In this document: piece after piece, positions 1-64,000 of the stretch
Layout of the letters: each line of letters begins with the position of its first letter
How positions within the stretch are numbered: the stretch's first letter is position 1
Assembly: GCF_001457795.1 (NCBI RefSeq)
Contig: NZ_LN898209.1
Coordinates: 62,001 to 126,000 of the forward strand
DNA: 64,000 bases
Source: Olsenella massiliensis
Lineage (GTDB): Bacteria > Actinomycetota > Coriobacteriia > Coriobacteriales > Atopobiaceae
Direction of reading: 5' to 3'
Notes under the pieces: generated by a model
What the model was told of the DNA's origin: nothing
What the model saw: the letters and a program-made list of their open reading frames with translations, nothing else
The model's database searches: none
Position numbers and translations under genes: made by a program

Positions 1-189
1 CTCGGCGCCGTCGCTGGTGAGCGCGATGCCCCGCGAGGAGCGGTCGAAGATCCTGATGCCCAGCTCCTGCTCAAGGTCGCGCACGGCTACGGACAGGCTC
101 GACTGCGAGACGAACATGCCGTGCGCCACCGCGTTGATGGAGCCGTTCTCTGCTATGGCGATAATGTAACGGAGCTGCTGGAGCCGCAT
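1..189 (-). CDS. LysR-family transcriptional regulator, N-terminal part
   Basis: The reverse strand reads from an ATG at 187-189 to the window edge with no stop, giving 63 residues that begin MRLQQLRYIIAIAENGSIN. This is the N-terminal winged helix-turn-helix of LysR-type regulators: the pattern of a short first helix, the recognition helix around VSQSSLSVAVRDLE and the following LGIRIFDRSSRG wing are all present. The effector-binding domain lies outside the window, so the regulated pathway cannot be read. It lies 29 bp downstream of a small reverse-strand gene and could be co-transcribed with it. Family assignment is firm, function unknown. Confidence 0.85.
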   Translation of the reverse strand, partial: MRLQQLRYIIAIAENGSINAVAHGMFVSQSSLSVAVRDLEQELGIRIFDRSSRGIALTSDGAE

Positions 190-218
190 GGGCGCCCTCT
201 CTCGTGCTCAGGATGCGG

Positions 219-434
219 CTATCCTATCCTCACGGCTCCCATGATGTCAAGAAAGCGCTGGTAGTCATCCTCACAGTGAGGCAGGAACGCTGCGTCGACG
301 CCGTCACAGAGCTCCCCGTAGGTTATGGCCCTTCCCGAATCCAGCGTAAGATACAGCTCCGTCGCGGGAGGCTCCCGCCAGCTCTCGTCGGCAGGGGGTT
401 CGGGAAGGGGGCGTTCGTGCGCACCATGCTCCAT
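219..434 (-). CDS. Small hypothetical protein (71 aa)
   Basis: A 71-residue open frame starts at an ATG at 432-434 and reads toward the LysR gene. The second half (ELYLTLDSGRAITYGELCDG and on) looks like ordinary folded protein, with two cysteines and an acidic C-terminal helix; the first 20 residues are Pro/Glu-rich and low complexity. No family is recognised. The ribosome-binding site is weak. A perfect 15-bp inverted repeat lies just upstream of its start and could be its operator. It might also be a chance frame; the evidence for it is the plausible residue composition and the tandem arrangement with the LysR gene. Confidence 0.4.
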   Translation of the reverse strand: MEHGAHERPLPEPPADESWREPPATELYLTLDSGRAITYGELCDGVDAAFLPHCEDDYQRFLDIMGAVRIG

Positions 435-446
435 GTGAGGCTGCCC

Positions 447-485
447 TTCGTCGTAGACTCTACCTTACAGAGAGTCTACGACGAA
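447..485. promoter_or_regulatory. Perfect 15-bp inverted repeat between divergent genes
   Basis: The arms TTCGTCGTAGACTCT (447-461) and its exact complement (471-485) are separated by 9 bp. It lies between the start of the small reverse-strand gene and the start of the XRE-family regulator. There is no T-run after either arm, so an operator for the adjacent XRE repressor is more likely than a terminator, but this is inference from position only. Confidence 0.6.
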
Positions 486-567
486 TTAGCGACATAGCCT
501 ACGGAGGCAAGACACAGGGACCGCGCCACTGTTCACAATGGGACCTCGCGTGTGGACGGGAGGTGCG

Positions 568-939
568 ATGGCTGACGAGGTTCTCGGCGCGCGTCTGAAG
601 AGGCTGCGAGACCGTGCCGGCAAGACCCAGGAGCAGGTCTCTGCCGAGATTGGCGTCTCGAGCAAGGCATACAGCTCGTGGGAGACGGGTCGCCATGACG
701 TGCGGGGCAGGTATGTTCCCCCGCTGTGCCGGAGCCTGGGCTGCACGCCCAATGACATCTTTGGCTGCGATGTTGCCGACGGACGCTCGCCCGTCGCTCC
801 GGCGTCGCCGCTGCTGGACGAGAAGGTCATGGAGTTCATAGAGCTCTATGACAGGACGCCGGCCAACGTTCGCGGCGCCATTCACGTGATCATGGAGAGC
901 GCGATCAAGACGCGCAGGCCCCGTCGCCCCCGATTGTGA
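568..939 (+). CDS. XRE-family helix-turn-helix regulator
   Basis: The protein (123 aa from ATG 568) begins with a Cro/C1-type HTH at about residues 5-62: LGARLKRLRDRAGKTQEQVS, followed by a second helix containing SSKAYSSWETGRHD. The rest (DEKVMEFIELYDRTPANVRGA) is a short helical tail of the kind used for dimerisation. The start at 568 is chosen over the longer frame from 538 because GGGAGG (558-563) sits correctly before it. It is a DNA-binding protein of unknown target. The perfect inverted repeat at 447-485 upstream is a candidate autoregulatory site. The Pro/Arg-rich C-terminus KTRRPRRPRL is basic. Confidence 0.8.
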   Translation: MADEVLGARLKRLRDRAGKTQEQVSAEIGVSSKAYSSWETGRHDVRGRYVPPLCRSLGCTPNDIFGCDVADGRSPVAPASPLLDEKVMEFIELYDRTPANVRGAIHVIMESAIKTRRPRRPRL

Positions 940-987
940 GCTGGCGCGGCGGCGGGACGGCGCCATGCGCCTGGGTTCTGGGCTACC

Positions 988-1638
988 ATGGTGGCGAGAG
1001 ACGAAGGCCGTCCCGTTGGAAGGTGCGTGCGACCGATGCAGGTGGACTCCCTGGTGCATATTCCCGCCGCGGGCGGGTATGGCAGCGTCATGGGGCTGGG
1101 CGAGGACGGCAGCGTGGAGGTCGAGCTCATCGACCCTGGTGCGGATGACTTCTCCCTCCGGCTTCCGCTCGCCAACGTGGGCGAGCTGGAGCACGCCCGT
1201 GACGCCGACCTCGAAGCCCTCGCGCGCTCGCTGGCTCTCCTCCATCTGCGGGTCAGCAGGGCGCTTGACCTGGACAGGTCGTTTGACCTGTACGTGGGGC
1301 GCACGGAGGACGCCGCCCTCGACCTTTGGTTTGGCGGCGGCCGCAGGCGGCCGCGCAGGCTCAGGACGCTGTCTGCGGCCGAGGGGGAGGCGCTCGCGAG
1401 CACCCTGGCGAAGCTCGCCCTTGACGCCTGGAGGCACGGCGGGCCTCGGGAGGATACGCGCACGCTCGACGGCTGGGGCTGGTCGTGCGAGGTCATCGGC
1501 GGCGGCAGGGGCGCCTCGGGGTTCGGGCGCCAGCGCCCCTTTGAGGGCATGGAGGGGCTCTGCGACGTCCTCATGCGACTGGGGGCGCCCATCGGGTGGG
1601 AAGACGACGCCCCCGGCGCCGTCCCGTGCGCCCTATGA
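988..1638 (+). CDS. Hypothetical protein
   Basis: A 216-residue frame with the codon bias of the neighbouring genes. I do not recognise the family. The N-terminal part after residue 17 (MQVDSLVHIPAAGGYGSVMG) looks like a small beta-barrel, followed by a helical middle with Arg/Leu-rich stretches. Two starts are possible: ATG 988, without a clear ribosome-binding site, and ATG 1036, preceded at some distance by GGAAGG. Its stop overlaps the start of the next gene in an ATGA arrangement (1635-1638), so the two are translationally coupled. No catalytic motif, signal peptide or membrane segment is visible. Confidence 0.65.
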   Translation: MVARDEGRPVGRCVRPMQVDSLVHIPAAGGYGSVMGLGEDGSVEVELIDPGADDFSLRLPLANVGELEHARDADLEALARSLALLHLRVSRALDLDRSFDLYVGRTEDAALDLWFGGGRRRPRRLRTLSAAEGEALASTLAKLALDAWRHGGPREDTRTLDGWGWSCEVIGGGRGASGFGRQRPFEGMEGLCDVLMRLGAPIGWEDDAPGAVPCAL

Positions 1639-2018
1639 GCCCACGAGAGGGCGCCACCCTCGCCGCGGCGACGCGGGGAGAGGGCCGGGGCTACCTGGTC
1701 TACGTGCTGCGTTGCCGTGACGGCACGCTCTACAGCGGCATCACCACGGACATAGTGCGGCGCCTGGGCGAGCATCGCCTCGGGGGTCCCAGGGCGGCGG
1801 CCTATACGAGGTCGCACGGCGTCGAGGCGCTCGTCGCGCTCTGGGAGGCGCCGGACCGCTCGTGGGCGAGCAGGCTGGAATGGCGCCTGCATCACCTGAC
1901 ACGGGGGCGGAAGCTGTGGCTGGTCGCGCATCCCGCGCAGGCAGGGGAGCCGTTCAGGCCGCTGGGGCCTGACGCGCTCGAGCGGGCGTGGCGCTCCGTC
2001 CCTGGTCAGGACGTCTGA
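1635..2018 (+). CDS. GIY-YIG nuclease-domain protein
   Basis: The 127-residue protein carries the GIY-YIG fold of the small UvrC/URI-like proteins (YhbQ/YraN-neighbour type): GYLVYVLRCRDGTLYSGIT supplies the paired tyrosines, followed by RRLGEHRLGG and the conserved Arg/Glu region around WRLHHLTRGRKLWLV. Members of this family have a single catalytic domain; many lack an established substrate. The ATG start at 1635 overlaps the stop of the previous gene, indicating coupling. Its 3' end overlaps the convergent zinc-ribbon gene by 13 bp. The family call is secure, while a real nuclease role is inferred. Confidence 0.85.
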   Translation: MSPREGATLAAATRGEGRGYLVYVLRCRDGTLYSGITTDIVRRLGEHRLGGPRAAAYTRSHGVEALVALWEAPDRSWASRLEWRLHHLTRGRKLWLVAHPAQAGEPFRPLGPDALERAWRSVPGQDV

Positions 2019-2773
2019 TGGAGAAAAGCCGCCCAGGAGGCGCCTTGGTCCGCGCGCGTGGCGCCATCCTCTGAGCCGGCCTCGTCGGCGCCGGTGTCCC
2101 GGCGGGAGCTTGCCTCGTTGACGGCGGCCGCCTGGGGGTCCGGCCGTGCCATCCTCCATCCGCAGGTGGCAATGACGAGCGCCAGCACGACGACCGTCAG
2201 GGCGGCGAGGCCGCAGGCCAAAAGGCGCCGATGGCTCACGTCGCTGTCCTCGACGTACAGGCGGGGGTCGTGCCGGGAGACGGGCAGGAAGGGCCTGACG
2301 GCGGGAGGTTCCTCGGCGGGAGGCTCGCATGGCCGCCCGTCTTGGGGAGGCTGTGATCGCGTCTCGTCGAGGTCGGTTTCAGCCGCATCCGTCTCGTCAG
2401 CATTCGCATTGTCGGCATCCGTCGTCTCGGGCTCCGCCGGGGCGGCATGGACGGCGTCCGTCGGCGGTTGAGGCTGCGGCGGGGCCACGGCGTCCGCGTG
2501 GTCGTCTTCCGTGGCGCCAGGGCCGCCGTCGCCCTTGCCGCACTCGTCCGAGGCCTCGTCCTGTTGCGGCGGGCGCCCGCGCCCCCGTCGACTGTGCCTG
2601 CCCCAGCTCGCCATGCTGAGGTCCCTCTCGGAGTAGTCATCGTCCATCTCGTCGTCGGTGGTCCCGGCGTCGGGGCAGTCCCACCAGGAGCGCAGGTCGT
2701 ATCCGCACTGCGCGCAGAAGCGCTGCCCCTCGACGAGGGGCGCTCCACACCTTGGGCAGTGGCGCGTTGTCAT
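2006..2773 (-). CDS. Zinc-ribbon, single-pass membrane protein
   Basis: The 255-residue protein starts at ATG 2773-2771 after AGGAG. Residues 4-24 form a zinc ribbon (CPRCG then CAQCG), the common zinc_ribbon_2 element. A long low-complexity middle rich in Asp, Glu, Ala, Pro and Thr follows, then a hydrophobic segment near residues 185-205 (LLACGLAALTVVVLALVIA) that would span the membrane, and a charged tail. The layout suggests a cytoplasmic zinc ribbon on a disordered linker anchored to the membrane. Function unknown. It is divergent from enolase and convergent with the GIY-YIG gene. A very long frame on the same strand reaching back across enolase is a shadow of the enolase gene. Confidence 0.75.
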   Translation of the reverse strand: MTTRHCPRCGAPLVEGQRFCAQCGYDLRSWWDCPDAGTTDDEMDDDYSERDLSMASWGRHSRRGRGRPPQQDEASDECGKGDGGPGATEDDHADAVAPPQPQPPTDAVHAAPAEPETTDADNANADETDAAETDLDETRSQPPQDGRPCEPPAEEPPAVRPFLPVSRHDPRLYVEDSDVSHRRLLACGLAALTVVVLALVIATCGWRMARPDPQAAAVNEASSRRDTGADEAGSEDGATRADQGASWAAFLHQTS

Positions 2774-4378
<1,605 letters not shown>

Positions 4379-4410
4379 ACCACCCTTTTCCCGGCCTTGA
4401 TGCCGTGTTC

Positions 4411-4449
4411 GGCACCGACCCGCGCCCCTCATCCGGCACGGGCGGTGCC
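4411..4449 (+). terminator. Possible terminator hairpin after eno
   Basis: GGCACCG(A)CCCG at 4411-4422 pairs with CGGGCGGTGCC at 4439-4449 with a single bulged base. No T-run follows, as is common in GC-rich genomes. Position after enolase supports a terminator. Confidence 0.4.
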
Positions 4450-4595
4450 GTCCTGCTGCCTGCGGGCAGGCTCCGCGCGCGGGGCGGCGCGTCCTGCGCC
4501 GGTTGTGTGCCTGGCATGAGATGTGCCGCCCGTGTCGCCGCGCCAGAGGAGGACGCGTATAGTAAACCATAGCTAACACAAGGAAAGGCGGGAGC

Positions 4596-4802
4596 ATGCT
4601 TGCAGACGTGTTGGTGATCGCGGCGGTCGCCGTGGCCCTGGGACTCAGCATCCGCGCGGTCATTCGGGGCTCGTCCGACTGCTGTGACTGCGCCAGCGGC
4701 AAGGGATGCGCGGCGCACGCCTCGCACCAGGGGCGCTGCCCGGCGGCCAAGGACATGGTCGCCAACGCGGAGAAGGCGCTCGGCAAGGCGCACAAGGCGT
4801 GA
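4596..4802 (+). CDS. FeoB-associated Cys-rich-like membrane peptide
   Basis: This 68-residue protein has an N-terminal membrane helix (residues 2-22, LADVLVIAAVAVALGLSI) followed by a Cys-rich segment with DCCDCASGKGC and a later CPAAK. The arrangement matches the small FeoB-associated Cys-rich membrane protein family, which usually sits next to ferrous iron transporters; here no feo gene is adjacent, so an iron role is only inferred. A purine-rich ribosome-binding site, AGGAAAGG...GGGAG, precedes the ATG. The next gene is glnA, 109 bp downstream. The short length means a chance frame is possible but the TM-plus-CxxC pattern argues against it. Confidence 0.7.
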   Translation: MLADVLVIAAVAVALGLSIRAVIRGSSDCCDCASGKGCAAHASHQGRCPAAKDMVANAEKALGKAHKA

Positions 4803-4831
4803 CGTGCCGCTGGGCGACCCCTCGGACCCTC

Positions 4832-4847
4832 GAAACAGAGGCGTAAT
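4832..4847 (+). promoter_or_regulatory. GlnR-like half-site pair upstream of glnA
   Basis: GAAAC (4832-4836), six bases, then GTAAT (4843-4847). Actinobacterial GlnR boxes are built from GTnAC and GAAAC half-sites spaced by six bases, so this is a one-mismatch match 65 bp before the glnA start. A GlnR-like regulator is encoded at 9712-10386. Binding is inference. Confidence 0.35.
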
Positions 4848-4911
4848 ATGTCTCTGCCAAGCTATGCGCTGAGGCAGGGCCGATGAGCGCGGCGCGACCA
4901 GAGGAGGGTCC

Positions 4912-6258
4912 ATGAGTGATGACAGGAACATCGACTTCGTCCTGAGGACGGTCGAGAAGCGCGACGTCCGCTTCATCCGCCTGTGGTTTACTGACGTGCT
5001 CGGCAACCTGAAGTCCTTCTCCATCTCGTCAGAGGACCTCGAGGAGGCGTTCGAGGAGGGCGTGGGGTTTGACGGCTCCTCCATCGAGGGCTTCGTGTCC
5101 GCCGACGAGTCCGACATGCTCGCCTTCCCGGACGCGACGACCTTCCAGGTGCTGCCCTGGCGCCCGCAGAAGTACGGCGTCGCCCGCATGTTCTGCGACG
5201 TGCGCACGCCCAGTCGCGAGCCCTTCGGGGGCGACCCCCGCTCCGTGCTGCAACGTATCTTCGCCCGGGCGGACGAGCGTGGCTACGTCATGAGCGTCGG
5301 TCCCAAGCTTGACTACTTCTACCTGCGCCCCACCGACGACGCCAACCCCGTCCCCGCGGACCGGGCCGGTTACTTCGACTTCACCTCCAACGACTCGGCG
5401 ACCGACCTGCGCCGCGAGACCACGCTCTCGCTGGAGCATATGTCCATTCCCGTCTCGTACTCCTACCACAGCAACGCGCCGTCGCAAAACGCCATCGAGC
5501 TTCGCTATGCCGAGGCTGTGACCTGCGCGGACAACATCATGACGGCGCGCCTCATCATCCGTCAGGTCGCCCATGAGAACGGCCTCATGGCCTCGTTCAT
5601 GCCCAAGCCCTTCTCCGAGTTCTCGGGGTCGGGCATGTACCTCTACGAGTCGATCTTTGACCATGACGGCACCAACCTCTTCTGGGGGCCCAAGACGGAG
5701 CATCCCGCCCACCTGTCCGAGCTCGGTCGTAGCTACGTGGCGGGACTCCTCAAGTACGCGCCCGAGTTCATGCTCGTCACCAACCCGACGGTCAACTCGT
5801 ACAAGCGTCTCGTGGCCAACGGAGAGGTGCCGGTCTATGCCACCTGGGGACGCAAGAACCGCGCCGCGCTCGTGCGCGTTCCGACGCATAAGCCGGGCAA
5901 GCACCAGTCGACGCGCGTGGAGCTGAGGAACCCCGACCCGGCGGCCAACCCCTACCTCGCGATCGCCGCCTCGCTCGCCGCGGGCCTCAGGGGCATAGAG
6001 GAGCGGCTGACGCTCCCCGAGGAGTCCTTCTCGGGCCTTGAGGACCTGGGCGACCGCGAGCTTTCCGCCCGCGGCATCAAGCACCTGCCACGCACCCTGG
6101 GGGAGGCCATCAAGAACTTTGACCGCAGCGATCTCATGCGCGAGGCCCTCGGCGACCACATCTGCGACTTCATGGTTGAGCAGAAGTGGCGCGAGTGGGA
6201 CGAGTACTGCTCGGTGGTCACGGACTGGGAGCGGCGCACCTACTACGCTGGTGTGTAA
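4912..6258 (+). CDS. glnA: Glutamine synthetase type I
   Basis: Catalyses ATP-dependent amidation of glutamate with ammonium, the entry point of nitrogen assimilation. The 448-residue length is that of the shorter GSI-alpha form, which lacks the adenylylation insert of GSI-beta; no adenylylation tyrosine segment is visible near the C-terminus. Signatures include GFDGSSIEGF (residues about 50-60, the position of a feedback-related arginine in other alpha forms), SYHSNAPSQNAIELRYAEA, FMPKPFSEFSGSGMY for ATP binding, and NPDPAANPYLAIAASLAAG. GAGGAGG lies just before ATG 4912. Candidate GlnR-type sites lie upstream, and an amino-acid transporter follows downstream. Confidence 0.97.
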   Translation: MSDDRNIDFVLRTVEKRDVRFIRLWFTDVLGNLKSFSISSEDLEEAFEEGVGFDGSSIEGFVSADESDMLAFPDATTFQVLPWRPQKYGVARMFCDVRTPSREPFGGDPRSVLQRIFARADERGYVMSVGPKLDYFYLRPTDDANPVPADRAGYFDFTSNDSATDLRRETTLSLEHMSIPVSYSYHSNAPSQNAIELRYAEAVTCADNIMTARLIIRQVAHENGLMASFMPKPFSEFSGSGMYLYESIFDHDGTNLFWGPKTEHPAHLSELGRSYVAGLLKYAPEFMLVTNPTVNSYKRLVANGEVPVYATWGRKNRAALVRVPTHKPGKHQSTRVELRNPDPAANPYLAIAASLAAGLRGIEERLTLPEESFSGLEDLGDRELSARGIKHLPRTLGEAIKNFDRSDLMREALGDHICDFMVEQKWREWDEYCSVVTDWERRTYYAGV

Positions 6259-6336
6259 TCGTTCCGTAATTATACATTCAGTGATATCAAATACCCGATA
6301 TAACAGGTAGTTTGTTAACATACGAAATCCTTCGTA
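6255..6336 (+). promoter_or_regulatory. AT-rich regulatory region between glnA and the amino-acid transporter
   Basis: The region is markedly more AT-rich than its surroundings. GTAAT at 6255-6259 (overlapping the glnA stop) and GTAAT at 6266-6270 are spaced by six bases, as in GlnR half-site arrays, and TACGAA-ATCC-TTCGTA at 6321-6336 is a perfect palindrome with 6-bp arms. It lies 120-200 bp before the transporter start and is likely its control region. Confidence 0.4.
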
Positions 6337-6456
6337 CAAAAATTTGAGTAACGCCAGCATATCGCCGAACGTGGCCTGCTAGGATGGTCCAAGTTCTGAT
6401 GGGAGGGGTGGTCACGCCGTGGCCCCCCTCACGTGGTATGTTTGGAGGTCATTCAT

Positions 6457-8668
6457 ATGGGTGCGAACGCTTCGTCCAGGGAGGGAGGTCCGGGGCCGAG
6501 AGCCTTGGGCATCCTGCTCGCCTGCGTGACCCTGCTGGGCGCGCTCGTGGGCTGCTCGAGCCTTTCGTCGCCGGGCGGCTCCGTCTCGGAGGCATCCGGT
6601 CCGTCAGAGGGGTATGTGCTGGTCAACCCCGGCAAGCTGACGGTCGTCTCGGACCTCGCCAACCCGCCTTTCGACTACTTTGACACGGGCAGCGCCGTCC
6701 CCGTCGGCTTTGAGGTCGATCTCATGCAGGCCGTCGCGCAGAAGATGGGCCTGACGTGCGAGTATCTTCCGCCCCAGAAGTTCGACTCGATCATTCCCAT
6801 GATCAAGCAGGGCGGCAGGGCGGACGTGGGAGCCTCCAACTTCACGATCACCGACGAGCGCCTCCAGGAGATCGACTTCACGGACGCCTACATCGACTCC
6901 AACCAGGGGGTCGTGACCTCGGCGGACGTGGCCGACGCGGTCGCCGCGGACTATCGGGGCGCCCTTGACACTCCCGAGGCGACGCTGGCCGTCCAGGCGG
7001 GCTCGACGGGTGAGGCCTGGGCGCAGGAGAACCTGCCCGACGCCACGATCGTCTCTCTCGACGACCCCATCGCGGCGTTGACGGGCGTCCAGAGCGGCCT
7101 CTACACGGCGGCCGTCGCCGACCTGCCGGTCATGGAGTACGAGGTCAAGAACTCCTATACCGCGCTCAGGGTGGCCCTTCAGGTTCCCACCGGCGAGCAG
7201 TACGGCATCGTCGTCTCCAAGTCCAACCCCGGCCTCACGGCCGCCCTCAACGAGGCGCTGGAGCAGTGCCAGGAGGACGGCACGATGGACGCGCTCAAGG
7301 CGAAGTGGTTCGGCAGCTCCGACAGCTCCTCCATCGCCACGGCCTCCACTGCGGGCGAGGCCTCCGTAGACTCCTCCGGCATGGGCACGGTGGCGGTGTC
7401 AAAGGCCACGGCCCGTCCCAACGAGTCGGGCGGCGACGGCGTCATCGGGGGGCAGAACACCCGCCTTACCTGGGAGGGAACGGTCTATGTGGACAGCGGG
7501 GTCAGCTCCGTCAGGCTGACGTTGCCCGCGGGCGCGAGCTTTGACGGCTCCAGCACGCGCATCACGGTGCTTGACGGCCTCTCTCGCCAGAGCGTGAGCG
7601 GCACCGCCACCCCGGAGGGCAACGTGCTGAACGTGAGCTTTGGCAAGCCGGTGGCCAACGGGTCGCTGCTCAGGCTTGAGGTCACGGACATGCGCTTTGC
7701 ACCCGCGGGCGGTGACAGCGTCGTCTCGGGCAGCTACGTGACGGGGGAGGGCGCGACGGGGACGCTCGAGGACTCCAGCCCCATCGCCACCATCGGCCTG
7801 ACGCCCCTGCAGTCCGCCGTCAACTGGCTTGACGGCCAACCCTGGGTCGCCGCCTGGAACTCCGTGCCCTTCCTCAACATGTTCTTCAAGCCCCAGCTCC
7901 TGGCGACCTCCTTTGCCGCGCTGCTGCCGGGCTGGCTCCTCTGCCTTCTCATCGTGACGGCGGCCTATCCCTTCGCCATCGTGCTGGGCCTCCTGTTCGC
8001 GCTGCTGAAGATCTCGCGCCATCGGCCCCTCAGGGCGCTGGCCTCGGTGTACATCAACGTCCTGCGGGGGACCCCGCTGTTCCTGCAGATCTACGTCGCG
8101 TTCTTTGGCCTGCCCATGTTGGGCGTCAACATTGACAACACGGTCCTGGGCATCATCGTGATGGCGCTCAACTCGTCGGCCTACCAGGCCGAGATCTACC
8201 GCGCCGGCATCCAGTCCATCCCGACGGGTCAGTACGAGGCCGCCGCCTCGCTGGGCATGAGCCGCCTGCAGACCATGCTCTGGATCATCCTGCCGCAGAC
8301 CGTCCGGCGCGTGATACCCACGGTGACGAGCGACTTCATCACTTCGTACAAGGACACCTCGCTGCTCTCGTCCGTGGGCGTCATGGAGCTCATGATGTTC
8401 TCCAAGAACCTCACGACCACGACGGGCAACATCACGCCCTACATCGCCGCAGCCGTCTTCTACCTCATCGTCACCCTGCCTCTGATCAGGGTCGTCGGCA
8501 TCGTGGAGAGGCGCCTGTCCGACGCGGAGCACGGGCTGGAGGCGCGCCCCCTGGCGTCTGACGGCCAGGGTAGCACGGGCCCGTCCGCCCCTGCCGGGGA
8601 CGCAAGGGCGGCCGATGCGCCCCTCTCGCCCCTCACGCCACACACGCACGATGACGGAGGTGTCAACG

Positions 8669-8679
<11 letters not shown>
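6457..8679 (+). CDS. Amino-acid ABC transporter, fused binding protein and permease
   Basis: A 740-residue fusion. Residues 1-33 are a lipoprotein signal ending in the lipobox LVGC; residues about 55-290 are a polar amino-acid binding domain ([52 protein letters not shown]). About residues 330-450 form an extra beta-rich region, and residues about 470-705 are a HisM/GlnP-type permease with the EAA loop at [20 protein letters not shown]. Permease fusions to binding domains are known for glutamine/glutamate importers; the substrate here is inferred from glnA and the GlnR-like gene nearby. GGAGGT precedes ATG 6457. The stop overlaps the start of the ATPase gene. Confidence 0.93.
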
Positions 8680-9526
<847 letters not shown>

Positions 9527-9561
9527 CGCGCAGCATGACAAGGCCCCGTCGCACCATGCAG

Positions 9562-9601
9562 GCCCGCCGGCGTCCCGCATCCCGCGCGGACGCTGGCGGG
9601 C
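9562..9601 (+). terminator. Hairpin after the amino-acid transporter operon
   Basis: GCCCGCCGGCGTCC (9562-9575) pairs with GGACGCTGGCGGGC (9588-9601) with one mismatch, 12-base loop. It follows the ATPase stop by 35 bp and precedes a separate regulator gene. Confidence 0.6.
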
Positions 9602-9711
9602 GTAATTGCGCGCGGCTCTGAGGGTGCGCGGCCGCCAAGATATGCTAGTCTCTAAGAGATTTGCTCGGCGGCTGTCCTGTCGTGGCAAGGCGAGCGGGAA
9701 CGGGGGCGAGT

Positions 9712-10386
9712 ATGCACCACAAGAACGTCTTGCTTCTGGCAAAGACCGCGCGCTACGTCGAGCGGATGCGTGGGCTGCGCAACCCCCTGGACGTTTCGAT
9801 CCTTCATGCGACGCCGGAGACGCTCTCGCAGGCCGTCAACTCGGGACGTGAGATTGACCTGGTGATTCTTGACGCCGAGGGCATAGGCGCAGACACCCTC
9901 AGCGCCGTGGACGACTACGCCGCGGACAACGGTCACATTCCCATGCTCGTGATCCAGGACGAGGGACGCCTGTCCAGCCTGCATCTTCCCGCCCAGGGGA
10001 GGAGCGACTTCATCCTGGCCGGCGCGGGGCAGGCCGAGCTGGCGGTACGCTGCGCCCTTCTTCTGAGGCCGGGAGACCAAAGCTCGCCCTCCGACATCGT
10101 GTCCGTGGACAACATGACCATCAACCTCGCCACTTACCAGGTGTGCATTGACGACGAGCCCGTGGACCTCACGCTCATGGAGTACTCGCTCCTCTCGTTT
10201 CTGGCCACGCATCCCTCGCGGGCGTATTCCCGCGAGACGCTGTTGCACCGGGTCTGGGGCTTTGAGTACTGCGGCGGCACGCGCACCGTGGACGTGCACA
10301 TCAGGCGCGTACGCTCAAAGGTGGGCCCCCTCATCGCGACCCACATCGTCACCGTCCGTGGGGTGGGCTACCTCTTCAAGGTCTAG
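9712..10386 (+). CDS. Atypical OmpR-type regulator, GlnR-like
   Basis: The 224-residue protein has a degenerate receiver domain (residues 1-115) and a complete OmpR winged helix (about 130-224: LTLMEYSLLSFLATHPSRAYSR, VWGFEYCGGTRTVDVHIRRV, TVRGVGYLF). The receiver keeps an aspartate (DLVILD, Asp54) but lacks the acidic pair near the N-terminus (LLLAKTA instead of a DD motif) and the conserved lysine. No sensor kinase is adjacent. This architecture, including the GGTRTVDVH segment and the PMLVIQDEG strand, resembles actinobacterial GlnR, the orphan nitrogen regulator. Proximity to glnA and an amino-acid importer supports a nitrogen role, which remains inference. The start is ATG 9712 after GGGGGCGAG. 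Confidence 0.85.
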   Translation: MHHKNVLLLAKTARYVERMRGLRNPLDVSILHATPETLSQAVNSGREIDLVILDAEGIGADTLSAVDDYAADNGHIPMLVIQDEGRLSSLHLPAQGRSDFILAGAGQAELAVRCALLLRPGDQSSPSDIVSVDNMTINLATYQVCIDDEPVDLTLMEYSLLSFLATHPSRAYSRETLLHRVWGFEYCGGTRTVDVHIRRVRSKVGPLIATHIVTVRGVGYLFKV

Positions 10387-10468
10387 TCTGTGGCCTGCCT
10401 GCGACGAGGCGCGAGCCCGTCGGTGAGCGTCCGTGCCGCCGCGCAGGGTACGTAACGCGCGGCAGGAC

Positions 10469-10504
10469 GTGCGACAAGACGCACGACAAGACGCACGACA
10501 AGCC
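10469..10504. repeat. 12-bp tandem repeat, three copies
   Basis: The unit GCACGACAAGAC occurs at 10469-10480 (GTGC variant), 10481-10492 and 10493-10504 (last base pair variant). It lies in the 239-bp gap between the GlnR-like gene and htrA. No function is apparent. Confidence 0.7.
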
Positions 10505-10625
10505 CCGTGCTGTCGCTTGGGTGTGAATCCTCCGCGCGCGTCTGAACGCGAGCGCCTCAGGGGTACAGTCCCTGTGTACGTAACCGACGAGGGTGCCGCG
10601 CACCCCTAAGACGAGGAGAACGCCA

Positions 10626-11984
10626 ATGACGGAAAACGGCCTAGAGGGGCGGGGAGAGCCAGGTTCGTCGGCGGGCCGCATGAACGGCGCGGACGTTGCC
10701 CAGGACGCGAGCGTGCGGGCGCCGCAGGCCCATGCGCGGCCCGTCAGGTCCGCGCTCGTCTCGCTTGCCGCGGGCGCCCTCGGGGCCGGCCTTCTGGTGT
10801 TGGCGCTCAAGGCCACCGGCGTCATCGGCGGGACCCAGATCATCAAGACGACCCAGAGCGGGGCGGGGCAGACCGTCAACATCACCGCCAGCGACGCAGA
10901 CGCCACCACGGCCCAGGCCGTCGCCGCCAAGGACCTCTCGTCCGTCGTGTCGCTCAACGTCACGACGGCCAAGGGCACGAGCCTGGGCTCGGGCGTCATC
11001 CTGGACGCCGACGGCAACATCATCACCAACTATCACGTGATCTCCGGCGCCACGTCCATCACGGTGACCGTCAACAACAAGAGTTACGACGCCACGGTAG
11101 TGGGGACGGATCCCTCGAGCGACATCGCCGTCGTTCACGTGAACCTCGACGGCGAGAAGGTCACCCCCATCGAAGTCGGCAACTCCGACGCGCTGACGGT
11201 AGGGGAATGGGTCATGACCATCGGCAGCCCCTTTGGCCTGGACCAGTCCGTCTCCGCGGGTATCGTGAGCTCGCTGTCGCGCAACACCCTGCTTTCGTCG
11301 CGCGCGGGCGAGACGATCTACACCAACCTGATTCAGGTCGATGCGGCCATCAACCCCGGCAACTCGGGAGGCGCCCTCGTTGACGGCAAGGGAAGGCTGG
11401 TGGGCATCTGCACGCTCTTCTCGTCCGACACCCAGTCGTTTGCCGGCATCGGCTTTGCCATCCCCGGTAACTACGCCGTCAACCTCGCCAAGAAGATCAT
11501 CGCGGGCGAGACGGTCACCCATGCCTACGTGGGCCTCTCCATGCAAACCGTCAACGCACAGAACGCAACGGCCAATCACTTTGCGGTGCAACAGGGCGCC
11601 TACGTCGCCGGCGTCACGGACGGCGGTCCCGCCGCGTCCGCCGGTATCCAGAAGGGCGACATCATCACCGCCGTCAACGGCGACGCCATCACGAGCGCGG
11701 ACGGCATGATCCTGGCGGTGCGCTCCCACGACATCGGGGACACCATAGCGGTGACGTTCATGCGCGGTGACAGGGAGCAGACGGTCAACGTGACCCTGGG
11801 CTCTGACGAGGCGCTCCAGCGGGAGCGCGCCGATGCCTCCGGCCTGGGACCTGACGGCGACTCCTCATCCACCACACAGGACCAGGACATCTCCCCGGAC
11901 CAGGACATCTCCTCGGAGGATCTCTATAACCTTCTGCAGCGGATGTACGGCCAGGAGGACGGCGGCGGGCGCATGGGTCGCTAG
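10626..11984 (+). CDS. htrA: HtrA/DegP-family serine protease with PDZ domain
   Basis: A membrane-anchored quality-control protease. The 452-residue protein has a short cytoplasmic N-terminus, one membrane helix at about residues 42-62 (SALVSLAAGALGAGLLVLAL), then a trypsin-like domain with catalytic His137 (ITNYHVIS), Asp166 (SSDIAVVH) and Ser247 (NPGNSGGAL). A single PDZ domain follows at about 325-405 (PAASAGIQKGDIITAVNGD), then an acidic, Gln/Asp-rich tail (QDQDISPDQDISSEDL). GAGGAG precedes ATG 10626. It likely degrades misfolded proteins outside the membrane. It is followed by a 900-bp gap filled with phased repeats. Confidence 0.96.
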   Translation: MTENGLEGRGEPGSSAGRMNGADVAQDASVRAPQAHARPVRSALVSLAAGALGAGLLVLALKATGVIGGTQIIKTTQSGAGQTVNITASDADATTAQAVAAKDLSSVVSLNVTTAKGTSLGSGVILDADGNIITNYHVISGATSITVTVNNKSYDATVVGTDPSSDIAVVHVNLDGEKVTPIEVGNSDALTVGEWVMTIGSPFGLDQSVSAGIVSSLSRNTLLSSRAGETIYTNLIQVDAAINPGNSGGALVDGKGRLVGICTLFSSDTQSFAGIGFAIPGNYAVNLAKKIIAGETVTHAYVGLSMQTVNAQNATANHFAVQQGAYVAGVTDGGPAASAGIQKGDIITAVNGDAITSADGMILAVRSHDIGDTIAVTFMRGDREQTVNVTLGSDEALQRERADASGLGPDGDSSSTTQDQDISPDQDISSEDLYNLLQRMYGQEDGGGRMGR

Positions 11985-12057
11985 CCGCCACCTGCCGGGG
12001 CGTCGCCTGCGCCCGGCGGTGGACGGATGGGGAGGCCTCCCCGCGCGCGGCGCGCCG

Positions 12058-12447
12058 CCCGGGCCTGCGGCGGGGGGCCCCGGCCTTGCGCCGGGGGCAT
12101 TCCCCTAGGTCTGCGGGTGCCGCGGGCGGGTTCCTACCGGGTCCTCTAGGCTCGCGGGGCGAACGCACGGGGTTCTATAAAGTTGTGGGTGTAGGGCGCG
12201 GGGTCCCATATGGTTTAGGGCGTGGCACGCGGGATTCTATATGGTTGCGTGGCCCGGGCCTGCGGCGGGGGTCTCCGGTCTGGCGCCGGGGGCATTCCCA
12301 TAGGTCTGCGGGTGCCGCGCGCGGGTTCCTACCGGTTCCTATAGGCTCGCGGACGACACGCACGGATTCCTATAAGTTTGCGGATGTAGTGCGCGGGTTC
12401 CTATAGGTTTGAGGGCGTCGCGCGCGGATTCCTATAGGTTTGCGGGC
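12058..12447. repeat. Two diverged 195-bp direct copies within the phased array
   Basis: The block starting CCCGGGCCTGCGGCGGGG at 12058 recurs at 12253, and similarity continues through the CCTAGGTCTGCGGGTGCCGC segment and the following 31-bp units. The offset is 195 bp throughout. The second copy is closer to the consensus of the 31-bp units, the first more decayed (CTATAAAG, CATATGG, CTATATGG cores). Confidence 0.7.
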
Positions 12448-12655
12448 CTCTCCCGTGGATTCCAATAGGTTTGAGGGCCTCTCCCGTACAGAGCTATAGG
12501 CTTGAGGAAAAAGGGTAATTCCCACCTGGGCAAACGCCGCGACGATTCCTCAAACCTATAGGTCTGTCTCCTTCGGCCTCTCAAACCTATAGGTGCGCGG
12601 CGACGCCGCCCTCAAACGTATAGGTGCGGTATGTCGTAGGCCTCAAACCTATAGG
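12102..12655. repeat. 31-bp phased CCTATAGG repeat array
   Basis: The gap between htrA and the phosphatase gene holds about 17 units built on an 8-bp palindromic core, CCTATAGG. Cores begin at 12102, 12133, 12143, 12174, 12205, 12236, 12297, 12328, 12338, 12369, 12400, 12431, 12462, 12493, 12555, 12586, 12617 and 12648. From 12338 on they are exactly 31 bp apart, with one degenerate position at 12524. Left of 12510 units read GGATTCCTATAGGTTTGAGG; right of it the flank is inverted, reading CCTCAAA before the core. Short frames in this region follow the repeat and are not genes. Repeated intergenic protein-binding sites or an RNA structural array are possible; no known family is recognised. 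Confidence 0.9.
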
Positions 12656-12893
12656 TGCGGCAGGTCGCCGCCCCCAGGCCCAGAAGACGGCCCGTGCGGC
12701 GCGCTGCGGCCTCCCATCCATGGCGCGCGTCGCCGACGTCAGCGACCCGTCGGCGCGCGACGGCTAGGCGGGGCATGGCTGGGCGGCCGTCGTCGGTTGC
12801 CGACGACCTCCGCGTCCGCCGGCCTGTGTCGGGGCGTACCTGGTACGATGGGCGCACGTCAAGTTCGCGGGCATGTCCATGATGGGAGGCATC

Positions 12894-13364
12894 ATGGTCC
12901 AAACGCTGGTGTTGGTACGCCATGGGGACGCCGAGCGGCGGGGTCCCGAAGGCGACCGAAGCCGCCGGCTGACGCCGGGCGGTCTTGAGACGCTGCAAAC
13001 GACGTATCCTCGGGCGTTCGCGCCCCTGCGCGGGGTGGCGGGTCTTGAGCTTTGGTCAAGCCCCGCCGTGCGTGCGCTGCAGACCGCCGAGGTCGCCGCC
13101 GACGCCCTCGGCATCGATCGTGCCGACATACGCCAGAGACCCTGCCTTTACGACCAGGACGACCGCGCGTTTCTCGACGAGCTGGAGGCGTGTCCCGCTC
13201 AGACGCTCGTGGCGGTGGGGCACGTGCCCTTCATGAGGGACCTTGCCGCACGCTTGGCCCAGGCGAGCGGACCCTTCCCAAAGGGGCAGGTCATGGCCAT
13301 CTCCTGGAACGAGAGCCGGCCGTGGCCGTGCGACGGGCGCGTCCTATGGACCGTGACGCCCTGA
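12894..13364 (+). CDS. SixA-like histidine phosphatase
   Basis: The 156-residue protein is a small histidine phosphatase of the SixA branch: LVLVRHGDAE carries the RHG phospho-accepting histidine near residue 11, LELWSSPAVRALQTAE is the second conserved block, and TLVAVGHVPFM supplies the second catalytic histidine. SixA acts on phosphohistidine in E. coli; the substrate here is unknown. ATG 12894 follows GGGAGG with only about 4 bp spacing; an earlier in-frame ATG at 12873 has no ribosome-binding site. The gene stands alone, between the repeat array and a convergent LCP gene. Confidence 0.88.
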   Translation: MVQTLVLVRHGDAERRGPEGDRSRRLTPGGLETLQTTYPRAFAPLRGVAGLELWSSPAVRALQTAEVAADALGIDRADIRQRPCLYDQDDRAFLDELEACPAQTLVAVGHVPFMRDLAARLAQASGPFPKGQVMAISWNESRPWPCDGRVLWTVTP

Positions 13365-13514
13365 CGCGAGCCTGCGCGCAAGGGGAGTCCTCATTCGCGC
13401 CTCGCGGCATCCGCGCCACGAGGTAGCGGCGCCCGTCCGTGCCTGGCGGCCGCCGCCCGCGTCCAGCCACCCCGCGCCTGACGGGCCAGCCGGGCCTGGC
13501 GAGTCCCCGTCGCG

Positions 13515-14840
13515 CTATCCCTTGCGTCGAGGCGTCCGCGAGCTGGCGCTCGTGCCGGCCCCCTCCTGCAGCCCGTTCGCCACGGTCGAGGGGTCACCTC
13601 CCGCATTGACGGTGGCCATCAGCGCCATCGTCGCGTCCTCGTCGGCTATCACATAGCTCACGCCACCGATGACGGCGGTGGATGACGGAATGCTCGCCGA
13701 CCAGATCGTGGGCGACTGGAGCGACATGCGCAGCAGCAGGGGTATGAGGTCATAGCAGTGATAGGTCGTCGAGAGGGTGCCTCCCAGCGCGTTCGCTGCG
13801 GCGGGCATGAGCGTGGGGTTGGCGCGCAGCTTCTGCACGATTGCCTGCATGAGCAGGCGCTGGTCCGCCTGACGCTGATAGTCGCCCAGGGCAAAGCCAT
13901 GGCGGACGCGTGAGAACAGCGTCGCGGTGGCACCGTCCATCTCGTGGGTGCCCGCGGGGAGCACCAGGCCGGTATAGTCGGGGTCGTTGACGTCCACGGG
14001 CACGTTGACCGTCACGCCGCCGATGGCGTCGATGAGCGAGGACAGGCCGTCGAAGTCAATGACCGCCACCTGGCTCACCCGGATGCCCAACAGGTCCTCC
14101 ACGGCGGCGACCTCGCCCGAGATGCCCCCAAACGCGTAGGCGGCGTTGATCTTCTGGGTGCCGTGACCGGGGACTTCGACTTTGGTGTCGCGGGGCACGG
14201 ACACGAGCGTGATCTTGTTGGCGATGGGGTCGATGCGGGCGACCATGATGGTGTCGGTGCGGGAGGAGTCGCCGTCCTCGCGGCGGTCAGAGCCCAGAAG
14301 CAGCGCATAGTAGGGCGTCACGGGCGTGCTCGGCGAGAGCATCCCCGAGAGCGCCCGGCTGTCTTCGTCCCCTAAGGCGATCTTGCGGTCGACGGGGGAG
14401 AGCAGCACGACATAGGCGACGATCGCCGCCGCCATCAGCCCCAACAGGACGAGCAGGACGATGCGCCCTGGACGCCGTTTCCGGGACGGCTTGCCGGCCG
14501 CCGCACCGTCGCGCTGCGCGGCCTGCGCACCCCTCGCGGGCCTATGCGCCATCTTCCGCTCGCTCGCGTCGCCCAGGCGCGCCTCGACGCCCCGCCGGAC
14601 GCTCTTGGCGGCGCTTCGCGCCTCGTGCCTGCTGCGATTGGCCCCAACATAGCGGGAGGGGTCGCTGTACGGCGAGCCGTCCGCCTCGCCGCGCGCGTGG
14701 GGGGCGGCCTGCGCCTCTGCCTGACGTTGGCGTCGAACCAAAGGAACGTTTGCGGGAGCGCCCGCGCCGTGCCTGCTGAACCTGCTTCCCTGCTGGAAGG
14801 ACCCTTTGGGATGCTGGGGTCGCATTTCGTCGTCAGTCAT
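13515..14840 (-). CDS. LytR-CpsA-Psr (LCP) family protein
   Basis: LCP proteins attach anionic glycopolymers to peptidoglycan on the outer face of the membrane. The 441-residue protein has a long basic, disordered N-terminus (about 120 residues), a membrane helix (IVLLVLLGLMAAAIVAYVVLL), then the LCP domain with YYALLLGSDRRED, SSRTDTIMVARIDP, VSVPRDTKVEV and KINAAYAFGG, which carry the Arg/Asp residues binding the polyprenyl phosphate, and RVRHGFALGDYQRQADQRLL. A Ser/Thr tail ends the protein. The start at 14840 has a short-spaced GGAG. It is transcribed toward the SixA-like gene, with 150 bp of featureless sequence between. Confidence 0.92.
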   Translation of the reverse strand: MTDDEMRPQHPKGSFQQGSRFSRHGAGAPANVPLVRRQRQAEAQAAPHARGEADGSPYSDPSRYVGANRSRHEARSAAKSVRRGVEARLGDASERKMAHRPARGAQAAQRDGAAAGKPSRKRRPGRIVLLVLLGLMAAAIVAYVVLLSPVDRKIALGDEDSRALSGMLSPSTPVTPYYALLLGSDRREDGDSSRTDTIMVARIDPIANKITLVSVPRDTKVEVPGHGTQKINAAYAFGGISGEVAAVEDLLGIRVSQVAVIDFDGLSSLIDAIGGVTVNVPVDVNDPDYTGLVLPAGTHEMDGATATLFSRVRHGFALGDYQRQADQRLLMQAIVQKLRANPTLMPAAANALGGTLSTTYHCYDLIPLLLRMSLQSPTIWSASIPSSTAVIGGVSYVIADEDATMALMATVNAGGDPSTVANGLQEGAGTSASSRTPRRKG

Positions 14841-15169
14841 GTCACTCCATGGTGCGCTTGGTCAGGTCTGGCGCTCCCTAGCCTACCATGAACGGTTCAC
14901 GGAGCCGTCACCGACGCCGCGACCCTCAAGGAACCACACGCGAAAAGTCACGCGTCACGCTCGGCGGCGTTTTCGCCCTCGAACGCGAGAGACCCGTCCC
15001 ATCGCACGTTCGCGCCCGAAAAGCGCACGCTCGCGGAAAGCGGACGCCTGTCTCGACGGGACCGTGACGGCTTGCCCGTATACTGCGGATAAGGAATTGG
15101 AAACGTTTCCGGGAACGTTGCCAGAATCGTTTCCAGCACATGTTCGCGCCGAGCGGAGAGGGGAAGGGC
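14841..15169. promoter_or_regulatory. LCP/LacI divergent region with LacI-type operators
   Basis: A perfect 12-bp palindrome GGAAACGTTTCC lies at 15099-15110, the classical LacI/GalR operator half-sites around a central CG. It is followed by related sequences GGGAACGTTGCC (15111-15122) and GAATCGTTTCC (15124-15134). All are 35-70 bp before the LacI-family gene, pointing to autoregulation. The rest of this 329-bp gap shows nothing else. Confidence 0.7.
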
Positions 15170-16204
15170 ATGACGATCAAGGATGTCGCGGCGTACTGCG
15201 GCGTGTCGGTCAGCACGGTCTCGCGCGTCATGAATGACCACCCCGACGTCTCGCAGCCCGTGCGCGAGAGGGTGCTCGACGCGGTCGAGCGCCTTGGGTA
15301 CGTTCCCAACCGGACGGCGCAGGACCTGGTGCGCCCCCAGGAGGATTGCGTGGGCGTGGTGGTCCGCGGCATGGGCAACCCCTTCTACGCCCCCATCATC
15401 CTCGCCATCGAGCACGCCTGCCGCGAGCGGAACTATACGATGCTCACCCACTTCATCAGCGAGCAGGACGACGAGGTCGTCCTTGGCGCGGAGTTCGCCA
15501 ACGCGAAGCGCGTCAAGGGACTCATCTTCCTTGGCGGCCACTTTGACTACGGCAGGCGCGAGCAGGCGCTCATCCGCCTGCCCTTCGTCTGCTGCACCTA
15601 CACCAACCAGTTTGGACATCTCGACGAGACGGCCTACTCCTCGGTCTCCATCGACGACGTGACTGAGGCGATGCGCGCCGTGCGCCTCCTCACCGAGCTT
15701 GGTCACCGCAAGGTCGCCATTCTTCTGGGCTCGCCCACGGACCAGTCCATCAGCGAGCTGCGCTATCAGGGCTACGCGAACGCCCTGGCCTCCGTCGGCG
15801 TCTCCGTTGACCCTGCGCTCGTGTGCGAGGTCTCCTCGTTCTCCATGGCCGACGCCTACCAGGCCGTGAGCAATCTCTTCGAGGCCCGCCCGGACGTGAC
15901 GGCGGTGTTCTCGGTCTCGGACGCCATGGCGATGGCCGCCATCAAGGCTCTCGCGGACCGGGGCCTCAGGGTCCCCGCCGACGTGTCCGTCGTCGGCATC
16001 GACGGCATCGAGTCGTCAATCTACACCATTCCCACGCTGACGACGCTCGTCCAGCCCAAGGAGGAGCTGGGCGCGTGGGCGGTGAGCGTGCTCGTGGACC
16101 AGATCGAGGGCAGGGAGGCGGCGGGACATCGCATCCTCGCGGCCGACCTGCGCGCGGGCGGCTCCATCGGCCCGGTCAGGGCGAGCTCGGCCCAGGACGG
16201 CTGA
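15170..16204 (+). CDS. LacI-family transcriptional regulator
   Basis: The 344-residue protein has the LacI HTH at residues 1-50 (MTIKDVAAYCGVSVSTVSRVMN) with hinge helix GYVPNRTAQDL, then a periplasmic-binding-protein-like effector domain (VGVVVRGMGNPFYAPIILAIE, GHRKVAILLGSP, DVSVVGIDGIESSIYTIPTLTT). It most likely controls the maltodextrin operon that begins 105 bp downstream and itself, given the palindromes upstream. GAGAGGGGAAGGG precedes ATG 15170. The effector is probably a maltose-type sugar, inferred from the operon. Confidence 0.93.
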   Translation: MTIKDVAAYCGVSVSTVSRVMNDHPDVSQPVRERVLDAVERLGYVPNRTAQDLVRPQEDCVGVVVRGMGNPFYAPIILAIEHACRERNYTMLTHFISEQDDEVVLGAEFANAKRVKGLIFLGGHFDYGRREQALIRLPFVCCTYTNQFGHLDETAYSSVSIDDVTEAMRAVRLLTELGHRKVAILLGSPTDQSISELRYQGYANALASVGVSVDPALVCEVSSFSMADAYQAVSNLFEARPDVTAVFSVSDAMAMAAIKALADRGLRVPADVSVVGIDGIESSIYTIPTLTTLVQPKEELGAWAVSVLVDQIEGREAAGHRILAADLRAGGSIGPVRASSAQDG

Positions 16205-16308
16205 TGGCGCGCCTTCAGGGCGTGCAAGGCAGGCAGGCGATTCCGCATCAACGGGATGCGTGAGAAGCATATCGACAGGACAAGAAGGGCACGACGAGAG
16301 GAGCGACA

Positions 16309-17640
16309 ATGAGCGTCAACGGATGGAAGCTTTCGAGGAGGTCGTTTGTGGGCGGCGCCGGCCTGGCCGTCGCCGCGGGGCTTGCCGCCTGCAGCTCGGG
16401 AACCTCGAGCTCGGGTGGATCAACCTCAGGGTCGGACCGTGCGGGTAACGTGTACTGGCTCAACTTCAAGCCCGAGCTTGATGCCACCCTGCAGAAGCTT
16501 GCCGGGACCTATATGGAGAAGTACCCCAACGTCAAGGTGAAGGTCACGACGGCGGCGGCGGGCACGTATGAGCAGACCCTGACCTCCGAGATGGACAAGT
16601 CCGACGCCCCCACGCTCTTCGTCATCGGCAACACCGCCGGGGTCAAGGAGTGGGGCGACTTCGCGATGGACCTCAAGGACAGCGACATCGCCAAGCTTCT
16701 GAGCACCGAGGACTACAACCTCTCCGATGACGCGGGCAAGCTCGTCTCCATCCCGTACTGCTATGAGTGCTTCGGCATCGCCGTCAACACCGACCTCATC
16801 GAGAAGGCCGGTCACAAGATGGACGAGATCAAGGACTTCGCCTCGCTCAAGGCGGTCGTCGAGGACCTGCACGCCAAGGCGGCCGAGAACGGCTTCGACG
16901 CCTTCGTCGCCACCGACATGGACGACTCCTCGAGCTGGCGCGTGACCGGCCATCTCACGAACCTCATGTTCTTCTACGAGGCGCGCGACGACGGCGGCTG
17001 GAAGGAGGCCCCCGCCACCATCAAGGGCACCTACGTCCCCAACTACCGGAAGCTCTACGACCTCGCCATCAACAACAGCACCGTGGAGCCCAGCGCGCTC
17101 GCGACGGGCGGTCATGACCCCCTGACGCAGTTCACGAGCGGCAAGGCCGCGTTCTTCCTCACGGGCTCGTTCGGTTACGCCGACGTCAAGGACAAGGTCA
17201 CGAACACGGCCTGCATCCCGTACTACTGCGGCGTCCAGGGCGAGGAGAAGGCCGGCCTCAACTGCGGCACCGAGAACTGCTGGGCCATCAACGACAACGC
17301 CTCCGACGAGGACAAGAAGGCGACCATGGACTTCATGGTCTGGCTCGTCTCTGACGCCGACGCCGCGCAGGCCATGGTGGACGGCCTGGGCATCCTTCCC
17401 TACAAGAACGCCCCCGCCAGCGCGAACGTGTATCTCGCGAACGCCCAGAGCTACGCGGACGCCGGCAACTACAACCTCGACTGGGACTTCAACTACACGC
17501 CCAACGTCGAGCAGTACCGTGCGAACCTCGTCTCCGCGCTCAACGCCTACAACGCCGCTCCCTCCGACGTCAGCTGGGAGGGCGTCAAGACCGCCATCGT
17601 CGATGGCTGGGCGACGCAGTACAAGGCCGCCAACGCCTAG
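16309..17640 (+). CDS. Sugar ABC transporter substrate-binding lipoprotein
   Basis: A 443-residue family 1 extracellular binding protein. The N-terminus has a twin arginine (LSRRSFVGGAGLAVAA) and a lipobox ending in LAAC near residue 28, so it may be exported by Tat and anchored as a lipoprotein. A Ser/Gly linker follows. The body shows the usual clamp features (YMEKYPNVKVKVTT, GKLVSIPYCYECFGIAVNTDL, FTSGKAAFFLTGSFGYADV). Next to two permeases, MalQ and an MsmK-type ATPase, it most likely binds maltose or maltodextrins. It is the first gene of the operon, with 84 bp before the first permease. Confidence 0.93.
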   Translation: MSVNGWKLSRRSFVGGAGLAVAAGLAACSSGTSSSGGSTSGSDRAGNVYWLNFKPELDATLQKLAGTYMEKYPNVKVKVTTAAAGTYEQTLTSEMDKSDAPTLFVIGNTAGVKEWGDFAMDLKDSDIAKLLSTEDYNLSDDAGKLVSIPYCYECFGIAVNTDLIEKAGHKMDEIKDFASLKAVVEDLHAKAAENGFDAFVATDMDDSSSWRVTGHLTNLMFFYEARDDGGWKEAPATIKGTYVPNYRKLYDLAINNSTVEPSALATGGHDPLTQFTSGKAAFFLTGSFGYADVKDKVTNTACIPYYCGVQGEEKAGLNCGTENCWAINDNASDEDKKATMDFMVWLVSDADAAQAMVDGLGILPYKNAPASANVYLANAQSYADAGNYNLDWDFNYTPNVEQYRANLVSALNAYNAAPSDVSWEGVKTAIVDGWATQYKAANA

Positions 17641-17724
17641 GGTCCCGCGCGTCCGACGCGCATGACAGTCGCGGCGGGGGTTGGGAGGGCGCTCCTGGCC
17701 CCCGCGCGTCGAGGAAGTGATGAC

Positions 17725-18600
17725 ATGAGCACCAAGCCAAGGAGGGAGACCTCGCGCGTTCGTGCCACCCGACGCTGGAGCTGGCTCTTCATGGGCCCCG
17801 TCGTCGCGGCCTTCTCCATTGGGTTCGTGTGGCCGTTCCTGCAGGGAATCTACCTCTCGTTCTGCAGCTTCAAGACCACGAGCAACGCGAAGCTCGTCGG
17901 TCTCTCCAACTATGCCTCCGCACTGGCGGACCCGAGCTTCCAGTACTCGTTCTGGTACACGGCGGCGACGGCCCTCATCAGCCTGGTGCTCATCAACGTC
18001 GTCGCGTTCGCCGTCGCCTACGTGCTGACGCAGTCGGTGAGGGGGTCCAACCTCTTTCGCACGGTGTTCTTCATGCCCAACCTCATCGGCGGCATCGTTC
18101 TGGGCTACATCTGGTCGATGATCTTCGACGGCATCCTCCAGGCGTACGGGACGTCCATCCTGCTTGACACGACCCTCGGGTTCTGGGGCCTGATCATTCT
18201 CATGTGCTGGCAGCAGATCGGCTACATGATGATCATCTACATCGCCGGCATCCAGGCCGTTTCCGAGGACATGATCGAGGCGGCCCGCATCGACGGCGCC
18301 TCGAACCTGCAGACGCTCTTCAAGGTCATCATCCCCAACGTGATGCCCTCGATCACGATCTGCACGTTCCTCTCGCTCACCAACGGCTTCAAGCTCTTTG
18401 ACCAGAACCTGGCGCTCACGGGCGGGCAGCCCTTCCAGTCCACCGAGATGCTGGCGCTCAACATCTTCAACACGTTCTACACGACGGGTGCCGCGAGTCG
18501 CGGCGTCGCCCAGGCCAAGGCGGTCGTCTTCTTCCTGCTCGTGGCGGGACTGGGCCTGGCGCAGCTCGCCTACACCCGCAAGAGGGAGGTGCAGCAGTGA
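17725..18600 (+). CDS. Sugar ABC transporter permease (MalF-like)
   Basis: A 291-residue permease with six predicted membrane segments, beginning WSWLFMGPVVAAFSIGFVWP. The EAA loop that contacts the ATPase is at SEDMIEAARIDGASNLQTLF. The start at ATG 17725, after GAGGAAG, is preferred to the frame extended to 17662, which would add a non-membrane peptide. It pairs with the next permease, whose ATG overlaps this stop (ATGA-type junction at 18598-18602). Substrate is inferred from the operon. Confidence 0.94.
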   Translation: MSTKPRRETSRVRATRRWSWLFMGPVVAAFSIGFVWPFLQGIYLSFCSFKTTSNAKLVGLSNYASALADPSFQYSFWYTAATALISLVLINVVAFAVAYVLTQSVRGSNLFRTVFFMPNLIGGIVLGYIWSMIFDGILQAYGTSILLDTTLGFWGLIILMCWQQIGYMMIIYIAGIQAVSEDMIEAARIDGASNLQTLFKVIIPNVMPSITICTFLSLTNGFKLFDQNLALTGGQPFQSTEMLALNIFNTFYTTGAASRGVAQAKAVVFFLLVAGLGLAQLAYTRKREVQQ

Positions 18601-19466
18601 TGGCAGGTTCAAACTCCACCGCGCTCAAGGGGGAGAGGCGCACGCAGCGGCTCCTCTCCGCGCTGTTGGCCGTCGTGTGCGTCATCTGGGTGCTTCCCGT
18701 GGTCTCCGTCATCGTCAACGCGTTCAAGCTCAACACCTACGTGAAGACCGAGACCTTCGCCCTTCCCACCGCGGAAAGCTTCGCGGGGCTCTCCAACTTC
18801 GTCACGGGCATGACCTTCGGCAACTACCCGTTCTGGAAGTGCATCGCCTACAGCTCGCTCATCACCATCGCCTCCACCGCCCTCATCCTGCTGTTCTGCT
18901 CGATGGCGGCCTGGTACATCGCGCGCGTCGACTCGCTGTTCTGCAAGGTCGTCTACTTCCTGTGCATCTTCTCGATGGTCGTGCCGTTCCAGATGGTCAT
19001 GTTCACGCTCTCGAAGACGGCGGACATGCTCAGGCTCAACACGCCGATCACCATTCCCATCGTCTACCTGGGATTTGGCGCGGGCCTTGCCATCTTCATG
19101 TTCGTGGGCTTCGTGAAGTCCATCCCGCTCGAGATCGAGGAGGCGGCGGCGATCGACGGTTGCGGCCCCCTGCGCACCTTCTTCCTCGTTGTCCTGCCCA
19201 TGCTCAGGCCCACGCTCATCTCCGTGGGCATCCTCGAGATCATGTGGGTGTGGAACGACTATCTCCTGCCGTACCTCGTGCTCGACATCAACACCTACCG
19301 CACGATTCCCATCCACATCCAGTACCTCAAGGGCAGCTACGGCACCGTTGACCTCGGCGCGACCATGGCCCTCGTGCTGCTGGCCATCATCCCCGTCGTC
19401 GTCTTCTACCTCTGCGCGCAGAAGTACATCATCAAGGGCGTCGCCGCCGGGGCTGTGAAGGGGTAG
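18600..19466 (+). CDS. Sugar ABC transporter permease (MalG-like)
   Basis: A 288-residue permease with six membrane segments (LLSALLAVVCVIWVLPVVSV, LITIASTALILLFCSMAAWY, VVYFLCIFSMVVPFQMVMF and others) and the EAA loop IPLEIEEAAAIDGCGPLRTF. It forms the channel with the preceding permease. The start at ATG 18600 is adjacent to an in-frame GTG at 18597; both use GGGAGG upstream. It ends 2 bp before malQ. The C-terminus KYIIKGVAAGAVKG is the standard ending of CUT1-type MalG proteins. Confidence 0.94.
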   Translation: MAGSNSTALKGERRTQRLLSALLAVVCVIWVLPVVSVIVNAFKLNTYVKTETFALPTAESFAGLSNFVTGMTFGNYPFWKCIAYSSLITIASTALILLFCSMAAWYIARVDSLFCKVVYFLCIFSMVVPFQMVMFTLSKTADMLRLNTPITIPIVYLGFGAGLAIFMFVGFVKSIPLEIEEAAAIDGCGPLRTFFLVVLPMLRPTLISVGILEIMWVWNDYLLPYLVLDINTYRTIPIHIQYLKGSYGTVDLGATMALVLLAIIPVVVFYLCAQKYIIKGVAAGAVKG

Positions 19467-19468
19467 GC

Positions 19469-20947
19469 ATGAGACGGTCGAGTGGGGTGCTGCTCCCCCT
19501 GTCCTCCCTGCCCTCGCCGTATGGCATCGGGTCCTGCGGAAGGGAGGCGCGCGAGTTCGTCGACTTTCTCGCCCGTGCGGGTCAGAGCTGGTGGCAGCTT
19601 CTGCCCGTGGGACCCACGAGCTTTGGCGACTCCCCCTACCAGAGCCCCTCGAGCTTTGCCGGCAACCCGTACTTCATCGACCTCGACGAGCTCGTCGTCC
19701 GCGGCGTGCTGAAAAGGCGCGAGGTCGAGGCCGTAAGATGGGGCGCCGACGCGTCGAGCGTGGACTACGCCGCCCTGTACGAGCACAGGCTACCCCTGCT
19801 CAGGACCGCCTTCGAGCGCTCCCGAGGCGAGGACGCGCGAGAGGTGGACGCGTTCGCGCGCGCGAACGCGTCCTGGCTGGCAGACTACGCGCTCTTCATG
19901 GCCCTCAAGCGCCACTTTGGCATGGTCTCCTGGACGGAGTGGCCCAACGAGGCGCTGCGCCTGCGCGACGAGGGGGAACTCGACCGCTGGCGCGAGCGGC
20001 TCGAGGATGACGTCGCGTTCCACTGCTGGCTCCAGTGGCTGTTCCTCGCGCAGTGGCAGGCGCTGCGCGCCTACGCCCAGGTGCGCGGTGTGGGCATCAT
20101 CGGCGACGTCCCCGTGTACGTCGCCCTCGACTCCGCCGACGTGTGGGCGTCTCCCGAGAGCTTTCAGCTCGACGAGGACAAGCGGCCCGTCGCCGTCGCC
20201 GGCGTGCCGCCCGACTACTTCAACGCCGACGGCCAGCTCTGGGGAAACCCCCTCTACGACTACGAGGCCATGGCTCAGGACGGCTTCGCCTGGTGGGTAC
20301 GGCGGATGGGCGGCGCGGCGCGCCTCTTTGACGTCGTGCGCATAGACCACTTCCGTGGGTTCGAGAGCTACTGGCGCGTGCCGGCCGGCGCGGCCACCGC
20401 GCGTGGAGGCACGTGGGAAAAGGGGCCGGGGATGGCGCTCGTCGGCAGGCTCATCCAGGCGTACCCCGAGGTCAGCTTCATCGCCGAGGACCTGGGCTAT
20501 CCGTCTCGTCAGGTGGAGCAGCTGCTGGCGGACTCCGGGCTGCCTGGCATGAAGCTCCTCGAGATGGCGTTTGACGCCCGCGACGAGAGCGACTACCTGC
20601 CCCATCGCTACGAGCGCAACAGCGTCTGCTACGTAGGCACCCACGATAACGCGCCCATCATGGGATGGCGCGACGAGGCCGACCCCGCAGACGTGCAGAA
20701 GGCCGTCGACTACCTGGGCATCGGACCGGACGAGGGCTTCAACTGGGGCGTCATTCGCGGCGGCATGGGCAGCGTCGCCGACCTCTTCGTGGCGCAGATG
20801 CAGGACCTCCTGGGACTCGGCAGCGAGACCAGGACGAACACGCCGGGCACGCTCGGCGTCAACTGGCGCTGGCGCCTCCGCGCGGACCAGCTCACCGACG
20901 AGCTCGCGGACCGCCTGGCCACCATGACCCGGATGTACGGACGATAA
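19469..20947 (+). CDS. malQ: 4-alpha-glucanotransferase (amylomaltase)
   Basis: A GH77 enzyme that transfers glucan segments between maltodextrins, releasing glucose. The 492-residue length is normal. Signatures are GVLLPLSSLPSPYGIG at the start, WWQLLPVGPT, the nucleophile region VVRIDHFRGFESYW, the acid/base glutamate in SFIAEDLG, and GTHDNAPIMGW for the third carboxylate. Its ATG lies 2 bp after the permease stop, so translation is coupled. In this operon it processes imported maltodextrins. Confidence 0.97.
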   Translation: MRRSSGVLLPLSSLPSPYGIGSCGREAREFVDFLARAGQSWWQLLPVGPTSFGDSPYQSPSSFAGNPYFIDLDELVVRGVLKRREVEAVRWGADASSVDYAALYEHRLPLLRTAFERSRGEDAREVDAFARANASWLADYALFMALKRHFGMVSWTEWPNEALRLRDEGELDRWRERLEDDVAFHCWLQWLFLAQWQALRAYAQVRGVGIIGDVPVYVALDSADVWASPESFQLDEDKRPVAVAGVPPDYFNADGQLWGNPLYDYEAMAQDGFAWWVRRMGGAARLFDVVRIDHFRGFESYWRVPAGAATARGGTWEKGPGMALVGRLIQAYPEVSFIAEDLGYPSRQVEQLLADSGLPGMKLLEMAFDARDESDYLPHRYERNSVCYVGTHDNAPIMGWRDEADPADVQKAVDYLGIGPDEGFNWGVIRGGMGSVADLFVAQMQDLLGLGSETRTNTPGTLGVNWRWRLRADQLTDELADRLATMTRMYGR

Positions 20948-20957
20948 GGAGCGAACC

Positions 20958-22142
20958 ATGGCAGAGGTAACTCTCAGGCACATTCAGAAGGTCTATCCCA
21001 ACGCCGAGCGCGGCAGCAAGGCGCGCAAGGGCAAGGGCCGCCCGACCACCAACCTCAAGGTCACCGACGAGGGCGTCGTCGCCGTCGATGACTTCAACCT
21101 CGACATCGCCGATCGAGAGTTCGTCGTGCTCGTGGGTCCGTCGGGCTGCGGCAAATCGACCACGCTCAGGATGGTCGCGGGACTCGAGGAAATCTCGGGA
21201 GGCGAGCTCTCCATCGACGGCAGGCTCATGAACGACGTCCCCGCCAAGGACCGCGACATCGCCATGGTCTTCCAGAGCTACGCGCTCTACCCCCACATGT
21301 CCGTCTACGACAACCTGGCGTTTCCCCTCAAGCTGCGCAAGCTTCCCGCGAGCGAGATCGACGAGAAGGTGCGCGAGGCGGCGCAGATCCTGGGAATCAC
21401 CGAGTATCTCCATCGCAAGCCGAAGGCGCTCTCGGGCGGGCAGCGCCAACGCGTCGCCATCGGGCGTGCCATCGTGCGCAACCCCAAGGTGCTGCTCATG
21501 GACGAGCCCCTCTCGAACCTTGACGCGAAGCTGCGCAACCAGATGCGCGCCGAGCTCATAAAGCTGCGGCAGAGCATCAACACGACCTTCATCTACGTGA
21601 CGCACGACCAGACGGAGGCCATGACCCTGGGCGACCGCATCGTCATCATGAAGGACGGCGTCGTGCAGCAGGTGGGGACGCCCCAGGAGGTCTTCGATCG
21701 GCCCCAGAACATCTTCGTGGCCGGCTTCATCGGCGTGCCGCAGATGAACTTCTTCGATGCCACGCTCTCGGTCAAGGCGGGGAGGGTCTCGCTCGCCGCC
21801 CCTGGGTACGACGCCGTGGTGCCCGCCGACGTGGCGAGCCGCATCGAGGGCAACGGCGGCGCCGACGGCCAGGACGTCACGGTGGGCGTCCGTCCCGAGC
21901 AGCTCGTCATCAGCAAGAGTGGCGAGGAGGGGTCCCTCTCGGGCTTCGTCGAGGTCACTGAGCTCATGGGATCGACCGTTCACGTCCACGCCACGACGGA
22001 GCTGGGCCCCTTCGTCCTCGTCGTTCCGACCGTGGACCTGGGAGACGCCAGCTACCTTCCGGGAACCCCCCTGAGCTTCAGGTGCGCGCCCGGCGCCCTT
22101 CATGTCTTCGACCGCGCGACGGGGGAGAGCCTCACGCGCTAG
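20958..22142 (+). CDS. msmK: Sugar ABC transporter ATPase (MsmK/UgpC-type)
   Basis: The 394-residue ATPase has Walker [11 protein letters not shown]-loop FQSYALYPHMSVYDNL, signature LSGGQRQR, Walker B VLLMDEPLSNLDAKLR, and the C-terminal regulatory TOBE-type domain typical of MalK/MsmK proteins (VTVGVRPEQL, VEVTELMGSTVHVHA). An unusual insertion of about 25 basic residues (RGSKARKGKGRPTTNLK) lies near residue 20, before the Walker A motif. It is 10 bp downstream of malQ, with AAGGAG before the ATG, and a strong terminator follows. Such ATPases often serve several sugar importers. Confidence 0.94.
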   Translation: MAEVTLRHIQKVYPNAERGSKARKGKGRPTTNLKVTDEGVVAVDDFNLDIADREFVVLVGPSGCGKSTTLRMVAGLEEISGGELSIDGRLMNDVPAKDRDIAMVFQSYALYPHMSVYDNLAFPLKLRKLPASEIDEKVREAAQILGITEYLHRKPKALSGGQRQRVAIGRAIVRNPKVLLMDEPLSNLDAKLRNQMRAELIKLRQSINTTFIYVTHDQTEAMTLGDRIVIMKDGVVQQVGTPQEVFDRPQNIFVAGFIGVPQMNFFDATLSVKAGRVSLAAPGYDAVVPADVASRIEGNGGADGQDVTVGVRPEQLVISKSGEEGSLSGFVEVTELMGSTVHVHATTELGPFVLVVPTVDLGDASYLPGTPLSFRCAPGALHVFDRATGESLTR

Positions 22143-22164
22143 TCGCGCACACGGTCGCAGCTCG

Positions 22165-22192
22165 AGGGGGCGCGTCCCGGGACGCGCCCCCT
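22165..22192 (+). terminator. Terminator of the maltodextrin operon
   Basis: AGGGGGCGCGTCCC (22165-22178) is followed directly by its exact complement (22179-22192), a perfect 14-bp-armed palindrome starting 22 bp after the ATPase stop. Folding would leave a small loop at the centre. Confidence 0.85.
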
Positions 22193-22299
22193 TGCGTCCT
22201 GCCGAGCGCGCGCCTGCCGTTCGCCCGCCACGTCGGCAATCCGGCGCCCTGGGGCCGGCCGACTTGCTAGCATGGACGCACAAGCGCATAGCTCGGATG

Positions 22300-22484
22300 A
22301 CGGGGTCGGGAGAGGTCGTCGCGCGGTCGGTTGCGCGGACGAGGCCGAAGGGGAGGCAGAAACTCTCAGGCAAAAGGACCGATCCTCGACGAGAACCCGG
22401 AAAGGCACCGACACCGAAGAAGCAATCCCGGCGTGGCCCTCGCGGCGCGCGCGAGAGAATCTTTCAGGTCAAAGACGGGAGCAT
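22300..22484 (+). promoter_or_regulatory. Tandem glycine riboswitch
   Basis: Two glycine aptamers lie in series before gcvT. Aptamer 1 (about 22300-22386) has GGGAGAGG, GCCGAAGGGG, then AACTCTCAGGCAAAAGGACC, the hallmark 3' core. Aptamer 2 (about 22393-22484) has CCGGAAAGGC, ACCGAAGAAGCAA, then AATCTTTCAGGTCAAAGACG. The linker between them is short. In characterised cases, glycine binding turns on gcv expression. The 65 bp between the second aptamer and gcvT would be the expression platform. Confidence 0.95.
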
Positions 22485-22549
22485 GGACGCCAGGGCGGCC
22501 CTCGGGACGCCAGGCGCCCGTACCGCTCGCCCGCTTTGGAAGGCTGCCC

Positions 22550-23635
22550 ATGGACCTGAAGACGCCCCTGTACGAGACCCACGTGAGGGAGGGCGGCAGC
22601 ATCGTGCCCTTCGCGGGGTACCTTCTCCCCGTGCAGTATCCTGACGGCATCCTCGCCGAGCACGAGGCCGTGCGCACGGCCTGCGGGCTCTTTGACGTGT
22701 CGCACATGGGAGAGCTGCTGCTGAGCGGCCCGGGGTCCCTCGCCAGCGTCAACCACCTTATTTCCAGCGACTGCACGAGCCTGCGGCCCGGACGCATGCG
22801 CTACGGCGTCCTCATGAACGAGCGGGGCGGCTGCGTGGACGACCTCATCGTCCACTGCCTGGGACCGGATGAGTACCTCCTGGTCGTCAACGCCGCCAAC
22901 CGGGCCAAGGACCTCGCCCACGTCCGCGCGAACGTCCTTGCGAACACAGAGGTGCGCGACCTCTCGGACGACGTCTGCCAGCTTGCCCTGCAGGGCCCCC
23001 TGTCCCGCGAGGTCATGGCGGACGTCGCCGACGTCTCCCAGCTGCCCGGGCGCTATTACTCGTTTTGTCGTCACGTGCGCCTCGCCGGCGTTGACTGCCT
23101 GGTGTCCCGGTCCGGCTACACGGGCGAGCTTGGCTATGAGATCTACGCCGAGGCGTGCCAGGCCTCCCGGCTGTGGGAGGCGCTGCGCGTCGCGGGCAGC
23201 GACCGAGGCCTCGTTCCCTGCGGCCTGGGCGCCCGTGACACCCTGCGCCTTGAGGCGGGCATGCCCCTGTACGGCCACGAGATAGACGAGGACGTCTCTC
23301 CCCTCGAGGCGGGGCTCTCGTTTGCCGTCAAGCTGGACAAGGAGGAGTTCATCGGCCGCGAGGCGCTCATCGCCGCCGGCACGCCCGCCCGCGAGCGCGT
23401 GGGCCTGCGCGTGACGGGCCGCGGTATCGCGCGCGAGGGTCAGGACGTCTTCTTGGGCGACCGACGCATCGGTCGCACCACGTCGGGAACCTTTGCGCCG
23501 CATCTTCGGCAGGCCGTCGCCATGGCCCTGGTGAGGCGGGGCGTCGTCAGGCCGGGCGACGCGGTGGAGGTGGACGTTCGCGGCAGGCGCCTCGCCTGTG
23601 AGGTCGTGACCCTGCCCTTCTATCGCCGGGACTAG
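22550..23635 (+). CDS. gcvT: Glycine cleavage system T protein (aminomethyltransferase)
   Basis: GcvT moves the aminomethyl carbon from lipoyl-GcvH to tetrahydrofolate, releasing ammonia. The 361-residue length is standard. Visible signatures are MDLKTPLYETHVREGGSIVP, GLFDVSHMGELLL, SGYTGELGYEIY, and GARDTLRLEAGMPLYGHE. The start at ATG 22550 follows TTTGGAAGG and begins after the riboswitch; in-frame extension upstream is riboswitch sequence. It is the first gene of a complete gcv operon. Confidence 0.97.
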   Translation: MDLKTPLYETHVREGGSIVPFAGYLLPVQYPDGILAEHEAVRTACGLFDVSHMGELLLSGPGSLASVNHLISSDCTSLRPGRMRYGVLMNERGGCVDDLIVHCLGPDEYLLVVNAANRAKDLAHVRANVLANTEVRDLSDDVCQLALQGPLSREVMADVADVSQLPGRYYSFCRHVRLAGVDCLVSRSGYTGELGYEIYAEACQASRLWEALRVAGSDRGLVPCGLGARDTLRLEAGMPLYGHEIDEDVSPLEAGLSFAVKLDKEEFIGREALIAAGTPARERVGLRVTGRGIAREGQDVFLGDRRIGRTTSGTFAPHLRQAVAMALVRRGVVRPGDAVEVDVRGRRLACEVVTLPFYRRD

Positions 23636-23649
23636 CGTTAGCACCAATG

Positions 23650-23677
23650 ACGCCCCGCCACGACGCGTGAGGGGCGT
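23650..23677 (+). other. Short hairpin between gcvT and gcvH
   Basis: ACGCCCC (23650-23656) pairs with GGGGCGT (23671-23677) across a 14-base loop in the 74-bp gap. It could damp transcription between the two genes or protect an mRNA end; it is short and not clearly a terminator. Confidence 0.3.
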
Positions 23678-23709
23678 GAGGACGGCATCACACGCAGAAA
23701 GGACCTCTC

Positions 23710-24096
23710 ATGGCACAGATACCCCAGGACCTGCGGTACGTCAGCTCGCACGAGTGGTTCAGGGACGAGGGCGACGGCACCCATGCCATCGGCCTCACGG
23801 ACTTCGCCCAGCGAAGGCTCGGCGACATCGTCTTCATCAACCTGCCCCAGGAGGGAGACGAGCTGGTGGCCGGCAGGCCCTTCTGCGACGTGGAGTCGGT
23901 CAAGGCCGTCTCTGACGTCTTTGCCCCCGTCTCGGGCCACGTCGTCATGGTCAACGAGGGGCTTGCCGACGACCCCGGGGCCATCAACGAGGACCCCTAC
24001 GGCGCCTGGATCTGCCGCGTGAGTGACGTGTGCGACGTCGACGGCCTCATGGACGCCGCGTCCTACGACAGCTACTGCGCGACGGCGAAGGAGTAG
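23710..24096 (+). CDS. gcvH: Glycine cleavage system H protein
   Basis: The 128-residue lipoyl carrier shuttles the aminomethyl group between the P, T and L proteins. The lipoylated lysine is Lys65 in DVESVKAVSDV, inside the conserved hairpin GRPFCDVESVKAVSDVFAP. The N-terminal SSHEWFRDEGDGTHAIGLTDFAQ and GDIVFINLP are typical. AGAAAGGAC lies before the ATG. It ends 2 bp before gcvPA, so the two are coupled. The lipoate ligase at 26968 is likely its modifying enzyme. Confidence 0.97.
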   Translation: MAQIPQDLRYVSSHEWFRDEGDGTHAIGLTDFAQRRLGDIVFINLPQEGDELVAGRPFCDVESVKAVSDVFAPVSGHVVMVNEGLADDPGAINEDPYGAWICRVSDVCDVDGLMDAASYDSYCATAKE

Positions 24097-24098
24097 GC

Positions 24099-25433
24099 AT
24101 GACAGGCTACGTCCCCGTCACGCGCGGCGAGCGAAAGGAAATGCTCGACTATCTGGGCATCTCCTCCGTTGACGAGCTCTTTTCGTCAATACCCCCCGAG
24201 GTGCCCCGCGTCGAGCCCGACCTGCCCCGGGGCGTCTGCGAGCTTGAGGCGCTACGGGACATGACGGGGCTTTCTAAGAGAAATCGGCGCTTTGACCAGG
24301 TCTTCAGGGGCGCCGGCGCCTATCGTCACTACATTCCCTCCATCGTCGATGCCGTCAGCTCAAAGGAGTCGCTCGTCACCACCTACACGCCCTATCAGGC
24401 CGAGATCAGCCAGGGCGTGCTGCAGTCCATCTTTGAGTACCAGACGCAGGTCTGCGAGCTCACGGGCATGGACGTGTCCAACGCCTCCGTGTACGACGGC
24501 GCCTCTGCGGCGGCCGAGGCCCTGCTCATGTGCGTGGGGCGCACGCGGACGTCCGTCGTTCTCTCCGGGACGACCGACCCCCAGGTCGTCGACGTCGTGC
24601 GCAGCTACTGCGCGAGCAGGGGCGTGCGCGTGGAGGTGGTGGCGCCCCTGGCCGACCTCTCGAGCGACGTCGAGGCGCTGCGTCGCGCCCTCGGCGCCGA
24701 CACCGCCGCGCTCTACGTGCAGAGCCCCAACTATTACGGCGTCATCGAGGACATGGACGAGCTGGTCGGGCTCGCCCACGGTGCGGGGGCCAAGATGGTG
24801 ATGGGCTTCAACCCCATCGCCCTGGGCATCCTGCGCTCGCCCGGCGAGCTGGGCTGCGACGTGGCCGTGGGGGAGGGCCAGCCCCTGGGTCTTCCGCTGG
24901 GCTTTGGAGGTCCGTATCTGGGCATCATGGCCGCCACGGGCAAGCTCATGCGCAAGCTGCCGGGGCGCATCGTGGGCCAGACGACGGACGCGCGGGGACG
25001 TCGCGCCTTCGTGCTGACGCTACAAGCTCGCGAGCAGCACATACGTCGCGAGAAGGCCTCGTCGAACATCTGCTCGAACGAGGCGCTCTGCGCCCTGCGC
25101 GCCTCCGCGTACCTTGCGTCTTTGGGGCCGGAAGGCCTGGCACGGGTGGCTCAGGGCTGCGCCGCCCACGCGCATTACCTCGCGGAGCGCCTCGCCGGCC
25201 TCACCGGCTTCACGCGAGTGGGCGAGCGCCCCTTCTTCCATGAGTTCGTGACCACGAGCCCCCTGCCACCGACGGAGCTCGAGGGACTGCTCGCGGACAG
25301 GGGCATCCTCGGCGGCCTGCCCGTGCGGCTGCCTGCGGGAGGCGAGGGGCTGCTGTGGTGCTGCACCGAGCTGAATGCCAAGGGTGACATCGACGCGCTC
25401 GTGCGCGTCCTCAGGGAGGTGGCGTCCCGATGA
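24099..25433 (+). CDS. gcvPA: Glycine dehydrogenase (decarboxylating) subunit 1
   Basis: The first half of the split P protein. The 444-residue length matches the family. Features are the N-terminal TRGERKEMLDYLGISSVDELF, the RHYIPSIVDAVSSKESLVTTYTPYQ region split here by position (residues about 80-105), and the fold-type I PLP-enzyme core including GFGGPYLGIMA and QTTDARGRRAFVLTLQAREQ. It pairs with subunit 2, which carries the PLP lysine. GAAGGAG overlaps the end of gcvH before ATG 24099. The stop overlaps the gcvPB start by 4 bp. Confidence 0.96.
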   Translation: MTGYVPVTRGERKEMLDYLGISSVDELFSSIPPEVPRVEPDLPRGVCELEALRDMTGLSKRNRRFDQVFRGAGAYRHYIPSIVDAVSSKESLVTTYTPYQAEISQGVLQSIFEYQTQVCELTGMDVSNASVYDGASAAAEALLMCVGRTRTSVVLSGTTDPQVVDVVRSYCASRGVRVEVVAPLADLSSDVEALRRALGADTAALYVQSPNYYGVIEDMDELVGLAHGAGAKMVMGFNPIALGILRSPGELGCDVAVGEGQPLGLPLGFGGPYLGIMAATGKLMRKLPGRIVGQTTDARGRRAFVLTLQAREQHIRREKASSNICSNEALCALRASAYLASLGPEGLARVAQGCAAHAHYLAERLAGLTGFTRVGERPFFHEFVTTSPLPPTELEGLLADRGILGGLPVRLPAGGEGLLWCCTELNAKGDIDALVRVLREVASR

Positions 25434-26971
25434 CCGAGAAGGACCCGACCGCGACCAAGGCGGCCGAGCGCGAGGAGCCGCAGGCGGCAAAGGCCATGGA
25501 GCTCCTGTTCGAGCGGAGCGTCCCCGGACGTGGCTGTGACCTCGTGCCGCCGCCGGACGTGCCTGCCGTCGACTTTGGTGAGGAGCTGCTGCGCAGGCGG
25601 CCCCCGCGCCTTCCCGAGCTGAGCGAGGTCGACCTCAGCAGGCACTACTCCAAGCTCGCCCGCCATGCCCATGGGGTCAACGACGGTCCCTATCCGCTGG
25701 GATCCTGCACGATGAAGTACAACCCCAGCGTCAACGAGAGGGTCGCCGCCCTGCCCGGCTTCGCCGACCTGCATCCCCTGCAGCCCCTGGGAAGCGTCCA
25801 GGGCGCGCTCGCCGTCCTGCATGAGCTCGAGACCCTTCTGACGCAGATCTGCGGGATGGACCGTGCCACCTTCCAGCCGGCCGCCGGCGCGCAGGGCGAG
25901 TACACGGGCCTCCTGCTCATCCGGGCCTGTCTCGCGGCGCGCGGCCAGGCGGGCAGGACCAAGGTCATCGTGCCCGACTCCGCCCACGGCACCAACCCGG
26001 CCTCGGCGACGATGGCGGGCTTTGCCGTGGTGAGCGTCGGCTCGACCGCGGAGGGAGGGGTCAAGCTCGACGAGCTGCGCGCCGCCCTTGGCCCCGACAC
26101 GGCGGCGCTCATGCTCACCAACCCCAACACCCTGGGCCTCTTTGATCCCAACATCGTCGAGATCTGCCGCCTGGTCCATGACGCGGGAGCCCTCTGCTAT
26201 TACGACGGCGCCAACCTCAACGCCATCATGGGACGGGTCCGCCCGGGCGACATGGGGTTTGACTGCATGCATGTGAACCTGCATAAGACCTTTTCGACCC
26301 CGCACGGCGGCGGGGGGCCCGGGTCGGGCCCGGTGCTCTGCAAGGAGTTCCTCGCCGAGTTTCTCCCGGGGCCCGTGGTGCGTGAGCAGACGGCACAAGA
26401 CGGCAGCGTGCGCCTTGGGCTTGCCACCCCGGCGAAGAGCGTGGGAAGGGTGCGCAGCTTCTATGGCAACTTCCTCACCTGCGTGAGGGCGCTCACCTAC
26501 CTCAAGCGCCTGGGGGCCGAGGGCGTCTGCGAGGCCTCCGCGCAGGCCGTCCTCAATGCCAACTACCTCGCGAAGCGGCTCTCGGCCGCCTTTGACCTGC
26601 CCTTTGGGCAGCGTTGCATGCATGAGTTCGTGATGAGCCTCGCCCCGCTCAAGGAGCGCACGGGCGTCACGGCGATGGACGTGGCCAAGCGCCTCCTGGA
26701 CTTTGGCATCCATCCGCCCACCATGTACTTTCCCCTCATCGTTCACGAGGCGCTCATGGTGGAGCCCACCGAGACGGAGGACAAGAAGAGCCTGGATCAT
26801 GTCGCCGACGTGCTTCTGGACATCGCCCGAGAGGCCCAGGAGGCGGGCGGGCGGCTCCACGAGGCCCCCTTTGGATGCTTTGTCGGCAGGCCTGACGAGG
26901 TGACGGCCGCCCGCCACCCCCTGCTGCGCCACGAGGCGCCGTCGTCACGCCCAGCAAAGGCTCGGACATGA
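25430..26971 (+). CDS. gcvPB: Glycine dehydrogenase (decarboxylating) subunit 2
   Basis: The second half of the split P protein (513 aa) decarboxylates glycine with PLP and loads GcvH. The PLP lysine lies in VNLHKTFSTPHGGGGPG. Other marks are SRHYSKLARHAHGVNDGPYPLGS region near residue 65, LGSCTMKYNPSVNE and the C-terminal DFGIHPPTMYFPLIV. About 20 extra residues at both ends (KDPTATKAAEREEPQAAK and a Ser/Arg-rich tail) go beyond the usual length. ATG 25430 overlaps the gcvPA stop, and its own stop overlaps lplA. Confidence 0.96.
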   Translation: MTEKDPTATKAAEREEPQAAKAMELLFERSVPGRGCDLVPPPDVPAVDFGEELLRRRPPRLPELSEVDLSRHYSKLARHAHGVNDGPYPLGSCTMKYNPSVNERVAALPGFADLHPLQPLGSVQGALAVLHELETLLTQICGMDRATFQPAAGAQGEYTGLLLIRACLAARGQAGRTKVIVPDSAHGTNPASATMAGFAVVSVGSTAEGGVKLDELRAALGPDTAALMLTNPNTLGLFDPNIVEICRLVHDAGALCYYDGANLNAIMGRVRPGDMGFDCMHVNLHKTFSTPHGGGGPGSGPVLCKEFLAEFLPGPVVREQTAQDGSVRLGLATPAKSVGRVRSFYGNFLTCVRALTYLKRLGAEGVCEASAQAVLNANYLAKRLSAAFDLPFGQRCMHEFVMSLAPLKERTGVTAMDVAKRLLDFGIHPPTMYFPLIVHEALMVEPTETEDKKSLDHVADVLLDIAREAQEAGGRLHEAPFGCFVGRPDEVTAARHPLLRHEAPSSRPAKART

Positions 26972-28020
26972 TCGGCCAGCTTGCCTGCCTGGTGACGAGT
27001 GACACCGATCCCTACCTCAACCTCGCCCGCGAGGAGCTGCTCCTGCGCCGCGTGCGGAGGGGCCAGTGCATTCTCTATCTGTGGCAGAACGAGCGCACCG
27101 TGGTGATTGGTCGCAATCAGAGCGCTCATGACGAGTGTGACGTGGAGGCGCTCGAGGCGGACGGCGGGCATCTGGCCCGTCGCCTCTCGGGTGGCGGTGC
27201 CGTCTATCACGACCTTGGCAATCTCAACTTCACCTTTCTCGTTCCCACGGAGGACTTTGACGTGGCGCGACAGAGCGAGGTCATCTTGCGCGCGGTTCGC
27301 GCCGTGGGCGTCAGTGCCGAACGCTCCGGTCGCAACGACCTCGTCGCCTGCGGCCGAAAGTTTTCCGGGAACGCCTTCTACCACAGCGGGGGAGGCTGCG
27401 CCACGGGCGTGAGCTACCACCACGGCACGCTCATGGTGGACGTGGACCCCGTCCCGCTCGTCCGCTACCTGCGCCCCTCGCCGCTCAAGCTTGCCGCCAA
27501 GGGCGTCGCGTCCGTTCGCTCCCGCGTTGTCAACTTGCGCGAGCTGGCGGGCGGTCTCACGACAAGCGCCCTCGAAGACGCGCTCGTCGAGGCGTTCGGG
27601 GAGGTCTACGGACAGCCCGTGACATCCCTGGCCCCCGACGCCCTCTCCGTCGCCGAGCTCGAGCATGGGCGCCGTCGCCTTGCCGACGACGCCTGGCTCT
27701 TCAAGACGGAGGGCCGTCGCCGACGTGCGCGGCTGCCGCTGAGCGGTGCCAGGCGCTTTGGGTGGGGAACGGCGCTCATGGGCCTGGAGCTGCGTGACGG
27801 GCGCATCACCGCCTGCGAGCTCTGGTCCGACGGGCTTGACGCCGACGTGCTCGAGCGGGTGCCTCCCGCTCTCAGGGGCTGCGCGCTCGATGAACGCGCG
27901 CTCAAGGCGCGCCTGACGGGCGCCGCCGGCGCGCATGAGCCCCTGGCGCGTGATCTCGTGGTCCTCGCCTGCCAGACGGCTGCCGGCGAGCGGTGCCAAA
28001 ACGGCGCCCAAAACGCATGA
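26968..28020 (+). CDS. lplA: Lipoate-protein ligase A
   Basis: LplA activates lipoate with ATP and attaches it to the H protein. The 350-residue protein has the conserved RRLSGGGAVYHD motif (about residues 72-83), NQSAHDECD, and GRNDLVACGRKFSGNAFY with the catalytic lysine region. The C-terminal ~110 residues form the accessory domain found in bacterial LplA enzymes. It overlaps gcvPB by 4 bp. Having it inside the operon implies that GcvH lipoylation relies on scavenged lipoate, since no lipA/lipB genes are in the window. Confidence 0.94.
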   Translation: MIGQLACLVTSDTDPYLNLAREELLLRRVRRGQCILYLWQNERTVVIGRNQSAHDECDVEALEADGGHLARRLSGGGAVYHDLGNLNFTFLVPTEDFDVARQSEVILRAVRAVGVSAERSGRNDLVACGRKFSGNAFYHSGGGCATGVSYHHGTLMVDVDPVPLVRYLRPSPLKLAAKGVASVRSRVVNLRELAGGLTTSALEDALVEAFGEVYGQPVTSLAPDALSVAELEHGRRRLADDAWLFKTEGRRRRARLPLSGARRFGWGTALMGLELRDGRITACELWSDGLDADVLERVPPALRGCALDERALKARLTGAAGAHEPLARDLVVLACQTAAGERCQNGAQNA

Positions 28021-28051
28021 GAAGGACGGTCGCGACGAAGGGATGATACCC

Positions 28052-29464
28052 ATGGGACGGGAGCGTGTGGACGTCATCGTCATCGGCGGGGGGCCGGGAG
28101 GCTACACCGCCGCCCTCGACCTTGCACGCAGGGGAAAATCCGTCCTGCTGCTGGAGCGAGACGAGCTGGGGGGCACCTGCCTCAATCGGGGCTGCGTCCC
28201 CACCAAGGCGCTCATAGACGCCGCGCAGGCGTTCGCGGCCGCGCGCGGGGGGACGGACGGGTCCGTGATCTGCGAGGGCGTGCGCTTTGACGCCAGACGT
28301 GCCCACGAGCGCGCCGCCGAGGTCGTGGGCACGCTTCGCGCGGGCGTCGCGCGGCTTCTCGCCGACAATGGGGTGCAGGTGCTCGATCATAGCCCGGCGC
28401 GGATCGTCGCCGCAGACGACGACGGCGGCACCGTGGCGTCAGGCGGCGAGCTGCTGAGGGCGCGCGACGTCGTGGTCGCCACAGGCTGCGTGCCTCAGAC
28501 CCTCCCCGTGCCGGGCGCCACGCTGCCCGGCGTGCTCAGCTCCGACGACGTCCTGGCGGGCGCCGCCGCGAGCGCCTCCTCGATCGCGATCGTGGGAGGC
28601 GGCGTCATCGGCGTCGAGATGGCCCATGCGTTCTCGCTGACGGGGCGGTCGGTGACCGTCGTCGAGGCGCTCGACCGGGTGCTGCCGACCTTCGACCGCG
28701 AGATCTCGCAGCGCGTCGCCGCCCAGCTCAAGCGTCAGGGCGTCATTGTCCACGTCAAGGCGCGGGTGTCCGCCATGGCGGGAGCCCCCGGCTCCATGGA
28801 GCTGTCCTTCACGGATCGGAGTGGCAGCGAGCAGCTCTGTCGCGCGGCGGTGATTCTCGTCGCCACCGGGCGACGCCCGGCGACGGGCGAGATCTTCGTC
28901 CCGTCCGTCGCGCCGCGGCTCGAACGGGGCTGGCTGGCCTGCGACGGGGACGGGCGCACGAGCCTGCCCCATCTGTGGGCGCTGGGCGACGTGCGGGCGG
29001 GGACGCCCCAGCTCGCTCATGTTGCGCAGGCCCAGGGACGCAACGTCGCCGCCGCCATCTGCGGGCAGCCGCCCGTCGTGGACGAGGGGACGGTGCCCGC
29101 GTGCGTGTATCTCTCGCCCGAGGTGGCGAGCGTCGGCCTCGACGTGGCCACGGCGCGGGCGCGGGGGCTGGACGTCGTCAGCTCCAAGCGGCCCACGGGC
29201 GGCAACGCGCGCTGTGCGATCACGGGAGGCGGGCCCGGCTATGTGAGGCTCTGCGTCGAGCGCTCCTCGCGCCGCCTCGTGGGCGCCCAGCTCGTGTGCC
29301 CCAGGGCGACCGACCTGGTGGCGGAGCTCGCCCTCGCCGTGCGCCTGGGACTCTCGGTGGACGAGCTCGCGCGGACGATTCATCCGCATCCCACGCTGAG
29401 CGAGATGGTCATGGGCGCTGCGACGGACCTCTGCGCCGTGCGACCGGCAAGGGCAGGCGACTAG
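28052..29464 (+). CDS. lpd: Dihydrolipoyl dehydrogenase (glycine cleavage L protein)
   Basis: Re-oxidises dihydrolipoyl-GcvH with NAD+. The 470-residue flavoprotein has the FAD motif VIVIGGGPGGYTAA, the redox disulfide at Cys43-Cys48 in GGTCLNRGCVPTKAL, the NAD motif SIAIVGGGVIGVEMA, and the C-terminal HPHPTLSEMVMGAA carrying the catalytic histidine. ATG 28052 is preferred because GAAGGG lies 9 bp upstream; ATG 28043 would place it too close. It ends the operon and overlaps the convergent thioesterase gene by 4 bp. Confidence 0.95.
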   Translation: MGRERVDVIVIGGGPGGYTAALDLARRGKSVLLLERDELGGTCLNRGCVPTKALIDAAQAFAAARGGTDGSVICEGVRFDARRAHERAAEVVGTLRAGVARLLADNGVQVLDHSPARIVAADDDGGTVASGGELLRARDVVVATGCVPQTLPVPGATLPGVLSSDDVLAGAAASASSIAIVGGGVIGVEMAHAFSLTGRSVTVVEALDRVLPTFDREISQRVAAQLKRQGVIVHVKARVSAMAGAPGSMELSFTDRSGSEQLCRAAVILVATGRRPATGEIFVPSVAPRLERGWLACDGDGRTSLPHLWALGDVRAGTPQLAHVAQAQGRNVAAAICGQPPVVDEGTVPACVYLSPEVASVGLDVATARARGLDVVSSKRPTGGNARCAITGGGPGYVRLCVERSSRRLVGAQLVCPRATDLVAELALAVRLGLSVDELARTIHPHPTLSEMVMGAATDLCAVRPARAGD

Positions 29465-29850
29465 GCGTCCGCGCGACCGGCGGCCTTGGCCAAGAAGCGC
29501 TCGGCGTCCACGACGACGCGCTCGTGCGTGCCGCGCGCCACGAGGCCTGCGTCGTCATGGGCCTCAAAGGCAAACATGAGCCTGCGTCCCTCCACGGCCA
29601 TGAGCGTCGTGGCGCAGCTGACGGTCATGCCCAGGGGCGTCGGCGCCAGATGCTCGAGGACGAGCTTGGTGCCGACGCTGCTTTGGCCCTCGTCAAGCTC
29701 CGCCGCCACGCTGCGCCAGGCCGCCTCTTCGACGAGGGCCGCGAGCTTGGGGGTGGCGAGGACGTCAAGCTCACCGCTTCCGATCGCCCGGGCGCTCGCC
29801 GGCGCGTTGACCGTAGCCTGTGACAAGCCGTTGATGCCGCTCTTGAGCAT
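29461..29850 (-). CDS. Hotdog thioesterase, FlK-like
   Basis: A 129-residue hotdog-fold protein. The segment DVLATPKLAALVEEAAWRSV followed by SVGTKLVLEHLAPTPLGMTV resembles the fluoroacetyl-CoA thioesterase-like group, in which a Thr, Glu and His form the active site: here Thr in LATPKLAALVEEAA with its Glu residues, and His in LEHLAPTP. Family members mostly act on short acyl-CoAs. AGGAGG lies just before ATG 29850. It is convergent with lpd and stands alone. Confidence 0.85.
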   Translation of the reverse strand: MLKSGINGLSQATVNAPASARAIGSGELDVLATPKLAALVEEAAWRSVAAELDEGQSSVGTKLVLEHLAPTPLGMTVSCATTLMAVEGRRLMFAFEAHDDAGLVARGTHERVVVDAERFLAKAAGRADA

Positions 29851-30073
29851 GGTCTCCTCCTGGGGTCGCTGTGAGTCTCTCATTGTGGGCCCACCCATTT
29901 TAGAAGATGGTCGTTCCGGGCGACGAGGGGCACGGGCAGGCGGCGGGCGTCCGTCGCGGCTCGGGTTCGCCCCTGTGCGAAATAGCCTGCGCCGCTCGGG
30001 GAATAAGGTCTTGAGCATGAGCATGTCCTCGGCCTCGGCGGCCGACGTGACGACGGCGAGGAAGGGGTCGCCC

Positions 30074-30574
30074 ATGGGCGCGACGCGGGACATCTATCTG
30101 GCGGGCGGCTGCTTCTGGGGCATCGACGAGTACTTCTCGCGCATGCCCGGGGTGACGGCCACGCAGTGCGGCTACGCCAACGGGCCGAAGGGGCGCCCGA
30201 GCTACGAGGACGTCTGTGCGGGCTCCGGCCACGTCGAGACGGTGCGCGTGAGCTACGACCCTCGCCAGGTGGGCCTTGACGTGCTGGTGCGTCAGCTGTT
30301 CAAGGTCATCGACCCAACGTCACGCAATCGCCAGGGCAACGACTGCGGGGTGCAGTATCGCACGGGCGTCTACTATACGGATCCCGCCGACCTGCCCGTC
30401 CTTGAGACCGCCTTCGAACGCGAGCGTCAGTCTCTGACGGCGCCCCTCGCCACCGAGCTGACGCCCCTCGCGTCGTTCTTCCCTGCGGAGGAGTATCACC
30501 AGGACTACCTCAAGAAACATCCCGACGGCTATTGTCACGTCGACCTCTCGAGCCTGAGGGAGGTGGGGGTATGA
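30074..30574 (+). CDS. msrA: Peptide methionine sulfoxide reductase A
   Basis: MsrA reduces the S-epimer of methionine sulfoxide in proteins. The 166-residue protein shows [14 protein letters not shown] with catalytic Cys13, [16 protein letters not shown], and the C-terminal region [21 protein letters not shown]. The start at ATG 30074 follows AGGAAGGGG; longer in-frame starts upstream (30020) lie in non-coding sequence. Its stop overlaps the msrB start (ATGA), so the two repair enzymes are made together. Confidence 0.96.
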
Positions 30575-31044
30575 GCGCGGGCGATGCGGGACGCTACCGG
30601 CGCCCCAGTGACGAGGACATCCGCGCGCGCCTCTCCCCGCTGCAGTTTGAGGTCACGCAGCACGCGGCAACCGAGCGTCCCTTCACGGGCGCCTACGACC
30701 GGTGCTTTGAGCCAGGTATCTACGTGGACGTGGTGAGCGGGGAGCCGCTCTTCTCGTCAGCCGACAAGTTTGACGCCGGCTGCGGCTGGCCCGCCTTCGC
30801 GCGCGCCATAGCGGACGATGCCGTGAGCGAGCGGCAGGATGGCAGCTTTGGGATGAGTCGGGTCGAGGTGCTGAGCCGCTTGGGCCAGAGTCATCTGGGC
30901 CACGTCTTTGACGACGGCCCGCGAGAGCGAGGCGGGCTGCGCTACTGCATCAACAGCGCCTCGCTGCGCTTCGTGCCCCTGGACCGCATGGACGAGGAGG
31001 GGTATGGTTCTCTCAAGGACCAGGTGACGAGACCCCCGCGCTGA
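30571..31044 (+). CDS. msrB: Peptide methionine sulfoxide reductase B
   Basis: MsrB reduces the R-epimer of methionine sulfoxide. The 157-residue protein has the start [31 protein letters not shown] and the catalytic [11 protein letters not shown]. The structural zinc site of many MsrB proteins (two CxxC motifs) is absent: the usual Cys-x-x-Cys before GxPLF reads [10 protein letters not shown]. This is the non-zinc form also seen in MsrAB fusions. It overlaps msrA by 4 bp. Confidence 0.96.
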
Positions 31045-31070
31045 GGGGTCGCATATGCGAGGGAGAGGGG

Positions 31071-31838
31071 ATGCACATGCTCGGCATCGCCTTTGACATC
31101 GACGACACCCTCTATGACCTCGCGGACCCATATCGCACGGCGTTGCGGGACTGCTTCGGGCCCCTGCCGGGCGTCTCCGCCAGCGAGCTCTTCGCCGCCA
31201 ACCTCCGTCACTTTGACAAGACCTATGAGCGCGCCAGGGCCGGCGAGCTGGCGATGGATGACATGTTTGCCCATCGCCAGCTGTCCGCCTTTGCCGAGCA
31301 GGGAATGAGCATCTCGCTCGAGGAGGCCCTCTCGTTCCAGCGTGTCTACCGCGATCTGCAGTGTCGCATCTCGCTCACGCCCCTCATGCGGGGGCTGCTC
31401 GACGACCTCGCACACGCGGGGGCGCGTCTGGGCGTCGTGTCAAACGGCTACAGCGACAACCAGTGGCGCAAGGTGCGGACCCTGGGCCTGACGCAGTGGT
31501 TTGCTCCCGAGGCGATCGTGGTCTCCGAGGACGTGGGCGTCGCCAAGCCCGACCGACGCATCTTTGACATGGCGGCGGGCCGCATGGGGACAGACCCCTC
31601 GACGTCCTGGTTCGTGGGGGACGCGGCGCGCAACGACGTTGACGGCGCGGCCGCGGCCGGATGGAGGACCATCTGGTTCGACCGGGGGCGCGGGGCCGGG
31701 GAGCCGTCCCGTCGCGCCGCCGACCTGAGAGTGGGAAGCGAGGAGGAGCTGGCCGGCGTCGTTAGGGGGCTCCTGGGCCGCGACTGCGGTCCGAACGCGC
31801 GCGCCCGAACTGCGCCCGGCGCCATCAAGGAGGCCTGA
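31071..31838 (+). CDS. HAD-superfamily hydrolase
   Basis: A 255-residue haloacid dehalogenase-type phosphatase. Motif I is FDIDDTLYDL near residue 8, with both aspartates; motif II is VVSNGYSDNQ; motif III is the lysine in VGVAKPDRRIF; motif IV is SWFVGDAARNDVDGA. The alpha-helical cap lies between motifs I and II, as in subfamily IA. Substrate unknown. GAGGGAGAGGGG precedes the first ATG (31071); the ATG at 31077 is also possible. It ends 2 bp before the next gene. Confidence 0.9.
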   Translation: MHMLGIAFDIDDTLYDLADPYRTALRDCFGPLPGVSASELFAANLRHFDKTYERARAGELAMDDMFAHRQLSAFAEQGMSISLEEALSFQRVYRDLQCRISLTPLMRGLLDDLAHAGARLGVVSNGYSDNQWRKVRTLGLTQWFAPEAIVVSEDVGVAKPDRRIFDMAAGRMGTDPSTSWFVGDAARNDVDGAAAAGWRTIWFDRGRGAGEPSRRAADLRVGSEEELAGVVRGLLGRDCGPNARARTAPGAIKEA

Positions 31839-31840
31839 CC

Positions 31841-32314
31841 ATGCTGCTTTCGCGTAATGTCGCCGGCACGCACGCCTCACGGGAGGCGCCTCGGCCGGTC
31901 CAGCCGCTCGTCACGCATCGCTTCGTGGCGACGGGCGAGCTCAATCACCATGGCACGCTCTTTGGGACCGTCATGGCCCAATGGTTCGTCGAGGCCGCGT
32001 TCCTCTGCGCGGTCGACACGGTGGGCGACAGCGACAGCGTCGTGTTCGTGCGTCTGCACGACATGGACTTCGTCACCCCGGTCCATCTGGGAGAGACCCT
32101 GCACTTTGAGGCCGTACCCCTCGTCGCGGGGACCACGAGCCTGACCGTCCATGCGCGTGCCCGGGTGGGGGAGCGTCCCGTCACGCGAGGCTTCGTGACC
32201 TTCGTGCACGTGGACGGACAAGGGCGGCCCCTGCCCCATGGCCTGCGCCTTGAGCCCTCAAGCGACGAGGAGCGCTCTCTGGTGCGCGAGGCCCAAAGCT
32301 ATCTGGAGGCCTGA
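31841..32314 (+). CDS. Acyl-CoA thioesterase, hotdog fold
   Basis: A 157-residue thioesterase of the YciA/BFIT type, recognisable from HRFVATGELNHHGTLFGTVMAQWFVEAAFLCA, written here as residues about 26-57, with the active Asn-His-x-Gly pattern, and FVRLHDMDFVTPVHLGETL. Such enzymes hydrolyse short to medium acyl-CoAs in the cytoplasm. AAGGAGG precedes the ATG. It follows the HAD gene by 2 bp and a strong terminator comes directly after the stop. Confidence 0.9.
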   Translation: MLLSRNVAGTHASREAPRPVQPLVTHRFVATGELNHHGTLFGTVMAQWFVEAAFLCAVDTVGDSDSVVFVRLHDMDFVTPVHLGETLHFEAVPLVAGTTSLTVHARARVGERPVTRGFVTFVHVDGQGRPLPHGLRLEPSSDEERSLVREAQSYLEA

Positions 32315-32350
32315 CGCGCACGGGGACCTGCATCTGCCGCCCCGTGCGCG
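32315..32350. terminator. Bidirectional terminator
   Basis: CGCGCACGGGG (32315-32325) pairs exactly with CCCCGTGCGCG (32340-32350), 14-base loop. It lies between convergent genes (acyl-CoA thioesterase and alcohol dehydrogenase) and can serve both. Confidence 0.8.
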
Positions 32351-32377
32351 TCGTCGCCCCCTGAGCGCCGAGTGACC

Positions 32378-33583
32378 CTAGAAGGCCGACTCGTAGATCG
32401 CTCGCGCGTCCTCCAAGGTCAGCGGCATGAACTCGCCGAAGCGCTCCCCCTTGTTCTGTCGGAGCGTCACGAGCCAGGTGCGCACGTCCTCGGGGGTCAC
32501 GTCGAGGTCTCCCAGGGTGCGCGGCATGCCGAGGCTCACGAAGAAGCGCTGCAGCTCGTCAATCGCGAAGGTGACGGCGTCGGCGACGGCCTCGTCCGTC
32601 TCGTCCACGGGCTCCACGTCAAAGACTCCCTTGGCAAAGTCCAGGAAGCGCCCTGGGTTTGCGTGCCAGACGTGACGCATCCAGGCGGGCAGGATGACGG
32701 CAAGCCCGGCGCCATGGGTCACCTGGGGGGAATGGGCCGAGATCTCGTGCTCGAGGCCGTGGCTCTCCCAGCCGCCGGCTCGACGCTCGGGCGAGCGGTC
32801 CCTGCCGCAGCCGCAGAGGTCGTTGTGGGCCAGCGTGCCCACCCACATGACGGCGGCGCGCGCGTCGTAATTCGTAGGGTCGTCCCTTACGACGGTCGCG
32901 GCGTCCATGAGGGAGCGAATCAGGCTCTCGCAGATGCCGTCGGTGACGGGAACCGCCCCCACGGCGCCAAAGTAGCGCTCGCAGATGTGGCAGATCATGT
33001 CGGTCACGCCGGCCGCGGTCTGGTACTGCGGAAGCGTGAAGGTGAGCTCGGGATCCATGATGGCCAGCCTCGGGCGGAAGACGTCCCCGGAGACGCCCTT
33101 CTTGAGGCTAAGGGCGTCGTTGCTGATGACGCAGGACGCGGAAGCCTCCGAGCCTGCGGCAGGGATGGTGAGGACGACGGCGAGCGGCAGGCAGGCACCC
33201 ATCTTTGCGGCGCCGCTGAAGAAGTCCCACACGTCTCCCTCATAGGGGACGCCAAACGCTATGGCCTTGGCGCAGTCGATGACGGAGCCGCCGCCCACGG
33301 CGAGGATGAGGTCGACGTCATGGGTCCGGGCGAGCTCGATGCCCGTGCGCACCAGTCCGACCTCCGGGTTGGGACGCACGCCGTCAAGCTCGACGGCCTC
33401 GACGCCCTCCGCGCTGAGGGACGACATGACCCGCTGAAGGGTCCCGGTGCGGCGCACGGACCCGCCGCCGTAGACCAAAAGGACGCGCTTGGCGCCCAGG
33501 GCGGCCACTTCGGCGCCGGTGCGGTCAACGAAGCCCCGGCCAAACACGAAGCGCGTGGGGGAGCAGAAGACGAAGTCGTTCAT
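32378..33583 (-). CDS. Iron-containing alcohol dehydrogenase
   Basis: A 401-residue group III alcohol dehydrogenase resembling butanol dehydrogenases (BdhA/YqhD type). The N-terminal Rossmann-like part has GFVDRTGAEVAALGAKRVLLVYGGGS, seen at residues about 16-42, and ILAVGGGSVIDCAKAIAFG is the cofactor-binding signature. Metal ligands lie in WESHGLEHEISAHSPQVTHGAGLAV region (His residues in GLEHEIS and VTHGAG). It probably reduces an aldehyde with NAD(P)H during fermentation; the substrate is unknown. It heads a reverse-strand pair with the glyoxalase gene upstream. Confidence 0.93.
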   Translation of the reverse strand: MNDFVFCSPTRFVFGRGFVDRTGAEVAALGAKRVLLVYGGGSVRRTGTLQRVMSSLSAEGVEAVELDGVRPNPEVGLVRTGIELARTHDVDLILAVGGGSVIDCAKAIAFGVPYEGDVWDFFSGAAKMGACLPLAVVLTIPAAGSEASASCVISNDALSLKKGVSGDVFRPRLAIMDPELTFTLPQYQTAAGVTDMICHICERYFGAVGAVPVTDGICESLIRSLMDAATVVRDDPTNYDARAAVMWVGTLAHNDLCGCGRDRSPERRAGGWESHGLEHEISAHSPQVTHGAGLAVILPAWMRHVWHANPGRFLDFAKGVFDVEPVDETDEAVADAVTFAIDELQRFFVSLGMPRTLGDLDVTPEDVRTWLVTLRQNKGERFGEFMPLTLEDARAIYESAF

Positions 33584-33618
33584 GGTTGTCCTTTCGATGG
33601 GGATGTGAGGACGGGTGG

Positions 33619-33990
33619 CTAGTCTCGCGGGGGAAGGATCTCGATCCAGCAGCCGTCGGGGTCGGCGATGAAGTAGAGGCCCATGGAGGGGTTCTCGTGC
33701 ACGATGCAGCCCATGGACTCGTGCAATGCGTGGGCGGCCTCGTAGTCGTCCACCTCAAAGGCGATGTGCGTGTCGCCGCCGCCGTTGTCGTACGGCTCGG
33801 TGCGTCCGCGGTTCCAGGTGATCTCGATCTGGAAGGGGGACGTCTCGCTCTCAAGGAACGTGATGGTCCACGAGCCGTCCTCGGGGCCCTTCTCGCGCAC
33901 CACGCGCATGCCCAGCGCCCTCTCGTAAAACGCTATGGTCTTCTGCTTGTCGAGGGAATGCGTGCAATGATGCAGGAACGTGAACTTCAT
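33619..33990 (-). CDS. Glyoxalase/VOC-family protein (lactoylglutathione lyase-like)
   Basis: A 123-residue vicinal-oxygen-chelate protein with two beta-alpha-beta-beta-beta units. HHCTHSLDKQKTIAFYERALGM is the first, with the metal-binding His near residue 7; DTHIAFEVDDYEAAH and the final DPDGCWIEILPP give the second, with the usual Glu ligand. The pattern matches glyoxalase I. AAGGAGG lies before ATG 33990. It is 35 bp upstream of the alcohol dehydrogenase gene on the same strand, so the two may detoxify methylglyoxal or related aldehydes together. Confidence 0.88.
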   Translation of the reverse strand: MKFTFLHHCTHSLDKQKTIAFYERALGMRVVREKGPEDGSWTITFLESETSPFQIEITWNRGRTEPYDNGGGDTHIAFEVDDYEAAHALHESMGCIVHENPSMGLYFIADPDGCWIEILPPRD

Positions 33991-34194
33991 GCGGGCCTCC
34001 TTGGCGGTGGGTGCAAAACGTGCCGTGCTCCTGAAAAAGACGTGCCGGACTCCTGAACCAATGATACCCAACGGCGCTGCCCGTCCCTCCCGGGCGCGAT
34101 GCGTGCTCCGGCCAGGGGCAAGGCGGCAGGTGTGCTCGTGGGCCGCATGAGCTGCCAGTCCCAAGGCATCATCGTCACGAGGCGCGGAAAGGTC

Positions 34195-34223
34195 TTGACA
34201 TAATCAATAATAGTTACTAATAT
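34195..34223 (+). promoter_or_regulatory. Promoter with overlapping Fur/PerR-type box
   Basis: TTGACA (34195-34200), a 17-bp spacer and TAATAT (34218-34223) make a near-consensus sigma-70-type promoter, unusually AT-rich for this genome. A 7-1-7 imperfect palindrome, TAATAGT-T-ACTAATA (34208-34222), overlaps the -10 element and resembles PerR/Fur boxes. It lies 23 bp before the Fur-family gene. Confidence 0.75.
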
Positions 34224-34245
34224 TTAGAAGAGGAGAGGGGATGAG

Positions 34246-34671
34246 ATGCCAACGGAGTTGCGCTACAGCCGTCAGCGCGCCGCCATCTGGGAGTGGATTC
34301 GCAACAGGCGGGACCACCCCACGGCCGATGAGGTCTACGTTGCCCTGAGGGAGCAGTTCCCTCACCTGAGCCTTGCCACCGTCTACCGCAACCTCATGGT
34401 CCTCTCGGACCAGGGAAAGCTCAGGCCGGTGGTCGCGGGCGACAAGGTCACGCGCTTTGACCCCAATACGGCGGAGCATCAGCACTTTCGCTGCACGCGC
34501 TGCGGGCGGGTCTTTGACGTGGAGGCTCCTGAGGTCGGTCGGGCCGTTCGCAGGCTTGACCTGGGGACCGTCGGCACCTTGACGGACTTCAGCCTGTGCC
34601 TGGAGGGCGTCTGCACCGCGTGCGCGCAGGCTTTGGAGGCGCGCGGCGACGCCCTCGCCCCGGGTATGTGA
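34246..34671 (+). CDS. Fur-family regulator, PerR-like
   Basis: A 141-residue Fur-family repressor. The winged helix covers residues 1-80 (SRQRAAIWEWIRNRRDHPTA, SLATVYRNLMVLSDQGKL). The dimerisation domain has AEHQHFRCTRCGRVFDV with a CxxC zinc site and a second CTAC pair near the C-terminus. Its place just upstream of superoxide reductase and rubrerythrin fits PerR, the peroxide-sensing branch; PerR versus Fur cannot be settled by eye. An operator-like box overlaps its own promoter. GAGGAGAGGGG precedes the start. Confidence 0.92.
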   Translation: MPTELRYSRQRAAIWEWIRNRRDHPTADEVYVALREQFPHLSLATVYRNLMVLSDQGKLRPVVAGDKVTRFDPNTAEHQHFRCTRCGRVFDVEAPEVGRAVRRLDLGTVGTLTDFSLCLEGVCTACAQALEARGDALAPGM

Positions 34672-34803
34672 CGTGTCGCGCAGGCCGGCAGACGGCCGCG
34701 AGGGGCGCCGCAGCGTGATCGGACGTCTCGGATGATGGGTATGGTCCAAGCAAGTGCCATGAGGCGGCAGAGGGCCGTCTGGCAATAAGGGAAAGGGAAA
34801 ACA

Positions 34804-35187
34804 ATGGCTGAGGCAAAGTTCTTCCGTTGCACCAAGTGCGGGAACCTGGTCTATGTCGCGCACGACGGCGGCGGCCCGCTCGTCTGCTGCGGTGAGCCCA
34901 TGGAAGCGTTGAAGGCAGGCTCCACTGACGCTGCCACCGAAAAGCATGTCCCGGTGATCTCTGAGGCACCGCATGGCCACATCACCGTCAAGGTCGGCGA
35001 GGTCGAGCATCCCATGACCGAGGAGCATTACATCGAGTGGGTCTGCGTCGTCACCGACGGCCGCGCCTCGTTCAAGTTCTTCAAGCCCGGCGACAAGCCC
35101 GAGGCCACGTTCGGCGGCGTCGCGGGTGCGTCCGTCACCGCCTACGCCTACTGCAACCTGCACGGCCTCTGGAAGGCCGAGGCCTAA
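34804..35187 (+). CDS. dfx: Desulfoferrodoxin (superoxide reductase)
   Basis: Reduces superoxide to hydrogen peroxide in anaerobes. The 127-residue protein has the N-terminal desulforedoxin domain (FRCTKCGNLV with a later CCGEPM, four Cys for iron centre I) and the neelaredoxin domain with centre II ligands: His in TEKHVP, VEHPMTEEHYIEW, and the final Cys and His in YCNLHGLW. Together with the downstream rubrerythrin, which removes peroxide, it forms an oxidative-stress pair. GGGAAAGGGAAA lies before the ATG. Confidence 0.97.
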   Translation: MAEAKFFRCTKCGNLVYVAHDGGGPLVCCGEPMEALKAGSTDAATEKHVPVISEAPHGHITVKVGEVEHPMTEEHYIEWVCVVTDGRASFKFFKPGDKPEATFGGVAGASVTAYAYCNLHGLWKAEA

Positions 35188-35264
35188 CATCAGCATGTCT
35201 CCGTCGGCCGCCCGGTCGCGCGGAGGGGAGAGAGTGGTATCCAAACTAGGGAAGGGAAACGTTC

Positions 35265-35810
35265 ATGGCAGTCGATTTCGCAAGCTCACAGACGAAGAAG
35301 AACCTCGAGGCCGCCTTTGCCGGCGAGTCTCAGGCCACCAACAAGTACTCGTACTACGCCAGCAAGGCCAAGAAGGAGGGCTACGTCCAGATCTCTGACA
35401 TCTTCACGGAGACCTCGGGCAACGAGCGCGAGCATGCCAAGCTCTGGTTCAAGTACCTCCACGACGGCGACGTCCCCGACACCCTGACCAACATCAAGGA
35501 TGCCGCCGCCGGCGAGAACTATGAGTGGACCGACATGTACAAGGGCTTTGCCGAGACCGCCGAGCAGGAGGGCTTCAAGGAGATCGCCGCCAAGTTCCGC
35601 ATGGTCGGCGACATCGAGAAGCACCATGAGGAGCGCTACAACAAGCTCGCCGAGCGCGTCGAGAAGGGCGAGGTCTTCGCGCGCCCGGGCGTCAAGGTCT
35701 GGAAGTGCATCAACTGCGGCCACCTGCACGTCGGCCCCGAGGCTCCCGCGGTCTGCCCGGTCTGCAAGCACCCGCAGGCGTTCTTTGAGGAGCAGGGCCT
35801 GAACTACTAG
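35265..35810 (+). CDS. rbr: Rubrerythrin
   Basis: Reduces hydrogen peroxide to water with electrons from rubredoxin-type carriers. The 181-residue protein has a four-helix diiron domain with the ligands spread over [35 protein letters not shown] and [10 protein letters not shown], and a C-terminal rubredoxin domain, [22 protein letters not shown], here residues about 145-166, with four iron-binding cysteines. It is 77 bp downstream of desulfoferrodoxin, and a strong terminator follows. Confidence 0.97.
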
Positions 35811-35856
35811 CCCGCCTTTGACGTCCCGCGCCGCGCAGCGGGGCCATGTTGGCAGC

Positions 35857-35886
35857 GACGCCCGTCACCAGCTGGTGGCGGGCGTC
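35857..35886 (+). terminator. Terminator after rubrerythrin
   Basis: GACGCCCGTCACCAG (35857-35871) is followed immediately by CTGGTGGCGGGCGTC (35872-35886), complementary except for one G-T wobble. It lies 46 bp after the rubrerythrin stop. Confidence 0.8.
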
Positions 35887-35948
35887 TCTCATGGCGCGGT
35901 GGTGACCACGTCTCCGCATGGCAGGTACGTCAGTCGAGCCGTACGAAA

Positions 35949-36977
35949 TCAGCGGGAGGAGACCCCCTGCGTCAGGTCCCGCTCCTCCGGGTAGAGAAAG
36001 CCCCACTCATGGCGCAGGCGCGTCATGACGTCCATCACGTCGGCCGACGTCTCGATCTGCCGCCGCGCCGCCACGTCACCGGCCACCGCCGCCTCAAGGT
36101 CCGCCATCGCGTAGCTCAGGGCGTTCTCCCGCCTGCCGGCCTGCACCCGCTCGCGCTCGCCCGTCTCGGTCCAGACGACGTCCGCCGCGTCCGCACGGGG
36201 ATACTCCATGATCCCCACGTAAGCCTTGTCGGCACTGATGACGGCTCGCTTGGGCTGCTTTGAGTGAAGGGACAGCGACAGTACGACGAGCTGCCCCTCG
36301 GCGTTGCGCATCAGGATGCCGTCAGTCTCGTCCACGCCCGTCGGCGCGGGGTTCATGAGGGAGGCAAGCTCGTGGGGCGAGCTCTGCAGGAAGAGCCGTG
36401 CGAGCGTTATCGCGTAGACGCCGATGTCCAGCAGCGCGCCGCCGGCCAGCTTGGGGTTAAAGAAGCGGTTTTCCATGTCGTATGCCTTGTAGCTGCCAAA
36501 GTTCCCCTGGATGAGGTTGACGCGCCCAAAGTCGCCCGCCGCCGCACGGCGCGTCAGCTCCTTGTAGAGGGGCATGTGGAGGATGGTGCAGGCGTCCATG
36601 AGGACGACGCCCGCACGTTTGGCAAGCTCGCGCGCCTCGGCCAGCTCGTCCGCGTTGAGCGTGATCGACTTCTCGCACAGGACGTGCTTGCGGGCGGCCA
36701 GGGCCTTGCGCAGGTAGGTGATGTGGGTGTTGTGCGGCGTCGTCAGGTACACGGCGTCCACGTCCGTGTCCGCGAGCAGCTCGTCGGCCGTCGCATAGAC
36801 CTTGCCGACGCCGTAGCGCTCCGCAAAGGCGACGGCCTTCGCATGGGTCCTGTTGGCGACCGCGTCAATCGAGCGACCCTCGCGCTCGAGCGTCTGCGCC
36901 ATCTCGTTGGCGATGACGCCGCAGCCGATGACGCCCCATCTTAGACGAGGCGACGATGCGTGTGCGTTCGTAGTCAT
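35949..36977 (-). CDS. Gfo/Idh/MocA-family oxidoreductase
   Basis: A 342-residue NAD(P)-dependent dehydrogenase for a sugar or related compound. The N-terminal Rossmann motif is GVIGCGVIANEMAQTLE; VDAVYLTTPHNTHI and CEKSITLN are the next conserved blocks, the latter with Ser replacing the usual Pro after the catalytic lysine. The C-terminal half is the family's alpha/beta domain. GAAGGA lies before ATG 36977. It appears to stand alone; the substrate is unknown. Confidence 0.9.
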   Translation of the reverse strand: MTTNAHASSPRLRWGVIGCGVIANEMAQTLEREGRSIDAVANRTHAKAVAFAERYGVGKVYATADELLADTDVDAVYLTTPHNTHITYLRKALAARKHVLCEKSITLNADELAEARELAKRAGVVLMDACTILHMPLYKELTRRAAAGDFGRVNLIQGNFGSYKAYDMENRFFNPKLAGGALLDIGVYAITLARLFLQSSPHELASLMNPAPTGVDETDGILMRNAEGQLVVLSLSLHSKQPKRAVISADKAYVGIMEYPRADAADVVWTETGERERVQAGRRENALSYAMADLEAAVAGDVAARRQIETSADVMDVMTRLRHEWGFLYPEERDLTQGVSSR

Positions 36978-37136
36978 GACATGTCCTTCGTTGGGAGTGT
37001 CGTCAGAGAAGGCCGTACGCCCATCCTACCGCAAGCCGGGGCCACGGCATCGTCTTTGGGGGCGGCCGGCCGGGCCGACGCCTCGGCCTACGCCCCAGGA
37101 CCCGCGCATCGGACCTCGCACGGAACGCCTCGCGCG

Positions 37137-38015
37137 TCATGCCCAGACGGCCATCACCACGGTTGACACGACGATGAGCGCAAGCCCCGTCAGCGAGCGG
37201 GTGGAGTATCTCTCCCCCAGGACAATGGCCGAGAAGGCCATGGAGACCACGATGGAGAGCTTGTCTATGGGAACCACCACGCTGAGCGGTCCCATCTGCA
37301 TGGCAAGGTAATAGCAGAGCCAGCTTGCCCCCGTGGAGACGCCCGAGAGAACGAGGAAGGCCAGCTCCCTCCTGTCCAGGGACGCAGGGCGCGCATGAGG
37401 AAGCTTGCCTCTCAGCGCAACGATGCCCCAGGCCATGACCAGCACGACGCAGGTGCGAATCGCCGTGGCAAGGTTTGAGGGAACCTGGGCGATGCCCACC
37501 TTTGCCAGAACGGACGTGAGGGCGGCACATACCGCGGAACCTACAGCAAAGACAAGGTACGAGGACCCCCTCGCACGGTCCGCGGCGGCGGTGGGCTGCC
37601 TTTTGACCATGAGGAGGGTTCCCACAAGGATGCCAAGCGAGCAGGCGAGCTTGAGAGGAAGCAGACGGGTCTCCCCAAAGAGGACGATGGCAAGAAGGAC
37701 CGTGAGCACGGAGGAGGTCTTGTCCAGGGGGACCACCTTGTTGACGTCTCCCATGGAGAGCGCCTTGAAGTAGCACATCCAGCTTGCGCCGGTGGCCACC
37801 CCCGAGAGCGTCAGAAAGACCCAGGACCGCGGGCTGATGGCGCCGATCGAATCAAGCTGTCGGGTGATGAGGGCCATGAGCCAGGAAAAGGCAAGGACCA
37901 CCAGCGTCCGCATGGCGGTGGCAACGTCTGAGTCGGTCTTGCGGACGCCCAGCTTGGCGAGAATTGCGGTGATGCCGGCAAAGAGCGCGGATCCGGCTGC
38001 GGCAACCACCCACAT
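37137..38015 (-). CDS. EamA-family transporter (DMT superfamily)
   Basis: A 292-residue membrane protein with ten predicted helices in two homologous halves; both contain SGV.TGASW.CYY/F (LSGVATGASWMCYF and LSGVSTGASWLCYY), showing internal duplication. WVVAAAGSALFAGITAILAKLG starts the first half, near residue 2. EamA proteins export metabolites; no substrate can be assigned. The ATG at 38015 is favoured because AGGGAG is 6 bp upstream; an ATG two codons earlier is also possible. Much longer in-frame extension upstream runs through GC-rich tandem repeats and is not supported. Confidence 0.88.
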   Translation of the reverse strand: MWVVAAAGSALFAGITAILAKLGVRKTDSDVATAMRTLVVLAFSWLMALITRQLDSIGAISPRSWVFLTLSGVATGASWMCYFKALSMGDVNKVVPLDKTSSVLTVLLAIVLFGETRLLPLKLACSLGILVGTLLMVKRQPTAAADRARGSSYLVFAVGSAVCAALTSVLAKVGIAQVPSNLATAIRTCVVLVMAWGIVALRGKLPHARPASLDRRELAFLVLSGVSTGASWLCYYLAMQMGPLSVVVPIDKLSIVVSMAFSAIVLGERYSTRSLTGLALIVVSTVVMAVWA

Positions 38016-38417
38016 GGGCATCTCCCTCCCGACCAGGTCGTGCGCGGCATCAGGTCGCGTTGCGGGCCCGGGTCGCGCGGCGAGCCCAGGCCGTGCGGCG
38101 AGCCCAGGCCGTGCGGCCCCGTGGACGGCGGCCCCGCACCTCTCGACGTCGTGGACGACGGCTCCGCCCCTCCGGCGCAAGGCAAGTATAGGGCGCGGCG
38201 CCTGCGGCGTCTTTTGGCGTGATGTTAGCCCTGCGACCTCGGCCTCGCATGCATGCGGGGGGCGCTCCGACAACGGCCCTGGGGCGGCGCGCCAAAGCGA
38301 ATCCGGCCAGGACTCGGGAGCAATGGGCGCGACATGAGCATCGGGTGCGATATAGTGAGGAAGCTGATGCCGCCTTGGCCGATTGCCCTGCCACGTTACA
38401 TCGGAACGGAGATTGCG
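38016..38417. other. Intergenic region with 18-bp tandem repeat
   Basis: The 402 bp between the transporter and the DUF4177-like gene hold a perfect 18-bp tandem duplication, unit GCGGCGAGCCCAGGCCGT at 38077-38094 and 38095-38112, with a decayed copy just before. Nothing else is recognised, apart from a promoter that must serve the downstream gene. Confidence 0.6.
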
Positions 38418-38681
38418 ATGGGTATGTTCGACAACATGAGAAAAGAGTCCTCGTTCAGCAGCGCCTCGGGAAAAGACAGGCCCTATGTGGTGCTCCAGGT
38501 TACGCTCAAAGAGAAGCTCATGGGAACGGGGTCGGGCAATCTCTCCGAGCTCGAGAACGTCATTAACGCACAGGCCGCAAAGGGCTATCGGCTTCATACG
38601 ATTTCGACGTCAAACGGGGGCAGCAAGGGACTCGTGGGCGGAGATCGCATCCAGGCGACGCTGGTCTTTGAGCGACTGTAG
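38418..38681 (+). CDS. DUF4177-like small protein
   Basis: An 87-residue protein. PYVVLQVTLKEKLMGTGSGN, then LSELENVINAQAAKGYRLHTIS, then ATLVFERL give the strand-helix-strand pattern of DUF4177 proteins, which also have an 'AKGYRL/EGWEL' segment and a final FER/FKR. Function of the family is unknown. ATG 38418 is chosen because GGAG lies 6 bp upstream; the longer frame to 38358 has no ribosome-binding site. It is isolated between the transporter and a Cof-type hydrolase. Confidence 0.7.
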   Translation: MGMFDNMRKESSFSSASGKDRPYVVLQVTLKEKLMGTGSGNLSELENVINAQAAKGYRLHTISTSNGGSKGLVGGDRIQATLVFERL

Positions 38682-38864
38682 ACGGTTCTTGTCAGGCTCC
38701 GGGCGCCCGCATCCCTTATGTCTGCGGGTTTTTGCCCTTGACCTCGGCATGCTGCTTGAAGTGACCTTACATTGCGCAAACGCTCGGCTGTGCCTCGACG
38801 GGGTATCTTCTCCTTGCACACTGATGTCTTGACGGCGCCTTGGGCGCCCTGAAAGGATGCGCGC

Positions 38865-39662
38865 GTGATACGACTCATTGCCTCGGACATGGACGGCACG
38901 CTGCTTGACGAGAACTCCGAGGTGCCTCCCGAGACCTTTGACCTCATCCTGCGCCTGCGCGAGCGGGGCGTTCTCTTTGCCGTGAGCTCCGGACGCAGGT
39001 ATGACACGCTCCAGCGCTTCTTTGAGCCCGTGATCGACTGCATGGACTTTGTGGCGTCCAACGGGACGCAGGTCTATGTGGGCGGGCGGATGGTGGGCCG
39101 CGAGGTGTTCAGCCATGCCGCGCTACAGCGCCTGGTGCGGGTCATTGACCGCTTTGACTGCCTGCACCTGGCGCTCTTTGACGCCTCGCGCAGCTTTCTC
39201 TTTGATGAGGACGAGAAGTACGAGCGAGAGTTTGACAAGAACCTTCCCAATCCCGAGCAGATCTATAGCCTTCCTGACCCCGACACGAGCATCATCAAGG
39301 CGTCCCTCTTCTGCGATGACGAGAAGAACCTCATGGACATGGCCTACGTGCTCGGTCGCGAGCTGGGTAGCGACTTTACCTTTGCGCCGTCGGGCAGGAA
39401 GTGGATCGACACGATGCCGGCCGGCATCAACAAGGCCACGGGCATTCGTCAGGTGATGGATGTCCATGGGGTGGACGCGAGCGACGTCATGGCGTTTGGC
39501 GACTCGATGAACGACTACGAGATCCTGCGCCTGGCGGGACATCCCCGTGCGATGGGCAACGCCCGCTACGGCATCAAGCGCATCGCCCGAGACATCGTCG
39601 CCACCAACGCGGAGCATGGTGTGCAGCGCGAGATGCGCAAGCTTCTGGATGAGCTGGGGTAG
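38865..39662 (+). CDS. Cof-type HAD phosphatase
   Basis: A 265-residue member of the HAD-IIB (Cof) group. Motif I is IASDMDGTLLDENSEV, motif II FAVSSGRRYDTL, then MDFVASNGTQVYVGG, the long C2 cap, a lysine in INKATGIRQ and motif IV VMAFGDSMNDYEIL. Such enzymes dephosphorylate sugar phosphates or flavin precursors. The start is GTG 38865, supported by GAAAGGA seven bases upstream and by alignment of MIRLIASDMDGTLL with the family start. A region of inverted repeats begins about 90 bp after the stop. Confidence 0.93.
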   Translation: MIRLIASDMDGTLLDENSEVPPETFDLILRLRERGVLFAVSSGRRYDTLQRFFEPVIDCMDFVASNGTQVYVGGRMVGREVFSHAALQRLVRVIDRFDCLHLALFDASRSFLFDEDEKYEREFDKNLPNPEQIYSLPDPDTSIIKASLFCDDEKNLMDMAYVLGRELGSDFTFAPSGRKWIDTMPAGINKATGIRQVMDVHGVDASDVMAFGDSMNDYEILRLAGHPRAMGNARYGIKRIARDIVATNAEHGVQREMRKLLDELG

Positions 39663-39749
39663 GGTGCAGTCGGCGCCTGGCGCCGGAGGGCGCGATGCCG
39701 GAGGGTTGCCGGCGGCGGGAGGTTGTCGGCTCCCGGCGCCTGTCGGTCC

Positions 39750-39901
39750 AGGGCGCCTGCCGTTCCGAGTGCCTGCCGGTTCCAGGAAATTATCAATGAC
39801 CGAGTCTCCTTCGATTTTGTCATTAAATTCGCGCTTCCTGGGCAAACGTAAATTTAATGACCAGACGGCTGGCATCTGGTCATTGATAATCCCGGGCTTC
39901 G
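39750..39901. repeat. Inverted repeat copy A, MITE-like palindromic element
   Basis: A 102-bp element (39789-39890) is bounded by perfect 13-bp terminal inverted repeats ATTATCAATGACC / GGTCATTGATAAT and has nested subterminal arms (GTCATTAAATT / AAATTTAATGAC) around a centre containing CCTGGGCAAACG. About 40 bp of outer flank (CGCCTGCCGTTCC... and CCCGGGCTTCG) is also shared with copy B at 41729-41878, in reverse orientation, with only a few differences. The AT-rich interior contrasts with the surrounding GC-rich DNA. No transposase is present, so this fits a non-autonomous miniature element. Confidence 0.9.
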
Positions 39902-39990
39902 GCGGGCGGGGTCGCCTAGGCGGATGGGCTGCGCGCCGAGAGCTTCCCTGAAGGAGAAGGCGCGGCGCTGGTGCTGTAGCCGGATTGTCG

Positions 39991-40073
39991 CTGATGTCGA
40001 AGCGCTGCTGACGCCAAGGTGTCGCTGACGTCAAGGTGCTGCTGACGTCAAGGTGCTGCTGACGTCAAGCCGG
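39991..40073. repeat. 17-bp tandem repeat containing TGACGTCA
   Basis: Five units of 17 bp, consensus CTGACGTCAAGGTGCTG, start at 39991, 40008, 40025, 40042 and 40059. The third and fourth are identical, the others drift. Each good copy has the 8-bp palindrome TGACGTCA. The array lies about 250 bp before the DUF559-like gene, inside the inverted-repeat cassette. It could be a multi-site operator or replication slippage. Confidence 0.85.
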
Positions 40074-40323
40074 TTCGTTTGATTTCATCGGCGACCAGCT
40101 CTGCCTTGCGATGTGCCCCCCGGCCGTCCACCCCTTCTTGCAAAATGAATATTCTCACGTTTTCGCTCTATCTAGATTTGCCAATCTACCTGGTGAATTA
40201 TCAAAAGCCAGCCTTCATGTTGGTATCATTGATGATTCAGGTGACACGCCGTACTGCAAACATTGCAGCTACCTTGCGGCAACCTGCATCACGTGGCGAC
40301 ACGAGATGTCGTACCGTCAGCGC

Positions 40324-41475
40324 ATGGACATCACCTTTTCTCACAGAGCCGCTCTTGCCATCATCCGCGCCCAAAGGATGCGGAGGGCGACTTGCGGACG
40401 AACGGACGCTCGCCGCCAATCGTTCGCGACGTCTGACACTCCGCCCGTTCCGTCAGCCTTGCCTTCCGGTCAGACGATTCGCAGGAGTCGATGGTCGCGG
40501 ACGCTGGTCATTGAGTGTCTCTGCCGTGCCGGCCTTACCTCGGACGATGCCCGCGAACTCTTTTCTCTCGAACATGTTGACGTGCTCAAGAGGAAGGGAG
40601 TGAGAAGAACCAGAGTTTCCGGTTGCCGCAGCTGGGACGACCGTAGTGGCGTCGCGCTTCCCGAGGGCATTTCGACCAGCACCGCCCCTCACGTGCTCGC
40701 CCAGTTGGCCGAACTGATGCCCCTTCCGGCCCTCATGTGCGTCGCGGCGGAGCTGATGGGCGCGTATGCCCTTCCGCCGCTGGCACCGCCCGTCGGCACG
40801 GCGAGAGGGTCCACCACCTTTGGGGTCGAGGCTCTCGTCACGAAGGCCGAGCTGCTTCATGAGCTTGCGATGCACGCCCCCCTTCCTGCGACGTTGCGAG
40901 CGCTGCGCGCCGTCGTCTTCGCGGGAGAGCGGGCATGGTCTCCTCAGGAGGCTCTTCTGGCCACGATGCTCGCGCTCCCCGGAGACCGGGGAGGCTATGA
41001 GCTGGGACCGCTGACGCTCAACGCGCGCGTCATGACGGGCATTGGCAACGCCATGACGTGCGCCTCTCGCGTGCCCGACATCTTGCTCGCCTGCAAGACG
41101 GTTGGCATCAACTACGACGGATGGGGGCACTTTGGCATCATGGAGCTGGAGCGCGCCGCCGTGGGACTTGGGCAGGACCCGGGAAGCGACCAGAGGGCTC
41201 ACGAGCTTGCCGTGCAGCGTCGGGCACTTCGCGAGAAGTACGTGGACGACCGTCGTCGGGATCGTGAGCTGCTGGTGGCGGGCGTCGAGACCCTCGTCGC
41301 GACGAGCGAGGACCTTAGGGACGTGAGCACTCTCGACCTCCTCGTGCGGCAGCTCATCGTACGTGCGGAGGCAGCAGGAGGGCAAAGGATGGCACGACAG
41401 CGAGCGCTGCTGGAAAGTGAAAGCCTTGCGCACCGCCGTGCCGAGGTGCTTGCGAGCCTGCGGACTCTCACGTGA
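40324..41475 (+). CDS. AbiEi/DUF559-like protein in an inverted-repeat cassette
   Basis: A 383-residue protein from ATG 40324 (ATG 40306 is an alternative; neither has a clear ribosome-binding site). The first line MDITFSHRAALAIIRAQR resembles a group of coriobacterial proteins that start with a MDI-SH-AL motif and are annotated loosely as AbiEi-like. The C-terminal part, NYDGWGHFGI through REKYVDDRRRDRELLVAGVETL, follows the DUF559/Vsr-like nuclease pattern (E-YDG-H ... D-RRD-EL), but the usual Glu before YDG is Asn. A helical middle of about 200 residues is unassigned. Both sides carry inverted MITE-like repeats, so it may have been mobilised. Function is not known. Confidence 0.6.
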   Translation: MDITFSHRAALAIIRAQRMRRATCGRTDARRQSFATSDTPPVPSALPSGQTIRRSRWSRTLVIECLCRAGLTSDDARELFSLEHVDVLKRKGVRRTRVSGCRSWDDRSGVALPEGISTSTAPHVLAQLAELMPLPALMCVAAELMGAYALPPLAPPVGTARGSTTFGVEALVTKAELLHELAMHAPLPATLRALRAVVFAGERAWSPQEALLATMLALPGDRGGYELGPLTLNARVMTGIGNAMTCASRVPDILLACKTVGINYDGWGHFGIMELERAAVGLGQDPGSDQRAHELAVQRRALREKYVDDRRRDRELLVAGVETLVATSEDLRDVSTLDLLVRQLIVRAEAAGGQRMARQRALLESESLAHRRAEVLASLRTLT

Positions 41476-41728
41476 CGCGTGATAGCTGGGCCACTTGGTG
41501 GCTGGATGAGGCATCTGCCTCCTGCGTTGGCGCTGACCATCCACGTGCCGGCCACGAAAGCGCTGGCTATGGAACACATCCGGAGAGGTGAGCGGCATCT
41601 CGGCCTGCGGTCATGCCCGCAGGCGACCCCGCCGACGTTCCTAGACGCATTCGTCCCCTGGTCCGCCGGCCCTTCCAGGCGCCCGCACCCCTAGGTAGCC
41701 CTGACCACCCTCCCAGGCGCCCGCCTGT

Positions 41729-41878
41729 CGAAGCCCGGGATTATCAATGACCAGATGCCCGCCGTCTGGTCATTAAATTTACGTTTGCCCAGGAAGCGCG
41801 AATTTAATGACAAAATCGAAGGCAACTCGGTCATTGATAATTTCCTGGAACGGCAGGCGCCCGGAACGGCAGGCGCCC
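41729..41878. repeat. Inverted repeat copy B, MITE-like palindromic element
   Basis: The reverse complement of copy A (39750-39901), about 150 bp with roughly five substitutions and one single-base indel. The inner 102-bp element runs 41740-41841 with the same 13-bp terminal inverted repeats. Sequence between the end of the DUF559-like gene and this element, and from it to the CPBP gene (602 bp in all), shows no gene. Confidence 0.9.
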
Positions 41879-41941
41879 ATATCCGGCAGTCGTGCGTCGT
41901 GGCTTTCGGCGACATCCAACATGACGGTCACATGGACAAGA

Positions 41942-41974
41942 GAAGCTGAGCGCAAAAAAAGCTGAGTGCAAAAA
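41942..41974. repeat. A-rich tandem repeat
   Basis: The unit AAGCTGAGTGCAAAAA occurs three times (AAGCTGAGCGCAAAAAA, AAGCTGAGTGCAAAA, AAGCTGAGTGCC), about 15-17 bp apart, just outside inverted-repeat copy B. Function unknown. Confidence 0.7.
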
Positions 41975-42077
41975 AGCTGAGTGCCAACAGGAATGGGTGT
42001 CAGTTTTCCAGGTAGAGTCATGCCCGGTGAAAGGGCCGTCAGGTTCCGCGCATGCGCGGAGTGCGTAGGAAGGGAGT

Positions 42078-42857
42078 CTATGCGGCAGGCCGGGGCCGCC
42101 CCTGTTCGTCGTCGGTGCCGGCGGGCGCTCCCGACATCCCCATCCAGAGTGAGACTGCCGTCACGACAAGGAATCCGACGGCGAGGTCCGGCCCCAGACG
42201 CAGCAGGAACGCCGACAAGAGCGTGTTGAGAAACCCGTGCAGGACGGCACACCAGAGCAGCGAGGCGCCGCGCCGCCTGAGCCCGGCGAGCCAGAAGGAG
42301 AGCAGCACCGCCTGAAGGGCAAACGTTCCGTATGGCATGGCGAGGTGGGGGTCTTGCGGCGTAAACCAGAGCGGCAGGTGCCAGGCCGCCCAGATCACGC
42401 CTACGACCAGCGTAGCCACGGGATAGGGAAGGCGCGTCTCGAGCTCCGGCTGCAGGACGCCGCGCCAGCCGAGCTCCTCGTTGCCGCCGCCCGCAACGGT
42501 GGTGATCACGAAGAGCGCGGGAAGTACGAACAGGGGTATCTGTGGGTTGAGGCCGTCGGACCCAAGCGTCACCGCGGCAAGGACGAGGCTCGCCAGCAGC
42601 GCGAGCCAACCTAACGAGCCTCGTGAACCCGCCAGCAGAAAGCGAGCGCATCCGTTGCGCGTGCGTGCGTCGGGCCGGACCACGAATGCCGCGATGGTGG
42701 GGCCAAAGCCTCCCAAGACAAAGAGGGGCATGACCGCCGGCGCCACGGCGTCGATGACTCCTGCGATGCAGAGCATCGCCCTGAGCCCCCAGCACGACCA
42801 GGTGATGAGAAAGGTGAGGGCAAGATAGCGTTTGGCGATGTCAGACATGCAGCTCAT
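42078..42857 (-). CDS. CPBP-family intramembrane metalloprotease
   Basis: A 259-residue membrane protein with about seven to eight helices (LALTFLITWSCWGLRAML, WLALLASLVLAAVTLG, VATLVVGVIWAAWHLPLW and others). Motif 1 of the CPBP (Abi/CAAX protease) family is seen as NEELGWRG, motif 2 as WAAWHLPLWF, and the later His in AVLHGFLNTLL completes the set. Family members act in prenyl-protein processing or bacteriocin self-immunity; no partner is visible here. Translation could begin at 42857 or at 42848. It lies between the inverted-repeat cassette and the CRISPR-Cas locus. Confidence 0.88.
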   Translation of the reverse strand: MSCMSDIAKRYLALTFLITWSCWGLRAMLCIAGVIDAVAPAVMPLFVLGGFGPTIAAFVVRPDARTRNGCARFLLAGSRGSLGWLALLASLVLAAVTLGSDGLNPQIPLFVLPALFVITTVAGGGNEELGWRGVLQPELETRLPYPVATLVVGVIWAAWHLPLWFTPQDPHLAMPYGTFALQAVLLSFWLAGLRRRGASLLWCAVLHGFLNTLLSAFLLRLGPDLAVGFLVVTAVSLWMGMSGAPAGTDDEQGRPRPAA

Positions 42858-42967
42858 GGCGCCAGTCTAGCATTGCGTTGGCGGCGCTTCGTAAGGGGGT
42901 TGTCAGGTCTGGCCGGCAAGGCGGTGCGGAGCGTGAGCGGACCGTGCGTCTTTGCAATATGTCGTTG

Positions 42968-43014
42968 CGTTTGCCCAGATAAGCTTTGTGAAGAGGGTCC
43001 CAAACGCACACTTT
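42968..43014 (-). repeat. 47-bp dispersed element, left of the CRISPR-Cas locus
   Basis: Read on the reverse strand this matches 55070-55116 on the forward strand at 42 of 47 positions, sharing AAAGTGT.CGTTTG, CCCTCTTCACAA and GCTTATCTGGGCAAACG. The two copies bracket the whole CRISPR-Cas locus in inverted orientation. The 340-bp gap between the CPBP gene and cas3 that contains it shows no gene. Confidence 0.85.
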
Positions 43015-43197
43015 CCAGACGCACGCTTTTGATGAGAACAAGAGCCGCATGGCGCGGGAGGGGGACCGGCCGCGCCGACCCCTCCTCTCGCGACATTTCT
43101 GTCGGGGCGCTGTGCCATAGTTTTCCCAACCAGCGCGGCGCAGTCAGGACCCGCCGCCATCGGCGTCGTGCCACACGACGGAGGCAGGGAGGATCGC

Positions 43198-46100
43198 ATG
43201 GACATCTCGCCCCAGGCGCGCTCTCTATGGGGTAAGTCGGACTATGGCGCGGGGGAGGCGTGGCTGCCTCTCGCGATGCACATGCTTGACTCCCTTGGCG
43301 TCGCGCGTCTGCTGTGGGACGCGTGGCTCCCCCAAGGAACGAGGGAGACGCTCTCGCGGCCGCTCGGGGGAGACCAGCACGTGGCAAGGAGCCTCCTCAT
43401 GCTGCTTGCCGGCCTGCATGACTTGGGCAAGGCCACGCCCGTCTTTCAGTCGACGCCCTCGCGGACGGCGTCATCATGGGACGAGACGTTGCCAGACAGA
43501 GTCATCCGCGCGGGGCTCTGCCTTCGCGCCGACTTCGCCGAGAGGCGGCTGCCCACCCACGCCGTCGCCGGCGAGGCCCTCGTGCGGGAGCTCCTATGCG
43601 CGCGTGGATGGGGCGGGCGTGCCGCCAAGGCCCTGGCGAGCGTGATCGGCTCTCATCATGGGACGTTTCCCCAGCAGAAGGCGGCACAGGACGCCAGGCT
43701 GCTGTACGCGGCCGAGATGGGCGCCATCGGTCGCGGCAGCGAGGAGTGGGCGCGAGTCAGAAAGGAGCTCTCTGAACTTGTCATATGTCGGGCCAGCGTC
43801 TCGTCGGACCTTGTTTGCACCCTGAGCGAGAACGTCCTGCCCGCTCCCGTCCTGAGCCTGCTTGCCGGGATCGTCACCATGGCGGACTGGCTTGCGAGCA
43901 ATCAGGAGCTCTTCCCTCTCTTTCCTTTGGGTGAGGATCGATGGGACAAACGGGTTTCTGACGCTTTCCTGGAGGCGCGCCTTGCGCAGGGTTGGGAGTG
44001 CGCGGACCTACCAACTCCGTGGCACACGAGCCGGACGGCCGTGCCCCTGGACGAGACCTCGTTCAGGGAGCGTTTTGGCCTTCCTGCCGGCTGCGTGCTC
44101 AGGCCCATCCAGGCCGCCATGGTCAAGATCGCGCGGGAGCACGATGACCTTGGCATCGTCGTGCTGGAGGCGCCCATGGGAGAGGGCAAGACCGAGGCCG
44201 CCCTGGCCGCTGCGGAAATCATGTGCGCCCATGGCGGTATGGGGGGCATCTGCGTGGCCCTGCCCACGATGGCGACGACCGATGCGATGTTCGGCAGGGT
44301 GCGTCACTGGCTTGACAGGCTGCCGCATGTGGACGGCGAACACGACAAGAGCGTCACGCTCGCACACGGCAAGTCTCAGCTCAACGAGGAGTTCCAATCC
44401 ATCAAGGCGGCCTCGCGCCGACGACAGGGCTCGGCGCGAGGAGGAGGCGGCATCGAAGGCGACGTGTTTGCCTCCGACTGGATGTCCGGCAGGAAGAAGG
44501 GCATGCTCGCCAACTTCGTCGTCTGCACGGTGGACCAGGCGCTCATGGGCGCCCTCGACATGAGGCACCTTTCGTTGAGGCAGGTGGCGCTGGCCAACAA
44601 GGTGGTCATCATCGACGAATGCCATGCGTACGACTTGTACATGCGCCAGTATCTGGGCAGGCTGCTCGAGTGGCTGGGCTACTGGCATAACCCCGTTATC
44701 CTGCTCTCCGCGACGCTTCCCTCGCAGCTCAAGAAGGAGATGGTCGATGCCTACCTGGCGGGGAGAAAGGCCTCGGGAGCTCAGTTCGCGACGCGAGCTC
44801 GTCGTCATCGGCCTGTATCCCGATGGGCGCAGACGTCCCCTGCCGCCACGCCCCCTGCCGAACTGACCGCGGCAGCGACGTCTTCTGCCGCGCCGACCGC
44901 GGCCGCGACGCCGGCGTCCGTCTCGCCCAGCCTGGAAGGCACGGCACGCGGCGACGCCTACCCACTCATCACCTACACCTGCGGCATCGAGAGACGTGAG
45001 CTTCCATGCGCGACGTCAGGGCGCGGCGTCAGCCTCAGCCTGGCGCTCATGGCAGACGATGAGTCCGAGCTGGTCCGCCTGCTTGAGGAGAGGCTTGTTG
45101 AGGGCGGCGTCGCGGGCGTCGTCTGCGACACGGTCGCGCGGGCGCAGCGTGTCTTCCAGGTCGTGCGCGAGGCCTTTGGTGAGGCAGACGTGCTGCTTGA
45201 CCACGCCCGGTTTATTGACCTTGATCGTTTGCTCATAGAGCGGAGCATCCGCAGCCTCCTTGGCCCCGCCGCCACCCGCGCAAACGGGCGGCGCCCAAAA
45301 CGGCTTGTCGTGGTAGGCACGCAGGTGCTCGAACAGTCCCTTGACATAGACTTTGACTTGCTCGTGACCGACGTAGCCCCCGTCGACCTGATATTTCAGC
45401 GTTTGGGGCGCACCCATCGTCATGTGCGGGGTGACGGCGAGAAAGACCGCCCTGACCGCCTGCGCACGGCACGTTGCTATGTGAGGGGCATCACGTCCTG
45501 GGAGGGGGGCGTGCCCGCCTTCATGGATGACGTCACCAAGGTGTACGGGGAAGCCACCCTGATGGAGGCGCTCTCGGTGCTGGATCTGACCGATGCCGGC
45601 GGGCGTAGGGACCTTGCGCTGCCTCAGGATATTGCCCCCCTCGTGAGGGCCGCCTACTCAAAGGGGGTAAGCGGTCGCGTTCCCGAGGGCTGGCAGGAAG
45701 GATATCAGCGCGCCTGCGCGCAAAGAGAGAAAAAGCGGCGCGAGAAGATGGCGCGAGCTCGCGTCTGCCTCCTGCATTCTGCCGTCTCCTCCGTCACCAA
45801 CGAGTGGAACCTGGACGACCTTGCCTCAAGCCACTGCCTGGGCGACGCCGCCGACCTTGACGCGGGCGAGCGTGCCGTGCGCGACACGCAGGAGACGGTA
45901 GAGGTGCTGCTGCTCAGACAAGGTGCGGACGGCGTGAGCCTGCTCCCGTGGGTTGGTGACGATAGGCGGGGCATTCTCCCCGGCGCCTCGGTGCCCGTGC
46001 ATGCCTGCCCCGAACCGGCGCTCGCCCGCCTCGTTGCCCAAGGCTGCGTTCGTCTTCCCCTGAGCCTGTGCAACCCCCAGAAGATAGACCTTCTCATCAG

Positions 46101-46275
46101 GGAGCTTGAGGACAAGAGTGGGGAGATCGTGTCGTGCTGGCAGGATTCTCCCTGGCTGGCGGGGCGCATCGCACTTCTCATGAGGGAGGAGAAAAATGGG
46201 TTGCTCGTGACCACGATTTTGGGTCAGCGGCTTGAGTACTCCGCTCAGGTGGGTTTGCAGACCGTTTGCGGGTGA
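43198..46275 (+). CDS. cas3: CRISPR-associated nuclease-helicase Cas3 (type I-E)
   Basis: The effector nuclease that degrades DNA marked by Cascade. The 1025-residue protein has an N-terminal HD nuclease domain with LAGLHDLGKATPVF (His74-Asp75) and IGSHHGTFP, and a superfamily 2 helicase with Walker A APMGEGKTEAAL near residue 324, Walker B VVIIDECHAYDLYM (DECH box) near 470, SATLPSQLKKEM as motif III, and QRLGRTHRH as motif VI. A low-complexity Ala/Thr/Pro-rich insert lies near residues 545-580. GGGAGG precedes ATG 43198. A 145-bp leader with its own promoter separates it from casA. Confidence 0.97.
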   Translation: MDISPQARSLWGKSDYGAGEAWLPLAMHMLDSLGVARLLWDAWLPQGTRETLSRPLGGDQHVARSLLMLLAGLHDLGKATPVFQSTPSRTASSWDETLPDRVIRAGLCLRADFAERRLPTHAVAGEALVRELLCARGWGGRAAKALASVIGSHHGTFPQQKAAQDARLLYAAEMGAIGRGSEEWARVRKELSELVICRASVSSDLVCTLSENVLPAPVLSLLAGIVTMADWLASNQELFPLFPLGEDRWDKRVSDAFLEARLAQGWECADLPTPWHTSRTAVPLDETSFRERFGLPAGCVLRPIQAAMVKIAREHDDLGIVVLEAPMGEGKTEAALAAAEIMCAHGGMGGICVALPTMATTDAMFGRVRHWLDRLPHVDGEHDKSVTLAHGKSQLNEEFQSIKAASRRRQGSARGGGGIEGDVFASDWMSGRKKGMLANFVVCTVDQALMGALDMRHLSLRQVALANKVVIIDECHAYDLYMRQYLGRLLEWLGYWHNPVILLSATLPSQLKKEMVDAYLAGRKASGAQFATRARRHRPVSRWAQTSPAATPPAELTAAATSSAAPTAAATPASVSPSLEGTARGDAYPLITYTCGIERRELPCATSGRGVSLSLALMADDESELVRLLEERLVEGGVAGVVCDTVARAQRVFQVVREAFGEADVLLDHARFIDLDRLLIERSIRSLLGPAATRANGRRPKRLVVVGTQVLEQSLDIDFDLLVTDVAPVDLIFQRLGRTHRHVRGDGEKDRPDRLRTARCYVRGITSWEGGVPAFMDDVTKVYGEATLMEALSVLDLTDAGGRRDLALPQDIAPLVRAAYSKGVSGRVPEGWQEGYQRACAQREKKRREKMARARVCLLHSAVSSVTNEWNLDDLASSHCLGDAADLDAGERAVRDTQETVEVLLLRQGADGVSLLPWVGDDRRGILPGASVPVHACPEPALARLVAQGCVRLPLSLCNPQKIDLLIRELEDKSGEIVSCWQDSPWLAGRIALLMREEKNGLLVTTILGQRLEYSAQVGLQTVCG

Positions 46276-46304
46276 GAGATGACTGGCAGTTCTGCCGTGA
46301 TAAA

Positions 46305-46333
46305 TTGACTATGATGTTCAACATTCTCATTAT
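46305..46333 (+). promoter_or_regulatory. Putative casA promoter
   Basis: TTGACT (46305-46310) and CATTAT (46328-46333) are separated by 17 bp in an AT-rich stretch after cas3. Transcription would start near 46340, giving a leader of about 80 nt that includes the repeat-like hairpin at 46366-46393. Confidence 0.45.
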
Positions 46334-46365
46334 GAGTTGATCCAGTTGAGCATCAGAGTGAGGTA

Positions 46366-46393
46366 GTGTTCCCCGCCTCTGCGGGGCAGTTCC
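46366..46393 (+). repeat. CRISPR-repeat-like hairpin in the casA leader
   Basis: GTGTTCCCCGC, loop CTCT, then GCGGGGCAGTTCC matches the array repeat (GTGCTCCCCGC, loop ACAT, GCGGGGATGATCC) at 21 of 28 positions. The whole 6-bp stem CCCCGC/GCGGGG and the outer GTG and TCC ends are kept; differences are in the loop, the 3' handle and position 4. It lies 28 bp before the casA start and downstream of a likely promoter, so it would be present in the Cascade mRNA leader. Upstream, TTGATCC (46337-46343) echoes the 3' end of the repeat, 22 bp before this copy. Confidence 0.8.
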
Positions 46394-46420
46394 ATCGGCA
46401 TCCATCAGATGGGAGCGTCT

Positions 46421-48091
46421 ATGGCCGGACCTGAGCAACCTCTGTCGTTCAATCTGCTTGAGGAGGGATGGATTCCCGTCGTCTATCGTGACGGCAGCCA
46501 AGGTGAGCTGACGCTCGGGGACGTCTTTGCCCAGGCGCCGCGCATCCGAACCATAGAGGGGGATGTGCGCCAGCAGACCTTCGTTCTCTTGCGCCTTCTG
46601 CTTGCCGTCCTGTACCGCTCTCACCTTGACTTTACCGGCACCGAGGCCGACTTGCGCCTGTTTTGGAAGGAATCCTGGGAGGACGGCGCGTTTGACCTCA
46701 ATACGATCGACGCGTATCTGGACAGGTTTCACGACAGGTTTGACCTCTTTGACCCTGAGCATCCCTTCTTCCAGACGCCCGGCCTGCGCTATGTGAGCAA
46801 GGAGTACGATTCTGTCGGGGAGATGGTCGCGGACGTTCCCAAGCCCGAAAAGTTCCTCTTTTCGATGAGGGACCAGCACCACCTTGACTCGCTCGGCTTT
46901 GCCGAGGCAGCCCGCTGGCTCGTCTTCATGCAGGCCTTTGACCCGGCGGGCATCAAGTCTCCCGTCGTGGGAAACACGCACCAGAAGGCGGGAAGGGTCT
47001 ACGCCCCCCAGGGCGCCCTGGGAACGGGCGTCGCGGGTGCTCTGGGCGGCATCTTCGTCGAGGGTGACAATCTCTTTCAGACGCTCATGCTCAACTGGGT
47101 GCTCTACGACTCGGTCCGCAGCAAGGAGCACCCGCTGCTGGGCGTCGAGCGCGACCTGCCATCCTGGGAGCAGGACGACCGCAGCTGCGACATGGTGATC
47201 CAGGCGGCGGACGAGCCCTACGGCCCGGTGGGCATGTACGTCGCGCAGAGCAGGAGAGTGCGCCTGGTTCCCGATGCGTCCGCCCAGGTCGTCAGGGGCG
47301 TCATCTCCTGCTACGGCACCGTCGGCAGCGTTCTTGACAAGCAGCATGTCGAGCCGATGACCGCCTGGCGGGAGAGCCCCGCCCAGCAAAAGAAGCTCGG
47401 CCTGTCCCACGTGCCGCTCATGCCGCTGGCCCATGACCCCGCCCAATCGCTCTGGCGCGGACTGGGGTCCGTCATCGCCGCACGCGGCGCAACAGGCGAG
47501 CAGGACCTGCGCCCGGGCGTCATTCGCTGGATCGGCGCCCTTGAGGACGCTGACGTCTTTGAGGGCGCTTCGCCGCTCGTGACCCTCCATGCCCAGGGTA
47601 TGGTGTACGGGACTCAGAGCAGCGTGTTTTCCGAGGCAATCGATGACTCGTTTGCCATCCCCGCCATGGTCCTCAGAGACGCGTCGCGAACGCGCGCCCT
47701 TGCGGTGCAGGTCGTGGAGCAGGCAGCCAATGCCGCAGACGCCCTGGGTCGCTTCATGAACAACATTCGTAGGGCTGCGGGTGACAGGGGCGACGCCGCC
47801 CAGTACAGGGCCAAAACGACCAAGGTCAAGGAAGAGGCCTTCCGCGAGATGGACGGCCTCTGCAGGGAGCGCCTGCGCAATCTGGACAAGGCGGAGCAAG
47901 ACGAAGGCTACTTTGACGCCTGGCGCAACGAGATTCGTCGAATCATATGGGCCATCGGTCATCGATCGCTTAGCACCATGAGCGTCTCCTACTTTGAGGT
48001 GCATGACAAGATGTCCGTCGGGCGCGCCCTGCAGCTCTTTGAGCAATCGTTGGACAAGGCGCTTCCCGGCACGTCAAAGAGGCGCCAGTAG
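46421..48091 (+). CDS. casA: Cascade large subunit CasA (Cse1/Cas8e)
   Basis: The Cascade subunit that recognises the PAM and recruits Cas3. The 556-residue protein starts SFNLLEEGWIPVVYRDGS, as Cse1 proteins do, and has the family's DLNTIDAYLDRFHDRFDLFDPEHPFFQ region, seen here as residues about 95-120, and KAGRVYAPQGALG. The start is ATG 46421, with GGGAG just before; ATG 46409 is in frame but lacks a ribosome-binding site. A CRISPR-like hairpin lies in its leader. casB follows after 53 bp. Confidence 0.95.
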   Translation: MAGPEQPLSFNLLEEGWIPVVYRDGSQGELTLGDVFAQAPRIRTIEGDVRQQTFVLLRLLLAVLYRSHLDFTGTEADLRLFWKESWEDGAFDLNTIDAYLDRFHDRFDLFDPEHPFFQTPGLRYVSKEYDSVGEMVADVPKPEKFLFSMRDQHHLDSLGFAEAARWLVFMQAFDPAGIKSPVVGNTHQKAGRVYAPQGALGTGVAGALGGIFVEGDNLFQTLMLNWVLYDSVRSKEHPLLGVERDLPSWEQDDRSCDMVIQAADEPYGPVGMYVAQSRRVRLVPDASAQVVRGVISCYGTVGSVLDKQHVEPMTAWRESPAQQKKLGLSHVPLMPLAHDPAQSLWRGLGSVIAARGATGEQDLRPGVIRWIGALEDADVFEGASPLVTLHAQGMVYGTQSSVFSEAIDDSFAIPAMVLRDASRTRALAVQVVEQAANAADALGRFMNNIRRAAGDRGDAAQYRAKTTKVKEEAFREMDGLCRERLRNLDKAEQDEGYFDAWRNEIRRIIWAIGHRSLSTMSVSYFEVHDKMSVGRALQLFEQSLDKALPGTSKRRQ

Positions 48092-48144
48092 AAGGCGACC
48101 TATCGATTTGGCCAGACGATGGCGGAAAAGGAGGATGAGGAGTC

Positions 48145-48774
48145 GTGAATTCAGGCAGGTCAAGCACAAGCTCGTTGGTCAGGGCATATGTCAGCCGCAA
48201 GGTGGCGGAGCTTCAGGGTTCGTTCCTAGCGAGGTCAAGCTCGGCTCGCGCACAGTTGGCGAGGCTCCGCAGGCTCGACGCCCCGGGAGCCGGCTCGTGG
48301 ATGAGCGTGGGAGAGACCGTCTTTGCGGACATGCCCCTCGATGGGCTGCAGGATGCCGACGCTGAGCGGTTCATGCGCTCTGCCAAGCTGGCGCTCAAGC
48401 TCTATGCGCTGCATCAGCAGTCCAAGAAAAAGCCCATGGCAGTGCTTTTTGACAAGGACGCCCCATGGCGGGGAACTCTGGGGTCCGCCTGCTTCCAGGC
48501 GGGCCATCATCATGGCGACAACACGGGTGCCGCAGGCATCGAGAGGCGCATGTCATCGCTCGAGGCGGCGACTGAATGGGGCGCGGTCGAGGTCTGCCTG
48601 CGAGCACTGGTGCAACTGTTGCGCGCGCAAGACGTTCCGCTTGACTACGGCAGGCTCGCGCACGATCTCTATCTTCTGCAGATTCCGGAGGCCAAAGACG
48701 GCGTGCACATGAGCTGGGCGCGGGATTACTTTGCGTATCGGCCCACGCCAGAAGACGTCGACAAGGAGCAGTGA
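48145..48774 (+). CDS. casB: Cascade small subunit CasB (Cse2)
   Basis: Cse2 dimerises along the Cascade backbone and contacts target DNA. The 209-residue protein is mostly helical and has the typical RMSSLEAATEWGAVEVCLRAL region and DYGRLAHDLYLLQ, with conserved basic residues. The GTG start at 48145 follows GAGGAG. The first ~45 residues (Ser-rich, then LQGSFLARSSSARAQLARLRR at about 22-42) are somewhat longer than the compact E. coli protein. cas7 begins 49 bp downstream. Confidence 0.9.
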   Translation: MNSGRSSTSSLVRAYVSRKVAELQGSFLARSSSARAQLARLRRLDAPGAGSWMSVGETVFADMPLDGLQDADAERFMRSAKLALKLYALHQQSKKKPMAVLFDKDAPWRGTLGSACFQAGHHHGDNTGAAGIERRMSSLEAATEWGAVEVCLRALVQLLRAQDVPLDYGRLAHDLYLLQIPEAKDGVHMSWARDYFAYRPTPEDVDKEQ

Positions 48775-48823
48775 CGCAGGCCGCCTGCAATGCGGTTTTC
48801 ATGTCCAAACGAGGAGGAACATC

Positions 48824-49960
48824 ATGTTCGTTGACATCCATGTAATCCAGAACGTGCCGCCCAGCAACATCAACCGAGACGACACAGGTACGCCCAAGAC
48901 CGCCGTGTTTGGCGGCGCGCTCCGTGCTCGCGTGTCAAGTCAGGCCTGGAAGCACGCCATGAGAAAAAGCTTCATGCAGTACGTCCCAGCAGATGAGCTG
49001 GGGTGTCGCACGGCCCATGCTTGCGAACTCATCGCCGAGCGCATCGTCGCGCTCGATTCCGGCCTCGCCGAGGTCGCCGATGCGTGGGCGCAGGCCGTGC
49101 TGAGCGCGGCAGGGGTGAAGACTGAGCAATCTAAGCGCAAGGGCAAGGAGATGGGCACGCAGGTCACTCAATATCTCATCTTCATCGCAGAACGAGAGTT
49201 GGACAAGCTGGCAGCCCTTGCCGTCCGTCACGCTCGTGCGGGTGAGGACGCGTCCAAGCCTCCGAAGGAGCTCAAGAAGGAGGTGTCCAAGGCGTTTCAC
49301 GGCAGGCAGGCGCTCGACATAGCCCTCTTTGGCAGGATGCTTGCCGACGCCCCCGACCTCAGCACTGACGCATCGGCCCAGGTGGCCCATGCTATCTCCG
49401 TCGACAAGATCACCCAGGAGTATGACTACTTCACGGCGCTCGACGACTGTTCCGCCAATGACAACGCCGGCGCGTCCATGATCGAGTCCGTGGGCTTCAA
49501 CTCCTCGACGCTGTATCGCTATGCGACGGTAAACGTTGACTCCCTCCGTGAGCAGCTGGGCGATGACCAGGCGACCGTCGTGGGCGTCGAGGCATTTGTC
49601 AAGGCGTTCGTGCGCTCCATGCCCACGGGCAAGCAGAACACCTTTGCCAACAGGACCGTCCCCAGCACCGTCATCGTGGCGCTTCGGTCCGACCAGCCCA
49701 TCAATGCCTCTGCGGCGTTCGAGAAGCCCGTGCGCGCGCAGGAGGGCGCCTCAATTTCCGAACGCGCCGAGGAGCGTCTGGTCGAGCGCCTGATCAACAC
49801 CGAGCGAATGTATGGTTCCAAGGCAAGGCGGACATGGATTTCCTCCATTGACGGGCAGAGTCCGAAATTGGACGAGCTGGGGGTCGTTGAGGAGCTCCCT
49901 CAGATCTTCGAAGACGTCAAGGCAGCCATCCTGGCGGAGTTGAAGGGTGACGAGCAGTAA
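48824..49960 (+). CDS. cas7: Cascade backbone subunit Cas7e (CasC/Cse4)
   Basis: Six copies of Cas7 coat the crRNA spacer. The 378-residue protein begins FVDIHVIQNVPPSNINRDDT, with the typical PKTAVFGGALRARVSSQAWK, FGRMLADAP, and the thumb region DKITQEYDYFTALDD. The C-terminal YGSKARRTWISSIDGQSPK is normal. ATG 48824 follows GAGGAGG; the longer frame from 48731 overlaps the casB end and is not supported. Its stop overlaps the cas5 start by 1 bp. Confidence 0.96.
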   Translation: MFVDIHVIQNVPPSNINRDDTGTPKTAVFGGALRARVSSQAWKHAMRKSFMQYVPADELGCRTAHACELIAERIVALDSGLAEVADAWAQAVLSAAGVKTEQSKRKGKEMGTQVTQYLIFIAERELDKLAALAVRHARAGEDASKPPKELKKEVSKAFHGRQALDIALFGRMLADAPDLSTDASAQVAHAISVDKITQEYDYFTALDDCSANDNAGASMIESVGFNSSTLYRYATVNVDSLREQLGDDQATVVGVEAFVKAFVRSMPTGKQNTFANRTVPSTVIVALRSDQPINASAAFEKPVRAQEGASISERAEERLVERLINTERMYGSKARRTWISSIDGQSPKLDELGVVEELPQIFEDVKAAILAELKGDEQ

Positions 49961-50706
49961 TGGGCGTCTTGATGCTCAGGCTGGCGGGACCCCTTCAGTC
50001 GTGGGGGGACTCCTCGCGCTTCACGCGCAGGACCACACGACAAGAGCCCACCAAGAGCGGTGTCGTGGGGCTTGTGGCCTCGGCGTTGGGAAGGAGTCGG
50101 GAGGAGTCCGTCGAGGACCTGGCCCTTCTCGACTTTGGCGTGAGGATTGACCAGCCGGGGCGCCTGCTCCCTGACTTTCAGACGGAGCATCCTCTGGGCG
50201 ACACGAAAAAGTCCATGCCTCTCACCACCAGGTACTATCTTGCTGACGCCAAGTTCCTGGCCGCGCTCGGGGGAGACGACGAGCTGCTACGGGACATTGC
50301 GCGTGCTCTCAGGGCCCCCCGGTGGCCGCTCTTTCTGGGACGAAGGTCATGCCCGCCAGGCGAGCCGATCCTCATGGAGGCTCAGGAGTCCTACCAGGAC
50401 GTGAGGGACGCGCTGTCCCGGCATCCCTGGATCGCCTCGGAGCATGAACGACGACGTGTCGGCCAGACGGAGCTGCCCGTGCTGTGCGACGCCCGGGAGG
50501 GCGAGCCGTGCACGAGCCAGGCGGACTTTCCGCTGAGCTTCTCGGGGTCGGGGCGTACGTACGCACAGAGGGCGGTCTTCCACTTTGTCGTTGATGTCGC
50601 ATCCCTGCGCGCCGCGCAGGAAGGCGCGCAGGCTGACACGACGCCGGCGCGTGGGCATGGCAGGCCGCCACAGCTGGGGGATCACGACCCCATGAGTTTT
50701 GTATAG
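49960..50706 (+). CDS. cas5: Cascade subunit Cas5e (CasD)
   Basis: Cas5 binds the 5' handle of the crRNA. The 248-residue protein starts MGVLMLRLAGPLQSWGDSSR, a clear Cas5 signature, followed by RTTRQEPTKSGVVGLVASALG and the FQTEHPLGD loop. In Cascade it contacts the 8-nt handle and CasA. The ATG is coupled to the cas7 stop. The C-terminal ~30 residues (Ala/Thr-rich) are poorly conserved. Confidence 0.95.
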   Translation: MGVLMLRLAGPLQSWGDSSRFTRRTTRQEPTKSGVVGLVASALGRSREESVEDLALLDFGVRIDQPGRLLPDFQTEHPLGDTKKSMPLTTRYYLADAKFLAALGGDDELLRDIARALRAPRWPLFLGRRSCPPGEPILMEAQESYQDVRDALSRHPWIASEHERRRVGQTELPVLCDAREGEPCTSQADFPLSFSGSGRTYAQRAVFHFVVDVASLRAAQEGAQADTTPARGHGRPPQLGDHDPMSFV

Positions 50707-50718
50707 GAGGGTGTCAAC

Positions 50719-51411
50719 GTGTACATATCCAGGGTGCCGCTTAACGTGGCACGGCCCAATACGCTCAGGCTCGTGGCCTCATCGTACTTTGTGCATGCCG
50801 CAGTGGAGCACTGCTTTCCTCCCACGGCCCGACGCCTTGACGAAAAGGGGAGGGTGCTATGGAGGATTGACGCCAACCCCAAGGACAAGGACTCGCTCTG
50901 GCTGTATGTGGTAAGCCCCGAAAGGCCCGACTTCACTCATGTCGCCGACCAGTATGGGTGGCCCGCTGCGGCGCCGGGCGAGACGAAGGACTACTCCCCG
51001 CTTCTGGGCAAGATCGCGCAGGGGCAGAGCTGGCAGTTCAGGCTCAAGGCCAATCCCACGCGCCTCGTACGGACTGACAAGGGCAAGCGTCCCAACGAGA
51101 AGGTCGTGGGCACCATTCAAGGGCATGCGACCGAGGCGCAGCAGGTTGACTGGCTGCGGCGACAGGGCAACGTCCATGGCTTTGAGCTTGCGGTGTGGGA
51201 AGATGCGATGCCTTATGTGACTGTGACCCAGAGGCGTAAGGAGCGCTTCTCGCGTCAAGGCTCCACCGTGACGATATCGACCGCCGTGTTCGACGGCGTC
51301 CTCACCGTCACCGACGCGTCGGCGTTTGCCAGGGCGCTCTGTCAGGGGGTGGGCAGGTCAAAGAGCTTTGGGTGCGGCCTGCTTACCATCGCCCCCTGGA
51401 ACAGGAGATGA
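50719..51411 (+). CDS. cas6e: CRISPR RNA endonuclease Cas6e (CasE)
   Basis: Cas6e cuts the pre-crRNA at the base of each repeat hairpin and stays bound. The 230-residue protein starts MYISRVPLNVARPNTLRL and ends with the Gly-rich loop GVGRSKSFGCGLLTI; the His in SYFVHAAVEHCF is a candidate catalytic residue, as in other Cas6e proteins. It begins with GTG 50719 after AGGAGG. Its substrate here is the CCCCGC-GCGGGG stem; the same stem is present in the casA leader. Confidence 0.95.
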   Translation: MYISRVPLNVARPNTLRLVASSYFVHAAVEHCFPPTARRLDEKGRVLWRIDANPKDKDSLWLYVVSPERPDFTHVADQYGWPAAAPGETKDYSPLLGKIAQGQSWQFRLKANPTRLVRTDKGKRPNEKVVGTIQGHATEAQQVDWLRRQGNVHGFELAVWEDAMPYVTVTQRRKERFSRQGSTVTISTAVFDGVLTVTDASAFARALCQGVGRSKSFGCGLLTIAPWNRR

Positions 51412-51447
51412 TTGGCTCCAAGGGCGTCAATCGAGAGGTGGGATGAC

Positions 51448-52416
51448 ATGAGCCTGGGCAAGGGGGGAGCCAGGGGGACGCCCCCTCCCGACATCGTCGC
51501 GCTGGCACGAGCGGAGGACAGGCTTTCCTTCCTGTATGTTGAGCGCTGCAAGATTGGCAGGGACGAGAATGCCATCACGGTCTTTGACGCCGAGGGAGCG
51601 ACGTATGTTCCCTCAGCCACCCTGTCGGTGCTCATGTTGGGTCCCGGCAGCTCCATCACGCATGACGCGATGACGGTCATCGGGGAGAGCGGGTCCACGG
51701 TCGTGTGGGTTGGCGAGCGCGGTATACGCCTGTATGCCTTTGGGAAGCCGCTCACCCACTCGTCAGCCCTGTTGCAGCGTCAGGCTGCCTTGGTCTCCAA
51801 CCGCCGTGCGCGGCTTGGTGTGGCACGGCGGATGTATCAGCTGCGATTTCCTGACGAGGACGTCAGTGGGCTGACGATGCAGCAGCTCAGGGGAAGGGAG
51901 GGGGCGCGGGTTAGGAAGGTCTACCGAAACATGTCCACAGAGACGGGCGTTGAATGGAATCGCCGCGAGTACAATCCCAATGACTTTGATGACGCCTCGG
52001 AAATCAACAAGGCGCTGTCTGCGGCCCATGTCTGCCTGTATGCGCTGGCCCATTCCGTCATCGTGTCGCTCGGCTGCTCGCCAGGGCTTGGCTTTGTGCA
52101 TGTGGGCCATGAGCGCTCGTTCGTCTATGACGTTGCGGACCTGTATAAGACCGAGCTCTCCATCCCTGTCGCGTTTAGGATTGCCGCGCTCAAGCCCGCA
52201 AACATTGGGTCTGCGGTGCGGCGGGGCATGAGAGACGCCGTGTATGACCTGTCGATTCTCTCCCGCATGGTCAGGGACGTCAGGTCGCTGCTCATGGGGG
52301 ACGCCGCGGAGGGGGCCGTCGGGGAGAATGGGGAGGACGTCATTGCCCTTTGGGATGAGTGCGCGGGCGAGGTCCCTTCTGGACGGTCGTATGGCCGAGA
52401 TTTGGAGGAGGGTTGA
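51448..52416 (+). CDS. cas1: CRISPR integrase Cas1e
   Basis: Cas1 with Cas2 inserts new spacers next to the leader. The 322-residue protein has the N-terminal beta domain (VPSATLSVLMLGPGSSITHDAM, residues about 53-75) and a helical catalytic domain with the metal ligands Glu in STETGVEWNRREYN, His in GFVHVGHERSF and Asp in VYDVADLYK. ATG 51448 is preferred over the longer TTG-started frame from 51412; AGGTGGGATG lies before it. Cas2 follows without a gap. Confidence 0.96.
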   Translation: MSLGKGGARGTPPPDIVALARAEDRLSFLYVERCKIGRDENAITVFDAEGATYVPSATLSVLMLGPGSSITHDAMTVIGESGSTVVWVGERGIRLYAFGKPLTHSSALLQRQAALVSNRRARLGVARRMYQLRFPDEDVSGLTMQQLRGREGARVRKVYRNMSTETGVEWNRREYNPNDFDDASEINKALSAAHVCLYALAHSVIVSLGCSPGLGFVHVGHERSFVYDVADLYKTELSIPVAFRIAALKPANIGSAVRRGMRDAVYDLSILSRMVRDVRSLLMGDAAEGAVGENGEDVIALWDECAGEVPSGRSYGRDLEEG

Positions 52417-52830
52417 ATGGTTGTCATAGTGCTGACCGCCTGCCCCGCAGGCCTGCGAGGTGACTTGACGAGATGGCTGCTTGAGATTTCTCCCGGCGTG
52501 TACGTGGGGCACCTCTCTGCCCGCGTTCGCGAGGAGCTTTGGAGTCGTGTGACCTCCCTGGTGAGGGAGGGAAGGGCGATGATGGTTCATTCGGCACGGA
52601 ACGAGCAGCATCTGGCGTTTAGGGTCTTACGACCAGACTGGGAGCCTGTGGACTGTGAGGGTGTGACCCTGGTGTCGCGAAGGCCGGACGATGCGTACCA
52701 TGGGTTTCAGGGCAAGATGAAACCCGGCTGGAGCCATGCGAGCCAATATAGAAATGCTCACAGGTTTCGTGCTCAAGGAAAGAAGAACTATTTTTTGCCA
52801 GACGAGTCAGCGGATGAGAAAGTGAACTGA
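52417..52830 (+). CDS. cas2: CRISPR-associated Cas2e
   Basis: Cas2 bridges two Cas1 dimers in the integrase. The 137-residue protein has the Cas2e start MVVIVLTACPAGLRGDLTRW and GVYVGHLSARVREELW, as in type I-E systems. It carries a longer C-terminal tail than the ~95-residue E. coli protein, including KPGWSHASQYRNAHRFRAQ region near residue 105, which is rich in Lys/Arg/His. The ATG directly follows the cas1 stop. Only 39 bp separate its stop from the first CRISPR repeat. Confidence 0.95.
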   Translation: MVVIVLTACPAGLRGDLTRWLLEISPGVYVGHLSARVREELWSRVTSLVREGRAMMVHSARNEQHLAFRVLRPDWEPVDCEGVTLVSRRPDDAYHGFQGKMKPGWSHASQYRNAHRFRAQGKKNYFLPDESADEKVN

Positions 52831-52869
52831 TAATCCGCTACGGCATGCTTGACGTGCAGGAAAATAAGC
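52831..52869 (+). promoter_or_regulatory. CRISPR leader
   Basis: The 39 bp between the cas2 stop and the first repeat, ending GGAAAATAAGC. The leader function (promoter, integration site) must include part of the cas2 3' end. The nearest repeats are the uniform ones, which identifies this as the leader side. Confidence 0.6.
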
Positions 52870-53991
52870 GTGCTCCCCGCACATGCGGGGATGATCCCTC
52901 GGAACTCGTGCTTCTCGTGAAGCCAGAACTTGTGCTCCCCGCACATGCGGGGATGATCCCAAGGTTGACGTGCTTGACTGGCGGTTCGGGTTCGTGCTCC
53001 CCGCACATGCGGGGATGATCCCAACAGGGCGGTAGCGAACCTGACGAACGGGTCTTGTGCTCCCCGCACATGCGGGGATGATCCCGGACTTCTACCGCCT
53101 GAGGCAGGCGGTGTCGAAGTGCTCCCCGCACATGCGGGGATGATCCTCACCGTCGAGGACGTCATGAAAGACGTGGAAGAGTGCTCCCCGCACATGCGGG
53201 GATGATCCCTTCACGCCGAAGGCCTTGGTTCCGCCGTCCATGGTGCTCCCCGCACATGCGGGGATGATCCCCCGTTGGCCGTCTTCAAGCAGACGCGACT
53301 CGCAGTGCTCCCCGCACATGCGGGGATGATCCGGCCAAGACGGTCATCATAAGCGGCTCCGACATTGTGCTCCCCGCACATGCGGGGATGATCCTGCCTC
53401 GAAGGCGCATGAGGCGACCCCGCAAGAGGTGCTCCCCGCACATGCGGGGATGATCCCCCTCAGGAATGATGCGGTCCATGCAGTCGCCCTGTGCTCCCCG
53501 CGCATGCGGGGATGATCCTCCGGGTATCCGGTTTTCAAGGTGCGCAAGGCTTGTGCTCCCCGCGCATGCGGGGATGATCCCGAAAGCTGCCCGAAGGCGA
53601 TTGTCGAGGACTTCGTGCTCCCCGCGCATGCGGGGATGATCCCCTCGTGCCGGCGTCCCTGGCGCTCCGCCTGCTGGTGCTCCCCGCGCATGCGGGGATG
53701 ATCCTGAGGGCGAAGCAAAAGCAGACCGAGAAGGCCTCGTGCTCCCCGCGCATGCGGGGATGATCCGCAACGTGAGGCGCTTCATATAGCAATTGAGGCC
53801 AATCCCTCCCAAATAGGTGGGTGGGAGTTGGCCTCGCCACCAATATACCCATCAGCGACACGTCGTGTCAACGTGCTCCCCGCGCATGCGGGGATGATCC
53901 GGTCGTGGCCAAAGAGCAGGTGACCGCATCCAAGTGCCCTATGATTTCCTTCCGGGCGCTCTCGGTCATGTCAGCCGCGCTGTGCTCCCCG
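52870..53991 (+). CRISPR. Type I-E CRISPR array, 16 full repeats plus one truncated
   Basis: The 28-bp repeat is GTGCTCCCCGC, loop ACAT or GCAT, GCGGGGATGATCC. Repeats start at 52870, 52932, 52994, 53057, 53119, 53181, 53243, 53305, 53367, 53429, 53491, 53553, 53615, 53677, 53739 and 53873. Spacers are 34 bp, except one of 35 bp (53022-53056) and one gap of 106 bp before the last full repeat. Repeats 1-10 have loop ACAT; 11-16 have GCAT. A final truncated repeat, GTGCTCCCCG, starts at 53982. Cas genes and the uniform repeats are both on the left side, so new spacers enter there. Open frames on the reverse strand are repeat artefacts. Confidence 0.98.
53795..53835. other. Long hairpin inside the CRISPR array
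   Basis: GAGGCCAA (53795-53802) pairs with TTGGCCTC (53828-53835), with inner pairing CTCCCA / TGGGAG around a loop containing AATAGGTGG. It sits in the 106-bp stretch between repeats 15 and 16, where one normal spacer-repeat-spacer would measure 96 bp. Confidence 0.7.
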
Positions 53992-54226
53992 TGTTAAGCG
54001 GCCCACCTGTCTGGGTTTCGCCAGATGATGTACGTAGGGGGCGCTTTGACGTTGGCGCCCTGCGCGCCTTTGCCGGGAAGTGGGGCGCCCCATTCATCTT
54101 CGCCTCAGCAACTCAGAATGATGTCCGTGGCCAACTGGCAAGTTAGGCGTCGTCAATGCGTATGACTTCGTCAACCAGCGCGGCGACTTCTTCAATCACA
54201 TGGTGACATCGGCCATCAGAACCATT
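53992..54226 (+). pseudogene. Possible decayed coding remnant right of the array
   Basis: After the truncated repeat, one frame reads GRFDVGALRAFAGKWGAPFI and stops near 54146, and another frame shortly after reads VVNAYDFVNQRGDFFNHMV. Both look like real protein sequence, suggesting one gene broken by a frameshift, without a start. No family is recognised. It could also be chance; the stretch has no other feature. Confidence 0.3.
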
Positions 54227-55018
54227 TCACGCGCTGCCCGCCCTTGCCCTGGGAATGGGACTATCTTTGCCGAAGCCGATGTAATAGCGGTAACTTTTGC
54301 CAATGTAGTAGTTCTCCGTGAGTTCGCAATAGCCGGCGCTCGTGTCGCGCGTGAGTCGCGTGCGTTTGAGCACGGGCTCCCGCCGTCCGATGCCAAGGTG
54401 CTCGCAGATGATCGCTGGGGCGCAGATGGCCTCGACGCTCTCCTGCACCAGGTGGGGTTCGATGCCTTTCCGTCGAATCATCTCATAGAGTGAGCCTTGG
54501 TACGCCTTTGGATCCAAGGTAAAGCGCTCGCACGGGGTGATGCGCGACACCATGTAGGTGAAGGGCTTCCCCGCCGTGCCTCGCAGACGTTCGAGCACCA
54601 GCAGGCTCTCGCCCTCGGGAACGTCAAGGACGCAGGAGACCAGACGGTCAGCAGGCTCCGTCCGCACTTTCGCCCAGAACGTCACGGCACTCTCGCCAAG
54701 CTCATGCACCTCGTCGGAAAAGCCCTTTACCAGCGTGAAGTGCCCGTCAAGACGACGAGTTCCGGGCCGTTGCACAAAGGTCCCACGGGCGCGGTGTCGC
54801 TCGATGAGCCCCTCGCGCACCAAGGCATCGAGCGCCTTGCGCACGGTCGTGCGACTTACGTGGTAGCGTTCGCACAGTTCGAGCTCGGGCGGGATCTGGC
54901 TGCCCACCTCCCAGCTCCCGTCTAGGATTTTGCCACGAATGGACTGCTCAACAATGGAGTAGAGCGGCGTGGTGGCTGACGTGTCGATGACGTCTCCATC
55001 ACGGGGTGCGCGCGTCAT
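54227..55018 (-). CDS. GntR-family regulator with UTRA domain
   Basis: A 263-residue regulator: winged helix at residues 10-80 (PLYSIVEQSIRGKILDGSW, ELELCERYHVSRTTVRKALD) and a UTRA ligand-binding domain (SLLVLERLRGTAGKPFTYMV, LYEMIRRKGIEPHLVQESVE). The HutC-subfamily UTRA domain usually binds sugar phosphates or similar small ligands. It is divergent from the cupin isomerase operon, and ATTGT-AATG-ACAAT upstream of that operon is a likely site. GGAGG precedes ATG 55018; the longer frame to 55174 covers the dispersed repeat. Confidence 0.92.
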   Translation of the reverse strand: MTRAPRDGDVIDTSATTPLYSIVEQSIRGKILDGSWEVGSQIPPELELCERYHVSRTTVRKALDALVREGLIERHRARGTFVQRPGTRRLDGHFTLVKGFSDEVHELGESAVTFWAKVRTEPADRLVSCVLDVPEGESLLVLERLRGTAGKPFTYMVSRITPCERFTLDPKAYQGSLYEMIRRKGIEPHLVQESVEAICAPAIICEHLGIGRREPVLKRTRLTRDTSAGYCELTENYYIGKSYRYYIGFGKDSPIPRARAGSA

Positions 55019-55069
55019 GAGGCCTCCCAAATCGCCGTGCCGGTCTTCCAATACCAAACCCCGCCGTTC

Positions 55070-55116
55070 AAAGTGTACGTTTGAAGCCCTCTTCACAACG
55101 CTTATCTGGGCAAACG
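55070..55116 (+). repeat. 47-bp dispersed element, right of the CRISPR-Cas locus
   Basis: Matches the reverse complement of 42968-43014 at 42 of 47 positions. It lies in the gap between the GntR gene and the cupin operon. Beyond the shared 47 bp the two diverge, although both have CGCACG-type sequences nearby. Confidence 0.85.
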
Positions 55117-55281
55117 TAAAAGGTAGCCTTCGCAACGCACGCTTTGTTGCGATGTCTCCTCCAGGTCGCCCCAAGCCGTCCCGGCCATACGGCGCAAAGC
55201 CGACCTGCCCTCAGCCGGGCCTTTGTATCCTCCAGAAAGAACAGCGTCGCCCCTCCTAACCATGGGATACTTACATCATCC

Positions 55282-55295
55282 ATTGTAATGACAAT
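55282..55295 (+). promoter_or_regulatory. Operator candidate for the GntR regulator
   Basis: ATTGT (55282-55286), AATG, ACAAT (55291-55295) form a perfect 5-bp-armed inverted repeat 17 bp before the start of the isomerase operon, a typical position for a GntR repressor site. Confidence 0.55.
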
Positions 55296-55311
55296 ACGAA
55301 AGGGGCACGTC

Positions 55312-57222
55312 ATGCGCAATGCGCCTCATGGAACCCTCGGCCCGACGACACATGATGCGGCCGACCCCGCCCGGCGCGCACCCAGTTCCTACGTTCAGCG
55401 TCCCAGCCTGCGCATCGAGGGGGCGACAGGGGCGGTATGCGGCCCGGGCGCCATCGTCGAGCGGCTGCGGACCCTTATCGAGCAGGCGAGCCTCGCCTCC
55501 TCGCCGCGCACCATCCTCGCGCTCGAGTGCTATCCCGGCGTCGACCTCGCCGCTCTGCGCGAGGCCATCGTCCGGCCGCTGTCGCCCGCGCTCGTGATCG
55601 ACGCGGACGAGCTCATGCAGGATGCCGCCGACATCCAGGAGCGCATCGCCGACTGCGTCACCGATGATCGCGTCTTTGGCGTCATGTCCCATCACGTCAT
55701 CGACGACTTTCTGGACGAGAGGCGCCTGAGCGCCGCACGCGAGCGCGCCGCCGCCGCTGAGGGCCTCGTCGTCGTGCTGGGGTTTGGCGCTACCTGCCTG
55801 GCACGTCCCGACGTCCTCGCCTACGCGGAGCTCACGCGCTGGGAGGTGCAGCTGCGCTGGCGCAGCGGCGCGCCCAACTGGAAGGCCGACAACCCTCACG
55901 AGGACCAGCTGCGTAAGTTCAAGCGCGGATACTTCTTCGAGTGGCGGGTCGCCGACCGGCTCAAGCGTCGCATCTTGCCCGACGTCGACCTGCTCATTGA
56001 CGCCAACGCGCAGGATCCGTCCGGCCTCACGGCCATCCCGGGCGCCGTCTGGCGAGAGGGTCTGCGTCAGTTTGCCAGCAGGCCTTTCCGCCTTGTTCCC
56101 TACTTTGACGCGAGTCCCTGGGGCGGCACCTGGATGGAGGACCGCTTTGGCCTTGCCCCCAAAAAGGCCAACTACGGCTGGGCCTTCGACGGCGTGCCCG
56201 AGGAGAACAGCGTGATTATGGACGTGGAGGGTACGCCGGTGGAGGTTCCCGCCATGGACGTCGTGCTCTCGCAGCCCGATCTGCTGCTGGGGCCGCTCGT
56301 GCGGGCTCGCTTCGGGGCCGAGTTTCCCATTCGCTTTGACTTTTTGGACACCTGGGACGGCGGCAACCTGAGTCTGCAGGTGCATCCGCGCACGGAGTAC
56401 GCCTTCGACCGCTTTGGCCTGGCCTACACTCAGGACGAGAGCTACTACATCTTTGACGCCCGCGAGGGGTCCACGGTGTACCTGGGCCTCAAGACGGGCG
56501 TGAGCAAGGGCGAATTCGTCGCCGCGCTCGAACGAGCCCAAAAGACGGGCGAAAAGCTTGACGTCGAGCGTTACGTCAACGCCATTCCGGTGTCCAGGCA
56601 TGACCATGTCTCGATACCGGCGGGCACCATACATTGCTCGGGCTCCAACACGGTGGTCCTGGAGATCAGCGCCACTCCCTACATCTTTACGTTCAAGCTC
56701 TGGGACTGGGGTCGCCTGGGTCTGGACGGCAAGCCTCGGCCCATCAACATCGAGCGCGGCGCGCAGAACATCGTCGAGGGGCGCGACACCGCCTACTGCA
56801 ATGAGCGCCTCGTGAACAGGATGGAGCCCGGCGAGGCGGACGCCCAGCTGGCGCCTGGCGCTCAGGGCGCCGCCTCGTTGCACGATGACGAGGGGCCCGG
56901 CACGCATACGGGCCTCAGCGAGATGGAGTTCATCGAGACCCGCCGCCTCTGGCTCGCCGACGAGCTCACGCTCGACACGCGGGGCACCGTCAACATGCTC
57001 AATCTCGTGGAGGGCAGCGCCGTGGAGGTCATGCCCCTTGGGGACGGCGCACTCTTCGCGAACGGGGCGGACGAACAGTCCCCCAAGGCGGACCCCCTGT
57101 GCGCCCACTACGGCGAGACCTTCATCGTGCCCGCGAGCGTCGGTCGCTTCCGCATCCGCAACGTGGGCAGGGGGCGCGCCGCCGTCGTGAGGGCTTGCGT
57201 CCGCAACACCGAGACACGCTAG
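55312..57222 (+). CDS. Class I mannose-6-phosphate isomerase with N-terminal extra domain
   Basis: A 636-residue protein. The C-terminal two-thirds (from about residue 245, FRLVPYFDASPWGGTWMEDR) is a cupin-type class I phosphomannose isomerase: SLQVHPRTEYAF, DESYYIFDAREGS, HVSIPAGTIHCSG provide zinc ligands. The first ~240 residues look like a nucleoside-kinase-like fold (AIVERLRTLIEQASL, TILALECYPGVDLAALREAI, VFGVMSHHVIDDFLDE), but the Walker A glycine/lysine pattern is missing, so kinase activity is doubtful. It leads an operon with two cupin isomerases. GAAAGGGG lies before ATG 55312. Confidence 0.85.
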   Translation: MRNAPHGTLGPTTHDAADPARRAPSSYVQRPSLRIEGATGAVCGPGAIVERLRTLIEQASLASSPRTILALECYPGVDLAALREAIVRPLSPALVIDADELMQDAADIQERIADCVTDDRVFGVMSHHVIDDFLDERRLSAARERAAAAEGLVVVLGFGATCLARPDVLAYAELTRWEVQLRWRSGAPNWKADNPHEDQLRKFKRGYFFEWRVADRLKRRILPDVDLLIDANAQDPSGLTAIPGAVWREGLRQFASRPFRLVPYFDASPWGGTWMEDRFGLAPKKANYGWAFDGVPEENSVIMDVEGTPVEVPAMDVVLSQPDLLLGPLVRARFGAEFPIRFDFLDTWDGGNLSLQVHPRTEYAFDRFGLAYTQDESYYIFDAREGSTVYLGLKTGVSKGEFVAALERAQKTGEKLDVERYVNAIPVSRHDHVSIPAGTIHCSGSNTVVLEISATPYIFTFKLWDWGRLGLDGKPRPINIERGAQNIVEGRDTAYCNERLVNRMEPGEADAQLAPGAQGAASLHDDEGPGTHTGLSEMEFIETRRLWLADELTLDTRGTVNMLNLVEGSAVEVMPLGDGALFANGADEQSPKADPLCAHYGETFIVPASVGRFRIRNVGRGRAAVVRACVRNTETR

Positions 57223-57235
57223 GAGGCGCGCCAGC

Positions 57236-58015
57236 ATGGACTTCTGTCCCGGATTTGACATCCGCCCCGACGAAACCGGCCTTTCCTTTTCCTACGGTCC
57301 CGACGTGTTTGGGCCCGTGGCCGAGCGGCGCCACCTTGATGACATCCGCATGAGCCTGCTTGACCCGGCCTGCAAGGGTCCGGTCGTTCCGTACGTCGTG
57401 GCGATGGACGTGGGCAAGGTGCGCGACCGCAGCGACCTCGTCGCGCGGAACCTCCTGTACGGCGCCATGACGTACGCGGCGGGGACCTTGGGCAGGGAGC
57501 CCGTGAGGAGCCAGGGCCACATCCACGCCGTCTCCGCGTCCTGCGGCATGTCCACGCCCGAGGTGTACGAAATCTGGGAGGGCGAGGCCATCGTTCTCAT
57601 GCAGGAGACGGCCCATGAGGACCCCGGCCGCTGCCTGGCCGTTCGCGGAGGAGCGGGAGACGTCATCATCGTGCCGCCCGGCTGGGCCCACTACACCGTC
57701 AACGCCGATCCCACCCGCCGCATGTCCTTTGGGGCCTGGTGCGTGCGCGACTACGGCTTTGACTATGCCGAGATTCGCTCTCGGGGCGGTCTCGCGTACT
57801 TTCCGCTGATTGACGGCGAGGGTCACGTGACGTGGGTGGCAAACGAGCGCTACGCCCCGCGCGGGATCACGGACGTCGCGCCCCACGTCTATGTCGAGCT
57901 CGGCCTTGAGGCAGGCGTTCCCATCTATGCCCAGTACGAGCGCGATCACGGTCGCTTTGACTTCGTGGCCCGCCCCTGGCTCGCACAGGAGGTCTGGGCG
58001 GCCTTCAGGCCCTGA
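57236..58015 (+). CDS. Cupin-type glucose-6-phosphate isomerase
   Basis: A 259-residue cupin similar to the archaeal-type glucose-6-phosphate isomerase. Metal ligands are in RSQGHIHAVSAS, STPEVYEIWEGEA and PPGWAHYTVNADP (His-x-His, Glu, His). The family interconverts glucose- and fructose-6-phosphate, but some members act on other sugars. It follows the mannose-6-phosphate isomerase by 13 bp, with AGGAGG before the ATG. The substrate is inferred from family only. Confidence 0.82.
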   Translation: MDFCPGFDIRPDETGLSFSYGPDVFGPVAERRHLDDIRMSLLDPACKGPVVPYVVAMDVGKVRDRSDLVARNLLYGAMTYAAGTLGREPVRSQGHIHAVSASCGMSTPEVYEIWEGEAIVLMQETAHEDPGRCLAVRGGAGDVIIVPPGWAHYTVNADPTRRMSFGAWCVRDYGFDYAEIRSRGGLAYFPLIDGEGHVTWVANERYAPRGITDVAPHVYVELGLEAGVPIYAQYERDHGRFDFVARPWLAQEVWAAFRP

Positions 58016-58115
58016 CGCCCGCCCGACCTTCGGTCTTGTCCGCGAGCCTGGCCCACGGACGCCCGCGCCGTCCCGACCGACCGTTTGCATGCGCGCACCA
58101 GAAAGGAGATCAACC

Positions 58116-58682
58116 ATGGACATCGTCATGCCCCCCAGCGCCATCCAGCCCCCGGGCGTCGAGCCCCTCATTGGTCCTGACGTCACGTGGAGCGAGAAGC
58201 GCGCCGTCGACCTTGCCGGCGTGTATCAGCACCCCGAGGCCCTCAAGGAGTTTGGCCCCGGCTTCGTGGCCTATAGCGTCGCGCATCAGAACTGCCATCC
58301 CGGCGACGACGAGCTCGGAAGGCTCGTGTGGGGCACCACCTACGTCAGGCCGTTCACCGTGGCAGGGGAGTGCGCCATGACCCACGGGCACTATCACCTT
58401 GACCCTCGCTGCGACGAGTACTACTTTGGCCTTGCGGGCACGGGCTTTTTGCTGCTTTGGGACGGGGCCGACGATCTGCGCGCCGAGGAGATTCGCCCGG
58501 GCTCCCTGCACTACATCGCGGGCAGGTATGCGCACCGGATCATCAACGCGGGCGACGAGGTGCTTGCCGTCGCCGCCTGCTACTTGAGCGCCACCCAGCA
58601 GGACCACCTGCGCATCGAGCGCGAGCCGTTTCCCTGCCGCTGCTTCCGTCGTGACGGCAGGATAGAGTGGGCGGCATCGTAG
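58116..58682 (+). CDS. Cupin-type sugar-phosphate isomerase, second copy
   Basis: A 188-residue cupin of the same glucose-6-phosphate isomerase family, shorter and only distantly like its neighbour. Ligand motifs are THGHYHLDPRCDEYYFGLAG and GRYAHRIIN, giving His-x-His, Glu and His; YVRPFTVAGECAMTHGHY precedes the first, in residues about 76-93. AAGGAG lies before ATG 58116. It closes the operon, 100 bp after the previous gene; a strong terminator follows. Confidence 0.82.
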   Translation: MDIVMPPSAIQPPGVEPLIGPDVTWSEKRAVDLAGVYQHPEALKEFGPGFVAYSVAHQNCHPGDDELGRLVWGTTYVRPFTVAGECAMTHGHYHLDPRCDEYYFGLAGTGFLLLWDGADDLRAEEIRPGSLHYIAGRYAHRIINAGDEVLAVAACYLSATQQDHLRIEREPFPCRCFRRDGRIEWAAS

Positions 58683-58741
58683 GACAAAGGCGGACGGCGC
58701 CATCGTAGGCGGGAGGCGGGCGTCATCGTAGGCGCACGATT

Positions 58742-58773
58742 CCAGGGGTGCCCCTCCGAAGGGGCGCCCCTGG
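58742..58773 (+). terminator. Terminator of the cupin isomerase operon
   Basis: CCAGGGGTGCCCCT (58742-58755) and AGGGGCGCCCCTGG (58760-58773) pair with one G-T wobble around a 4-base loop. The 316-bp gap to pstS also has three scattered CATCGTAGG copies before this hairpin. Confidence 0.85.
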
Positions 58774-58866
58774 CCCTCTCGGCTCGTCGGCGGGCCGTCC
58801 TTGGGGCTCCGAGGCGTCGCCTGGCCTGCGCGCCGTCGCCATCTCGCCCCCGCACGGGGCATACTT

Positions 58867-58883
58867 TGTAAGACGCGTGTAAG
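58867..58883 (+). promoter_or_regulatory. Direct repeat resembling a Pho box upstream of pstS
   Basis: TGTAAG occurs at 58867-58872 and 58878-58883, an 11-bp period as in PhoP/PhoB binding direct repeats; a third, weaker CGTAAT lies at 58899-58904. It is about 120 bp before the pstS start. Confidence 0.4.
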
Positions 58884-58998
58884 GGATGGTCACTCAACCG
58901 TAATGGCCTGCTGACGAGCGCCAAATCACCCTCCTCGGCTCACTAAGCTACAGGGTGAACAGGACCGGTGCGCCGGTCTCATCACCGAGAGGAGAGAC

Positions 58999-59964
58999 AT
59001 GCCTATCCCTACGAAGAATGCGAACCTTTCTCGCCGCAACTTTTTCCTGTTTGCCGGGTCAGCCGCAGCCGCCTTGTCCGGACTCGGACTGGTGGGTTGC
59101 TCGGGTTCGGGCGCCGCGAGCAACGGTGGCTCCACCGGCTCCGCAGACTCCTCGAGCGCCAAGAAGGTGTCGGGCAGCGTGACGGCGGTTGGCTCGACCG
59201 CGCTCCAGCCTCTCGTCGAGGCCGCTGCGGAGAAGTTCATGGAGACCAACCCCGACGTCCAGATCACCGTCCAGGGCGGCGGTTCCGGCCAGGGCATCAC
59301 CCAGATCAGCCAGGGTGCCGTCCAGATCGGCAACTCCGACGTCTTTGCCGAGTCCAAGCTGAGCAACCCCGACGACGCCAAGAAGCTCATCGACAACAAG
59401 GTTGCCATCGTCGGCATGGGTCCCGTCGTCCATCCCGAGGTCTCCATCGACGACGTCACGCTTGACCAGCTCAAGGGCATCTTCACGGGCGCCATCACCA
59501 ACTGGAAGGAAGTCGGCGGCCAGGACCTCGCCATCACGGTGATCAACCGCGCGTCCGGCTCGGGCACCCGTGCCACCTTCGAGGGCGCCGTCCTGGGCGG
59601 CGCCAAGGTTCCCGAGAGCTTCAAGCCCCAGGAGCAGGACTCCTCCGGCACCGTCGCAAAGATGGTCGCCGAGACCCCCGGCTCGATCAGCTACCTTGCC
59701 TTCTCCTACTTCTCCGACAAGCTCAAGGCCCTCAAGGTCGGCGGCGTCGAGCCCAAGGAGGAGACCGTCGAGACCAACGACTGGACCATCTGGGCCTACG
59801 AGCACATGTACACCTCCACCAGCCCCGACGAGGCCACGCAGGCCTTCATCGACTACATGCTCTCCGACGACGTCCAGGGCTCCCTGGTCGAGCAGACGGG
59901 CTACATCCCCGTCACGGGCATGAAGGTCACGCGCGACGCCTCTGGTAACGTCACCAAGAAATAG
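58999..59964 (+). CDS. pstS: Phosphate-binding lipoprotein PstS
   Basis: Binds phosphate outside the membrane for the Pst importer. The 321-residue protein has a twin-arginine-type signal (NLSRRNFFLFAGSAAAAL) ending in a lipobox LVGC near Cys34, then VSGSVTAVGSTALQPLVEAA, QITVQGGGSGQGITQI, and INRASGSGTRATFEGAVL, which form the phosphate site with Ser, Arg and Thr residues. AGAGGAGAG precedes the start. A Pho-box-like repeat is upstream. Confidence 0.96.
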   Translation: MPIPTKNANLSRRNFFLFAGSAAAALSGLGLVGCSGSGAASNGGSTGSADSSSAKKVSGSVTAVGSTALQPLVEAAAEKFMETNPDVQITVQGGGSGQGITQISQGAVQIGNSDVFAESKLSNPDDAKKLIDNKVAIVGMGPVVHPEVSIDDVTLDQLKGIFTGAITNWKEVGGQDLAITVINRASGSGTRATFEGAVLGGAKVPESFKPQEQDSSGTVAKMVAETPGSISYLAFSYFSDKLKALKVGGVEPKEETVETNDWTIWAYEHMYTSTSPDEATQAFIDYMLSDDVQGSLVEQTGYIPVTGMKVTRDASGNVTKK

Positions 59965-59973
59965 GAGTCATCA

Positions 59974-60876
59974 TTGCCTGCAATGTCCAAACGGGGCATT
60001 GAGCGCAGGGGCCGGCTCATCACCGGCTCCTGCATTGCCCTAGTGGTGCTGCTCGTCGTCACGCTCATCTTCATGGTGTTCTCGCGCGGGCTCGACACCT
60101 TCTTCAAAGACGGCATCTCGCCATGGTCGTTCCTCTTTGGGACGACCTGGAACCCCCATCAGACGGGCGACGACGGGGCTGCCCTCGTGGGCGCCTTGCC
60201 CATGATCGCCGGCTCCTTTGCGGTCACCCTGCTCTCGTGTCTCATCTCCCTGCCGTTTTCGCTCGGGTCCTCGATCTTCGTGGTGGAGATAGCGCCGGGC
60301 TTTGGCAGTCGCGTCTTCAGGCCCATGATCGAGCTGCTGACCGGCATCCCCTCCGTCGTCTTTGGCGTCGTGGGCCTGACGGTGGTCGTGCCATGGATTC
60401 GTTCCTGGGCGGGCGGCACCGGATACGGCGTCCTCGCGGGCTCCATCGTGCTTGCGTTCATGATTCTGCCCACGGTGACGTCGCTCGCCACGGACGCCAT
60501 CGCCGCAGTCCCGGACGCCTATCGCGACGGATCCTACGGCCTGGGCTGCACACGCTGGCAGACGATCGTGCACGTGGTGCTCCCCAGCGCCCTGCCGGGC
60601 ATCCTCACGGCGGTCATCATGGGCATGACCCGCGCGTTTGGCGAGGCCCTGGCCGTGCAGATGGTGGTGGGCAACGCCGTCCAGATGCCCCGGGGGCTCT
60701 TCACGCCGGCCGCGACCCTCACGTCGGTCCTCACGATGGGAATGGGCAACGAGGCCATGGGCACCATGTACAACGACGTGCTGTGGTCGCTGGCGCTCGT
60801 GCTCCTCTTCATGAGCCTCGTCTTCATCCTCATCGTGCACCTCATCGGCAAGAAGGGGGCGGCCCGTCATGACTAG
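59974..60876 (+). CDS. pstC: Phosphate ABC transporter permease PstC
   Basis: A 300-residue permease with six membrane helices (ITGSCIALVVLLVVTLIFMV, LPMIAGSFAVTLLSCLISL and others) and the EAA-like loop AVPDAYRDGSYGLGCTRWQT. It pairs with PstA. The start is TTG 59974, six bases after AGGAG; the ATG at 59983 is too far from it. Its stop overlaps the pstA start by 8 bp. Confidence 0.95.
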   Translation: MPAMSKRGIERRGRLITGSCIALVVLLVVTLIFMVFSRGLDTFFKDGISPWSFLFGTTWNPHQTGDDGAALVGALPMIAGSFAVTLLSCLISLPFSLGSSIFVVEIAPGFGSRVFRPMIELLTGIPSVVFGVVGLTVVVPWIRSWAGGTGYGVLAGSIVLAFMILPTVTSLATDAIAAVPDAYRDGSYGLGCTRWQTIVHVVLPSALPGILTAVIMGMTRAFGEALAVQMVVGNAVQMPRGLFTPAATLTSVLTMGMGNEAMGTMYNDVLWSLALVLLFMSLVFILIVHLIGKKGAARHD

Positions 60877-61768
60877 CACGCAAAGGGCCCGACTGTCCGA
60901 TCACGTGGCCACGGGCATCCTCACGGCCATCGTCGCCGCCATCCTCGTGGCTCTCGTGGCCATCATCCTCTACATCCTGATCTCGGGCGCCGGCAAGGCG
61001 TTTGACATCTCGTTCCTCACGGGACGGCCCCAGCAGTTCAAGGAGGGCGGCGGCATCGGTCCCGAGCTCTTCAACTCCTTCTACCTGCTTGTGCTGACCC
61101 TGCTGATCTCGCTGCCCATATCGCTGGGCGGTGCCATCTTCCTCACGCAGTACGCGCCTCCCGGCCCGGTGACCAGCATCGCCAAGACGGCCATCGAGAC
61201 GCTCTCGAGCCTGCCTTCCATCGTCGTGGGCCTCTTTGGCATGCTCACCTTCGTGCTGTCCATGGGCTGGGGCTTCTCCATCATCTCGGGTGCCCTGGCG
61301 CTCACGATGTTCAACGTGCCCATCCTCGTCCGCGTGATCCAGCAGGCGCTCGAGGCGGTCCCGCGCGACCAGCGTGACGCCGCGCTGGCCCTGGGCCTCT
61401 CGCGCTGGGAGGCGACGGTCCACATCCTGGTGCCGCGCGCCATGCCCGCCATCATCACAGGTGTGATCCTGTCGGCCGGCCGCGTCTTTGGCGAGGCTGC
61501 CGCGCTCATCTACACGGCGGGCCAGTCCGCCCCGGTGCTCGACTTCACCAACTTTGACCTCACGAGCGCCAGCTGCCCTTGGAACGTCTTCCGACCGGCG
61601 GAGACCCTCGCGGTGCACATCTGGAAAATCAACTCCGAGGGCGTGGTGCCCGACCTCGCCGCCGTCTCCACCGGCACTGCGGCCGTGCTCATGATTTGTG
61701 TTCTCGCCTTCAACATAATCGCGCGCCTTCTGGGCCGTGCCATGGAGAGGAAGGTGACGGCAGAATGA
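60869..61768 (+). CDS. pstA: Phosphate ABC transporter permease PstA
   Basis: A 299-residue permease with six helices (IVAAILVALVAIILYILISG, SFYLLVLTLLISLPISLGG and so on) and the loop ALEAVPRDQRDAALALGLSR, the PstA-type coupling helix contact. It ends VHIWKINSEGVVPD then a final helix. It overlaps pstC by 8 bp and its stop overlaps pstB by 4 bp, so the operon is tightly coupled. Confidence 0.95.
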   Translation: MTSTQRARLSDHVATGILTAIVAAILVALVAIILYILISGAGKAFDISFLTGRPQQFKEGGGIGPELFNSFYLLVLTLLISLPISLGGAIFLTQYAPPGPVTSIAKTAIETLSSLPSIVVGLFGMLTFVLSMGWGFSIISGALALTMFNVPILVRVIQQALEAVPRDQRDAALALGLSRWEATVHILVPRAMPAIITGVILSAGRVFGEAAALIYTAGQSAPVLDFTNFDLTSASCPWNVFRPAETLAVHIWKINSEGVVPDLAAVSTGTAAVLMICVLAFNIIARLLGRAMERKVTAE

Positions 61769-62586
61769 CGCTCGATTCGCGCGAGGTGACACCCGAGGCC
61801 CCCGCCGCGGCGATGGGGGCCACGACGGCGGAGCCCCTGCTGTGGACCAAGGACGTGACCGTCGACTATTCGGGCAAGCGCGCCCTCAAGGGCACGTCCC
61901 TCTCGTTCGAGGCGGGCACCGTCACGGCGCTCATCGGTCCCTCCGGCTGTGGCAAGTCCACCTATCTGCGCTCCATCAACCTGATGAACCGCGAGATCGA
62001 GGGTTGCGTCATCGGGGGAGAGGTCCACTATCACGGCATCGAGGTCAACAACGCCGAAACGGACACCTACGCGCTGCGCAAGCAGATCGGCATGGTGTTT
62101 CAGCAGCCCAACCCCTTCCGCAAGTCCATCTACGAGAACGTTGCCTTCGCCCCGCGCTGCCACGGCATGACGAGGCGCTCCGAGCTTGACGAGCTCGTTC
62201 GCAAGAGTCTGAGCGCCGCCGCCATCTGGGATGAGGTCAAGGACAAGCTGGGCAAGTCCGCCCTCGCGCTGTCGGGCGGCCAGCAGCAGCGCCTCTGCAT
62301 CGCGCGTACCCTGGCCATGGAGCCCGACGTCGTCCTCATGGACGAGCCATGCTCGGCCCTGGACCCCATCGCCACCTTCGCCATCGAGGAGACCATTCGC
62401 GACATGGCGGAGCGCGGCATCTGCGTGGTCATCGTCACGCATAACATGGAGCAGGCGGGTCGCGTGGCCGACCGCACGGCGTTCTTCCTGCTGGGTGACA
62501 TGATAGAGTGCGGACCTACCGCCGAGCTCTTCGAGAGGCCCAAGGACAAGCGCCTCGAAGACTATCTGACGGGGAGGTTTGGCTAA
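61765..62586 (+). CDS. pstB: Phosphate ABC transporter ATPase PstB, copy 1
   Basis: A 273-residue ATPase. After a ~25-residue Ala-rich N-terminal extension come Walker [29 protein letters not shown] (the PstB-type Q-loop with the double Pro), signature LSGGQQQR, Walker [15 protein letters not shown] and [15 protein letters not shown]. The Cys in DEPCSALDP is typical of PstB. The C-terminal [14 protein letters not shown] is family standard. It overlaps the pstA stop (ATGA) and its own stop overlaps copy 2. Confidence 0.96.
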
Positions 62587-63335
62587 TGGCCGAGAGCATG
62601 TCAGTTGAGCATCTCAACCTATGGTATGGGGACAACCAGGCCCTGACGGACGTGAGCCTGGTGGCGCCCGCGAATGAGATCACGGCCTTCATCGGACCGT
62701 CCGGCTGCGGCAAGTCCACGCTGCTGCGCTGCCTCAATCGGATGAACGACCGCATCGAGGGCTGTCGGGTGGAGGGCGTCGTGAGGCTGGGCGACGAGGA
62801 CGTCTCGACCTCCGACGTCTACGCGCTCCGTCGCCGGGTGGGCATGGTCTTCCAGAAGCCCAACCCGTTTCCCCTGTCCATCTATGAGAACGTGGTCTAC
62901 GGCCTCAGGCGGCAGGGGCACGCCAGAAAGGTCGAGCTCGATGAGGTCGTGGAGCGCACGCTGCAGAGCGTGGGGCTGTGGGACGAGGTCAAGGACAAGC
63001 TCGGCAAGTCGGGCCTCTCACTGTCGGGCGGCCAGGCCCAGCGCCTCTGCATAGCCCGCGCCATGGCGGTCAACCCCGACGTCCTGCTCATGGACGAGCC
63101 CACGAGCGCCCTCGACCCCATCTCCACCGCCATGGTGGAGGAGCTCGCCACGCAGATCGCCAAGGAGCACACGGTCGTCATTGTCACGCACAACATGCAG
63201 CAGGCGACGCGCATCTCACAAAAATGCGCCTTCTTCTACCTGGGCGAGCTCGTCGAGTTTGCCCCGACGGCTCAGCTCTTCTCGGCGCCCAGGGACAAGC
63301 GCACGGAAGACTATCTTACGGGAAGGTTTGGCTAA
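62586..63335 (+). CDS. pstB: Phosphate ABC transporter ATPase PstB, copy 2
   Basis: A 249-residue second PstB. Walker A is [19 protein letters not shown], the Q-loop [15 protein letters not shown], signature LSGGQAQR and Walker [15 protein letters not shown]; the Thr in DEPTSALDP differs from copy 1. The C-terminus [11 protein letters not shown] matches copy 1, and the first half is nearer to typical PstB. It begins at the final base of the copy 1 stop, and the phoU ATG overlaps its stop. Confidence 0.96.
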
Positions 63336-64000
63336 TGAGGACCAGGACTTCGTATCTCAAGCAGCTTGACAAGCTCGGGCGTCACGTGTCCGCCCTGGGC
63401 AAGGGCGTCGTCGACAGCATTCGCGACACGGGATTTGCCATCTCGGAGGGCAACGAGGAGGCCGCCCAGGAGGTCATCGACGGGCATTCGGTGAGCGAGC
63501 ATCTGCACCGCTCCATCGAGGACTCCTGCATGAACATCATGCTTCTGCAGTCGCCCATGGCAAGCGACCTGCGCATGGTCACGGCCACGTTCCGCGCCAT
63601 CAGCGACCTGGCGCGCATCGAGGAGATGGCGTACGAGACGGCCTTGCTCTCGCAGGAGACTGACCTCACGCTCGCTCCCGCGTTTGCCCAACAGCTGGGT
63701 GACATGTCACAGCGCGCTGCTACAATGCTCGAAAGGGCAATGGAGGCGTTCAACTCCTCGGACGTCGAGGGCGCCGAATCGGTGTTCCTGATGGATGACG
63801 CCGTGGACAAGATCTTTGACGCGGTCCGCGCCGACATCATCACCCTGCTGCGCCAGGGGGATGATGCCGCGACCATCGCGCCGGAGCTGCTCACCATCGC
63901 CAAGTACTACGAGCGCATGGGTGATCATGCGCAGAGCATCTGCGACTGGGCCATCTTCCGCGCCACCGGCGAGTATCGCGGAAGGTTCATGGTGGAAGAG
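63335..64000 (+). CDS. phoU: Phosphate transport regulator PhoU, C-terminally cut by the window
   Basis: The frame runs from ATG 63335 to the window edge (222 residues, no stop). PhoU represses the Pho response by linking the Pst transporter to the sensor kinase. Two three-helix PhoU repeats are seen: DKLGRHVSALGKGVVDSIRD with MASDLRMVTATFRAISDLARIEEMAYE, shown here in parts at about residues 11-105, and a second with AVDKIFDAVRADIITLL and IAKYYERMGDHAQSICDWAIF. The E-x-x-D-type metal-binding residues (RIEEMA, ERMGDHA) are present. Its ATG overlaps the pstB stop. Confidence 0.93.
   Translation, partial: MRTRTSYLKQLDKLGRHVSALGKGVVDSIRDTGFAISEGNEEAAQEVIDGHSVSEHLHRSIEDSCMNIMLLQSPMASDLRMVTATFRAISDLARIEEMAYETALLSQETDLTLAPAFAQQLGDMSQRAATMLERAMEAFNSSDVEGAESVFLMDDAVDKIFDAVRADIITLLRQGDDAATIAPELLTIAKYYERMGDHAQSICDWAIFRATGEYRGRFMVEE

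Follow-up and report, generated by a model that had tools for sequence, protein, structure and literature searches.

What does a sequence resembling the CRISPR repeat do in the leader of casA, outside the array? This question is raised by a complete type I-E system, which was found by Pfam and repeat searches on the plus strand of the window (the whole 64-kb stretch of Olsenella massiliensis DNA analysed here; Table 1). The array repeat of the window is GTGCTCCCCGCACATGCGGGGATGATCC. The 133-nt gap between cas3 and casA (46276-46408) is filled by a predicted promoter and a pseudo-repeat element. From our sequence analysis, the 28-nt sequence in this gap, named PsiR2 (second pseudo-repeat), very likely forms the 3' repeat of a mini-CRISPR in the casA leader that specifies a cas-regulating RNA (CreR). 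A CreR, as introduced by Liu et al. (2023, Cell Host Microbe 31:1481) and outlined in PMC12737573, PMC12948488 and PMC13131331, is a crRNA-like RNA of an ectopic mini-CRISPR at a cas operon. According to the same three accounts, CreRs have been reported for types I-B, I-E and V-A.

Table 1. Features of the type I-E locus and of the candidate CreR, in window coordinates
Feature	Position	Strand	Remark
cas3	43168..46275	+	Pfam Cas3_HD and Cas3 C-terminal families; co-directional with the pseudo-repeat element and 5' of it
Putative CreR target (pseudo-protospacer) GTTGAACATCATAGTCAATTT	46302..46322	-	Includes the -35 box and reaches into the -35/-10 spacer
Putative -35 box of casA promoter, TTGACT	46305..46310	+	Consensus scan
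Degenerate first pseudo-repeat (PsiR1) GTTCAACATTCTCATTATGAGTTGATCCA	46316..46344	+	Register of a 29-nt repeat
Target PAM, AAT	46323..46325	-	2 bases from the predicted -10 box
Putative -10 box of casA promoter, CATTAT	46328..46333	+	Consensus scan
Predicted CreR 5' handle TTGATCCA	46337..46344	+	6/7 fixed bases as in array repeat ATGATCC
Pseudo-spacer (guide) GTTGAGCATCAGAGTGAGGTA	46345..46365	+	21 nt, between handle and PsiR2
Second pseudo-repeat (PsiR2) GTGTTCCCCGCCTCTGCGGGGCAGTTCC	46366..46393	+	21/28 identical to array repeat
casA (cse1) ORF	46409..48091	+	Pfam PF09481, E 3.6e-98
cse2, cas7, cas5, cas6e, cas1, cas2	48145..52830	+	Pfam matches, in listed order
CRISPR array, 28-nt repeat	52870..53900	+	

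A repeat-like hairpin between promoter and casA

Of the 17 copies of the stem CCCCGC-N4-GCGGGG in the 64-kb window, 16 belong to the array and one to PsiR2 (46371-46386); shuffled sequence gives 0.05 occurrences. Outside the array, no site of the window other than PsiR2 exceeds 19/28 identity to the array repeat. The sequence-only reading had described a 28-nt element with the complete stem and 21 repeat-identical positions, lying between a plausible promoter and the casA start, and we arrive at the same sequence and the same placement. The predicted -35/-10 pair scores 9/12 with a spacing of 17 in the consensus scan. This promoter is quoted for the window only, as the same scan in relatives is weak and mostly does not exceed shuffles. 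The start of casA is probably the ATG at 46421, behind GGGAG. The casA leader as a whole does not fold better than its shuffles (z 0.37).

A strong GC stem inside an intergenic gap could also be an ordinary terminator or attenuator hairpin behind cas3. However, our search of the window found no terminator between cas3 and casA and no T run there. The sequence is moreover repeat-like, and a repeat-like sequence beside a promoter-matching guide (see below) would be unexpected for such a hairpin. These observations mainly refute a terminator, which we regard as extremely improbable.

The array shows its own irregularities at the 3' end. Its last two repeats (53739 and 53873) are separated by 106 nt (53767-53872) instead of a 34-nt spacer. 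This stretch holds a GC-rich inverted repeat CCCTCCCAAATAGGTGGGTGGGAG and is perhaps an insertion or the trace of a lost repeat. A degenerate terminal repeat GTGCTCCCCGTGTTAAGCGGCCC lies at 53982-54005, 3' of the last good array repeat.

A handle and a short guide upstream of PsiR2

The sequence-only reading had noted a single good repeat in the leader. This is literally true but misleading, as a spacer and the handle of a degenerate first pseudo-repeat, PsiR1, stand directly upstream. The handle follows the array form, ATGATCC and then a variable 29th base, and in the relatives, too, a handle of this form lies 5' of the guide. A guide register starting right behind the 28-nt repeat was rejected: it produced a consistent single mismatch at position 1, which the 29-nt register with its 8-nt handle removes. 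What is left of PsiR1 in the window is this handle and a weak 4-bp hairpin (-0.8 kcal/mol, no better than shuffles), which is stronger in many relatives. The predicted -10 box overlaps PsiR1, and the predicted transcription start (about 46339-46341) falls inside the handle.

The guide measures 21 nt, as against about 33-34 nt for the array spacers, and with one good and one degenerate repeat the unit differs from a canonical CRISPR array. As in a CreR, a repeat-like element with a Cas6 processing stem is found outside the array at a cas locus, represented here by PsiR2 and the PsiR1 handle.

The guide matches the casA promoter

The guide matches its minus-strand target at 15/21 positions (1-5, 7-11, 13-15, 17 and 20), with mismatches at 6, 12, 16, 18, 19 and 21. 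None of 3000 shuffled guides equalled its seed match beside an AA PAM, and seed plus PAM match a single site in the 1.8-Mb genome, namely the casA promoter. A plus-strand match at the -10 region (TGA-GTTGATC), noticed by eye, was discarded in favour of the much better minus-strand target. Partial complementarity of the guide to a cas promoter beside a PAM, as described for CreRs, is found in the window, where the promoter is a consensus prediction, and across the 24 loci introduced below. The complementarity is confined to the seed and some further bases; in the 24 loci, 11-18 of 20-21 positions match.

CreTA has the same anatomy, with pseudo-repeats and a promoter matched by the seed, so the element might be a CreTA-type antitoxin RNA repressing a toxin. 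The likeness to CreA of CreTA extends to the two pseudo-repeats with the first more degenerate, the 8-nt handle and the seed rule of positions 1-5 and 7-11, with 6 and 12 free (PMC8501985, PMC9458426). CreA, however, represses a toxin RNA (PMC8501985, PMC9458426), whereas the element in the window targets the casA promoter, with no toxin gene recognised. The sole genomic target of seed plus PAM speaks against an antitoxin, and a separate toxin gene could not be made out in the 133-nt gap, where a very small RNA toxin could escape sequence reading. With no sign of control over a toxin gene, we consider an antitoxin function highly improbable.

Conservation in related type I-E loci

We collected loci by casA searches in the family, the class and the phylum and from named genomes; their CasA proteins are 31-50% identical to that of the window. 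Handle, guide, stem and promoter target were found together in 23 further actinobacterial type I-E loci (24 with the window). The Coriobacteria-type loci that have a gap between cas3 and casA carry handle, guide and stem, and so does Bifidobacterium avesanii (L019). In all of these, the guide matches the minus strand and the match adjoins AAC or AAT. The guides of the relatives are 20-21 nt long, except for 33 nt in L020 and 31 nt in L059. These two near full-length guides show promoter complementarity chiefly in their first 11-19 positions.

The arrangement varies in a few loci. In L019, the CreR lies upstream of its target and not in the leader, some 60-180 nt before the casA match, and its complementarity is the longest of all (18/21). 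Three distant actinobacterial type I-E loci (L048, L050 and L051) have a CreR-like unit between cas3 and casA but antisense to casA. Their targets lie on the minus strand, just upstream of or overlapping the casA start region, with an AAA or AAT PAM and a mismatch at position 6. On the other hand, no CreR was found near casA in the loci in which casA directly follows cas3 (L032-L036 and L064-L069), and a search for repeat-like elements near cas3 or casA in L032-L036 gave nothing convincing. Regulation in these CreR-less loci must differ or lie elsewhere. The one other exception is L062, in which the upstream region is present and the element absent. L041 was rejected as a CreR locus, its matches being only self-complementary.

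The pairing of the PsiR2 stem is maintained in the relatives through a G-C/A-T exchange at pair 5 (in 8 and 12 loci) and C-G/T-A exchanges at pairs 4 and 6. Compensating exchanges are thus found at three stem positions, which makes it likely that Cas6e processes the transcript. Conservation of the stem upstream of casA had been proposed by the sequence-only reading as one point on which the element would stand or fall; the stem is conserved and the element stands.

The pairing signature of Cascade

In type I Cascade, each sixth guide base is flipped out and left unpaired. Over the 24 loci, guide positions 1-18 match the promoter in 24, 24, 20, 24, 24, 5, 24, 24, 19, 22, 20, 6, 21, 16, 17, 10, 14 and 5 loci, respectively. 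Positions 1, 2, 4, 5, 7 and 8 are thus matched in all 24, and positions 6, 12 and 18 at the chance level of one quarter. The difference between positions 6, 12 and 18 and the other positions up to 17 gave a Fisher p of ~1.7e-24, and that to the immediate neighbours 1.3e-16, values that treat the loci as independent and are optimistic for related loci. In 20 of the loci, targets were picked by the total over positions 1-12, a criterion that gives no advantage to a dip at 6 or 12. The remaining four (L038, L048, L050 and L051) were added later by requiring a match at 1-5 and 7-11 and add less. The 20 loci alone give 20, 20, 16, 20, 20, 5, 20 and 20 at positions 1-8. When their guides and promoters were re-paired at random, none of 100,000 trials reached the observed sum of 195 (maximum 157). 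The guides of the sister loci L024 and L025 differ at positions 4 and 8, where the promoter has changed alike, and at position 6, where only the guide has changed. What is read directly from the loci comprises handle, guide, stem, PAM and target, together with their conservation and the pairing signature of Cascade. For CreA, guide positions 1-5 plus 7-11 were the tested minimum for function, and it was shown functionally that 6 and 12 need not pair (PMC8501985).

The PAM is AAN in 24/24 loci (AAC 17, AAT 5, AAA 2), with C or T as last base in 22/24. A search for phage protospacers as proof of the PAM yielded no usable matches, and the PAM is therefore supported through the 29th array base. 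In type I-E, the base after the 28-nt repeat is usually PAM-derived, as in E. coli. In the arrays, this base is C 373, T 63, G 8 and A 8 times (n=452). C or T in 436/452 agrees with the C or T in 22/24 PAMs, as expected.

These patterns bear on two other readings. The element could be a relic, a functionless repeat that remains of an array once present between cas3 and casA. A single, degenerate repeat fits this reading, and repeats at array ends do decay. A relic, however, would not keep stem, handle, seed and PAM at 31-50% CasA identity while the flipped-out positions drift. Stem compensation and the 24-locus pattern refute a relic, provided that the loci are not biased by the search, and this reading appears very improbable.

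The second is the one that the sequence-only reading favoured from its single good repeat, over a CreA or mini-crRNA regulator: Cas6e would bind or cut the stem in the cas mRNA leader and tune expression by the amount of free Cas6e, with no guide function. The stem is indeed conserved with compensating changes and located in the leader in most loci, and a Cas6e cut is expected anyway, as the step freeing the CreR. Leader cleavage, however, predicts no match between guide and promoter, and such a match with the Cascade signature is found in 24/24 loci. Since the element is on the other strand in L048, L050 and L051 and upstream of its target in L019, the loci cannot have cleavage of the cas mRNA leader as their common function. 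Our literature search for Cas6 cutting cas mRNA leaders found no direct precedent. Handle, guide and target, in the window and in 23 further loci, thus contradict the earlier preference. Action of Cas6e on the stem survives as likely processing, but not as the principle of regulation: leader cleavage is probably a processing step. Taken as a complete explanation, it is unlikely.

A proposed model of CreR autorepression of Cascade

Returning to the CreR, we infer its transcription, processing, Cascade loading and repression, as well as their physiological sense, from the conserved features. Most likely, the CreR guides the host's own Cascade to the casA promoter and lowers Cascade production. 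The leader RNA would consist of the 8-nt handle, the 21-nt guide and the hairpin. Cas6e is predicted to cut directly 3' of the stem, after 46386, which would free a crRNA-like RNA that Cascade could take as a guide. Cascade would then pair with the casA promoter, on the minus strand beside the AAT PAM, through seed positions 1-5 and 7-11 and a few further bases. Such pairing would suffice for binding and for blocking RNA polymerase and be too short for Cas3 cleavage. The outcome would be a negative feedback on Cascade production, which would ease when array crRNAs or anti-CRISPR proteins occupy Cascade. This scheme is in line with the review accounts of CreRs in types I-B, I-E and V-A (PMC13131331, PMC12737573, PMC12948488).

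Some observations count against the CreR reading, namely the weak PsiR1 of the window, the predicted transcription start inside the handle and the 21-nt length of the guide. The 5' end of the CreR may be set by this start. Alternatively, the transcript might come from read-through of cas3, given that the search for a terminator between cas3 and casA was negative. Such read-through could bypass the repressed casA promoter, a further point against the CreR reading. We tentatively suggest, as a possibility rather than an expectation, that PsiR1 has been absorbed into the promoter, with the 5' end made by the transcription start and not by Cas6, and that the cas mRNA leader itself is the CreR precursor. 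In that case, each processing event would shorten the cas mRNA and at once yield its repressor, and the CreR would be a one-repeat form with the 3' repeat only. The one-repeat CreA of Haloarcula hispanica, in which only the first repeat is kept (PMC8501985), would be its mirror image.

Relation to known systems

CreR as a kind is already known for type I-E. The element of the window would add a member whose comparative evidence is unusually strong and whose 5' end may be reduced. It resembles the CreRs, as these are outlined in the accounts cited above, in being a mini-CRISPR at a cas operon with partial complementarity to a cas promoter, but its PsiR1 is nearly lost and merged with the promoter, and its guide is just 21 nt long. 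A first pseudo-repeat more degenerate than the second is also the rule in CreA (PMC9458426). The candidate CreR shares with a canonical type I-E crRNA unit the order of repeat stem, handle and guide. It differs in targeting a self promoter through about 11-18 pairs, instead of a fully paired invader, and in being a single unit with degenerate repeats. With the long-form tracrRNA, Cas9 represses its own promoter by means of a natural guide of limited complementarity. The two cases are alike in that a Cas effector silences its own promoter, although that system is of type II and uses Cas9 and tracrRNA, not Cascade.

The CreR reading replaces the guess of leader cleavage by a specific and testable circuit, in which Cascade would measure itself at its own promoter. 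The 24 loci display natural selection on the target pairing of Cascade: the seed is conserved, guide and promoter have changed in concert, and the flipped-out bases drift. For gut actinobacteria, this circuit predicts that type I-E expression would go up with long arrays or with anti-CRISPRs.

Follow-up and report, generated by a model that had tools for sequence, protein, structure and literature searches.

The analysed stretch of Olsenella massiliensis DNA, hereafter called the window, comprises 64,000 nucleotides and holds an operon of three isomerase-like genes exactly where the original prediction had placed it. We term the open reading frames A (55312-57222), B and C (Table 1); all three frames are open and show coding-like codon use. 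A encodes 636 amino acids, with an N-terminal domain preceding a type I phosphomannose-isomerase (PMI) fold, and B and C are two different GPI-type cupins, as had been proposed, scoring 70.5 and 60.3 bits, respectively, against the Pfam GPI family (PF06560; cut-off 20.7). The expected GntR regulator gene is present, and inspection of the gene run showed that, as stated before, neither a transporter nor a kinase gene adjoins the operon, which is also devoid of GH genes.

Table 1. Features of the locus, with positions in the window
Feature	Position	Strand	Evidence
GntR/UTRA (HutC-type) regulator, 263 aa	54230..55018	-	Pfam GntR 4.9e-21, UTRA 1.2e-20
Operator ATTGTAATGACAAT	55282..55295	no strand	between GntR and A; 16 bases upstream of A start codon
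A residues 1-255, N-terminal domain	55312..56076	+	49-member alignment; no Pfam family for window copy
A residues 256-636, type I phosphomannose-isomerase fold, metal site intact	56077..57222	+	sequence, fold and residue comparison
B (P0002), GPI-family cupin with insert	57236..58015	+	Pfam, residue comparison, fold search
C (P0003), GPI-family cupin, metal site intact	58116..58682	+	Pfam, residue comparison, tree
Terminator-like hairpin after C, before pstS	58846..58860	+	consensus scan only

A scan of 54900-59050 revealed no sigma-70-type promoter, and a consensus scan returned six terminator-like hairpins in the scanned region as compared to 2.3 in shuffles. PADLOC gave zero matches for the four proteins of the locus. 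The pstSCAB-phoU genes downstream and the CRISPR-Cas genes upstream were not seen to recur at other loci, and we therefore rejected a functional tie of the trio to either of them.

The proposed GntR site upstream of the operon proved to be right. ATTGTAATGACAAT is a perfect palindrome that has no second exact copy in the genome of 1.82 Mb. Within the window there is one ATTGTNNNNACAAT, against 0 in 100 shuffles, and ATTGTNATNACAAT has a single zero-mismatch occurrence in the whole genome. The operator core is found in 19 of 188 upstream regions (shuffles: mean 0.9, maximum 4), and in Bacilli and Clostridia the same operator precedes operons of this kind. Clustering across loci groups the window GntR with the GntR genes adjoining the same operon elsewhere. 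Both features of a GntR/UTRA repressor are in place, the two domains and a palindrome common to the operons of the family. A site with one mismatch at G000:C13:513053 lies upstream of a gene for a large repeat-rich surface-type protein and was taken as chance rather than as a second operator.

A sequence search matched residues 256-485 of A to Bacillus subtilis ManA (1qwr; E 1.6e-13), and the modelled residues 256-630 superimpose on the same structure with a Z score of 32.0 and an rmsd of 2.7 over 310 aligned positions, which bears out the assignment of the large first gene to the mannose-6-phosphate isomerase type. Residues were compared in the window protein and 49 of 58 full-length A sequences. 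The metal ligands Q356, H358, E376 and H441, the Gln/His/Glu/His set of type I (class I) enzymes, are kept in 50/50 of these long PMIs, whereas Lys114, Lys85 and Arg193 of B. subtilis ManA are replaced by Gln374, Asp343 and Lys462, again in 50/50, and window A scores below the Pfam cut-off for the PMI family. Passages of PMC4718643 credit Lys114 of BsM6PI with acting as the base that abstracts the C2 proton in mannose-6-phosphate isomerase. Its exchange for Gln also occurs in seven further-compared records, and the lysine is retained in 3/3 classical PMIs from the loci as well as in 1qwr.

A differs from B. subtilis ManA further in its undescribed extra N-terminal domain of about 230 residues, which is conserved from about residue 26 and in which Y74, D119, R182, N189, K204, F208, W211 and K218 are invariant (49/49 aligned members). 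Among 296 genomes of the phylum the domain always lies within a long frame (at least 486 aa in 7/7 matching genomes). No Pfam family matches the N-terminal domain of window A, and at E ≤ 10 none matches more than two of the 49 members, the matches being scattered and including one thymidylate kinase at 0.018. A PDB profile search returned nothing under E 0.3, and hhalign against six uridine kinases gave a probability of 0.6%. We therefore dropped the uridine-kinase motif likeness that had been seen by eye, and the earlier description of the domain as kinase-like found no support. Its characterisation as Walker-less holds, as the Walker A position reads ECYPGV, with YPGV in place of GxxxxGK[ST], and Y74, G76 and V77 are conserved in the 49-member alignment. 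The fold lists contained no match to the domain; they were filled by the cupin part, and the missing match is no evidence of a new fold. The original prediction had also allowed for a common domain of class I isomerases with a known role, of which the first half stands, the domain being common to long PMIs across phyla, and the second falls, the domain being without a known role. It is conceivable, if doubtful, that the domain is a non-catalytic sensor of a ligand or partner which gates the isomerase: the eight invariant residues, the absent Walker A motif and the confinement to long frames would fit, but the invariant charged residues suit catalysis equally well and the fold is unrecognised.

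B and C were compared with the cupin-type PGI of Pyrococcus furiosus. B has the same fold, its twelve best Foldseek matches each being either an engineered protein or a PGI from Pyrococcus or Thermococcus, and the metal ligands (His88, His90, Glu97 and His136 in the Pyrococcus enzyme) are intact in 40/40 sequences, i.e. the window protein and 39 of 71 B sequences. B differs, however, by an insert between these ligands, a longer C-terminus and the replacement of Tyr152 by Cys and of His158 by Phe in 40/40. These two residues are given as the proton-transfer residues in passages of PMC6627849, and the PGI proton-transfer pair is thus absent from B. B proteins of other phyla are 50-60% identical to window B. 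C has the same metal ligands, intact in 36/36 (window and 35 of 53 C sequences), and window C is an outlier among C proteins: it carries Gln162 and His164 in place of His158 and Tyr160 of the Pyrococcus enzyme, the sole such case in 36, while the other 35 keep both residues, His158 included. It also forms the longest end branch of the C tree (3.33 vs a median of 0.47).

Away from the trio, at G000:C13:150476-153357, the genome encodes a Man-family PTS orthologous to the PTS EIIABCD found beside A in eight relatives (57-81% identical by subunit). It is followed by a DeoR-type gene where most relatives have A. With this orthologue in trans, and with the operons of relatives adjoining a PTS or ROK gene, the absent transporter no longer argues for an odd pathway, as had been suggested. 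The genome also contains a classical ManA, located in a PTS operon elsewhere, and ordinary PGI is present in 119/121 genomes of the family, including this one, and in 32/32 other carriers tested (32 of the 80 loci described below). In total, an ordinary PGI is retained in each of the 33 carrier genomes that were checked. B and C therefore have no housekeeping role, and we rejected a role of the trio in general glycolysis or as PGI replacement, in agreement with the original view.

The gene neighbourhood comparison proposed earlier revealed the trio as a dedicated operon that has been retained across many bacterial phyla. In the best 80 of 283 loci, picked by homology to B and hence biased to B-like sets, A is present in 66, C in 58 (leaving out C-query matches that overlap B) and all three in 51; counts based on gene calls are instead 59 runs/65 loci for A and 53 loci for C. 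Gene calling missed B in 5/80 loci by choosing the wrong strand in GC-rich DNA and placed an antisense frame over A in several loci of L083-L096. B-only loci number seven among these best 80 of 283, three records being shorter than 9 kb (L117, L126 and L171). A PTS is found in 22 of the best 80 of 283 loci, a ROK kinase in 23 and both in none, a mutual exclusion that may follow phylogeny. With either gene, sugar entry is phosphorylating.

A adjoins alpha-mannan genes (GH92/GH38/GH76/GH125) in Spirosoma, Streptomyces, Hymenobacter (two records) and P. distasonis, and in Flammeovirga A is fused behind a ROK domain, with a sugar porter and GH92 adjoining. From the company of alpha-mannan genes and this one ROK kinase fusion, mannose-6-phosphate is predicted to be the likeliest substrate of A. 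In P. distasonis the B/C locus is separate from the mannan locus containing A, and B and C may therefore be unrelated to mannose.

Literature searches limited to open PMC papers did not turn up a description of this module. Listeria (lmo2143/lmo2144, by neighbourhood) has a long PMI with the same signature, a divergent GntR gene and three operator copies between GntR and A, but neither B nor C adjoins the Listeria gene; the protein is named only mannose-6-phosphate isomerase in the relevant passages of PMC12596718 and PMC2996996. The Thermoanaerobacter beta-1,2-mannoside cluster, as far as it is presented in passages of PMC4264767, is a different gene cluster. The B. subtilis gmu operon, which according to passages of PMC11669640 comprises PTS, GH1, GntR, kinase and PMI genes, resembles the trio in its GntR repressor, its PMI and the supply of hexose-6-phosphate by PTS or kinase. 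GH1 and a cellobiose-type PTS EIIC likewise accompany the trio and GntR in L113 and L114 and A, B and GntR in L119, and L129 has the same setting with a PRD regulator replacing GntR. In contrast to gmu as set out in those passages, the trio includes two cupin isomerases and a long PMI, and the window operon is without PTS, GH and kinase genes, the PTS being in trans.

We are evenly divided as to whether the trio is an inducible entry module for hexose-6-phosphates centred on mannose. In such a module, a hexose would be imported and phosphorylated at C6, here probably by the Man-family PTS in trans and in other carriers by a PTS or ROK kinase, and A would convert mannose-6-phosphate or a close relative into fructose-6-phosphate. 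B and C would be metal-dependent cupin isomerases for a second hexose phosphate freed from the same glycosides, C, presumably also working in this genome, being the more PGI-like one in most carriers and B probably having a substrate or proton path unlike that of known glucose-6-phosphate/fructose-6-phosphate isomerases. The GntR/UTRA protein would repress by binding to the palindrome and be released by a sugar phosphate. In favour of this reading are the recurrence of the trio, the PTS or ROK genes at the loci, the alpha-mannan neighbours of A and its ROK fusion, the PTS orthologue in trans, the widespread operator core, the PGI retained in the carriers tested and the likeness to gmu. Counting against a mannose module are the exchange of Lys114 in all 50 long PMIs and the two conserved residues missing from window C; moreover, the window operon contains no mannan enzyme, and the genome scan found no exact operator at the PTS in trans.

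The set might instead be decaying or reshuffled in this genome, with only A and B still mattering, a reading towards which we do not lean but which we take seriously. A is apart from its PTS, the DeoR-type gene occupying the place that A has in most relatives, window C is the sole Gln/His variant on the longest end branch, full-length B occurs in 1/5 genomes of the genus, and the set of G024 (L067) is without C. However, none of the three frames is interrupted, their codon use resembles that of coding sequence, and the operator is perfect.

An unusual-hexose pathway, as envisaged by the original prediction, is possible. In its specific form, in which a kinase or PTS would phosphorylate at position 6 some sugar that is neither mannose nor glucose, e.g. 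an epimer at C3 or C4, and the product would be processed serially by B, C and A with new specificities, so that their PMI and PGI database names would be wrong, we consider it rather doubtful. It would account for the replacement of the parent catalytic residues throughout A and B, for enzymes additional to the PGI and ManA already in the genome and for the strong conservation of B across phyla, and B/C without A occurs together with ROK, a porter, an uncharacterised GH (PDB 3gyc) and GH2. Yet A alone in alpha-mannan clusters carries the same Lys to Gln and Lys to Asp changes, and a ketose 3- or 4-epimerase was not noticed among the gene families recurring at the loci. Allose, altrose and tagatose would, on chemical grounds, be conjectural candidate substrates. 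Least probable is a glucomannan-type, gmu-like module in which A serves mannose-6-phosphate and B and C are plain glucose-6-phosphate isomerases: the GH1 and cellobiose-type PTS settings, GH2 in 7/75 and a cellulase-like GH in 3/75 gene-called runs of the best 80 of 283 loci would suit it, but two further PGIs are not needed given the housekeeping PGI in 32/32 carriers tested, B is without the PGI proton-transfer pair and the window operon without GH.

The three families bear the database names PMI and PGI, under which metabolic models would assign them to glycolysis, but look like a separate regulated pathway with non-standard active sites, for which the common operator provides a handle on the inducer. 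The N-terminal domain of long PMIs, Listeria included, clearly invites structural study. More speculatively, and in our estimate with the chances against it, the trio would be an unrecognised hexose pathway in many phyla, with B catalysing a novel cupin isomerisation or epimerisation of a hexose-6-phosphate other than glucose-6-, mannose-6- or fructose-6-phosphate, and with A, by its N-terminal domain and lysine-less site, representing an isomerase of a new type that is concealed by the name mannose-6-phosphate isomerase. A new activity of B or A would change the predictions of sugar use for many gut and soil bacteria.

The three open reading frames of the original prediction were found precisely where it had placed them, and are listed below together with the other features: A, a long PMI, and B and C, two PF06560 (GPI) cupins. 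The GntR/UTRA gene is oriented divergently to A-B-C, and the hairpin may mark the end of the A-B-C transcript ahead of pstS.

Features of the window and of compared loci (C13, contig of the window genome; L, loci fetched for comparison)
Feature	Position	Strand	Length	Remark
Type I CRISPR-Cas	43198-53920			Cas3 HD-helicase, CT1975-like protein, then array (repeats ~28 bases, 16 copies listed, spacing mostly 62 bases)
GntR/UTRA gene	54230-55018	-
Operator	55282-55295			between GntR gene and A
A	55312-57222	+	636 aa	distant PMI by sequence matches
B	57236-58015	+	259 aa	above Pfam GPI cut-off; starts 13 bases past stop of A
C	58116-58682	+	188 aa	above Pfam GPI cut-off; starts 100 bases past B
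Hairpin	58846-58860			between C and pstS; consensus match only
PTS	C13:150476-153357
Classical ManA	C13:676865-677827			within a different Man-family PTS operon
IIB-like/ROK protein	L062:9172-10608; L063:6810-8210		466-478 aa
ROK-A fusion	L209:6963-9623		886 aa	Flammeovirga kamogawensis, one frame

Long PMIs of the A type occur in 49 of the 121 genomes of the window's family (counted from listed matches at E ≤ 1e-87) and PF06560 cupins in 23; family genome G086 (L061) carries a set, located as in the Olsenella sp. SW781 record (L129). Within the genus, full-length B is present in one of five genomes, another giving a partial match (26%). Beyond the family, a single scan with the B family yielded 283 relatives, the best 80 of which were retained and belong, by record titles, to Bacillota, Bacteroidota, Planctomycetota, Verrucomicrobiota, Spirochaetota, Fusobacteriota, Chlamydiota and Actinomycetota. 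In tblastn searches of these best 80 of 283 loci A was found in 66, C in 58 and A+B+C in 51. Gene order among 75 runs varied (CAB 22, BCA 11, ABC 7), indicating that the set is kept together as a module, not merely through recent descent. In four Lachnospiraceae loci (L112, L137, L151, L153) B stands without A or C, distant from sugar genes, with PGI also present; in L137 and L151 two genes with sporulation-like sequence (judged by eye) precede it. L066 (G011:C132) holds an operon with A and B at its end whose other genes, identified by visual inspection of their sequences, resemble L-ascorbate use (UlaA-like EIIC, UlaE/UlaF-like enzymes, transketolase halves, transaldolase and RpiB).

The operator sequence ATTGTNNNNACAAT has a single match within the window and none in 100 shuffles, and ATTGTNATNACAAT has one exact match in the whole genome. 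Its core TTGTN4ACAA was present in 19 of 188 upstream regions near such operons, compared with a mean of 0.9 and a maximum of 4 in mononucleotide shuffles, divergent gene pairs counting one site twice; spacings of 2, 3 or 5 in these 188 regions gave chance level only. Carriers are Granulicatella, Tetragenococcus, C. asparagiforme, Peribacillus, Enterococcus, Anaerostipes and the window, and Listeria has three TGTN4ACA copies between GntR and A.

PTS and ROK routes both yield sugar phosphates. A PTS, either of the Man family or with a lactose/cellobiose EIIC, was found in 22 of the 80 loci, a ROK kinase in 23, neither in 35 and both in none (hypergeometric p 1.3e-4, phylogeny ignored). The window genome (1.82 Mb) encodes seven Man-family EIID and three ROK genes, and the subunits of one PTS (C13:150476-153357) are 57-81% identical to the EIIABCD adjoining A in eight relatives, out of 29 loci (window included) where A was called. 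Five of these run PTS, small membrane protein, A (L081, L082, L086, L089, L090); in L088 and L093 an extra called frame intervenes, and L080 starts with A and has no small membrane protein. In the window genome PTS and small protein are followed by a DeoR-type gene where A would stand, so the PTS partner of the operon probably lies in trans. Adjoining the cupin-PMI operon of two family genomes (L062, L063) is a protein combining a PTS lactose/cellobiose IIB-like and a ROK domain, possibly a regulator sensing PTS phosphorylation.

B and C both retain the metal ligands of Pyrococcus furiosus PGI (PfPGI), whose His158 and Tyr152 act in proton transfer according to an excerpt of PMC6627849. In B these are Phe and Cys in 40/40 sequences, so by residue B is no ordinary PGI; Thr85 is Ser in 40/40, and an insert lies between the metal ligands. 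In C, Tyr152 is Trp in 33/36, and His158 is kept in 35/36, the sole exception being the window's C (Gln162, His164). Given these changes and the longest end branch of the C tree (3.33 versus a median of 0.47), the C of the window is possibly altered or losing function. P. distasonis carries a C-ROK-B-porter-GH-GH2-SusCD locus, its GH being the uncharacterised PDB 3gyc, separate from the A locus, which is an argument for a sugar specific to B and C.

Annotated records place A with GH76-GH92-GH76-ROK (Spirosoma), GH38/GH76/GH125/ROK (Streptomyces), porter and GH92 (Hymenobacter) and ROK-GH92-MFS-GH38 (P. distasonis), and in Flammeovirga a ROK kinase domain is fused ahead of the long PMI, adjoining a sugar porter and GH92; all of these count in favour of mannose as substrate. 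Further records, from Deinococcus and Arthrobacter, have ROK and ABC genes. All four metal ligands are retained in 50/50 aligned A sequences. Lys114 of the B. subtilis enzyme BsM6PI, which takes the C2 proton according to the part of PMC4718643 consulted, is replaced by Gln374, Lys85 by Asp343 and Arg193 by Lys462, each in 50/50; seven extra records have the same Asp and Gln, while in Streptomyces A residue 462 is Arg and the Gln ligand is replaced by His. By these residues A is PMI-like and is not placed among the canonical type I PMIs. Its N-domain is conserved between phyla, always within a long frame; the window's copy matched no Pfam family, and a search of open-access papers found no description of trio or N-domain.

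The best account would be a regulated hexose-6-phosphate module in which mannose-6-phosphate is the substrate of A and a second hexose phosphate that of B/C; because the key residue of A speaks against it, we give this account an even chance. That the trio serves a rare hexose appears rather unlikely. Alternatives concerning the N-domain of A and the decay of C fit both of these readings, so the confidences do not add up to one. Compared with the B. subtilis glucomannan (gmu) operon, as described in an excerpt of PMC11669640, the isomerases differ, but a module of the window type would work alike.
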